Part shown: positions 1 to 41,701 of the stretch, piece after piece
Layout of the letters: the number at the start of each line of letters is the position of its first letter
Position numbering within the stretch: the stretch's first letter is position 1
NCBI GenBank assembly: GCA_020057345.1
Contig: JAGVGA010000019.1
Coordinates: 1 to 41,701, forward strand
Source of the DNA: Candidatus Omnitrophota bacterium
GTDB lineage: Bacteria; Omnitrophota; Gorgyraeia; Velamenicoccales; Velamenicoccaceae
Direction: 5' to 3'
Length of the DNA: 41,701 nt
Notes under the pieces: model-generated
What the model was told of the DNA's origin: nothing
The model's input: only the letters and a program-made list of their open reading frames with translations
The model's database searches: none
Made by a program: the position numbers and the translations under genes

Positions 1-381
1 CGAGCCTCCGGTCTTCTTCAGCTGCACGACCTCATCTTCCAATTTCTTTTTCTGTTTGGCAAGATCCTGGACTTTTTCGACCAGGCTGGCGCGTTCTTTG
101 GTGACAAGGTCGAATTTATCCTTCAGGCTGTCTTTTTCTTTAGCGACAGAATCAAACTTGACGCGCAGATCACCCATTTCGGCGTCAAACCTCTTCTTGG
201 CTTCCAAAGTGGAAGAAAACTGCTGGCTTAAACCCTGTTTTTCAGACTGGAATTCCTGCTCTTTGAGGGCAAACTGACTGCGGAGAGATTTATTGACACC
301 GTTCAACTGAAACGCGATCATCAAAGCGATAGCACAGACCGCGGCAAGTCCGACGAGCAATATTTTTATCTTACTGTTCAT
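1..381 (-). CDS. Membrane-anchored coiled-coil protein, N-terminal part (cut by window edge)
   Basis: The frame opens at an ATG at 381, preceded by AGAGGTGGG, a good Shine-Dalgarno, and runs off the left edge after 127 codons. The product starts MNSKIKILLVGL, followed by a hydrophobic stretch to about residue 24 with no clear cleavage site. This fits a single-pass inner-membrane anchor. The rest is rich in E, K, Q, L and D with heptad-like spacing of leucines (SLKDKF, SLVEKV, KKKLEDEV), so a long coiled coil facing the periplasm is likely. No catalytic motif is visible in the part present. It has its own candidate promoter and is separated by 119 nt from the ROK gene upstream. The family cannot be named because the C-terminal part is missing. 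Confidence 0.72.
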   Translation of the reverse strand, partial: MNSKIKILLVGLAAVCAIALMIAFQLNGVNKSLRSQFALKEQEFQSEKQGLSQQFSSTLEAKKRFDAEMGDLRVKFDSVAKEKDSLKDKFDLVTKERASLVEKVQDLAKQKKKLEDEVVQLKKTGGS

Positions 382-402
382 CCCACCTCTCTGTTGGTAT
401 TA

Positions 403-431
403 GATATATCATATTATCAACAGGAGTGCAA
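403..431 (-). promoter_or_regulatory. Candidate sigma-70 type promoter for the left-edge coiled-coil gene
   Basis: On the minus strand TTGCAC (431-426) is followed after 17 bases by TATATC (408-403). This is a fair -35/-10 pair, placed about 22 bases before the start codon at 381. The -10 is only a partial match, so this is a guess from spacing and position. Confidence 0.35.
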
Positions 432-440
432 GAAAAATTT

Positions 441-454
441 ATTCGCTATTCGCT
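441..454. repeat. Two exact 7-bp tandem copies (ATTCGCT) between genes
   Basis: ATTCGCT occurs at 441-447 and again at 448-454, in the spacer between the ROK gene and the coiled-coil gene. Alone it would be trivial. It is listed because three other spacers in this window also hold drifting 7-bp tandem units. Confidence 0.5.
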
Positions 455-455
455 G

Positions 456-485
456 CCTTAACCCTTCTTGGACAGCAAGTTAAGG
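456..485 (-). terminator. Possible weak terminator hairpin after the ROK gene
   Basis: CCTTAAC (456-462) pairs with GTTAAGG (479-485) across a 16-base loop, 16 bases past the ROK stop codon. On the minus strand no clean U-run follows directly; there is an A/T-rich stretch about 20 bases further on. It could be a weak or Rho-assisted end of the sugar operon, or chance. Confidence 0.25.
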
Positions 486-500
486 AATTTCGCTAAAAGC

Positions 501-1715
501 CTATCCATTGATCTCGGCAAATGCGTGGCGCGTGATGAGGCTGGCTGCGCCCAAAGCCACCGCATCCTGGGCCAGACGCGAAGGAACGATCTTCACCGCG
601 TGCGCCGACTCTTCGAAGCACCACTCAGCCACCGCCTCTTTGACCTCTTCGATCAAAGGAAGGCCCGCTTCTTCGATACCGCCGCCAATAATGACCATCT
701 GCGGGTTCAGTAAATTGACGAGATACGCGACGCGCACGCCAAGCCTCCATCCGGCTTTGCGCACAACATCCACCGCCGGAGATTCTCCCCTCTTGGCCAG
801 ATCAAAAATATCCGCGAGTTCGATCTCTTTGTCGGCCTCGATATCTTTGCCTTTGGCGCGGCATTCCCATTCCATGATCTTCTTGTAATCTTCGGTGATG
901 CCTAAGTCCGCCTCCCATCTTTCCAAAAAGTAAGGCGTCTCTTTTTTATCGCTGTGGATGGCCACTTCGCCGGCGCAGCCGCTCGTGCCGCGGTAGATCT
1001 CGTTATTGATCATGAGGCCGCACCCGACACCTGAAAACATATAAACCAGGTCTTTGACATCGGACTCAAGCGCAAGCCACTGCTCGCCAAAACACGCGAG
1101 CGTCGCATCGTTGTCGATCATGACAGGAGAACGAAATTCTCTCTCTAAAATATCTTTTAAGGGAACAGTCACATCCACATAGTGGTAGCTGTTGCCCACC
1201 CTCTCCGGCCAGCGGACTTTTTCTCTCTGGGAGTCGACCACGCCGCCGATGCCGATACCGATACCGCGGATCCTCGACCGGATGGCATCAGCCTTTTGCA
1301 AAAGCTCCGAGACGATCGCGATGATGGAATCAACCGCTTCCTTGACATTCTTGGCCGTTGCCTGCGTCTTATCTTTCTTGACCTTGTAAAGGACCTTGCC
1401 GCTTAAATCCGTCACGACCCCGATCATGCTCAAGAGATTCACGCCGACGCCGATGGCATATCCCGCCTGATCGTTCAAATCCAACAAGAGAGGCCTGCGG
1501 CCGCCCTTTGAGATATCGAATTCCTTTTCAAAGACGACCTTCTGGCGTAAAAATTCATCCACGTAATTGGAAACGGTGACCACATTCAGGCCGATGAGGC
1601 TGGAGATATCTGTCTTGCTGATGGGGCCGCGCCGGCGGATGGCGTCGAGGATAAAAAGATTTTTCCTCGCGCGCTCCGACAGATTTTCGCCTTTAAAATA
1701 CGCTTCTCTTAACAC
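501..1715 (-). CDS. ROK-family transcriptional regulator (NagC/XylR type)
   Basis: The 404-residue length matches ROK repressors. An N-terminal winged-helix region (about residues 15-65, with ILDAIRRRGPISKTDISSL) precedes a sugar-kinase-like ROK domain. That domain carries GGRRPLLL near the junction, an IDNDATLACFGE segment with the kinase-fold Asp, and the glycine-rich RGTSGCAGE segment. The usual ROK zinc cluster (CxCGxxGC) is absent: the region reads WECRAKGKD. The ExGH sugar-binding motif is altered to EVAIH, so effector binding may differ from NagC or Mlc. The start is a GTG at 1715, chosen because AAGAGG lies just before it and overlaps the stop of the GH116 gene. As the last gene of the operon it plausibly senses an imported sugar and autoregulates the locus. 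Confidence 0.88.
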   Translation of the reverse strand: MLREAYFKGENLSERARKNLFILDAIRRRGPISKTDISSLIGLNVVTVSNYVDEFLRQKVVFEKEFDISKGGRRPLLLDLNDQAGYAIGVGVNLLSMIGVVTDLSGKVLYKVKKDKTQATAKNVKEAVDSIIAIVSELLQKADAIRSRIRGIGIGIGGVVDSQREKVRWPERVGNSYHYVDVTVPLKDILEREFRSPVMIDNDATLACFGEQWLALESDVKDLVYMFSGVGCGLMINNEIYRGTSGCAGEVAIHSDKKETPYFLERWEADLGITEDYKKIMEWECRAKGKDIEADKEIELADIFDLAKRGESPAVDVVRKAGWRLGVRVAYLVNLLNPQMVIIGGGIEEAGLPLIEEVKEAVAEWCFEESAHAVKIVPSRLAQDAVALGAASLITRHAFAEING

Positions 1716-1724
1716 TTTTGCCTC

Positions 1725-3899
1725 TTATCTTTTTAAAAACTTATCGATGTTCTTGTCTTTTTTCGCCAGCGCAAAGAGCAGAGACCAGATGACCATATTC
1801 CTCATGTAGTGGTCGCCGAAAAGATAGCTTCCGTCCGACGAAGAATACATGTCCGGCTGGTTCCAGGGATTCAGCATGTTGACGGACGCGTTGTCCCACG
1901 CCTTCTTGGCCAGGCTCAGGCCCTCTTTTTCGAATCCTTCGTAAATCGCCAGCGACGCCAGCGCATACGTGATCCCGAACCAGATATTCTCCGACTGGCT
2001 GTTCGACTTGTCCTTCTCGCCCGTCGGCAGAACGGCGTTGACCGCGCCGAACGCGGACGCCGAACCATTCATCTCCAAGATCGTGGCGAGCGCCTTTTTG
2101 ATCTTCTCTTCGGAAGCAATGTAGCCAAGCCCCAAAAGATGCGCGATCCACTGGCCTGTCAACTGCGCGGCCATACAGGCAACACTTACTTTTTGAGCCT
2201 TAACATGATGAGATGCCTGCTGTTGTGTTAAACCGCCCTTAGTATTATTATACGCGATAAAATACTTTTTGTGCCATAATTTTTTCTCGAAACTCGCTCT
2301 TCCTTTTTTAAACCACAACTGGACTTCTTTCTCCAATTCCGCATCTTTCAGGAGATTCGCGATCTTCTCAAGCGCGAGCACGCTCGCTAAAAAGATCCCG
2401 GACGTATAGACGCTGGCGCCGTAATAAGACCATAGGTCGAATGTCTGATCCGCGCCTTCGTTGTCCGGAAGAAAATCCTTGTTCTTGTCCGTATTCGTCA
2501 GCCAGTAAAACGCCTTTTTGACGAACGGATACATCTTCCTTAAAAATCCTTCGTCCTTGATCAGGAGAAAATCGCGGTAAACGAGCAGAATAAACTTCGC
2601 GTTCAGGTCTTTCCAAAAGAGCCCGTTCGTGCTGTTGGAAAGAAGGTCCGTGCGCTTGAATCCCAGGTCGTGCGGGATATACCCCTGAGGCCTTTGGGCC
2701 TCGGCGAACTGGATCATCTCTTTGAGCTCCAGCTGCGGAAAAAACAGCGCCAGCGGCAGTGAACCGTAAAATCTCACGTCGAGCGTTCCGCTCAAAGGAC
2801 ATACCTGCGGCGATTCTAAAAGATCGAATCTTCCGCGCTTTGTCCACAAAGAACCGGAGACGAACGGGTAAAGATTATTTGAAAGGCTGTCTTTGAGCCA
2901 GCTGTCGATGTCAAGAGAGTTCAGCTCCTTGACCCATTCTTTCGTCGCAGAATGAAGAGAAGAGATCTTCTCTGTCGCATAATGAGCGACGTCCCCGGCG
3001 CTGCGGAACCACGCCTCGTACATTTTACCTTCGCCGTATCCCGGAAAATGCCAGGAGAGGACAAAAGTCACGGTGGCCGAAGACTTAGGTTTAAGGTGCG
3101 TCTTCGCCGCGATCGCCCCGCCGAGCTGAAAACTCTCCGACGGAACGGTCTTTTCCGTATTGATGTTCGGCAGGTCCCCGTCCTCGATGAAAGCCTGCCA
3201 CGCCTCGCCCAAAGAAAGGGATGTTTTGTCAAAGACAAAATGGCGCGCCTGCATATTCCATTCGCCCAGATACGTACCCTGGAAACTATTGTTCTTGACC
3301 AGCGTCAGGCACATCTCGCCTGCGGCCGGGTCGATGCTCTGCGTCTTTTTATTATAAAAATGCAGTTGGATGGAGCGCGGGGATTCCAGAATCTGATTGA
3401 AACGGCCAACGCCCCACTCGCCAACGATGTTGCGGCTGGTCGCCATCAAAGAAACGGCGATCGGGCGGGAATAAGGATTCGTGACCTTAAATTTAAAAAC
3501 AGCCAGCGGCAGGCCGGAATTCTTTTCGTCTTTGCGCACCAGCGGAGAAAACGCCTCAAGCTCCACTTCCACGGGCAGGTCGCTGTCCTGATATTCCAGG
3601 TGGGCGAACGGATAAGCGCCATTGAACTTGATGGATCCGACGAGCGGATAATCGCCGACCCCGTGCGTCTGCAGGAGTTTGGCAATCTTTTTGGTCTTGT
3701 CTTTGACAAAGATGCCGAAATGAAAACCGAGGATCCCTTTCGGGTTCTTTGGGTCATCGGAGGTCATCGGCTTATGGATGTTATTCAAAAAAGTGAAATT
3801 ATCCAGGACGCCCGAAGGAAAGATCTCAAGTTTTCCTGCGCCGATGCCGCCTAAAGGGATCCCGGATTTTACATTTTGCGCTGACGTATAAACTGGCAT
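1725..3899 (-). CDS. GH116-type beta-glycosidase (GBA2-like glucosylceramidase family)
   Basis: This is a 724-residue protein without a signal peptide, so probably cytoplasmic. The N-terminal beta-sandwich begins with the family-typical GIPLGGIGAGK and contains PFAHLEYQDSDLPVEVELEAFSP. The C-terminal alpha/alpha barrel has LLESP followed by GTLDVRFYGSLPLALFFP, placing the candidate nucleophile at about E362. ADQTFDLWSYYG (about 483-494) holds the conserved Asp region of the general acid (D484 or D488). Known members cleave beta-glucosides or beta-xylosides. Beside a GH94 phosphorylase, a role on imported beta-linked oligosaccharides is likely. The ATG is 2 nt after the upstream stop, and its Shine-Dalgarno (AAGGAG) sits inside the last codons of that gene, so translation is coupled. 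The exact substrate cannot be read. Confidence 0.85.
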   Translation of the reverse strand: MPVYTSAQNVKSGIPLGGIGAGKLEIFPSGVLDNFTFLNNIHKPMTSDDPKNPKGILGFHFGIFVKDKTKKIAKLLQTHGVGDYPLVGSIKFNGAYPFAHLEYQDSDLPVEVELEAFSPLVRKDEKNSGLPLAVFKFKVTNPYSRPIAVSLMATSRNIVGEWGVGRFNQILESPRSIQLHFYNKKTQSIDPAAGEMCLTLVKNNSFQGTYLGEWNMQARHFVFDKTSLSLGEAWQAFIEDGDLPNINTEKTVPSESFQLGGAIAAKTHLKPKSSATVTFVLSWHFPGYGEGKMYEAWFRSAGDVAHYATEKISSLHSATKEWVKELNSLDIDSWLKDSLSNNLYPFVSGSLWTKRGRFDLLESPQVCPLSGTLDVRFYGSLPLALFFPQLELKEMIQFAEAQRPQGYIPHDLGFKRTDLLSNSTNGLFWKDLNAKFILLVYRDFLLIKDEGFLRKMYPFVKKAFYWLTNTDKNKDFLPDNEGADQTFDLWSYYGASVYTSGIFLASVLALEKIANLLKDAELEKEVQLWFKKGRASFEKKLWHKKYFIAYNNTKGGLTQQQASHHVKAQKVSVACMAAQLTGQWIAHLLGLGYIASEEKIKKALATILEMNGSASAFGAVNAVLPTGEKDKSNSQSENIWFGITYALASLAIYEGFEKEGLSLAKKAWDNASVNMLNPWNQPDMYSSSDGSYLFGDHYMRNMVIWSLLFALAKKDKNIDKFLKR

Positions 3900-3901
3900 G
3901 A

Positions 3902-5473
3902 TTACTCCTTCTGGATCATCTCAAAACCAACGCCTTCGGCTCCCTGATTGCCGACCACCGCCACATGCGTGACCTTGATCCCCGCTTCAGGGAAATCGGT
4001 GGTTATCTCCGGGCTGTTCGGGATATTGCTCAACGTGCCGACTTCACCTGACCACTCGTAGGAATATGCAGGCGTCATACAGCCGGTCTGCGAATTGGAA
4101 GTCGTGACGACAAAAGCCACGGGTTTACCTATATTGCCTTTGGCCGCGCGGCCTGTCAGGTCCACGCTCAAAGACGACGGACCGGATTCAATTCCTGATT
4201 TAAACGTACCCTCCAAAAACAGCCTCAAGCCGTATTTGATCTCCTTCTTCTCCTCAATCTCTTTTAAGCGCTCCTGGGCTAAAAGCGCGAGCTCTGTTTT
4301 CTGAATATCGACCCCTTCGTCCTGGGCGTATTTAAGCAAAAGATCATAATTCTCCTTGGCCTGATCCAGCTCCTGTTTCCACTGGTGCAAAAGCCCTGAC
4401 TGATAAAGACTGGAGAGAAAATAAGGCGTTTTCGGGAATTCGTCTTTGATCTTTGAAAAATATTCGTACGCCTTATCGGTGTCTTTGGCCGCATAAGCAG
4501 CAATCACGCCGATCCTGAAATAGATCTCCGCCTTTTGCACGGTGTCCGAAAAAGAAGCAAGGAGGTTCCTGTATTCGTCGGATGCGTCCGGATACTCTTT
4601 GAGCCGCTCTAAATTGAAGGCCCGCTGATACGCGGATGCGCTGTCAAAAGCCGGAATGCCGGCAAGGTCAAACGCCTTCTTGTACATGGACTCGGCGTAA
4701 ATAGGATCCAGCCCTTCTTTCCATCCGCTGTGGGCGAACTTACTGGCGACGCTGACCATCTCTTTGGCCTGGGCAACTTTATCATCCGCCAGCTGATTCA
4801 GGTAAACATCAAAAAGTGATTTGGCGAGATACCCACTGCCTTCTTCCAGGAATCCTTCTGCCTGCGCCTTGATCTTTTCTTTAGGTAAATTGGAGTTCGA
4901 TAAGCGCGCGACATATATCTCATAGAGGCGGCGGCTTAAATTTTTGTCCTGCAGCTTGGAAAGCTCATCCGCCGCAGCCTTTATCTTGTCTAACATCTCC
5001 GGGCCCGCCTCGACGGCCTCTGCAGATTTAACCAAATCATTGAATAATTCCCTGGCCGCGTCCGGGTCATCGTCTTTTATGCTCTGCCACTTCAGATATT
5101 TGATATCAAAGATCAGGCCGGCGTTACCTTTTGCCAGGGTCTGGGCCTCGTTTAAGTTCGCGGAAATGCTCTTTTTAATATTCTCAGCCTTGTCGTAGAC
5201 CCCCTCCCAGTTTTTCATCGCCCGCCAGAAGGCGATTTCTTTCTGGCGGGTCAGGGCAAGGAAATAATAGACCTCTGCCGAGCTGCTCAACTCTTTTATC
5301 GAAAGCCCCGATAACTCAGCGTACAGGCCGTCGTAATCATTTTTCTCAAAATACTGAGCGGACATTTTTTCAAGCTTTGAGAAAAGATCTTTATCTTTGG
5401 CCTCAATGCCAAAACAGGCCTGCGCGGACAATGCCAGAAATAAGCCGATGATCATGACCAGATACTTTCTCAT
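3902..5473 (-). CDS. Exported helical-repeat (TPR-like) protein with C-terminal Ig/PKD-like domain
   Basis: The 523-residue product begins with a signal peptide (MRKYLVMIIGLFLALSAQA, cleavage near residue 19-23). Residues about 30-400 are amphipathic helix pairs with TPR-like spacing, for example YRNLLASFSDTVQKAEIYFRIG and KAYEYFSKIKDEFPKTPYFL. The last about 110 residues (FLEGTFKSGIESG to the end) turn beta-rich, with YSYEWSGEVGTLS and FPEAGIKVTHVAVVG, which resembles a PKD or Ig-like fold. No catalytic motif is seen. It lies between two glycosidase genes (4 nt after one, 2 nt before the next), suggesting a periplasmic or surface scaffold or glycan-binding subunit. The family is not recognised. 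Confidence 0.75.
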   Translation of the reverse strand: MRKYLVMIIGLFLALSAQACFGIEAKDKDLFSKLEKMSAQYFEKNDYDGLYAELSGLSIKELSSSAEVYYFLALTRQKEIAFWRAMKNWEGVYDKAENIKKSISANLNEAQTLAKGNAGLIFDIKYLKWQSIKDDDPDAARELFNDLVKSAEAVEAGPEMLDKIKAAADELSKLQDKNLSRRLYEIYVARLSNSNLPKEKIKAQAEGFLEEGSGYLAKSLFDVYLNQLADDKVAQAKEMVSVASKFAHSGWKEGLDPIYAESMYKKAFDLAGIPAFDSASAYQRAFNLERLKEYPDASDEYRNLLASFSDTVQKAEIYFRIGVIAAYAAKDTDKAYEYFSKIKDEFPKTPYFLSSLYQSGLLHQWKQELDQAKENYDLLLKYAQDEGVDIQKTELALLAQERLKEIEEKKEIKYGLRLFLEGTFKSGIESGPSSLSVDLTGRAAKGNIGKPVAFVVTTSNSQTGCMTPAYSYEWSGEVGTLSNIPNSPEITTDFPEAGIKVTHVAVVGNQGAEGVGFEMIQKE

Positions 5474-5477
5474 GGGA

Positions 5478-6725
5478 CTATCTCTTTTTTTCCGCTTTCC
5501 TTAGGTCGCGCGGATTCTTCCAGAATTCCCTGATGACATAATACGCCTTGCGCGGGACCCTCTTGTCAAGCCCGCCTTCGGGATCTTTTTCAAACTTCAC
5601 TAAGCCGAACCACTCTTCGTTCATATTCATGTTGCGCTCGGCCTTGATATCAAAGTAATAAGCGCCGTTGGACCAGTTGGAGTCTGTGTCATGTACGGAC
5701 CAGCCCGCGGAGTTCGATTCGTTATGCTTCCACCATTCGTCATTCCATTCGAACATCGCGCCGCCCAGGCAATTACCCGCGCCGGCGGGAGAATTGGCCA
5801 GATTTTTATAGATCTCAGACCACTGGGCCTCTAAAAACATCGCCTGCGCATCTTCATTCTCCTCTTTCTTATAGGCGTCGTACGCATCGCTGCCGAACTC
5901 GATGAAGACAAGAGGCTTGCCATAGGTCATCTTTGCCGAATTAAAAATATTGCCAAAGGTCTTGCCGCGATAAATAACAGTGGCCAGGATATCCACGTCC
6001 TTGGCGTACTGGTTCGCCACATCCAGGCACGCGAGCTCGCCGTTACCCATAGCGACCGGATGGTTGGGGTCGATCTTGTGGATTGAGCGCGTCAGATCAT
6101 TGACCATGGTGTAATACGTCTCAGCGCGGGCGAGTAAACAGACGCGCGGATCGCCCATCTTATCGATTCGGTCGCTTGACCACGGGTTGATCTTTCCGCT
6201 GAAAGAATAATTGTTCTCGTTGCCCAAGACCCAAAATAAGATGCCTTCTTCGTCTTTAAGAGCGTTCACCATAGCGAGCACTTTTTCTTCCACCATTTTG
6301 CGGAAGACCGGATCGTCGTAAAACGGCGCCGGATAGTTCCAAAACTCAAGCCAATGGCCCATGATCGTGCGGATGCCGTAAAGTTTATAGAGGTCCCGGA
6401 CGACCTTTTTGACCGTCTCGATATTTTCGCCGGACGCGTAAAAACGCACGGTGTTGATGCCCATCTTTTTCATCAGCTCGCCGTCTTTTTTCCACGGCTC
6501 GGCCGCATCCGACCAAAAATCATGGTCATAACCTTTACCTATGGGCACGGGACTGTAGCAGACCCCTTTGACAATGTAGGGCCGGCCCGCGACCATCAGC
6601 TGATAATGGCCGTTTTTCAAAGTCTTGACGTAAACCTTATTAGAAAAAGCGTTCGCCATGCCCATCAAGCCCAGGCACGCGAGTATTATAGGTAAAAAGA
6701 TAAAAAATCTATTAATCTTTTTCAT
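5478..6725 (-). CDS. Secreted clan GH-A glycoside hydrolase
   Basis: The 415-residue protein has a signal peptide (KKINRFFIFLPIILACLGLMGMANA). After a short strand segment (LMVAGRPYIVKGVCYSP) comes a TIM barrel: MKKMGINTVRFY, then WVLGNENN with the acid/base at about E170, and PLVFIEFGS with the nucleophile at about E276. GGAMFEWNDEWW near residue 330 is typical of GH2/GH5-like barrels. It is a paralogue of the C-terminal half of the 7988-10393 gene, which shares GNEN, the F-E-[FY]-G-type strand, FEWxDEWWK and EEW-G. No start-proximal Shine-Dalgarno is visible; the 91-nt upstream spacer carries heptamer repeats. Probably an exo- or endo-acting beta-glycan hydrolase in the periplasm; the GH family number is not certain. 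Confidence 0.82.
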   Translation of the reverse strand: MKKINRFFIFLPIILACLGLMGMANAFSNKVYVKTLKNGHYQLMVAGRPYIVKGVCYSPVPIGKGYDHDFWSDAAEPWKKDGELMKKMGINTVRFYASGENIETVKKVVRDLYKLYGIRTIMGHWLEFWNYPAPFYDDPVFRKMVEEKVLAMVNALKDEEGILFWVLGNENNYSFSGKINPWSSDRIDKMGDPRVCLLARAETYYTMVNDLTRSIHKIDPNHPVAMGNGELACLDVANQYAKDVDILATVIYRGKTFGNIFNSAKMTYGKPLVFIEFGSDAYDAYKKEENEDAQAMFLEAQWSEIYKNLANSPAGAGNCLGGAMFEWNDEWWKHNESNSAGWSVHDTDSNWSNGAYYFDIKAERNMNMNEEWFGLVKFEKDPEGGLDKRVPRKAYYVIREFWKNPRDLRKAEKKR

Positions 6726-6769
6726 CAGAACAAAAAATTATAATCAAATACTGGGGTGCTAAGGGCCAG

Positions 6770-6814
6770 CTTGGTTTTTCCTAGCCCCTAGCACCTAGAA
6801 CCTAAAACCTGTTT
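6770..6814. repeat. Degenerate 7-bp tandem repeat (CCTAGCC-type) plus shared 14-mer
   Basis: Plus-strand units run CCTAGCC, CCTAGCA, CCTAGAA, CCTAAAA, CCTGTTT (6780-6814), each 7 bp and drifting stepwise. The 14-mer CTTGGTTTTTCCTA at 6770-6783 recurs exactly at 12520-12533, where it leads into another heptamer series. The repeat fills most of the 91-nt spacer between the tandem-domain gene and the GH-A gene. Confidence 0.75.
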
Positions 6815-6816
6815 TT

Positions 6817-7959
6817 TTACTCGTACTTTATTTCATCCAAATAAAAGACCGCACCGTCCGGATTCACGTCAAGGTTCGACGCCCAGCAAAAACCGCCGAT
6901 AATGTAAGACAGGTCCTTGCCTTTCAGGTCGATCGTGTACTGCTTCCACTCTTTTTCCATGATGACAGGGCCGATGCCTGCGGTGTCGGAATCGGAAAAT
7001 TCGCCCATGATCCCGCCGATCTTGAACTCCTCGATCCTCTCTCCGCCCTTTTCCCCGCGCGCCCAGAAGGTCACCTTGGTGGCGCGGGATAAATCAAAGC
7101 CGCCGTCCACGCCTCCCCAGTTGTTCGGAGGATTCTGCCAGTAGATACCGGCCCAACGGGCGCCGTTCGTGGCCTTGTTGGCATAGGTGATCTTGATGCA
7201 GCTCTTTCCGAAATACGGATTATCCGCCGTGCCTACATCGATCTTGAGATCTCCGTAATCACCCATCCATCCCGAAGGGATGAAGTGGTTGGAAATGGAG
7301 CCTTTGTCCGCATACACGTAGAAAGGAACGTTCTGGACCTTCTTGCCGGCTTCTTTTAAGCTCGGATCATACTCAAACTTGATATCGTCGATGAAGAAGG
7401 TCGCGCCGTTCGGGTTGGAATCGGCGTTCGCCACCCAGCAAAAACCGCCGTTGATGTATGAAAGGTCCTTGCCCACGAGATTGACCGTGTACTGCTGCCA
7501 TGTGGTTGTCAGCTCGATCGGCCCCGTGGAAACTTCGGTGGTGTCCGGATAGGTCCCTTTGATACCGCCCACGCTGAACTTGTCAACAATCTCTCCGCCC
7601 TTCTCGCCCTTGGCCCAGAAGGTGATCTTATTCAACCCTGTCAGATCAAAACCACCCTTCTTGGAACCCCAGTTATTCGCCGGATTCTGCCAGTAGATGC
7701 CGGCCCAACCCTGGCTCTGGGTCTTCTTGGCGGTATAGACGAATTTAATACTGGTCGAACCCGCGTGGGGCTCGCCCATGTACTTATCGTCCATCGTCAG
7801 GTCGCCATAATCCCCCATCCAGCCTGAAGGGATATAATGATTGTCCGGAGACTTGCTGTCCGTGTAGACGGAAAAACTCTTCGCCGTCTCTGCGGCATAA
7901 ACACCGCAGCAAACCGCAAGCGCCAGAGATAAAACTCCTAATCCTAACAACTTCTTCAT
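6817..7959 (-). CDS. Secreted protein with two tandem carbohydrate-binding-like beta-sandwich domains
   Basis: I place the start at the ATG at 7959, which has a perfect AAGGAGGTG Shine-Dalgarno and opens a clean signal peptide (MKKLLGLGVLSLALAVCCG). A longer in-frame start at 8016 lacks both. The mature protein is two copies of one domain (about residues 27-205 and 212-380). Each copy carries IPSGWMGDYGDL, WAGIYWQNPxNNWG, GGFDL, TFWA-GEKGGE, a WKQYT-type strand, KDLSYI-GGFCW and a terminal [IL]D[ED]IK[FY]E strand. The aromatic-rich jelly-roll pattern resembles CBMs of the galactose-binding-like fold. There is no catalytic glycosidase motif. Encoded between two GH-A enzymes, it probably binds the same glycan. 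Confidence 0.8.
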   Translation of the reverse strand: MKKLLGLGVLSLALAVCCGVYAAETAKSFSVYTDSKSPDNHYIPSGWMGDYGDLTMDDKYMGEPHAGSTSIKFVYTAKKTQSQGWAGIYWQNPANNWGSKKGGFDLTGLNKITFWAKGEKGGEIVDKFSVGGIKGTYPDTTEVSTGPIELTTTWQQYTVNLVGKDLSYINGGFCWVANADSNPNGATFFIDDIKFEYDPSLKEAGKKVQNVPFYVYADKGSISNHFIPSGWMGDYGDLKIDVGTADNPYFGKSCIKITYANKATNGARWAGIYWQNPPNNWGGVDGGFDLSRATKVTFWARGEKGGERIEEFKIGGIMGEFSDSDTAGIGPVIMEKEWKQYTIDLKGKDLSYIIGGFCWASNLDVNPDGAVFYLDEIKYE

Positions 7960-7987
7960 ACCGCACCTCCTTGATTTGCCTTCTGAA

Positions 7988-10393
7988 TCATTTCTTCCAC
8001 AGCTTCTGATACGCATAGTAGCTTTTTCTGAGCTGCCTTAAAAACGGGCTTAACGTCCCGTCGCCCTGGCCTGCCACGCCCAGCCACTCTTCATGCATGG
8101 ACCCGTCGGGAAAAGGCCCTTTCCATAACCCTTTTTTGTCGTGATATCCGGGCTCGTACGCCTTCCACCATTCATCCAGCCATTCAAACAAAACGCCGCC
8201 CACCGCGTTGCCGCTGCCCGAACCAAAAGCCGCGTTGTCCGTGATGTCCAGCCAGCAGTTCTCCAGATAATCCGCCTGGGCCTGTTCGACCTGCTCGCGG
8301 CTGAACCCTTGCGCGAACGCCGGACAGCCGTACTCCGTGACAAAAGCGGGCCTGTCCGTCGTGTCCTTGACCGACTGCCAGAAAGAACCAAAACCATTGT
8401 CTCCCCGGTAAACGTTGGCGCCGAAAAAATCAACATCCGGCGCATATCTCCCGTAGCGGTCCAGGAAAAGGATATCGCCGCTCGCCACGGCCACAGGATG
8501 CTCTTTGTCCAAAGACTTGATCAATTTGGCCGCTTCATTCAAAAATTTAAAATAACTCTCAGGCTTTTTGTCCGCGTTGCACGCGACCCCGTAAACATTC
8601 TCGTTGCCTAAGATCCACATCAGGAGGAAGGGCTCGTCCTTGAATTCCAAAACCATCTTTTTCACGGAATCAAGCATGGCTGCCCGATGCTTAGGATTAT
8701 CGTAATCCGTGCCTTCGAACCAGGTGGCGCCTGAGCCGAGGGCGTATTTACCTAAAAAATCGCCGAGGATGACCCGGATGCCGAAACGCTTGTACAAGTC
8801 CCGCAAGATCTCTTTTTTGACGCCGTACGGCTGATGGTAGAGACGGATCGTGTTGACGCCCATACGCTTCATCAGCTCGAAGTCGCCGACAGACAGCTCC
8901 TTCGCATCCTGTTTATCATTTCCGTTCGCATCCACAAAAGAATCATACGGCCCGTCGCACTTTCCGTTCTTGTTGTAATCGTATTCCATCCAGCTTTTCA
9001 AAGAGCCGTCATCCGGGCTCTGGCCGACTTTAGCGACAGCATAAGTGATGCCCTTGATCGTATAAGGCTTATTGTCCACCAAGAGCTGCCAGTCGTTGTT
9101 TTCATACTGCACAAAGCGGACCTGGCCTGAGCCCAGCCTTCTCTTGATCTTTGAGCGCGCCTGATACCTATCCACCACCTTTTTGACCTTGTCGACGATC
9201 GTCTCCGGAATATGGTTTTTGACGATCTTACCCGAGTCGACGATGAAAATATCATTGGCCACATCATTGTCATAGCCGTTCTCGACCGCGATCTTCGCGC
9301 CCACGATCTTCATATTGACCTGCGGATATTTTTTGCACAGGGTGCGGATCTTGGCGATCGCCGCCGGGCCGATGTACCAAGGCGTGTGCCAGTACGTCCA
9401 TCCTACGGCATAAGGAAAGTGGACAACAACCGCATAATAAGCCTTGATCGCATGTTTGATCAACCCGGACTTCTCCAAGATCAAAGCCGTGTAATACAGG
9501 CGTACACCCGGCGGCTCCGGCGCCAAGGCCCACTTGATAAAAGCCGCCTGGAGATCGGGCGAGGCGACAAAATCCCAATGGCTGCCGTCAAGCCTCTTCT
9601 CTTTTTTCAAAGCCTGGAAGGCCGGGTCCCAGCGCACGCTCGTCGTATTAGGAAAAATCCCCTCTCCCGCCGCTTCGGACAGGCCGTCCTGAATTTTGAT
9701 GGCGTACTTGTAATCTTTGGTGCCTAAGCCGACGAACTCGCCGTATTTACTGTAATCCACGATCTCTTCTCTCCCCGGGTCATTGAGCTGTATTTTTGTG
9801 CGCGGCGTATTTTTGTATTTATCTTCCTCCAGGCCTGCGGCTTCGATCGCTGCCAGGCCTTTTTCCAGTTTATCCAGGGTCTGTTGCGCTATCGCGGCTA
9901 CCTTCCAATACCAACCGCGCGGATCCCACGCTTGAGCAAAGGCGTAATCGCTGATGATCGATCTAAAAACAACCTTGGCCTCGTCGATCTTCGCCTCTTT
10001 GACCAAGGCCTCGCCCTTGACGAACAGACAGGTCGCAACGTCGTTTAAAACGTCGTAATTCTTCGTCTTTTCCGTCGCGGGGAATCCCGTCAGGGCCCTC
10101 TGTTGGGCCAAGGCCTCATCCCCATACTTCTCCTGAGCCTGCATCGCGATCTCATAAACCTTTGGGAATTCTCCTTTGGAAAGCGCCTCCCACGATTTTG
10201 CCAACATGTCCGTCAGTGCCGAGACCGCTTCGATATCAACGGCTTGGGGCGCCGCTTCGCTTGCGTTCGCCGGAGCCTGGACCGCATTCTGCGCTGTCTC
10301 GTTCTGAGCAAGACAAACAACGGGCATCAGGCAACAGGCAATGGATATCAAAAGACAGATCCTTTTTAATATTTTTTTTAGTTTTTTGTCCAT
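7988..10393 (-). CDS. Exported two-part protein: N-terminal helical region plus clan GH-A glycoside hydrolase
   Basis: The start is uncertain. The ATG at 10393 gives a normal signal peptide (MDKKLKKILKR, then ICLLISIACCLMPVVCLA). An upstream in-frame ATG at 10426 has a weak AGGA but lies within a heptamer repeat. Residues about 40-400 form a helical, TPR-like region (DMLAKSWEALSKGEFPKVYE; ALILEKSGLIKHAIKAYYAV). From about residue 425 a GH-A barrel follows: WQLLVDNKPYTIKGITY, MKRMGVNTIRLY, WILGNEN with acid/base at about E598, FVTEYGCP with nucleophile at about E687, and GGVLFEWLDEWWK. The hydrolase half is paralogous to the 5478-6725 gene. The repeat half may dock to the neighbouring helical-repeat protein or the transporter; that is inference. 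Linkage or chain-length specificity cannot be read. Confidence 0.82.
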   Translation of the reverse strand: MDKKLKKILKRICLLISIACCLMPVVCLAQNETAQNAVQAPANASEAAPQAVDIEAVSALTDMLAKSWEALSKGEFPKVYEIAMQAQEKYGDEALAQQRALTGFPATEKTKNYDVLNDVATCLFVKGEALVKEAKIDEAKVVFRSIISDYAFAQAWDPRGWYWKVAAIAQQTLDKLEKGLAAIEAAGLEEDKYKNTPRTKIQLNDPGREEIVDYSKYGEFVGLGTKDYKYAIKIQDGLSEAAGEGIFPNTTSVRWDPAFQALKKEKRLDGSHWDFVASPDLQAAFIKWALAPEPPGVRLYYTALILEKSGLIKHAIKAYYAVVVHFPYAVGWTYWHTPWYIGPAAIAKIRTLCKKYPQVNMKIVGAKIAVENGYDNDVANDIFIVDSGKIVKNHIPETIVDKVKKVVDRYQARSKIKRRLGSGQVRFVQYENNDWQLLVDNKPYTIKGITYAVAKVGQSPDDGSLKSWMEYDYNKNGKCDGPYDSFVDANGNDKQDAKELSVGDFELMKRMGVNTIRLYHQPYGVKKEILRDLYKRFGIRVILGDFLGKYALGSGATWFEGTDYDNPKHRAAMLDSVKKMVLEFKDEPFLLMWILGNENVYGVACNADKKPESYFKFLNEAAKLIKSLDKEHPVAVASGDILFLDRYGRYAPDVDFFGANVYRGDNGFGSFWQSVKDTTDRPAFVTEYGCPAFAQGFSREQVEQAQADYLENCWLDITDNAAFGSGSGNAVGGVLFEWLDEWWKAYEPGYHDKKGLWKGPFPDGSMHEEWLGVAGQGDGTLSPFLRQLRKSYYAYQKLWKK

Positions 10394-10403
10394 TTCTTCA
10401 CCA

Positions 10404-10438
10404 ATTGTTAATTGTTCATTCTTCATTTTTCATTCCTA
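10404..10438. repeat. Five degenerate 7-bp tandem units (ATTNNTN)
   Basis: Plus-strand units are ATTGTTA, ATTGTTC, ATTCTTC, ATTTTTC, ATTCCTA with no gaps. The last unit overlaps the permease stop codon (10436-10438), and the series covers the longer alternative start of the next gene. Confidence 0.75.
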
Positions 10439-11377
10439 CCCGACAACCGCTCCGGCGGTGATCCCCTTAATGATGAACTTCTGCATCGCGAAATAAATGA
10501 CTAGGATAGGCAGGACCGTGATGGTCATGCCCGCCATGAGCAACGGATACTGAGTGATGTGCTCACCCTGAAAGACCATCAGGCCCCTCTGCAAAGGCAT
10601 GAGGTCCTTTGACGAAAGGATAAGGTTCGCCAGGATGTATTCGTTCCAGACACTTAAGGAATTATAGATAATGATGACCGCAATCGCGGGCTTGGCCAAA
10701 GGCAAAGCCACGTGCCTCCAGATCCCCAAGCGCGTGCATCCGTCGATGCGCGCCGCGTCTTCCAGCTCTTTGGGCATCTTGTCGAAAAAGGTCTTGAGCA
10801 TAAAGATACTGAACGACAACCCAACATTGATCATGCACAAAACATACGCCGCGCGCGGATAAAACTGGTTTTCGATAAAGCTGACCATCCCGTAGACAAA
10901 CTGATCCGGAAAGATCTTCAGAAAAAACGGCGTCGCGCCGTTCAAAGAATTTAATAAGATGTTGCGCACATTATTGACAAGAACATAAAGAGGCACGAAA
11001 CTGCCGGGTAAGGGGATCATCATGGCGCCCAGAAACATGAAGAAGAAAAGGTTCTTTCCGGGAAAGTTCATGCGCGAAAACGCGTACGCGGCCCAGGAAG
11101 AGACGATCACGATTCCGAAGACGACGAAAACGGTATAAAAAAGGCTGTTTAAGAAATAAACGCCGAAACCGCCCTTGGTCCATGCGAGATAAAAATTCTC
11201 CCAATGCATCGCTTTCGGCACCAGGCTCATGTCCGAGAACACCGTGCTCTGAGTCTTCAAGGACGAGCCAAACATCCACAGGAGCGGAAAGATGCACGTC
11301 GCGGCGACAATAATAAGGAAAACGTGGACGAGCGCGTTGACCGCCGAGTTCGTAACTGTGTATTTATTGATGCTCAT
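10436..11377 (-). CDS. ABC sugar transporter permease (MalG/UgpE-type)
   Basis: This 313-residue inner-membrane protein has about six hydrophobic segments. The cytoplasmic EAA loop reads ELEDAARIDGCTRLGIWRHV with ALPLAKPAIAV after it, the hallmark by which carbohydrate permeases contact the ATPase. Length and the C-terminal position of the loop fit the MalG/UgpE (CUT1) class. GAGAGG precedes the ATG at 11377. The gene begins 13 nt after the partner permease. It should pair with that permease and the lipoprotein at 12573-13886. No ATPase gene is present here, so a shared MsiK/MalK-type ATPase encoded elsewhere is expected. Confidence 0.92.
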   Translation of the reverse strand: MSINKYTVTNSAVNALVHVFLIIVAATCIFPLLWMFGSSLKTQSTVFSDMSLVPKAMHWENFYLAWTKGGFGVYFLNSLFYTVFVVFGIVIVSSWAAYAFSRMNFPGKNLFFFMFLGAMMIPLPGSFVPLYVLVNNVRNILLNSLNGATPFFLKIFPDQFVYGMVSFIENQFYPRAAYVLCMINVGLSFSIFMLKTFFDKMPKELEDAARIDGCTRLGIWRHVALPLAKPAIAVIIIYNSLSVWNEYILANLILSSKDLMPLQRGLMVFQGEHITQYPLLMAGMTITVLPILVIYFAMQKFIIKGITAGAVVG

Positions 11378-11390
11378 CGGGTGCCTCTCT

Positions 11391-12461
11391 TTAAGCCTGT
11401 TTCAACTTTCTTGATATGCCCATCTGGGCGAATGAGACCATCATCAGGATGGCGCCGAAGGTAATGCCCTGCGCGCACGCATAGCCGAACATGGACGATC
11501 CCTGCATGGACGCCAGGATCCTCGTCACCGGCACTTCTGTATGATACCCAGGCCCGCCACCGGTCATGGAAAGGATGAGGACAAAGACCTGCATGGTCCC
11601 CAGGATCGTCAGGATCGCGACCAACACAAAGACAGGTATCATCAATGGAATGGTCACATTCTTAAAACTCTGCCAGACATTCGCTCCGTCGACCCTGGCC
11701 GCCTCGTACAGTTCGCGCGGGATAGTCTGCAGGCCGGCAAGCAGGATCATGAACCCCCAACCAAAACCTTTCCAGCAGTGAATGACCGCCACGCACGTCA
11801 ATGCGGTCTGAGGATCCGAGAGCCAGTTGCGCACCACATCTTTAAAGCCGAGCGCCAGGAGCGCGTGATTGAGCAAACCGTAATCCCCGTCATAGATCCA
11901 TCTCCAGATCAAGCCCACAACAACTTCGGAGAGCACCGGAGGAATAAAAAATATCACACGGTAGAAATTTTTGGCCTTGATCGCGCGGTCGCACGCGAGC
12001 GCCAAAACCAGAGCCAAGGCGTTCTGGAATGTCAGCGCGATGAGCGTGATGTATCCGGCGTTCTTCATCGCCCCCCACCAGATCTTGTCCCCAATGACCT
12101 CTTTAAAATTCGAGAGGCCGACGAAATCCATGATCGGAGAAATGCCGTCCCACGCGTTGTGGCTCAATTGCAGGACTTTAAAAAACGGATAAATATAAAA
12201 TATGGTGAAGATCAGCAGCGCCGGGACGACAAATATGAAAGAACCGATGGTCTTCTTGATGAGATTGGCGACGACCACGAAGACCAAAGAACCTGTGACG
12301 AGCGTGTAGACGATAAACCAGAAAACCCCGGAGGCATGAAATCTTAAAAACGCGCATTCCAGCGTGATCGCCGCCAAGATCCCGACGATCGCCTTTTTCT
12401 TGACCGGCGCTTCGTGGACCAGGGTATAGCACTGCTTGATCTTTTCTGCGAAAAAACTCAT
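11391..12461 (-). CDS. ABC sugar transporter permease (MalF/UgpA-type) with extra N-terminal membrane segments
   Basis: The 356-residue membrane protein carries the EAA loop LYEAARVDGANVWQSFKNVTIPL, typical of MalF/UgpA carbohydrate permeases. The first about 100 residues contain two extra hydrophobic segments (AIVGILAAITLECAFL and GVFWFIVYTLVTGSLVFVVV) before the usual SFIFVVPALLIFTIFYIYPF helix, making it longer than a minimal UgpA. Only a weak GGA lies before the ATG at 12461, and a heptamer repeat sits just upstream. It forms the transporter channel with the MalG-type partner downstream. Confidence 0.92.
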   Translation of the reverse strand: MSFFAEKIKQCYTLVHEAPVKKKAIVGILAAITLECAFLRFHASGVFWFIVYTLVTGSLVFVVVANLIKKTIGSFIFVVPALLIFTIFYIYPFFKVLQLSHNAWDGISPIMDFVGLSNFKEVIGDKIWWGAMKNAGYITLIALTFQNALALVLALACDRAIKAKNFYRVIFFIPPVLSEVVVGLIWRWIYDGDYGLLNHALLALGFKDVVRNWLSDPQTALTCVAVIHCWKGFGWGFMILLAGLQTIPRELYEAARVDGANVWQSFKNVTIPLMIPVFVLVAILTILGTMQVFVLILSMTGGGPGYHTEVPVTRILASMQGSSMFGYACAQGITFGAILMMVSFAQMGISRKLKQA

Positions 12462-12464
12462 TGT

Positions 12465-12557
12465 ATCCGTTTATCGTTAATCGTTGATAGTTAAAACTTT
12501 TTTGGACCTTATTCCAATCCTTGGTTTTTCCTATACCCTATAAACTATTTACTATTG
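12465..12557. repeat. Two series of degenerate 7-bp tandem repeats in one spacer
   Basis: Series 1 on the plus strand: ATCCGTT, TATCGTT, AATCGTT, GATAGTT, AAAACTT (12465-12499). Series 2: CCTATAC, CCTATAA, ACTATTT, ACTATTG (12530-12557), led by the 14-mer at 12520-12533 shared with 6770-6783. Together they occupy most of the 111-nt gap between the binding-protein gene and the first permease. Confidence 0.75.
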
Positions 12558-12572
12558 ACCCCCCTTAACTCG

Positions 12573-13886
12573 TCACTTCTTCTTTGCCATCTCTTCTGCT
12601 TTAAGCTTAGCCAGCTCCGCGCCCAGCTGTTCGGGCGTCTTCTCGCCGATAATGATGGACTGGATCCCTTTATCAAACCGCTCGATCACCCTGGGAAGCT
12701 CGTTGACAGGCCAGACATTCGGATGCGTCACGTTCTCCATCCCTTTGGAAAAAGCGGCCAGAAGCTCCGGGATCTTCTCCAGCGAGCTCTTATTCGAGGG
12801 CAGATTGCGCGTCTTCTGTGCCAGATACGCCTGCTGGTCGCGCGCGGTCAACCACTTTAATAAATCAACAACCTCTTTTTTCACCAAAGACCTGTCGTTC
12901 ACCAGGAAAGAAGACCCGGCGCCGCCCCAGATATACATCGGGCGCGAAAGGTTCACTCTCGGCATAAGGAGAACGCCGTAATCCAGGCTCGGGTTCATGC
13001 CGTGATAGACGTTCACGCACCAGGAGCCGTTGAACGCAAAAGCGGCGCGCTCATTGGCAAATGCCTGCTCCGCGTTTTTATTGACCATGGTCACTATGCC
13101 GCTGGCGAGCATCTTTTTGTCCGCCATCTCTTTGAAAAGAGCAAACACCTTGATCCAGTCCGGGTCCGAATAAGGCACTTCTCCGCGCAGCGTCGCAAAG
13201 ACTTTTTCAGGGCCCATGATGTTGAACGCCAGGTTCGACGCCAGACAATCGATCATCCACACCTCACCCCAGCCGCTCACTAATCCCTGGATGCCGGCGG
13301 CGCCGAGTTTCTGGCATGCGGCGACGAATTCCTCCCATGTGGCCGGAGGACTATCCGGATTGAGGCCGGCCTTAATAAATAAACCCTTGTTGTAAAGCAT
13401 CTGAATGTTCATGACGTCGATGGGTACGCCGTAAATACCGGCGCTGACGCCGTATTCATTGCCGTCCGAGAACTCATTGACCGCCAAAGCCTTCTCAAAA
13501 AGAGAGTTTTTCCAGGCGCTGTTATCCGCTGTCATCTCCTGGATCAGATTGGTGATATGTCCTGCCTTGATGAAAGCGGCAAAATCCCTTTTCTCGCCCA
13601 ATAAGCCGAAGATATCCGGAAGCGCCTTTGCCTGGGCCGCAGCCCTGACCTTCTGCGAATAGGCGTCCGATGGCGCGTAAAGCTCGAAGATGACGCGAAC
13701 GCCGGTCTTTTCTTCATATTTCTTGGCGAGCTCCTGGAACGCCTCGTCCCTGTCCGTCATCCAATGCCAGACAACGATCTTCCGGACCCCTTGAGAAGCA
13801 GAAGATGCTCCGGGCTGACTCCCGCAACCGTTGAATAAAATCCCCAACCCGAACACGCAGATGGCAAACAAAAAAACTCTCTTCAT
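12573..13886 (-). CDS. ABC transporter sugar-binding lipoprotein (family 1 solute-binding protein)
   Basis: The 437-residue product starts with a lipoprotein-type signal (MKRVFLFAICVFGLGILFNGC, acceptor Cys about residue 21; Phe at -3 is slightly atypical). KIVVWHWMTDRDEAFQELAKKYEEKTG is the usual first strand and helix of sugar-binding proteins. NIQMLYNKGLF and PPATWEEFVAACQKLG match the hinge region of the MalE/UgpB class, and AFAFNGSW is also class-typical. It should capture an oligosaccharide in the periplasm for the two permeases encoded next. The ATG at 13886 has GGAGGG 8 nt upstream and lies 27 nt after the GH94 stop. Confidence 0.92.
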   Translation of the reverse strand: MKRVFLFAICVFGLGILFNGCGSQPGASSASQGVRKIVVWHWMTDRDEAFQELAKKYEEKTGVRVIFELYAPSDAYSQKVRAAAQAKALPDIFGLLGEKRDFAAFIKAGHITNLIQEMTADNSAWKNSLFEKALAVNEFSDGNEYGVSAGIYGVPIDVMNIQMLYNKGLFIKAGLNPDSPPATWEEFVAACQKLGAAGIQGLVSGWGEVWMIDCLASNLAFNIMGPEKVFATLRGEVPYSDPDWIKVFALFKEMADKKMLASGIVTMVNKNAEQAFANERAAFAFNGSWCVNVYHGMNPSLDYGVLLMPRVNLSRPMYIWGGAGSSFLVNDRSLVKKEVVDLLKWLTARDQQAYLAQKTRNLPSNKSSLEKIPELLAAFSKGMENVTHPNVWPVNELPRVIERFDKGIQSIIIGEKTPEQLGAELAKLKAEEMAKKK

Positions 13887-13913
13887 GAAAATATCCCTCC
13901 GTTTATTTTTAAG

Positions 13914-16361
13914 CTATCCCATCACCACGCGGACCTTGTGCGTCTTGCCGTCGCCGATAGGCTTGACCAGATTGCCGTCTTGAAGCCGGCCGTCCACGTA
14001 AACTTCCCTGACCCCTTTTTCAACGCCGTTGGGGTTTTCGATATCTATCTCAAAAACATCGCCCCTGAAAGGGCGGCGCACCGAACACTTCTTCCACTTC
14101 GAAGGGATACACGGATCGATGCGCAGGCCTTCGTAATCCCGGCGCGCGCCCAGTACCCATTCAGTCCCAGCCATAAAAGCCCAACCCGAGGCCCCGGTGA
14201 TCCAGGTGAACTGACCTTCGCCGTAGCGGTAAGGATTTTCCGGGCCGACGAGATATTCGGCGTATACATAGGGCTCGGATTTATAGAGATCATAATTCTT
14301 CTGTTTGTTCGGCATGATCTTTGTCATCGCCTCATACGCCTTGTTGCCGCGACCGACCATGCAGTAAGCCATGACCAGGAAATGCGCGGCATGACAAAAG
14401 ACCGCCGCATTCTCCTTCGTGCCTTCGGAAAACATGCTGATACGGCCAAGCTCCGGGCGAAACTTAGTGAACGCCGGATAGAACATGGCGATGCCATGGG
14501 TGCCGTCGAGATACTTATCGCAGGAGCGCAGCACTTTCTGCAGGCGCTCGCCTTCGGCCATACCGCCGAGGATCGCCCACGCCTGGCTCATGATAAAAAT
14601 CTTCCCCTCGTCATAGGCTTTAACGCCATACGGTACGCCGTCATCCGTGAACCCGCGCACATACCAGTCGCCATCCCAGCAGATCTCATTGACCCGCTCG
14701 GCCATAGTCTTGGCTTTATTTAAAAACTCCTGAGCCTTGTCTTTCTCAGCCATAAGCTCGGCCAACTCCGCAAAATACTTCATAGAGCGGACCAGCGCCT
14801 GCGCGAGCCAGACGCTTTCGCCCTTATGCCTTTTCCCGGCGGCGTCGATCGCGTCGTTCCAATCCGCGTGGCCTATTTTCGGCAGGCCGCGCTCGCCCAC
14901 ATCGTTAAAACAAAAATTCAGATTCTTCTCCAAATGCTCAAAAAGCGTGCCTTCGCCGTCCTGAGACGGCCCCCCTTTGTACAAAGGGTCCGTTTCCCAA
15001 CCGCCGAGCCACTTGTCTTTTAAATAAGGGACGTATTCCGAAAGGATGGATTTGTCGCCCGTTTCCTGGATATACGAGCGCACCGTCGAGGTCAGCCAGA
15101 TCTGATGATCTTTGTTCGGCCTGTGCGTCGCAGGACCCAAGGTATCTGACCATCCGGGCGCAGATGTTCCGTCGCGGCGGATGAGCGCGGCGATCTGGAA
15201 AATCCTTTTTTTGGTAATGTCATGATTGATGGAGCAGATCGCTTCCGAATCCTGGCACGAATCCCTGTACCCGCGGCCGCCCGAACCTTCGTGGTAAAAA
15301 GACGGAGAGCGCGACCAGAGATTGCAGATATAAACCTGGTACTTGACCCAGATGTTCATCATGGCGTCAAACTCGCTGTCCGGTGTCTTGATCGAAATAT
15401 TTCCCGTGATGCGGCCCTTCCATAACTTCTTGGTCTCATCGAGCGCCTTTTTGGCAATGGCCAAATCTCTGTACTTCTCGACGAGCTTGGCCGCATTCGC
15501 CTGGCCTTCGGTCTCGCCTAAGACCACAACGAACTCTTTGGTCTGTTTGGGCGCAAGCTTAATCACGTGCTTGAAGCAAGCGATCCCGTCCTCACCGGAA
15601 CACAGCGGAGAGTTTTTGAATGTTCCTTCTAAAATGCTTTCCGGTTTTTCTTCCGTGTTGTAGCGCCCTAAAAATTCGGCCTTTCTCGTGGCGTAACCCT
15701 TCACTTCCAGGCTCGTGCCGAAAAACGCGTAATTCTTAAACTCCCGGATGTTCATCCCCTGCCAGAACGCCGTCTTCCAGCCATAAATAAGGCGGTGTGT
15801 CTCGTCATACCACATCCTGTTGTAAAGGTTCATGATGTTGCGGTAACGCAGCTCCTCCTGGTAGTCTCCGACGAGCCACTCGACATACGGATAGAGCTCC
15901 AGCTTCTTCTCTTTATTCGATTCATTGGTCAAAGTAACGAGCCAAATCTCGCAGTCGTCATCCACCGGGACAAAATAGGTAATGCTGGACCCAACGGAAT
16001 TGTATTTGGAGAAAATAGTCGTGTAACCTAATCCGTGTCGGCACTCAAAAGAGTCGAGCTTGACGCGCAAAGGCTGATAGGTGAGCGACCAGACTTTAGC
16101 CTTGCCTGCGGATTTGCGGCTGCCTGATTTTTCCTCGCGCGCATAGATGTAGCGGCCGGGCCGGTCAAGGTTTTTATAATCAGGCGCCCATCTCAAGATC
16201 CTGTCTGTGCGGCAATCCCTGAAAAAACTATAGCCGCCGGCACACTGAGAGATGACGGCGCAGTATTTTTCGTTAGTCAGGTAATTGATCCAGGGAGTCG
16301 GCGTAACCGGGTCCGTCACGATAAACTCTAATCCGTCAGATGAAAAATATCCGTACTTCAT
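13914..16361 (-). CDS. GH94 phosphorylase (cellobiose/chitobiose/cellodextrin phosphorylase family)
   Basis: The 815-residue length matches cellobiose and chitobiose phosphorylases. The N-terminal beta-sandwich starts MKYGYFSSDGLEFIV and contains GGYSFFRDCRTDRILRW, the typical GH94 opening. The (alpha/alpha)6 barrel has GGRGYRDSCQD, GHADWNDAID (about residues 497-506, with the DWND motif holding the general-acid region), and later FSEGTKENAAVFCHAAHF and WITGASGWAFMAGTEWVLG. GH94 enzymes use phosphate to split beta-glucosidic disaccharides or oligosaccharides into a sugar 1-phosphate and the remainder. There is no signal peptide, so it acts on sugar imported by the adjacent ABC system. It is the first gene of the operon. 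The substrate (beta-1,4, beta-1,3 or beta-1,2 gluco-oligosaccharide) cannot be decided from sequence alone. Confidence 0.93.
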   Translation of the reverse strand: MKYGYFSSDGLEFIVTDPVTPTPWINYLTNEKYCAVISQCAGGYSFFRDCRTDRILRWAPDYKNLDRPGRYIYAREEKSGSRKSAGKAKVWSLTYQPLRVKLDSFECRHGLGYTTIFSKYNSVGSSITYFVPVDDDCEIWLVTLTNESNKEKKLELYPYVEWLVGDYQEELRYRNIMNLYNRMWYDETHRLIYGWKTAFWQGMNIREFKNYAFFGTSLEVKGYATRKAEFLGRYNTEEKPESILEGTFKNSPLCSGEDGIACFKHVIKLAPKQTKEFVVVLGETEGQANAAKLVEKYRDLAIAKKALDETKKLWKGRITGNISIKTPDSEFDAMMNIWVKYQVYICNLWSRSPSFYHEGSGGRGYRDSCQDSEAICSINHDITKKRIFQIAALIRRDGTSAPGWSDTLGPATHRPNKDHQIWLTSTVRSYIQETGDKSILSEYVPYLKDKWLGGWETDPLYKGGPSQDGEGTLFEHLEKNLNFCFNDVGERGLPKIGHADWNDAIDAAGKRHKGESVWLAQALVRSMKYFAELAELMAEKDKAQEFLNKAKTMAERVNEICWDGDWYVRGFTDDGVPYGVKAYDEGKIFIMSQAWAILGGMAEGERLQKVLRSCDKYLDGTHGIAMFYPAFTKFRPELGRISMFSEGTKENAAVFCHAAHFLVMAYCMVGRGNKAYEAMTKIMPNKQKNYDLYKSEPYVYAEYLVGPENPYRYGEGQFTWITGASGWAFMAGTEWVLGARRDYEGLRIDPCIPSKWKKCSVRRPFRGDVFEIDIENPNGVEKGVREVYVDGRLQDGNLVKPIGDGKTHKVRVVMG

Positions 16362-16424
16362 GCCCTCTTTTTTACCTCGTAGTTTTGACGCAACCTGTTG
16401 ATACTACAAAAAATAGATTTAAAA

Positions 16425-16453
16425 AGTCTAACATAAGGACTTATTATGGTCAA
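16425..16453 (-). promoter_or_regulatory. Candidate promoter of the glycan operon
   Basis: On the minus strand TTGACC (16453-16448) is followed after exactly 17 bases by TAGACT (16430-16425), about 64 bases before the GH94 start. The upstream DNA (16454-16510) is very A/T-rich and could act as an UP element. The rest of the 149-nt spacer has no other clear feature. A short TAGA/TCTA inverted repeat just past the -10 could be an operator for the ROK protein, but it is too small to trust. Confidence 0.45.
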
Positions 16454-16510
16454 GAATAAAAATGATTATTTTATTATGAAATGATGTTTACGCTCTTACC
16501 TTATTATTGA

Positions 16511-16894
16511 TTATTTCAATCCCTCCCACCATCTCCTGGCGAACTCCTGCGGGAAGTTCGTTGAAACGAAATCCAGGATGCTCTTCTTGTGGCAATCCCT
16601 GATCTTTTTGAATGCTACGCCTGTCATATAGTTACATTCCTCTTCGGTTTTACAGGCTTCCCTCTGCCAGACCACATCCGCCTCAACGCACACCGCCCCG
16701 CCTGAGGAACCGGGGATATCCAGGACCACGCTCAGCCGGTCTCCGGGAACGTGCTTTTCCACCATGGCGAGTTTAGCGCCTGTGGTGCTCACATCCTCTG
16801 TCCGGCTAGACCCTTCTATGTGCCTTGAGATCCCCATGTAGCGCACAGGCAATTGGATATCCCAGCGAATCGCACATCTCCTATCGTCTTCCAT
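16511..16894 (-). CDS. Small PilZ-domain protein
   Basis: The start is set at the ATG at 16894 because AAGGAGGTGG lies 8 nt before it; an in-frame extension to 16984 would run back into the preceding gene. The 127-residue product is a single PilZ domain. DDRRCAIRW gives the RRxxxR motif near the N-terminus and DVSTTGAKL gives the D/NxSxxG motif, the two elements that bind cyclic di-GMP. A VVWQRE strand follows, as expected. It probably responds to cyclic di-GMP in the cytoplasm. It is 17 nt after the preceding PilZ-like gene, and both follow the giant gene. Confidence 0.85.
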   Translation of the reverse strand: MEDDRRCAIRWDIQLPVRYMGISRHIEGSSRTEDVSTTGAKLAMVEKHVPGDRLSVVLDIPGSSGGAVCVEADVVWQREACKTEEECNYMTGVAFKKIRDCHKKSILDFVSTNFPQEFARRWWEGLK

Positions 16895-16911
16895 GACAAC
16901 CACCTCCTTTT

Positions 16912-17283
16912 CTAAGCAACTATCTTCAGGATCCGCGCCATGCTCATCAGCCTCGCTCTGTCGAAAGTCACTCCGAGCTTCCACGAAGAACCGCTCGGTT
17001 GCGCCCAGGCGACCTTGGCCAATAGATGCATTGGCTCAAATCCATCCGGCAAATCAAACCACAACTCCAAAGGCGTCCTCGACCTGACCTCCTGATTCAC
17101 TTCAAGCCCGGCGCCTCCGCCACCGATATCTTTGCACAGACAATTTCCCCTTTCGCCGATTTTCAAGTCCTTGAAACGAACGGGGACATCGTCTAAAGCA
17201 AAACGGCAGAAAATACGCTTATCATCCGCTCCGGTCGAATTGTCAGAGACAATTTCCAGATGCGTTCTCTTTGCCTTAGCCAT
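16912..17283 (-). CDS. PilZ-like protein with altered cyclic di-GMP motif
   Basis: This is a 123-residue protein. KRIFCRF supplies an RxxxR-type start. The second motif reads KDIGGGGAG, where the Ser of DxSxxG is replaced by Gly, so cyclic di-GMP binding is doubtful. VRSRTPLELWFDLP and KVAWAQ match the usual PilZ strands. The ATG at 17283 has a perfect AAGGAGGTG Shine-Dalgarno. It begins 22 nt after the stop of the giant gene, so co-transcription with it is likely. It may be a paralogue of the next gene that lost ligand binding, or use a different ligand. Confidence 0.78.
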   Translation of the reverse strand: MAKAKRTHLEIVSDNSTGADDKRIFCRFALDDVPVRFKDLKIGERGNCLCKDIGGGGAGLEVNQEVRSRTPLELWFDLPDGFEPMHLLAKVAWAQPSGSSWKLGVTFDRARLMSMARILKIVA

Positions 17284-17305
17284 TTTTCACCTCCTTTCAA
17301 TGCCA

Positions 17306-17971
17306 TTATATCCCACTTGTTGTTTTCGGTACAACACCAAAACCCCCTGTTTCAACAGCCGGCTGAGCCAGGACAGGGCCCGGGCTGACCAAGGGGCTAA
17401 AGGCGGATTGTAAAGCCGCCAATATCTCGTCGCTCTGGTCCGACGGCGAATAGGCCGTGCCGCCCTGACCGCGCGAACGCGTGTAGTTCAGCGCGGCGAC
17501 AGAAACGCCGTTCTGCCTCAGTCCATCGACGATCCTTCCGGAAACAGCGCTGATCCCGCGCTCCGACGGCCGATGGCGGTAATGATCTTGGCACAAAGAA
17601 ACGGACAAATAATCAAAATCGATGGAAATAATTGCCGGCCCTGTCTTCCTTCTGATCAAAGCCGGATCGTAAACAACCCTGAGATTATCGATATCGCGCA
17701 ATGTCCTCACCCAGTCGTTGTACCACTTGAACTGCGGGTCGGTGGCTGACCACACCGGCCGTACGAGCGTGATCGGGCCGATCAGGCCTCTCTTGTGCGC
17801 AACGGTGATCCAGTTCCCTTCGTGGATCTCGGCTTCAGGTGTATCCCACGCCTCGGCGTCGTTATGAAAATCAAACACGATAAGCGGCAGGCCCTTAACA
17901 ATCGTTTTGTCGGTAAGCAATAGCTGAAGCCAGCTGATCATCTCCTGGTGATTTTCCGCAACAGAGATTGC
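17306..17971 (-). other. Giant protein, C-terminal segment: UPF0489-like domain
   Basis: After the SSPC delimiter, about 220 residues contain PLIVFDFHNDAEAW near the start and IISIDFDYLSVS near the end. This pairing (D-x-H-x-D, then xDxDYxS) is that of the UPF0489/C5orf22 family, which has an arginase/deacetylase-like metal fold. The function of that family is not established. The extreme C-terminus (SPLVSPGPVLAQPAVETGG) is a Pro/Ser-rich tail. The stop TAA is 22 nt before the PilZ-like gene. Confidence 0.5.
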
Positions 17972-20900
17972 GCACGGCGAACTGGCGCCAGGTTTGGCCA
18001 TCTTCTTGACAATTATGGCTAAGGCCTTGTTCTCTTGGACATCCCCTGATGCCATCAGCTTCCTGGCCTCGGAGGGCAGGCGCCAGGTCCAATTCTTTCT
18101 ATTTTTTGTCCCAGGCACGTTGTAGCGGTGTTCCGGCCCGGATAAACCGAATACCGTCTGGATACTCACGCACATGAGCAGATTGCCCGACCTCAGCATG
18201 ACATTCAAAAGCGAATCCAAGTCCTTGAGTGAAGCCTCGTCATCCCCTTGACCATACATACGGAATAAATCCTGTGTTTGCTTCCTGTCACCCGGCGATA
18301 ATTCTTCCACGCGATCAACAAAAGTCGCAGGTGTATCGTGGGTCTCTGATGTGATCAACATGTGAGGCAGTTGCGATGCCTCTGCCTCTCTCCAGCCTAT
18401 GACGTTATAAAGATAAAGATTGGGAAGCTCTTGAGCGAGGCGGTCCAGCATCGCGCGCACTTCTACGGGCCTTATGCCCAGATCTTCTCCGATCAACAAC
18501 ATCCCGGATTTGTATGCTTCTTGCGCAAGGGCCGTAATTATCCCCTCACCCAACTTTGCCATGGCATCAGCATCCGCGGGTTCAAACTTTCCTTTTGTCG
18601 CCGGCTGATCCCAGGGAATGACCCATTCACCGCAAAATCCCAACAGGTGATCGACGCGCATGCCGTCAAAGTACTTGGCTGCATGCCGTATACGGCTCAG
18701 CCAAAATGTCAGCACTTCTTCATATTTATCGCCCCATCCGTAAGGCAGGGAGCTCCAATTTTGGCCCTCCTTGCTGAACTGATCCGGCGGCGCGCCGTTG
18801 GTTTTATCAAATTCAAACAGTTCCTGATGGCTCCACACATCAGCGCTGTTGATGGCAGGATACATCGGCAGATCGCCCAACAAAAACACTCCTTTGGCAC
18901 GGGCAGTGGCGCGGATATCAAGGCGCTGCACATGGCTTAACCACTGAAGATATTTAAAGGATGCTATCTCCTCACTCAGTTGCTCGGCATACTTTCTTAG
19001 CGCTTCAGGGTCCCTCCGGCTTATCTCTTGCGGCCAATGCCTCCAGTCCTCTGTGTTGAAATAATCCAACAAGGCGTGGAACAACGCGTAATCATCCAGC
19101 CACCACGCCTCCTTTTCTGTGAATTGAGCCAATTCTTCGGATGCCTCAGGAACATTGCTCCGATCAAGATAGCGCAAGGCATTTTGAGCAAAAAGACTGA
19201 TACTCAAGTAGGGGCACGGATCCCTATATGTTTGTGTTAAGGGCAGGTCCATCCAAAAAGTAGCGCCGAGAATATCTTTGATAAAACTTATGAACGGTTT
19301 TGCCGCTGTGTTATCTCCGAGCGCGGCAAGAGGAGCGAGCACGCCAAAATGCTTTGATTCCCACCAATTTCCTTTAGCCTCCTCAACAGGTGAGCTGGAC
19401 GCCCGGGGCGGGTGTTTCTCTTTCAGCTGTCGCGTGAAATCCTCAACGAGCGCATCGATATCCTGGCTTCCGAACATCCCCTGGACGCGGGCCGCCTGCT
19501 CTCTGAGCGACTCCTGGACCTTCGCCTTAAAAAGAAGGTTCGTGACGTCGATGACCTTGGCATTGATCTCCTCTAAGCCCCATAGCCTGTGATAGAGCAG
19601 CCGATGGTTGCCGGCAAGGCAATAGTCCATGCCTGCGACCCTGATAACAACAATGGGATTGACGATCAAAAAGTTCTTCTTGTCTTTGTTCAGAAAATGC
19701 AGCACGCGGTCACAAGTGATGCCCGGCTGGGTCACGCGGATATCGCTTACCCGCAGGCGCATCTCTTTTAAACGATAAAGATACTCAAGGTCACCGGCCT
19801 GAAAATAGGGATAGGCGTATGCCTTCATCAAGCCCTGAATATCCAGACGCATGCCCTCCGTATCGAACCAATCCTGCTTGCGCTTTTCAATTTCTCTTGA
19901 GGCGAACCTGAATACCCGGCTGTCCACTTTCACGACGAGGCTGTTGTCCGCGTCTTTAGAAACGCTCACCACCGGCGAGCTGGAGCGATCAGTCATCTCA
20001 AGAGCGGCCGCATTTGGTTCAAACTCAAGGCCTGTAAATAATACATCCGCCAAAAATGTTTCCCCGTTAGACCTCAGGAAGGTAACCGTAATTTCATTGA
20101 TCCCCGCCAATGCCGGCGTGGCGAGAAGCGGGATCCGGATCTCATTTTCTTGGCCGTGCGTGTCCTTGAAACTGACAAATGCCTCATTGGAAATGAACCC
20201 AACTCCGACGGGACTAGCTTCTTTTCTATTAAAACCAACGACGGCTTTCTTGATCGGCTGATGAGACCGGTAGCGAATCCTCAGTGTCCCGTTGGACAAG
20301 TTCACGCGTTGCGCCTGAGGAATTGTCACGATGATTCCACCAGGGCCGATATTACCTGCTTTCAAATGATATGTGCCATCATTAGATTTCAAAAGATCAG
20401 CCTTTTCACCTGGTTGATAGAATGATTCTATATCTCTACTTAATCCCTTGGAGCCAAGATACCGCATCATGTCCTGAGGCCCTTTCCCAACAAAACCTAA
20501 AATGAGAGATAACGTATGCGCGGACGTCTGGAATCTAATAGCCTCTTTTTGGGCAATATTGTAGCCCTCCCAGGGCCCATGTTCCGTCAACAGGGTTTTT
20601 ATGACCGGCCAGTTTGCCTCCAAAAACCTCTCTGTCTCCCCGGGCGCAACCATATAAGCAAGGCCGAGAGCATAAAGAGACGCAACATTTGTAATTCGAG
20701 GATCTGTGGCTACGGCAATCTCAGGGATGCCGACTTTACCCGTATACTGTATTCCTTCACCGGTATAGCACTCTGAGAGAATATCGGGAAGGCGGTGACG
20801 AGAAGCATAATCAAGCTCAATCTCCACAAAATTTTTAAGGATTAACCTCCAGCCCGGATTATATAACTCCGGCATATACAAAGCCGGCCAAAGCATCTGA

Positions 20901-23900
20901 AACGCTGATCCATCGTAAGGCGCCACCGTCGAAACATCTCTTCCGTCTATCGGATACGATTTTATCTTGAAGGCCAAATTTTTAATGGCGCTCTGAGGCA
21001 ACCTATAGCGCACAACCACGAATATCGCAGGGCCGCGAAATTCATTCCCTAAATAATCACTATGCGCCACATGCCATTGCCCTTGATCAGGCCAACCCAA
21101 CCATTTTTCTGTCGTCCAATTATAACCAAACCTAAACATTCCTGCCGAGTCATCATACAAAAATCTGTAACCTTCGCTCTGTTTCTCAAGAAAGGCTTCC
21201 ATTTTTTCCGTGAGTTCTTTTATTTTACGGCTATCTTCAATTTTCGGCAAAAGCGCCCCAATAGCGACGCCCAAGGATGCGGAAAGATTCGCGTTATCCC
21301 CAAACACCACAAGGACGTGTCGCTCATCAAGAATTTTCATGATGGCAGCTTTGTCGCCCTCATACGGCTTCAAGGCCCCTCCAAAATCCTCTCCATAGCC
21401 CTTTATTCTATTAATTCCGGCTTCCTGACTAATACTCTGCGCCGTAATCCAGCCCTTGGTTATCAAAGCCTGCCAGATTGATTCTCCCTTCTTTTTACCA
21501 AAACCGCCATATTGCTCCTCTTTTGTCAACTTCAGCTTTTGCGCCTCTGAACCCAATGGACCCTTTCTTTCGCCGTTTTCCAAGCCCATAAAATTCACCA
21601 ACAATCCTTTATGGCTGAGTTCCGGGTTACCCTGGTCCTGACGCAGACTATTGATCACAACGATCAGTTTCTCCAAGGCCTGTTCTCCGGTCATATAGGG
21701 ATTATCCACATAGCCGGCAACGATGTTGGCCAAAACCTGCACCTCGAACCCTATAGCTGTCAGCTGGGTATAGGTTCTAAAATCCAGCCCCTTGTCTGGC
21801 TCGCGGTTCCAGCCTTCGACAAAATAGCCGGATATAGGCTCTGCCATATTGTTTCCCGGGGCTAGATATCTCATCGCGTTATCCAGTAACGCGCGCGCAT
21901 ATTTATGAGTTGGTGACAGGCTGGCCTGCGTTCTTCCCACCGGCGAGCTGGACGCGCCTTTTCCCCGGTCGCCCGGTCCTTGTCCGCCTGTCAGCCCCTG
22001 TTTCTCAAGCTCGGGGGTATAGAATCTGGACACCTCTCTTTTAAACACGCCCTTGGCCCTGGATAGAATCTTTCCCTCGAGCGACTCGACAAAATCAACG
22101 CTCTCCGCCAGATATCTCTTGATCTTTTTAATGTCTGATTTGTAGCGCGGCGTCTGGAGATTGTGAAGCCTGTCGGCGATCTTGATGACCCTGACATAGC
22201 TTTTTTTGCATCCTGCGATGCGGAGAAGAAAATCCTTATCCTCTTCGCCTTCTTTTTTCGTCAATACGCCGACGCCGTCGAATATCGCTTTGATCACGAC
22301 ATCGCTGATCCCTGTCTTGGCGAACTCTTTGCGCATGATATCAAGGATGTCTCCCGGCCCTTCGTAATCTTCAACCGTATCGTGGAGAAGGGCGATCGCC
22401 AGCAGGATCGCATCGGCATAGTGTGCCAGGTTCTCTCTGTCCGCCTTGATATTAAATCTGCGAAGGACCCTGAATTGTTCGATCAAAATAGAAGCAACCG
22501 ACAACAAGTGTATGAGATAGGGCTCACCGTTGGCTCTCTGCTGATCTCCATGAACGCGCTTGGCGAGCATCCAGGCGACATCGACGATCTGCCAATGCTT
22601 TTCCAGCTTTTTGTCCCCTATAATCGCAATCTCTTTTAGGCGCCTGAACTCCCTTTCCAGCCACTCTTCGTCGATCTTCGACGCATCTTTTTTGTAAACC
22701 AGCGCGTTCGCTTTCAAGAGCTTCTCCCCAAAGAATGCGCTTGCAGGGAGAGCCTTCCCGATCCGGTCGATGATCCTGGAGGCGTCAAACCACTTTTCTG
22801 CAGTCGTTAATATGGCGCCGCCTTCGCGCGTATTATTGACGATGTTGCCGGAAATGATGTTGGTCCTCAACGGGCCCGTTTCTTTTTCGCGCAATTCCAC
22901 CTTGTATTCGTTAAAATTATAGAGGACGAAATGAAAATGCGGCTCACTGTCCTTTATCCTGAATTTGACCAAAGAGACATGTTTTGTCGCTATCCTTTCC
23001 CGTATATATTTTTTGACGCGCAGCCGTCCGTCAGCGGTGAATTCGAAATATTTCTTGATCCTCATCTTATCGTTTTGGCCAAGCGTCCGGTCATTCCTCA
23101 CAAACCACTCGAGACCGTAAAATCCTCTCTTACCCTGCAAAAGCGCAAGCAGATTGACGTGCGTAACTAAGATCTCAATCTTCCCTGGGCTCACGCCCGC
23201 CTCCATAAACAGGATAAGCGCCTGGAATGCCTCGAAAAACTTTGCCCCATCTTTATAAAAAGAAACTCCTCCGGCGCTGTGGCCCCTGACCGTTGTGCGC
23301 AAAGAGACATCCTTGAGCATGGGAATGATCCTTTGTTTCAGATGCGCATAGACCCCCTGCCCTTCGTCAAAGAAATACGGATATTGCTCCTGCAGCGGAG
23401 CGATCTCCGAGAACATGACAGGCCACATCCTCAACTTAAACCAACTGGAAAATCTTTTGCTCTTGAGCGAATCGACGAGGGAGGCGATCTCCATCATCAA
23501 GCCATGGTGCGAAGCGCTGTCTATCTGTTCATCAAACAAAATATCCAAAAGCGCGCTCAACAGGCGAGCGTCGATGATCTTCTTAAGCCGGTCCAGCGTC
23601 TCGCGCGCCTCCTCGACGCTGTTATTTCGCAAGCTCATCCGGAGTTTTTCAAAAACCTCCTGCTGTTGATCGTTGCCTATGGGCGAACTCGAAGAGCGCC
23701 TGAAACGGTCCCTGGTCCTTTTGATCTCTCTGACCTGTTCCACAGGGGCATTGCTCAGCGCAATGATAACATCGAACCTTTCGCCTCTGAGCTGGCCTAT
23801 TTTACGGTCTATCAATCCTTCTGTTTCGGAATGCTTCAAAACAAAATTCCAAGGAAGAAATCTTTTCCGGCGCTTAGCCTCCTCCTGCATAGTCAGGCGT

Positions 23901-26900
23901 ATCGTATCTTTGGAAAAAAGAAATTCCTTGAGCCTGGGCAAGGGGAGTTTTATCGTTAAGCTATTTCTCCCGTTGAGCCCTGCACGGGAAATAAACTGCG
24001 GCCTGTCTTGCCGGGCCTGAATAAATATTTTTATAGCCTCAGCCATGTAACCGCCGTCGGCTTCTCCGAAATAAACGATATTCCTTATGCCGGAGAATTC
24101 CGGATAATCGACCAGCACCTCTAAGTGCGGCTCGCTTTCTCTAAGATTGATCCCTATGACCTGCTGATAAAGCCTGGCCAGGGTTAAGTGGAATTTAAAC
24201 TCGAAAACCGTATTATCGCTGATCGCATCAAATTGCTTGACGACTTCCCCATCGCCGTCATAAACTTTCCGATTGATCGACCGCAGGCGGCCCAGGTTGA
24301 TCTGCCTTAAGATCACGTCTCTTTCAACGATCACCTCGTGAAGGCCGGATATTTCTCCGGCCAGACCCAGGACGACGTGATGGTTTCTCCTGCCCTTTTG
24401 GAGCGCGCGCGCCATTTCTAATACGGCGCGGTGAACAAAGGAGTGAACTTGATCGCTGCCTTCCCGATCGTATAGGAACAAACCATCGACTTTCGCCAGG
24501 AACCTCTTGGATGAAAAATCCCTGTTTTCAAACCCGCTGTCAATCGCCCTTAAGGCCTTGGCGACCTCGCGATCGTTGATTGGTGAACTGGATGCGCCTT
24601 CATTTTCCAGGCGGTATGTCCCGAATCCCAGCTCGCGCAGATCCGCGAATGCCAGGCGCATCAGCGTCACGCCGCGGCCGATCTCCGGAGAGCTCTCGGC
24701 CTTTTTTGCAAGGCGCGCGGTCAGGCCTTCCACCGTATTCCACGGCCCCAGAGGATTACCAGCCCTCCTTAACCCAAATCTGTTATAGATCATCATGTAA
24801 GGCATGGAGGATTTCCCGTTCTTGAAAGTAGGATGGAACTTCGGATTCACGCCAAGCAGTTCAGAAAATTCGTGCCGGCGCGCGTATTCAACAGCGGAGA
24901 CCAATAGCGCTTCAGACGGCATAAGCCCTACTTTTGCAAAAAAATCGGCAACCTCGCCGTTAGTCGCGCCGCGCACACCGCCAAGCCTGTGATTACGTAA
25001 TGTGCTCGCCTGGCCATCTACGCCGATCCTGAAAAATACGCCGCTCAAAGGATTGGCGGACATCCTTTGTTCGCCCAACAGGATCTCAACCCCAAACGTG
25101 CTCTCTCCCAAACCAAACCGCAGGCCCAAAAAGTAAGGCGTCTCATTGATACAGCTTCTTAAGAAAGTGCGATTTGCCATAAAATCATTCGAGTAAGAAC
25201 GGATCACTCTATCCGCGTATCCGGTCATCCAGTCAATCTTACTGTCGTCTGCTGAATCTTGCGGAACCAAATAAGCGAACTTTTGCTTTAAGTGCGGGTG
25301 AGTTCGGTAAGAAACGATATAGAATTTTAAAAATCTGTCCAAGGCCTCCGGCGACAACTGAGACATCCGCACATATTTATTAAGCCAATCGAACATAAAC
25401 CTCACGGCCTGACTATCAAGCCCCCAGACAGTTGATAGTAAAATGGTCCAGTAATGAATATGCCTCTTGCCTTCGTATCTGCCGCCTCTCTGATAAGAAA
25501 AAATCAGAAAAGTGAATATCTTGTGCATGAGCGCCGGCTCAAGCAGACGGCCAGGATCTTTTGTCTGAGCCCAATGACCGATCTTTTCCCGGTCTGCAGC
25601 AGAAAAAATCGACTCTTCTAAGCTGCCAAGCACTTGCCCGATCATGGCATCAACAGGAGACGAAACCTGAGCGCCTTCTGAAACATAAGCCGCCTTGAGC
25701 AGCTGCGCCTTGTCTTCTTCGCTCAAGTTGTGTCCGACAGCCAATACCTCCAAAAGCACATCCGTCTCGCCGCGGACCAGAGAAAAATAATTCTTGCGGC
25801 CTTGGAACCTGAAGTGCTCGATCAAAAGCGGGATGCCCAATATCCTTTTTTCTTCCGGAGAAAACGCCGACCAGCCCAACTCATGCGTTTGCAGCTTCTT
25901 TATTTTTGAGACGGAATATTTCTTACTGCTCTTTAGCGGCTTGAATTCTCGGGCTTCTTTGATACCGACGAGTTCGACAACCGCTTCAAAAGCCGGATTC
26001 GGAATGCGCTCGGACTTCTTTTCCGGATTGTCGATATTCAAAGAAATAAAAGCCGCTTGATACAATCTCGTTCCCCAGAGGCTCGCCTCGGCAGACGTCT
26101 TCTCGATCTTCTGCGATCTTAAAAAATTGTCAAAAGCCCGGGCAAAAAGCTCTTCTTCGGATAATTGCGAAGAACAAAGGTAAGCGGCGATGCATAAATT
26201 CCTGAAATCCTCCATAAAAACCGCCAAGGTCAATGCATCCAGGACCTTCTCCCTGGCCTCTTCCAGGACATTGCGCGCTGATTCGCTGTTCCCGTCTTTG
26301 ATCAGCTTGCCGCTAAATCCTAAAAGGCCTTTTAAGGACTTGAATTCAGGCTCGCGGAAACAGATCGTCAACTTCTCGGCACGCAGAAAACCCTGGACCT
26401 TACCGTACGCGGCCCGGAGGTCCTTCTTATCCAGCGCCTGCAAGATCTTATCCAGTCGCCCCAGCATCTCCCGGTTGCGCGCAAAAGTGATCTCGCGCAT
26501 CTGGCTCATTCGTCCTTCCCGGATCTTCTCGATGATGCGGCGCACCGCCTGGCCGCGGATCGTGACAAATCGCAAAGCCACGCCCAGAATGCTGCGGCTG
26601 GCGCGGAACTCTCCGCGGCTATTCAAGGCCATGGCGAGATCCAGAGAAAGCCGGATGATATCCTTGATGCCGAGAACAGCCCGGTCCAGCTTTTCGCGGA
26701 TCTGCGCCAATTCAGCCTGCATCCGGCTGACTTCTTCGGCGAGGATCTCCGGCTGATCACCGGACGACGCTGTCTTCGCGATCGCCTCATCCATATTTTT
26801 ATTGATATCGCTTAAAGTCTTATAAACAGACCTCAGCCAATTAAGTTCGCGGCCTTCGGTCCTGATCTGGTCGTCCATGGAACGGAACGCCTCCCAGAAA

Positions 26901-29900
26901 AGATCGTGATGCACGGGCTTATAAACACGGTAAACGACCGATGCGCCTTCGCTGAGCGCATAGCGGACATTCAACCCCCTGACCACCCACAGCCGCTGCG
27001 TCTTGGCATCAAAACCAACGCGCTGCTGCGGACTCTCCCCGCGGCGCATCATGAGGCGGGCGAGATCCTCCGCAGCCGCATTCAGAGCTCCGATGCCGGC
27101 GGCGATCTTCTCCTCTTCCCTGGAAGCCTCTATCAATTTCAAATTCAGGCGGCACGTCCCTTCAAAAAAGTATTGGGCCCTGGGCTCATCCTTGGAAAAT
27201 ATTTCATTATTTTGTATAGGCGATGAGCCGGCCTCTTCGGCATCTTCCTCGTCGGAAGGTTCTTTTGATTTTGACTTTCTGGGAGGTTTATCGAATTCGT
27301 TTCTAAGCTCGGTGCCGATATCGCTGAGTCTTCTTGAGCCCTGAGGAACCTGCGGAACATATAGGACAATGCCCTGTTGGGAAAAATATTTGTTCGCTCT
27401 CGCTAAAAGCAAGCCGTAAATGCGCGCCAGCGAATCCCTCTCGGCGGCGAGAAGATAGTACCTTGCGGAAAATTCTTCGGGCAGGAAAACTGCCGCGCCG
27501 AAGGGCCGGCCTGAAACAAAAAGCGAATCCAATGTTGTATTGACGTCTCCGACATATTTTTTCTCCCGCTTCTCGAGATTTCTCGCAGAATTTCTGAAAG
27601 CGATGATCTCTTCTATCAAGGCCTTGAATTCCGGGCTAACCTTCGAGGCTTCTTTCGCCGCAGACTTGGCGTGGCCGATCTTCAACGTCTCTAAAGTCCT
27701 GACGATCTGATGTGTCATCGGTTTTCCGGCCACAGCCGCATCCGCAGAAGCCGACGAGACGGATAATAGAGCAGCGACGGCCATATTAGCCCAGAACATT
27801 TTACCCGGGTTGACTACCGGCGAGCTGGAGCTTTCTTCTAAAGAGGCCGAAGGAGACGAAGCCTGCCTCTCGTATATCAATATCGCCGGATAATGGACGG
27901 AATGAGCCAGGCTGGCGATCTTGCTGTCTGCCGCTGCCTCTACTGTCAGGAAGGCCTTGGCATCTACCACATAGGGATAGGATGCCCTGGCCTCCCCCTT
28001 AATGCGATTGAACTTCTCCGTAACGAACCTGTCGAGGGCCCCGGAATGAGCCTTCACGGATTCTTTTGCCGCTTCTGTTTCCACCTCGATGATAAGATCG
28101 ATGTCCGAGCCGGGCGTGAAATCACCGCTGCTCATGCCGCCATTGATCCAGGCCTTCCTGATCCCGTGACCGAAGGACATGGAGGCGAGCATCTTGACAA
28201 TGCCTTCCGCAACGATCCAGCGCAGGTGATAGTGCGCGCGAAGGTCGTCTTGCCTGAACATCCTGACCAGGGACTCCTCTCCAGAAATCCCCAGCCGCGC
28301 GACCGTCTTTGTCACGGCTGCCTTCCATTCCGCCTCAACGCCTGCCACCGGCGAAGAAGAGCTGAATTGCTTGTTGATCTTCAATTTATCGTTCTCAGCG
28401 TCAAAATAAGACAACAGCAGTCTGCCGACCCAGCTATCTTTAAAATCATACCCCTTGGGAAGATGCCCGCTTAAAACCGTATCCTGCGCAAGAACGACGA
28501 CTTTGCCTGCGGGAGACACTGTCTCCGCTTTCTGCCCCAATATTCTTTCGACCGCGTTTTTATAGAGAGCGCCTTTATGGATAGCGTTACGGATAAAATC
28601 GCTGACAGCGTGACTGCGCTCTGCGGGCGCGGCGACCTTATCAAAAGCGTAGATCCCGCCCGGAGATCCGTTGACTTCGATCACATAGGGCAGCACGTCT
28701 TCGCCCAGAATGATGTCTATGCCCAAATGGTCGTCCTCAAAATAAGGAGATACATTCCCTAGCGGTGTTTCGACAAAAGAAGGCGGGAATTTTTTCGTAT
28801 AATCCTCGACAGCGTGATGCGCCTTCACAGCCTCTTCTTCTATCCGCCGGATGATTTCTTTTATCCTGGCCCCATATCCAAGGTCTTGCAAAACGACTTT
28901 TAATTGATCCGGCTCTGCGTCGATGCTCAGATTGACCGCACCCGAGCCTATGCGAACGACATGGCCTGAGACCTTTATTTCGCCTTGCGGCACCCTGGAC
29001 GTAAATACGCGCACATTCCAATCAAGCTCTTTGCCCGCCCTCACGAGCTTTCTGTGAAGGATGAACTTCTGGACGATGACATCAACGCTATCCATGAGCG
29101 CATTCAATAGGCCGTTTGCCTGTAGATCATCTCCCGGAGAAACAAACATGATGCCCCTTCCGGAAATACCGAAACGGGGCTTGACGACGGTCTTGCCCGC
29201 TATGTCAAAAAATGTCCGCAGCTGATCAAGGGAGGTCTCTTCTTGCCGCGATATAAAGAGGCTGTTGGGTATCCTAACCCCCGCATCTTTTAAAATCTCG
29301 TCGACAACCATCTTGTCGCGGATGATCGGCAATAAGTTATTCAAAGTAGGGATCTTTAAAGAGCGCAGGTTCTGGGCTGACCAAACGCCCGGGCCGCCGA
29401 CGTAATGCAGGATGATCGGCTCTTTGAAACCGGCCAGGACGAACCTGCCGTCGTCATCTAAGTAGAAGGCTGCTCTTGCGGTCACCACCTTAATTCCGTA
29501 AGGCAGTTCCATTATCTGCGCCCAGTCAGGGTGTACGAGAAATAGCTTTCCGCCTTTATATTTCTGGGCTCCGGCGAGGATAGACATGCGGTTGTCCGTG
29601 CGTATCCCCTTGCTGATAAGCGCAAGATGCACGCCCTTGGGCGCATCCACAGGGCCCTCGGGGATAAACGGCAGAGGAAAATCGTAGGATAATAGATTTA
29701 AAATGATGCGCAGACGGAAACCCTCGGTCGCTTCGTTTGTCATAAAGGAAAACATCGCCTGATCAGGATTCATGACTTGGTCAATAATGCCCTTGACGGT
29801 CTTTTCCGTCTCTTTATTCCAATCAGCCAACGCGCCTCTTATCTTTTCTTTTCCCGCATCGGATAGATCTGCCGCCTCCAAGATCAAGAGCAACTTTTCC

Positions 29901-32900
29901 ATGATCGTGTCGGAGAAAGACAGCAAGGAGCGCATCTTCTTCCATAGTTTGGCGTCTTTTCTGTCTAAGCTCGCGATCAACGCCCGAATTGCCCCCATCC
30001 TCCGCGAAGTCTCTATTTCCAAAACCAGAAAAAGGTCTTCCCCGACGTCTTTAAAAAGCCCTTCCTTTCCGGAGACACGGACGATGTTATGCAGAATGAC
30101 CTCCGGATACAAAGAAAAATCAACCGCATTGGCAAGGAAGTTTATTGACGAACCCTCTATCGGCGAGCTGACGGATGGGGCCGCATTCTTTAAGGCCCTG
30201 TGAACAGCTTTTTGCAGTCCTTCGGGCAGGTCGGTAAGGCGCTCTTTATCCATACCTTTTCTTACCGCAACAGCAAAATTCTTGACGGCTTCCTCAGTAT
30301 TCCCCAATAATCCATAAGCGACGCCCATGCCGAAATAGCTTTGGACAAAGTCCGGCTCAAGTGCTATGGCCTGCAGGAAATACCCGATGGCATCCACAGG
30401 CCTGTCCAATTGCAGGAAAATACTTCCCGTGTTATTAAGGGCCAAATGCGAAGCCGGATCTACAGCTGCGGCTTTATTTAAATATTCAAGCGCCTTGTCC
30501 ATATCGCCCATATCGTGATGGATGCTGCTCAAATTGATAAACGCCTCGGCATAATCACCGTCGAGTTTCGCGGCTTGAGAATAATATCTCACGGCTTTGT
30601 CCAGATCCCCCCTGGAAAGATAAGCGGTGGCGAAATTGAAGAGGACAGTGGCTAACAAAGCCTGATAATGACCGAAGTGAAAATACCGATACAGCTCTCT
30701 GACCTTCGGCTGAAAGGCCCGGCATTTAAGACTGAAGAAATCATCCTGCTTTTCTTTTCTTAAGTGCCAATAAGAACCAGAGCGGACGAAATACTCCCGC
30801 AAAGAAAATGCGGAGGTTATGCCGGGAGAAGAAAGCTCGATCACTATGACTATCTCCTGCTTCTGGGACCCGAGCGTGACATGGTCCTTAGCCAATAGGA
30901 CATCCGCCTCGACCCCGAGCATCCGAAGAAGCAGATAACCGACGAGGCTTTCTAAGACACAGCCTTCGCCGATGAAAAGATGAAGCTGCTCCACATCTTT
31001 ACCGCGGATATGACGCGGGTCCTGGCGAACCCTTTGAGCTAAATTAGCGAAATCTTCATCCAAGGGCGGAATAAGCATAGAGCCCATCTTGAGAAAATCT
31101 TCTTCTTTCCTGAGCGTCGCCTTACGCACCGGCTCCTCCAATACTTCAGCGACTTTTTCTAAATAAACAAAAGGATGCTGACCGGGTACGTTTCTGACAT
31201 CTTCCAGGCGGTGCCTGAGGGCTTGCGCATCAATGCCTCTGGCCCGGACAAAAGAACCAAAGCTTTCTTCAATGTACGGGATGCTCCCTTGAGGATAATA
31301 GCCGCCGAGCACATCGCAGAAACCCGCAGGCAGAGCGTCGCCAATCGGCGAGCTGGAAAGACGAACAGCCTGGCCCTTACCCTCTGTCCATAAATCATAG
31401 GCGAGCTTGAAGCGCTCGTGCCAACGCTTGGCCGCAGTTTGCCTGAGCTCCAGGGCTTCAACGAGGAGCTTCTCTTTTTCCGCGCCCTCTCCTGCAGCGG
31501 CAAGGGCTTCTTTTTCATCCGCGGCCTGGTCCAGATTCACCGCATCGCGATCCATGGCAAAGTTGCGGCCGATGGTGCCGGCGATCCGGACGTTTCCTAA
31601 ACCCGCCGCCTTAATCTTTTCCTCAAGCTGCCTGATATAAAAAATACCGTTCTGAGTCGGGATGCGCGTCATCACGTCGCGGCCGTCAAGAATAGGCCAG
31701 AGATTGACCCGGACATTTTCCGGCAAGCCGAGGCGTTTCGCCATCTCGATCAACCCCAGGAAGTAGCGGTTATCCGCATGGATGCCGCCTTCGGAACAAA
31801 GCCCCATCACGTGAATGTTGCGGCCTTCCTGAACCGCGCGCTGGAACACTGCGCGCAAAATTGAATTATCAAAAAATCTTCCATCCCCTATCTGATCGAT
31901 AATCTGCTTATAAAGCGTTTCGATGATCATGCCGACGCCGATGGTGCGGTGGCCGTTATCCGAATCTCCCATCTGGTAATCAGGCAAACCGACCGCATCG
32001 CCATGCGCTTTTAAAGTCGTGAAAGGATATCTTGCGATAAGGTCCAGATACACCGGCGGCTGCGCAAGTTCGATCCCGTTCCATGCCTTGGCCTCGGGGT
32101 TATTAAACGGATTGATACCCCACCCGTCGCGGATCAAGAGGACCACCGGGCCTTGAATATCTTGCGGGACGTAATCTGCAAGCAAGCTCTCAGCCATCTC
32201 TACGGGCTTCGGCACACCTAAGATATCAAGGAGCGTCGGCGCGATATTGGAAAGCCCCATGCCTTTTTTGAGCCGCACCGCCTCTTTTTCCCCTAAACCG
32301 GCGATGACAAAAGGCACGGGATTGGTCGTGTGCTGGTCAAACGGGATAACGCCGTACTTGTCTGTCAAAGGCATTCCTTTATCATCAAGGACCACGACCT
32401 GCTCGATGTTGCCGTGGTCCGCAGTCTCGATGTAGACGCCGCCCTGAGCCAGGACCGCGTCCTTGATCCTGCCGGCGGCTTCGTCTCCGGCGAGGACCGC
32501 CAGGCGCGCGCGCTCCTGGTCGACCTTGATATTGTGGCCCTGGATGTCTACGGCCAAATTGACGACGATGAGCTTCTTCCGGCTGCGCGCTCTTATCTCC
32601 CCTAAGAACGCGAGCACGTTGTCCGCGATTTCTTTTGACTTCATCTCCGGCTTTTTGTCTTTGTCCGCCACGCCTTCGGACGGAACGATCGAAAGCTTGA
32701 TGCCACGGCCGGTGTAATCCAGTTTTCTCTGGCCGGCGAAGAAATAGCTGATATGTTTGCCTTTGTCCGATTCGCCGAAATACCCCTGGATCACGCCCGC
32801 GCTCTCTAAAACCTCGATCACGCTCATGTAGGATGGCAGGCTGAACTTAGACTCGAAAACCGCCCGGATGCCGCGGCTTTCAAAATATTTTTTGTCATAT

Positions 32901-35900
32901 GGGACAAAGGGAACATAGATAAGGCCGAGGTCTTTAACGTCGAACCTATTGCCGCTCTGGTTGAATTGTGAGTCGGTGAAAGCCATCATCGCGCCGAAAG
33001 AGCGGTCCGCGCGGTGATTGACCCAGATGACGATATCCCCCTGTTTTAACGTAGCGACGGGCCTGCTCATCCCCCTGATCCGGTAATTATAATAATCCGC
33101 ATTGTTTTTATGGGCGCCCAGGAAATCCACCTTTATGCCAGGCTTAACCCTCTTGGCTTCGAGATTTGAGAAAAAGTCCTGCATCGCGCCGTTGTCTCTG
33201 TGCACCATGGCTAAGACCCTGTTTACGCCGCGATAGTCTAAATGCCTTAACGAAAGACGCATGATCTCTGTGGCCAGGCCCAAGCGCCTGGATTCCTTCA
33301 GGACAGCCATATAGTCGATCTCGCTGTGGTCAAAAAAACAATATCCGAGCATACGCCGGGCGGCCTCTGCAAAAACCAGATATCTATCCCGGCCTTCGCT
33401 TGAAAAGAAGTGGTATCTGAGTACAGCGTCATAAGCCTCGTGCCAGTTGCCTTCCGGGCCTTGAACACTGCGGTTGATCCCGGCGACCGCCTCATAGAAA
33501 ATCTTCCTTTGCCTCTCGCTCTTTAAGGAACCCAGATGAACGATATCCACATCAACGCCGGCCAAGGGCGAACTGGTCGAATTATTTTCTTCGATATTAT
33601 TGGCGGGCTTTTGCGTCAAAAGATCGCGGTACACCGTTATGAGCGCGTTCTCGCCGGAATCGATATCACCCTCCCTGCCTCCTTTGATCACGCGGATGAT
33701 CCTGGCGCCGTTTTTGACATGCATGTTCGCAGCGGTGCAGGCAAGACTGCGCTTGGTGATCCTCACATACTCCTCAACAGGGAAGTTGGAGTGCTCGATG
33801 AACTGAGTGTAATCGCTCCAGGTCAATTGAGCCGGATTGACTTCGCGAGAAGCCAAAAATTCCCTGAATGTCATCTTGGGGCCTACCTTATAATCGAGGT
33901 AATTGATATCATCGGCCCCCTGCTTGACAGGCCTGAAGGTCGTAAGTAAATAAGCCTCAGGCGTCAAAATATCCTTGAACTGGCCGTAACCGTTCATGGG
34001 CGAATAGGTTCCCCGGGTCATCCCCTCGATTAAAGGCGTGGTGGAAATAAGCAAGGCGGTGGAGATCTTGGGGCCGAAACCTTTGAGACGGTAATCTTTC
34101 CTGACAGCAACGGCATAATGCAGCCAGACATTATCTTTCGCCCGGTTGCGCATCGTCTGCATGATCTTTAAAAGAGAGCCGGGGATCTCTTCGATGGACC
34201 CAGCAAACAAAGACACACACCAGAGCGAGGCGATGATCGCGGACGCTTCATTCCTTGCGACGAGATGGCCGCCCTTGTTATTGGCCAACATCTCCCCGGC
34301 CTGCGGCAAAGTTATGTCAAAATTACCTTGCCACGCTTCATTGTGGATAGGAACGATCGTCTCCAGCTCGGGTTCTTCTAAAGGCGCGATCCTAATCGTC
34401 AAAGCCTCTTCCTTGCTGTCCAGCGCCACTTCTTTGTCGATCACAGGCAAAGATCCAGAGGCATCATCGATGGGTGAGCTGGAGCCGGTTTCGCGGGATC
34501 CTTTGGAAGCCGCGCGTGCCGCAGGGAACATAGGCTTGATAAACGCTTCGCCTTCCGATTTTTCTGAGCGCTCCACCATGGCAAGAAAGCCTTCAACGTC
34601 AAAATAATGAATATTACCGAGATACCGGCGGCCGATCTTCTCCCATAAGAACCTGCGGATCTCTTGAAGCCTTTCCTGAGAATCGATGAACAAAAACGAT
34701 TTGCCCTTTGCCAGATATTTATGCAGCTTCATCTCGTCAAATTCCGTGGAGCGAATCCTGAAAAACTCCAGCTTTGCGGCTTTGGGCTTTCTCAAATTCT
34801 GATTTTGGTACAGCAGGACTTCTTCGGCGACCCTATAGAGATTTTCTTTCAAAATCCTTAACCCTGTCCCGTTGAGGCCTTTTTCCTGGCTCGATGAATA
34901 AAAAAGGCTCAAGCGGACTTTGTGGGCGATATTCCTGAGCTTCCTGAAATTCTTAAAACTGTGCTCCATGCCTGTAAGCGCCCACATGCTGTAACCAAAT
35001 CCTATAAAGAGAGGCAGTATGGTAAGAGGCCTCGGAATCCTGGCAAAAGACACATCCGGATAACGGCGGCTATAAACAAAAGCCACGGCGATGCGGCTGA
35101 TCCCTGTCATGTGAATGACTAAAACACCCACTACGGCGCCAAGCACAGGGTACCCCGCCAACCCGCCGACAAGGAAAGGCACAAGGCCGGCGTATTTGGC
35201 CATGCCAAATGCAGTCTCGATAAAGATAGAGATCTTTTTCACTTCGCCGTAGGCGTGCTGCTGTCGTTCCGGGAGTCTTTTTAACTGAAAATCGATAAAT
35301 TTAAAAAGGCTTTCTTTCTGCGGAACGCCGTTATTTTCAACAGGCGAAGAAGCTATCTCATCGGACAGAACAGACCCGAGCTCTTCACGGCCAAAAACCC
35401 TCAAAGCCTCTTTTCCTGCGTCAAGGCCTTGTCCCTGATTGATAGAGGCGTTTTCAGCGACATATTTAATGACCCTGCCGAGCTTCCTGGAACCCAACTT
35501 TTTTAAACTCTTGATGATCAAGGCGCGGCTCGCCTCATCGATGCGCCAAGGTAAAGCGCTTTCCTTCACCGCGCGGTAAGCCACAATCAGATTGTAGATA
35601 AGCTCGTAATTCCCAAGAAGGCCATTGTCCACAGCGAGCCTCAGGACATGATTTTTAATGTCTTCCTCGGATCGTCTGTCAATCGCATAAAATTCAAAGC
35701 CCTCTCTTGTCAAAACAACAAGATTCCATTTGAGGAAAATATTGGGCCTCAGATCAGAGAGCGCATTTTCTGCATCTGCTTCCGGATGCTTGGCAGCGCG
35801 GTTAACCATGCCGTAAAGCGACACGGTTGATTCCGGATTCACATAAAGAGTCTTTTCAACGCCGTTTTCAAGGATAGGTATCGTCATCCAGAATTCCGCA

Positions 35901-38900
35901 GGATTGCCGTTGGAGGCCGCATAGATATTGACCTCATAATAGAACTGGCCGCATCTGGGAAGGCCCAAAAAGAGATAGACGATGTCTGACCCGCCAATAT
36001 AGATCCTCTTGTATTCTTGTTTTTTGGATTTTAGCTCGGCGGACAAGCGCTCGTAGACCTCTTTGTAGAAAGGAACACACGGAACACCCGCTGCCTCGGC
36101 ATCCTGCCAGCGGATTATCTTGAGCGGCTCGCGGTAAAGGCCGACATACCGCGCTACCACCAGCTGCAGCGAAGGCCGCAACGACGTAAACCGCTCCCGT
36201 TCCAAGAGCCGAGAGACCGGAGACGACGAAGCGCCGTAATTCCACGATTTTTTTACGGCCTCAATGACCATAGGGACGGCTTGAGAAAAATTAAAGTTCA
36301 TAACCGCTGCGGCCAGGTCCTTTTCAGATGCTACGCGGCCTCCAAATTCCTGAATAAACATCTCATAACCGTCCAAGAGGATCTCAGAGACCTCAATATC
36401 GCTCAGCCCGTTTACAAAACCGGCGAGCACGATCACATGCAGCCACTCGCTGAGCACCTTACCTATATCATGGTCAAGATGCTGGGGCCGCACAGGCGTC
36501 AGATGTTCAAGATCAAGGATATTGCCGCTTAAGCGGATCGCGGACAAGAGCGACGTATGCACATAGCCGCCTTTCAAGAAACGCGCCAGGGTCAAGATGC
36601 TGAAAAGGCCGGATTTTCTGATCTTCAGGTAAGTTATTGCAGGAGATTTCTCATGCAGATAAGCAAAATCTTCCTTTAAGGCAATGAAGGCGATGGCCCA
36701 TTTCTCTTGGGAAAGCTTGATATCGGCGGATAAACCGGGCAGATCGCCTTCGAACACATAAGCCTCGCCCGGCCTGACAGACTGCAAAAGAAGCGGGCCG
36801 TTAGGCTGTATTTTCAAAGCCTCAGTCATGAGCCGGGCTTCTAACTCTAAGTCTTCCTTGGTCTGGCCCTCTGCGGCAAATTTGACGGCGATGACTTTAT
36901 TCTGATCCAGCTCGATCACGGCGATGCGGCCGAACCATCGGACTTCGCGGCCATGAAAATCAGATAAAGGATAATGCAGCTTCACCGGCGAGCTGGAGGC
37001 CTCTTTAACGCTAGTCGCAACCTCTTCACTTTTCTTCGTTGACCAGATACGCACGATCTTCTGCGTGCCGGAAACAGGCACCAGGCCGCGGACAAACGAA
37101 CCGACGATCTCCTCGGCGGCGCCGGACTTCACCTCAGCCTCGACTCGGTCGATCTGAAGGAACGCTTTATCTTGTGAGCGTATCTCGAAATCTCTGGCAA
37201 AAAATGCCACCAGTGAATGCCCACGCCCCGAAGTCTTCTGCGTATGATCGACGGCATCGCCGTTCTGAACATCCTCGGTTTGGCCTAAAGCAAAAAACTT
37301 CTCGATGTCATAGCCGGATCCGTTATCGAGAGCGATCGCCTCAAATACAAGGCCGGCCTTCTCGTCCTTAACGCGCCTGAGGAGAAAGATCCCAAGGCCC
37401 TTGCTGACGTGCTTGCGGATATCGCCGATGAGCTCTGTTAAGCTCAGCTCCACCTTGAATATGTCCTCTTCGTCAAAGTCGTTCTTAAAGCCGAATCTCT
37501 GCGCAAAGAAGATATTGCCCTCTTCGTCCGAACCCATGAAATCAATGAGCGCGCCTTCGGCGTTCTTAACGCCCCACTCTTCTTTGAGATCTTCAGAAGC
37601 CTCCCTGCCGAAAACAGGGAAAACAAAGAATCCATATTCCTTCTCAAGGATCTTTTGGGCCTCAACGAACTGCTTCCTGTCAAGGCGCCTTAAAGCCTCC
37701 CAAAGAAGCTCGACATGCAACTTGGCCGCCAATTCCCGGACGACCTCAGCGGTCTTTCCGCGATAGGTGGGCTTCAGGATATTTAAGTAAGCCAGCGCCT
37801 CCTGCGCCGAGATCTTGCTTCTCCTGAATTCCTCAACAATCTCCCGGACGATCTCATTAGCTTCTTTGAAGCTGATGTCTTGTGTTATGCCGTAGAGACC
37901 ATCAAGCAATGCTCGAATGAAGATGCGTTGCTGATGCCTTAAGGGTTCTACCGGCGAAGAGGCCTGACCGGGCCTGGGCACAGACTTAAGCAATTTGACA
38001 TCCGCATCGACGACGTTCTCAAGTCCGCGGAATTTTGACTCGAGGGCCGCGTTCGTGAACGGCTCCGTGTCCTTCGTGTCTTCGATCTGGAACCTGAGCA
38101 CAATCAACCCAGCTTCATTCTCCTGTTCCATCTTCTCGATATTCAAGCTGTACTGATGCAGGATATGGGTGACCTCATACCAGAGCCCTTCCCTGTCGAG
38201 GGCGCGAATCACGACCGCCCGCCTGATCCTTGTCGTCAAATAATTAGACAATTCCGAAGGTTCGATAAGACCTGCACCTAAGGCCGCATAGAGCTCGTAG
38301 ATATCCTCAAGATGTTTGGAAGATATAAAATAAATAAGCTTCTTATTGAATAATTCCGTCTTTTCGGCCTTTGCCAGCGGAGCAACGATCTCCCTCCCCT
38401 TTTTCTCCAATGCGCTCATCGCATTCTCACGCAGCTCCCTGATAAGAAGCTTGGCGCGGAGCGTTTTTGCGCTCCTTTCGATTTCGTGGCTCGGGTTGAA
38501 GGCGGCGCCCTTGGCTCTCAAGGCCACTGTGGCGAGCGTCTGCAGATTCGCCGTTTCGCTCAGAGGCTGTTTGGCCATAACAGCCTCTAATCCAACATAA
38601 ACAGAATTAAGACGATTGACCTCGAAGTATGCGGCGAGATCCGCCGGAACAGAGCCAGCAGGAAGCCGAACAACCTGAAGATCCGCCTGTCTAACGGCTT
38701 TTTGTGATACAACTGACCATATCTTCTCTCTTAAAGTTCCGCGGCCGTAGCCTAAATAAATAACAAAGATATCGCCGGCAATAAGGTCATAAAGAAGCCT
38801 GAAATTCTCGGTGAAGTCCGATGAAAAAACGATATTATCCGCGATAAAGTTCTGGCGCACATACGCATCCGGCATCAAAGATTTTATATCCACGGTGAAG

Positions 38901-41701: not shown

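Follow-up and report, generated by a model that had tools for sequence, protein, structure and literature searches.

A giant modular open reading frame of an Omnitrophota genome, delimited by a short Ser-Ser-Pro tag, as a putative exported polyprotein

Giant frames of the Omnitrophota and the frame in the window

Giant open reading frames (ORFs) are already known from the Omnitrophota, where their function has been described as obscure: frames of over 20 kb are reported for the Velamenicoccia, and the giant of Candidatus Velamenicoccus archaeovorus LiM comprises 39,678 aa, with few domains annotated and a delimiter unmentioned in the accessible parts of the source (PMC10066038). A bioRxiv preprint on giant genes is cited in the accessible part of PMC12057145. 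A literature search for Omnitrophota together with polyprotein returned no paper, and the delimiter described below may have been noticed earlier. The giant studied here shares with the viral polyproteins of picorna-, poty- and nidovirus type a single frame over several to many functional units and a conserved, short, lineage-specific border tag; unlike them, it is bacterial, probably exported and made up of accessory enzymes, and its processing is putative. With the MARTX toxins it has in common a very long, apparently exported bacterial chain with several unrelated effector-like domains, but it has far more modules, and the MARTX hallmarks (an inositol-phosphate-dependent cysteine protease domain and RTX repeats) gave no Pfam match in its 8131 aa. 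Repeated Ig-like, cadherin or similar domains likewise gave no Pfam match in this chain and no internal repeats were present, in keeping with an earlier note on this DNA, according to which the chain is unlike the usual repeat-built adhesin.

The window (the whole stretch of 41,701 nucleotides that was analysed) originates from contig 10 of a 770 kb genome that is 78% complete. Its positions 17306–41701 on the minus strand form a single open frame of 8131 codons plus stop, as claimed in the earlier note (more than 8100 uninterrupted codons), with one local reservation. The 5' end is open because the contig ends there, and the gene is just the C-terminal portion of a longer giant ORF, the 24.4 kb present on this contig already exceeding the 20 kb of the described giants. 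The frame thus belongs to the giant ORFs of Omnitrophota/Velamenicoccia as far as these are characterised in the accessible parts of PMC10066038. Among the contigs inspected in this genome, SSP[VI]-rich frames were present on contig 10 only, and the remainder of the giant was not found. The codon-position composition is uniform from approximately aa 153 onward, while aa 67–152 (~41246–41504) have a codon-position GC of 0.47/0.62/0.53 vs ~0.55/0.37/0.60 otherwise, together with a protein-like +2 frame, which suggests two compensating frameshifts near the contig end, probably present there either in reality or as a sequencing error; the safe claim for this assembly is therefore an uninterrupted run of ~7980 codons that begins at aa 153 and ends with the stop. 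The features of the chain and of its 3' neighbour, all on the minus strand, are as follows.

17306–41701, minus: giant modular ORF, C-terminal 8131 codons, 5' end past the contig
41246–41509, minus: aa 65–152, probable compensated frameshifts, reading uncertain (abnormal codon-position GC, protein-like +2 frame)
37961–41245, minus: aa 153–1247, cytidylate-kinase-like (307–409) and SpoT/RelA HD plus synthetase-like (579–851) domain matches
36995–37960, minus: aa 1248–1569, histidine-kinase-type ATPase, weak (E=0.003)
36227–36994, minus: aa 1570–1825, SidJ-related pseudokinase-like (NF033874, E=1.5e-8, below cut-off)
35351–36226, minus: aa 1826–2117, family not found in Pfam search
34481–35350, minus: aa 2118–2407, membrane-segment module, homologous to the G001 giant (39%), both beginning at SSP
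33575–34480, minus: aa 2408–2709, no Pfam match at threshold, GNAT-like by eye
31355–33574, minus: aa 2710–3449, GNAT acetyltransferase (55% to the G004 giant), then circularly permuted iPGM
30170–31354, minus: aa 3450–3844, TPR module (domain match)
28358–30169, minus: aa 3845–4448, ATP-grasp (domain matches)
27827–28357, minus: aa 4449–4625, nucleotidyltransferase-like (PF01909, E=7e-4, just below cut-off)
27227–27826, minus: aa 4626–4825, Sec-signal-peptide-like start 14 aa past SSP (sequence features), family not found
25664–27226, minus: aa 4826–5346, family not found in Pfam search
23690–25663, minus: aa 5347–5704 and aa 5705–6004, two segments, family not found in Pfam search
21950–23689, minus: aa 6005–6584, SpoT-type HD domain (domain matches)
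19982–21949, minus: aa 6585–7240, family not found in Pfam search
19397–19981, minus: aa 7241–7435, family not found in Pfam search
17309–19396, minus: aa 7436–8131, GH77 4-alpha-glucanotransferase (extra, divergent copy) and C-terminus (domain matches)
13914–16361, minus: GH94-type gene directly 3' of the giant, synteny anchor (80–84% identity in seven family members)

The GH94 gene is part of a co-oriented sugar locus 3' of the giant (501–16361), which also encodes a solute-binding protein, two permeases, glycoside-hydrolase-like proteins and a ROK regulator. In the family genomes G001, G002, G003, G004, G006 and G007 this gene adjoins giant SSP-rich frames, of which those of the first four are cut (14,473, 3581, 19,367 and 23,032 codons, respectively); in G005 the contig ends just past the GH94 gene and a 15,564-codon SSP-rich frame is found on another contig. 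G006, a one-contig complete genome of 1,974,201 bases, has a giant frame of 39,687 codons, which in comparison with the published 39,678 residues makes it almost certainly Ca. Velamenicoccus archaeovorus. The same downstream genes follow the giant frames in six other family genomes, and this synteny makes the giant of the window an orthologue of the V. archaeovorus giant, with 17306–41701 as its C-terminal part. Both come from the same genome family and the same locus, with GH94 and ABC-transporter genes 3', SSP tags and some homologous modules, but the chain shares little sequence with the V. archaeovorus and other family giants and uses the [SA]SSP[VI] form of the tag. A 29,111-codon giant frame is present in the sister family (G008), and the closest named homologues of one module, the permuted iPGM, are from Omnitrophota.

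An ordinary operon of separate genes, fused in this MAG by assembly error or loss of stop codons, could be suspected from the contig end, the probable local frameshifts and a free-standing homologue of one module. It is nevertheless very improbable for this frame, with its 8131 codons without a stop, and it is refuted as a general explanation by independent genomes that carry the same type of frame at this locus, one of them with the 39,687-codon frame on a single contig. Profile searches of the translation found the domain matches succeeding one another within one frame. Internal separate genes were also considered and rejected: promoter-like sites inside the frame are at chance (15 vs 15.5 expected), and the terminator-like sites, slightly over chance (31 vs 23.6 +/- 5.1 expected), are present on both strands and therefore uninformative.

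The SSP tag and its place at module borders

The tripeptide SSP is the most over-represented one of the chain, with 23 copies vs 1.35 expected and a density of 2.83 per 1000 aa vs 0.18 in sampled other ORFs of the same genome; eight neighbouring genes have zero. The 21 Ser-Ser-Pro motifs of the earlier note are thus real and, on recount, somewhat more numerous. Nineteen of the 23 are of the type SSP[VIL] (11 V, 6 I and 2 L), the remaining four being SSPG, SSPS, SSPE and SSPC, and the preceding position is mostly S or A, while V or I prevails after the Pro.

SSP-punctuated frames, for which a search of relatives had been suggested, are present in the family and in other families of the class, although the motif, initially given as SSSP[VI], recurs without being fixed and varies by lineage. 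The form [SA]SSP[VI] is found in the window and in G001, G002, G003, G005 and G008, while the genus g5 (G004, G006 and G007) has [LIV]SSPA across most copies. Outside the order, a 57,099-codon frame of G205 contains 135 SSP vs 10.9 expected and a 32,526-codon frame of G099 contains 53 vs 4.7 expected. The giant of G185 is hardly enriched (12 vs 6.6 expected), those of G048, G073, G108 and G203 are without SSP punctuation, and long stretches of the G006 giant are free of SSP, so the tag is not required for a giant. Two such stretches of G006 are aa 1–4730, with a C39-peptidase-like domain and TPRs, and aa 10342–17438, with SecA-like, lytic transglycosylase and GH2-like domains. The G205 frame opens at a contig end in a tandem repeat of EQKEVLGGKID (first 50 aa).

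The tag is placed between modules, as the earlier note had proposed. None of the 23 SSPs of the chain falls within a Pfam domain, and for the giants of the window, G004 and G008 together the count is 0/187 vs 25.0 expected (10,000 rotations gave a minimum of 10, and 0 of 10,000 reached zero). The spacing of the tag in the chain has a median of 296 aa, with 55% of the intervals at 150–350 aa vs 28% for random placement. Giants of different genera can be aligned over only a few segments. Of the 70 points at which this homology ends, 42 (60%) are no more than 25 aa away from an SSP, vs 14.7% of random points. Several homologous modules have an SSP on either side in two or three genomes, and every genome uses its own version of the tag; one homologous border reads ALSSPA in G004, NASSPI in G008 and SSSSPV in G001.

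Selection acts on the tag as a peptide. At the same position its Ser codons belong to both the AGY and TCN families, and conservation of the DNA past the tag is absent from the flanks, which together identify the peptide as the unit of selection; a DNA element as the delimiter was rejected on the same grounds. In the alignable parts of the G004 and G006 giants the identity is 75% overall and ~43–55% in the most rapidly evolving linkers, while SSPA in these linkers is identical at 79/96/62/71% for S/S/P/A; modules common to both have a dN/dS of ~0.11–0.28. These data bear on an alternative in which the tag is a scar of module acquisition, that is, a DNA-level fusion or recombination site joining neighbouring or foreign genes in frame. 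Fast module turnover between genera would fit such a scar, as would short in-frame repeats adjoining SSPs in the G003 giant and a codon excess of TCG-CCG at the G008 tags; the second Ser codon of the tag is skewed to TCG in general, much of the skew being common to other Ser-Pro pairs, with G008 in excess. The scar is, however, improbable, being already weakened by the mixed Ser codon families, the 12 different nine-mers at the 19 tag sites of the window and the unconserved flanks, and the tag is kept in old shared linkers while their surroundings change. The G003 repeats (L083–L086; e.g., aa 8271–8317 and 18345–18404) lie between close SSPs and include VIEKSQ... and TAGKASTSSP.

Module content, accessory enzyme copies and export

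Pfam domains cover 26% of the 8131-aa chain. Compared with itself, the chain had no self-similarity at 1e-5, so that the segments are unrelated to one another, as had been supposed. Domain searches also support the MalQ, iPGM, SpoT-HD, ATP-grasp and NTase segments recognised in the earlier note, the last one just below the cut-off. As for the membrane segments and the signal-peptide-like stretch named there, one strong hydrophobic segment scores in the frame, and the signal-peptide-like stretch is located 14 aa after an SSP. The segment aa 153–1247 has homologous counterparts in the giants of G001, G002, G004 and G008. Modules of other giants include PPDK pieces, glycogen-debranching, amylase, GGDEF, response regulator, kinase and radical SAM domains, as well as nitroreductase, methyltransferases, Zeta-toxin-like domains, M50 and C39 peptidases and lytic transglycosylases.

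The iPGM of the chain is circularly permuted: in the alignment, residues ~245–505 of 1EJJ come first and 4–197 second. Read by eye, this alignment retains D12, S62, H123, D153, R154, R185, R191, R261, R264, K336, D403, H407, D444, H445 and H462 of 1EJJ, its known metal- and substrate-binding residues. Structure prediction with three sequences gave no usable model of the permuted enzyme (pLDDT 48). The G008 giant has a complete iPGM of normal order exactly between two SSPs 535 aa apart, and among 11 genomes of the order iPGM is confined to the giants of the window and G008. A stand-alone ApgM-type mutase is present in 11/11 of these genomes, with two copies in 10/11 including this genome, which also has a complete ordinary malQ elsewhere, on C88. 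With malQ and the ApgM-type mutases standing as ordinary genes, the corresponding modules of the giant are extra, accessory copies; a replacement of the housekeeping enzymes by them was rejected for the same reason.

The earlier note regarded segments occurring in related genomes as ordinary separate genes without SSP as evidence against its reading. This is the case for one module: another Omnitrophota genome (L009) has a permuted-iPGM homologue (63%) as a separate 904-aa gene without SSP, which indicates that modules can stand alone and does not refute SSP-delimited chains. In L009 (JAUYBI010000064.1) genes for enolase and permuted iPGM lie near each other at 1956–4619 and 9728–12439, each starting signal-peptide-like. 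In a further Omnitrophota contig (L010, DAOWKH010000101.1, 2179–10389), PPDK, PGK, circularly permuted iPGM and enolase are joined in one chain with a signal-peptide-like N-terminus, apparently placing most of lower glycolysis in an exported protein. This chain resembles the giant in its permuted iPGM (50%) within a multi-enzyme chain, its N-terminus and its Omnitrophota origin, but it is without punctuation of the SSP[VI] type and has 2737 aa as far as seen. A search for an ATP/ADP translocase that might accompany exported glycolysis gave no match, and was uninformative since the control genomes gave none either.

Cys makes up 0.33% of the giant and 1.30% of the genome's other ORFs, low Cys being typical of exported chains, and the complete G006 giant has an N-terminal signal-peptide-like sequence. 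Taken together with the signal peptides on free-standing homologues, this indicates export, and the chain of the window is probably exported as well. The architecture of an exported, SSP-delimited chain of fast-exchanging modules is well supported.

Putative cutting at the tag and its meaning

The best hint of cutting at SSP comes from Tat-type signal sequences, which normally need a free N-terminus. Five of them are located inside the G006 and G205 giants, where the distance from the preceding SSP is 6, 6, 29, 10 and 40 aa; the SSP densities give chances of ~1%, 1%, 6%, 2% and 9% for these distances. One precedes an SLT/Tse3-like (peptidoglycan-lytic) module. Signal peptides of the Sec type show no such enrichment (4 after SSP vs 2.9 expected), so that the argument depends on the Tat signals of two genomes, and hydrophobic segments after SSP showed no enrichment.

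The earlier note had offered either a polyprotein or a chain assembled through a standard linker; this is the natural reading, in which cutting at SSP is putative. In the version proposed here, the chain consists of numerous enzyme-like modules that are unrelated to one another, turn over quickly and individually have the size of an ordinary protein; a five-residue border tag, in this giant [S/A]-S-S-P-[V/I], selected as a peptide, would be recognised in trans; a dedicated protease would cut at or near it; and single modules would be freed outside the cell or into prey, polyprotein-style. Domain searches of the 8131 aa revealed no protease module, and the M50 and C39 peptidases of the G004 and G006 giants, respectively, have no established tie to SSP. 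We give about an even chance to this reading as a whole, namely an exported modular giant chain with SSP tags recognised in trans and most likely cut to release the modules.

The chain may instead be an uncleaved giant multi-enzyme protein, with SSP as a flexible linker or a docking or modification site (e.g., for Ser glycosylation or phosphorylation) that tethers the exported modules like a covalent cellulosome or a coat. The border statistics would be identical for such a chain, most of them following already from a uniform uncleaved linker; the linkers around SSP are variable and hydrophilic, frames of 40–57 kaa are kept open, and an extracellular-coat role of the giant has been proposed, according to the accessible parts of PMC10066038. 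Against this, the five ordered positions of the tag are fixed and shift by lineage, while flexible linkers usually accept any order of small residues, and internal Tat signals just after SSP would make little sense. An uncleaved chain is therefore a serious possibility that falls clearly short of an even chance, and cutting at SSP appears more likely than an inert linker.

A delimiter conserved as a peptide provides a way to split giant frames into modules for annotation, and it makes the question of why proteins of 40,000 residues exist testable in the form of whether the chain is cut at SSP. To our knowledge, bacterial polyproteins on such a scale are not known. It is conceivable, although we rate it slightly below an even chance, that a class of the Omnitrophota possesses true polyproteins, tens of thousands of residues long, with dozens of exported enzymes and effectors, which would be cut apart at the lineage-specific SSP tag by a co-evolving protease for use on prey cells and would include metabolic enzymes acting on prey metabolites. 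If cutting at SSP is true, these giants would represent a bacterial polyprotein system whose protease would have a new specificity, in a group that counts a predator among its members.

Follow-up and report, generated by a model that had tools for sequence, protein, structure and literature searches.

A circularly permuted cofactor-independent phosphoglycerate mutase within a giant open reading frame of an Omnitrophota bacterium

A Candidatus Omnitrophota bacterium encodes a cofactor-independent phosphoglycerate mutase (iPGM) in which both halves are complete, swapped and read in one frame, with the old termini joined, and the same circular permutation is found in 22 genomes of this phylum (own included) from 13 families. 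The window analysed here is the whole 41,701-nucleotide stretch JAGVGA010000019.1:1-41701 (GCA_020057345.1), and the permuted iPGM spans about 31358-33106 on its minus strand. We consider it likely that this is the working mutase of an exported, second set of lower-glycolytic enzymes. The data directly show the permutation, its conservation, a predicted fold, the neighbouring enzymes and, in relatives, hydrophobic N-terminal segments, with the activity, export and substrate of the window protein being inferred. As far as our literature searches reach, this is a new case of permutation for iPGM: the original prediction, made from the sequence alone, knew of no described natural permuted iPGM, and we found no description of one in the open-licence PMC text searched. 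The giant open reading frame (ORF) around the enzyme, its GNAT partner, the phylum-wide family and the second glycolytic set all go beyond that prediction.

Permuted order within a giant reading frame

The permutation is evident from alignment to the canonical enzyme. A phmmer search of PDB sequences with the window query gave 1ejj as the top match (E-value 1.8e-64) in two swapped blocks, with query residues 2-297 aligned to 240-505 and 310-517 to 4-196. The window thus reads as Bacillus stearothermophilus iPGM 240-505, a 14-residue bridge, and then 4-196, and the linear order of canonical iPGM (phosphatase N-part, transferase domain, phosphatase C-part) is not met. The Pfam search likewise places Metalloenzyme, the C-part, before iPGM_N. 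TIGR01307 matches the window iPGM in two stretches totalling 281.9 bits, below its curated cut-off of 330.65, and annotation pipelines split or miss the permuted enzyme.

Most of what had been predicted for this segment held. The motifs of the C-terminal half had been said to precede those of the N-terminal half in one frame, and all were found in that order (Table 1); the claim of a circular permutation was borne out by the swapped alignment to 1ejj, by a predicted fold that closes with high confidence and by 21 further genomes; and the claim that all main catalytic motifs survive agrees with the 14 of 14 catalytic residues checked. Other details required correction. The bounds, given as 31390-33075, held only in part, as comparison with the locus L036 puts the probable start of the domain a few residues upstream, near 33106 (DYY), and the segment is embedded in a giant ORF. 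The bridge, predicted at roughly 20 residues, has 14, ESLLADYVPQDIQG, part of which corresponds to the C-terminal tail of a normal iPGM. The cut, placed near the hinge between the domains, was slightly off: its true place is within the transferase domain, the inserted one, where it separates the RW..ER..AY helix from the D(E/Y)..P segment. The insertion is thereby reversed, with the phosphatase domain set into the transferase domain, and both chain ends fall within the latter. The insertion of about 38 residues that follows MDRD in the window is also present in the relative G344, and is shorter in G355.

A stand-alone gene at 31390-33075 was ruled out, as this segment has neither a stop nor a frame of its own. 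The minus strand is open from 41701 to 17306, with the ORF start lying off the contig, and the resulting ORF of at least 24.4 kb exceeds the 20 kb mark of Omnitrophota giant ORFs. The permuted iPGM is part of a single GNAT-iPGM module of this ORF and is placed after the GNAT domain. The motif SSP[V/I/L] occurs 19 times in the window ORF versus 0.29 expected from shuffles, and is absent from its neighbouring ORFs (0 in 5366 residues). It separates the modules of the window ORF and brackets a canonical iPGM in G008, a genome of the same order (SSPV 11 residues before, SSPL 8 after), while the shorter form SPV flanks a phosphoglycerate kinase (PGK) on both sides in G362; these motifs therefore mark module boundaries, possibly as cleavage sites or possibly as mere linkers. 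The open-licence PMC text searched yielded no account of the SSSPV motif in such a setting.

Table 1. Coordinates of the giant ORF, the GNAT-iPGM module and the motifs and catalytic residues of the permuted iPGM in the window
Feature	Position	Strand	Details
Giant ORF	17306-41701	minus	at least 8131 codons; 5' end past contig edge; about 20 modules
SSPL boundary motif	33563-33574	minus	upstream of GNAT-iPGM module
GNAT + permuted iPGM module	31358-33574	minus	SSPL to just before SSSPI; 739 aa
GNAT acetyltransferase domain	33170-33442	minus	PF00583, E 5.2e-6, above gathering score
iPGM, first part	32192-33106	minus	canonical C-terminal half (1ejj about 230-505)
R261	33011-33013	minus	first part
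R264	33002-33004	minus	first part
K336	32762-32764	minus	first part
D403	32546-32548	minus	first part
H407	32534-32536	minus	first part
D444/H445	32414-32419	minus	first part
H462	32330-32332	minus	first part
Bridge	32150-32191	minus	ESLLADYVPQDIQG; canonical C-terminus to canonical N-terminus; 14 residues
iPGM, second part	31358-32149	minus	canonical N-terminal half (1ejj 4 to about 205)
D12	32126-32128	minus	second part
S62	31961-31963	minus	second part; nucleophile
H123	31778-31780	minus	second part
R153/D154	31676-31681	minus	second part
R185	31547-31549	minus	second part
Helical insertion	31430-31543	minus	about 38 residues; after MDRD, before KRWHERFKLAYDL
SSSPI boundary motif	31343-31357	minus	downstream of GNAT-iPGM module
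4-alpha-glucanotransferase (GH77) domain	18068-19147	minus	later module, same giant ORF
RADR	33013	minus	first base of motif
DIQGH	32548	minus	first base of motif
TADHGN	32425	minus	first base of motif
HTTNPVPF	32332	minus	first base of motif
DGWG	32128	minus	first base of motif
QMGDSDNGH	31975	minus	first base of motif
DGRD	31687	minus	first base of motif
MDRD	31555	minus	first base of motif

Conservation, predicted fold and distribution

The numbering and roles of the catalytic residues are those of B. stearothermophilus iPGM. All 14 are present in the window (D12, S62, H123, R153, D154, R185, R261, R264, K336, D403, H407, D444, H445 and H462), and conservation among the relatives is concentrated on them: only 27 positions are invariant in an alignment of 14 permuted members, and these include 11 of the 14 catalytic residues (hypergeometric p about 9e-14). 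R153, R261, R264 and H123, which serve the phosphoglycerate in the transferase domain, are invariant in every member, while overall identity among the members is 22-63%, the lowest being 22-29% identical to the window. The nucleophile Ser62, found in 102 of 102 canonical sequences and kept in the window, has been replaced by Thr in 9 of the 14 aligned members, and one of the 14 has Ser in place of D154. It is possible that the chemistry has changed in some of these members.

AlphaFold2 modelled the 574-residue domain with a mean pLDDT of 93.6 and a pTM of 0.92, predicting that the two-domain alkaline-phosphatase-like fold is kept. Crystal structures of iPGM rank first when this model is searched with Foldseek and VIA-align. 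The match covers one half (model 1-301 to 1o98 239-510, Z 20.3) because the aligners are sequential, as expected of a permutant, and the next matches are other folds of the alkaline-phosphatase superfamily at Z about 10.

The class search identified 14 genomes with the permutation, each confirmed by mapping both halves, and the cut site is identical in the 14 members examined closely; a permuted match on CAKKQB010000023.1 (Omnitrophica bacterium GWA2_41_15) comes from a genome of the same class. The phylum search added 8 genomes, 6 of them outside the class, which were called either by one match running across the junction or by the relative order of two matches. Outside Omnitrophota, none of 79 named loci was permuted, all being canonical, but this was not a full survey. 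A single clade of permuted members was not rejected (p-AU 0.625), and the log-likelihood is 7 higher when they are held together. A single origin is thus possible and not rejected, but the tree is long-branched and does not decide between one origin and several. We propose that the family would have arisen by duplication and trimming, followed by inheritance or transfer.

Additional, divergent glycolytic enzymes

The bacterium's own genome is a draft of 96 contigs and 769,570 bases, 78% complete. A normal iPGM elsewhere in it, a check proposed with the original prediction, was not found in the assembled part; two loci of the archaeal-type mutase (apgM) were found instead, one full-length on contig C68 (427 aa, 420 bits) and the other apparently split over contigs C72 and C86. 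Because of these two loci, another enzyme probably carries out the housekeeping mutase step, the ordinary mutase of this genome is likely of the archaeal type, and a single-copy housekeeping role for the permuted iPGM is disfavoured. The genome also carries ordinary PGK, triosephosphate isomerase (TIM), phosphofructokinase (PFK) and glyceraldehyde-3-phosphate dehydrogenase (GAPDH); within its 78% completeness, none of these four had a second copy that passed the curated cut-off, and enolase was not found at all.

The relatives place the permuted iPGM among adjacent pathway enzymes. The giant ORFs of G230 and G198 carry enolase on the N-terminal side of the permuted iPGM, PFK is fused C-terminal of it in G355, ORFs upstream of it encode enolase, TIM and PGK in G344, and in G041 it is adjoined by a series of ORFs for PGK, enolase and fructose-bisphosphatase (FBPase). 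Ordinary free-standing glycolytic enzymes occur in most of the 22 genomes searched, and many of these genomes also carry divergent copies of enolase, PGK, TIM, PFK and GAPDH in long ORFs of about 500 to 70,450 codons. Several can share one ORF, as with GAPDH, PGK, TIM and enolase in a 3609-codon ORF of G342 and PFK, GAPDH and PGK in a 2503-codon ORF of G309. The second-set enolases keep all covered catalytic residues at 23-46% identity to ordinary enolase, the GAPDH of G342 and G309 keeps the SCTTN motif, and the TIM and PGK copies mostly keep their catalytic residues, with some having lost them.

All 18 second-set ORFs of the relatives whose start is visible have an N-terminal signal-like or anchor segment, whereas 9 ordinary copies of these enzymes or their equivalents lack one. 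These segments were called by hydropathy and inspection, not by a trained predictor; most resemble Sec signal peptides, and the G041 iPGM has a more anchor-like one. By analogy, the window protein would be exported as well, though its own N-terminus lies off the contig and export is here only inferred.

In the mechanism that we propose, the window enzyme would interconvert 3-phosphoglycerate and 2-phosphoglycerate through a phospho-serine and two metal ions, like canonical iPGM, and would supply the mutase step in a second, divergent set comprising PFK, FBPase, TIM, GAPDH, PGK and enolase. This set would be encoded by long or giant ORFs that combine several domains and bear export signals, apart from the ordinary cytoplasmic enzymes; that it functions as a pathway is an inference. 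A bolder reading, which we lean slightly against, is that Omnitrophota have a full second version of lower glycolysis outside the cytoplasm, in the periplasm, at the cell surface or in a host or prey cell, using divergent and partly permuted enzymes with the permuted iPGM as mutase, and that the giant proteins punctuated by SSP[V/I/L] are perhaps processed into individual enzymes. The ATP/ADP translocase (PF03219) was found in only 1 of the 22 genomes searched; recovery of exported ATP through it is unsupported, and the benefit of an exported glycolysis is therefore unexplained.

Competing explanations and known systems

It could be argued that the protein, a permutant from the alkaline-phosphatase superfamily, retains the iPGM fold but now works outside the cell as a phosphatase or on a different phospho-substrate. 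The replacement of Ser62 and D154 in some permuted members, the low identity of the most distant ones to the window and an export-type context that is odd for a glycolytic enzyme would all fit. However, the window is canonical at all 14 catalytic positions, the phosphoglycerate-handling residues R153, R261, R264 and H123 never vary among the members, and the neighbours are adjacent pathway enzymes, and we regard this alternative as unlikely. A role in the organism's ordinary cytoplasmic glycolysis seems similarly improbable. It is suggested by the enzyme being the sole iPGM of the assembled genome, and any export signal would be off the contig together with the N-terminus; against it stand the full-length apgM with its contig-split second copy and the N-terminal hydrophobic segments of relatives whose start is visible.

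Much less plausible still is that decayed or scrambled fragments without enzyme function have piled up in the giant ORF. The giant ORFs of this phylum are described as poor in annotated domains, with one class poorly conserved (PMC10066038), and catalytic residues are missing from some of the second PGK and TIM copies, but in the permuted iPGM conservation is highest at the catalytic residues among members that are 22-63% identical, the same permutation recurs in 22 genomes, the frames are free of stops and the predicted fold is confident. An assembly rearrangement that swapped the halves, which had been named beforehand as a finding that would refute the prediction, is all but excluded: the genome is a draft of many contigs, yet 21 other genomes have the same order with different flanking sequence.

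Compared with canonical iPGM (TIGR01307/GpmI; 1ejj, 1o98), the window enzyme is alike in having both domains, all 14 catalytic residues and a similar predicted fold, at about 31-35% identity in structure-based alignments, and differs in its permuted order, its cut inside the transferase domain, its embedding in a giant ORF and its insertion after MDRD. The apgM family (TIGR00306) shares its superfamily and reaction, and both occur in one genome, but apgM is a separate family encoded as a free-standing ORF in normal order. The window ORF resembles the Omnitrophota giant ORFs described previously (Nat Microbiol 2023, PMC10066038) in phylum and in exceeding 20 kb. These were described with adhesion and polysaccharide roles and are considered poorly understood there; the passages of that study consulted mention neither glycolytic domains nor permutation nor SSP[V/I/L] punctuation. 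Our findings lead to an apparently exported second glycolytic set in uncultured, possibly predatory bacteria, a group in which what giant ORFs do is an open question. Trypanosomatid glycosomes and mitochondrial TPI-GAPDH fusions (PMC3527533) are alike in having a second or relocated glycolytic set, targeting sequences and fusions; those systems, however, are eukaryotic and confined to organelles, whereas the Omnitrophota set is bacterial, apparently relies on Sec-type export and includes permuted enzymes.

Concanavalin A and swaposin are natural circular permutations, involving the same kind of rearrangement. If our interpretation is true, the phylum-wide permutation of iPGM would be a clean natural experiment on the effects of chain topology in a two-domain enzyme that acts through domain closure. 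PGK is also circularly permuted in G309 and G342, with the cut at about residue 285 and 14 of 14 catalytic residues present; AlphaFold2 gave this permuted PGK a pLDDT of 71.9 and a pTM of 0.72 from a shallow alignment.

The giant open reading frame and the genes after it

The giant open reading frame, which is possibly a bacterial polyprotein, comprises about 20 unrelated modules set apart by its SSP[V/I/L] motifs, including HD_4, RelA_SpoT-like, GNAT, TPR, ATP-grasp, nucleotidyltransferase-like and GH77 modules. The sugar-use cluster encodes a GH94 phosphorylase, an ABC solute-binding protein with two permeases, GH2-like ORFs, a GH116 enzyme and a ROK regulator.

Coordinates of the features discussed
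Feature	Location	Strand	Remark
SSP[V/I/L]-punctuated multi-module ORF	window 17306-41701	(-)	19 motifs
Sugar-use gene cluster	window 501-16361	(-)	after giant ORF
Circularly permuted phosphoglycerate kinase	L188 aa 1753-2167		relative G309
Circularly permuted phosphoglycerate kinase	L189 aa 1204-1614		relative G342

Catalytic residues of the permuted enzymes

In the alignment of permuted phosphoglycerate mutases (A4), the nucleophile Ser (S62, B. stearothermophilus numbering) is replaced by Thr in 9 of the 14 members, with the remaining catalytic residues mostly retained. The permuted phosphoglycerate kinases (PGK) of L188 and L189 are cut near residue 285, with 14/14 catalytic residues retained.

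Glycolytic enzymes in the window's genome and its relatives

The window's own genome assembly (78% complete) has PGK, TIM, PFK, GAPDH and apgM, the archaeal-type mutase; enolase was not found in it. The single 3609-codon ORF of L189 has a signal-like N-terminus, and downstream of this it encodes GAPDH, permuted PGK, TIM and enolase. Permuted mutase, PGK, enolase and FBPase lie on neighbouring ORFs in L148 (G041 C33), all of which bear either a signal-like segment or an anchor, and a 70,450-codon open frame (G230:C2) contains both enolase and permuted mutase.
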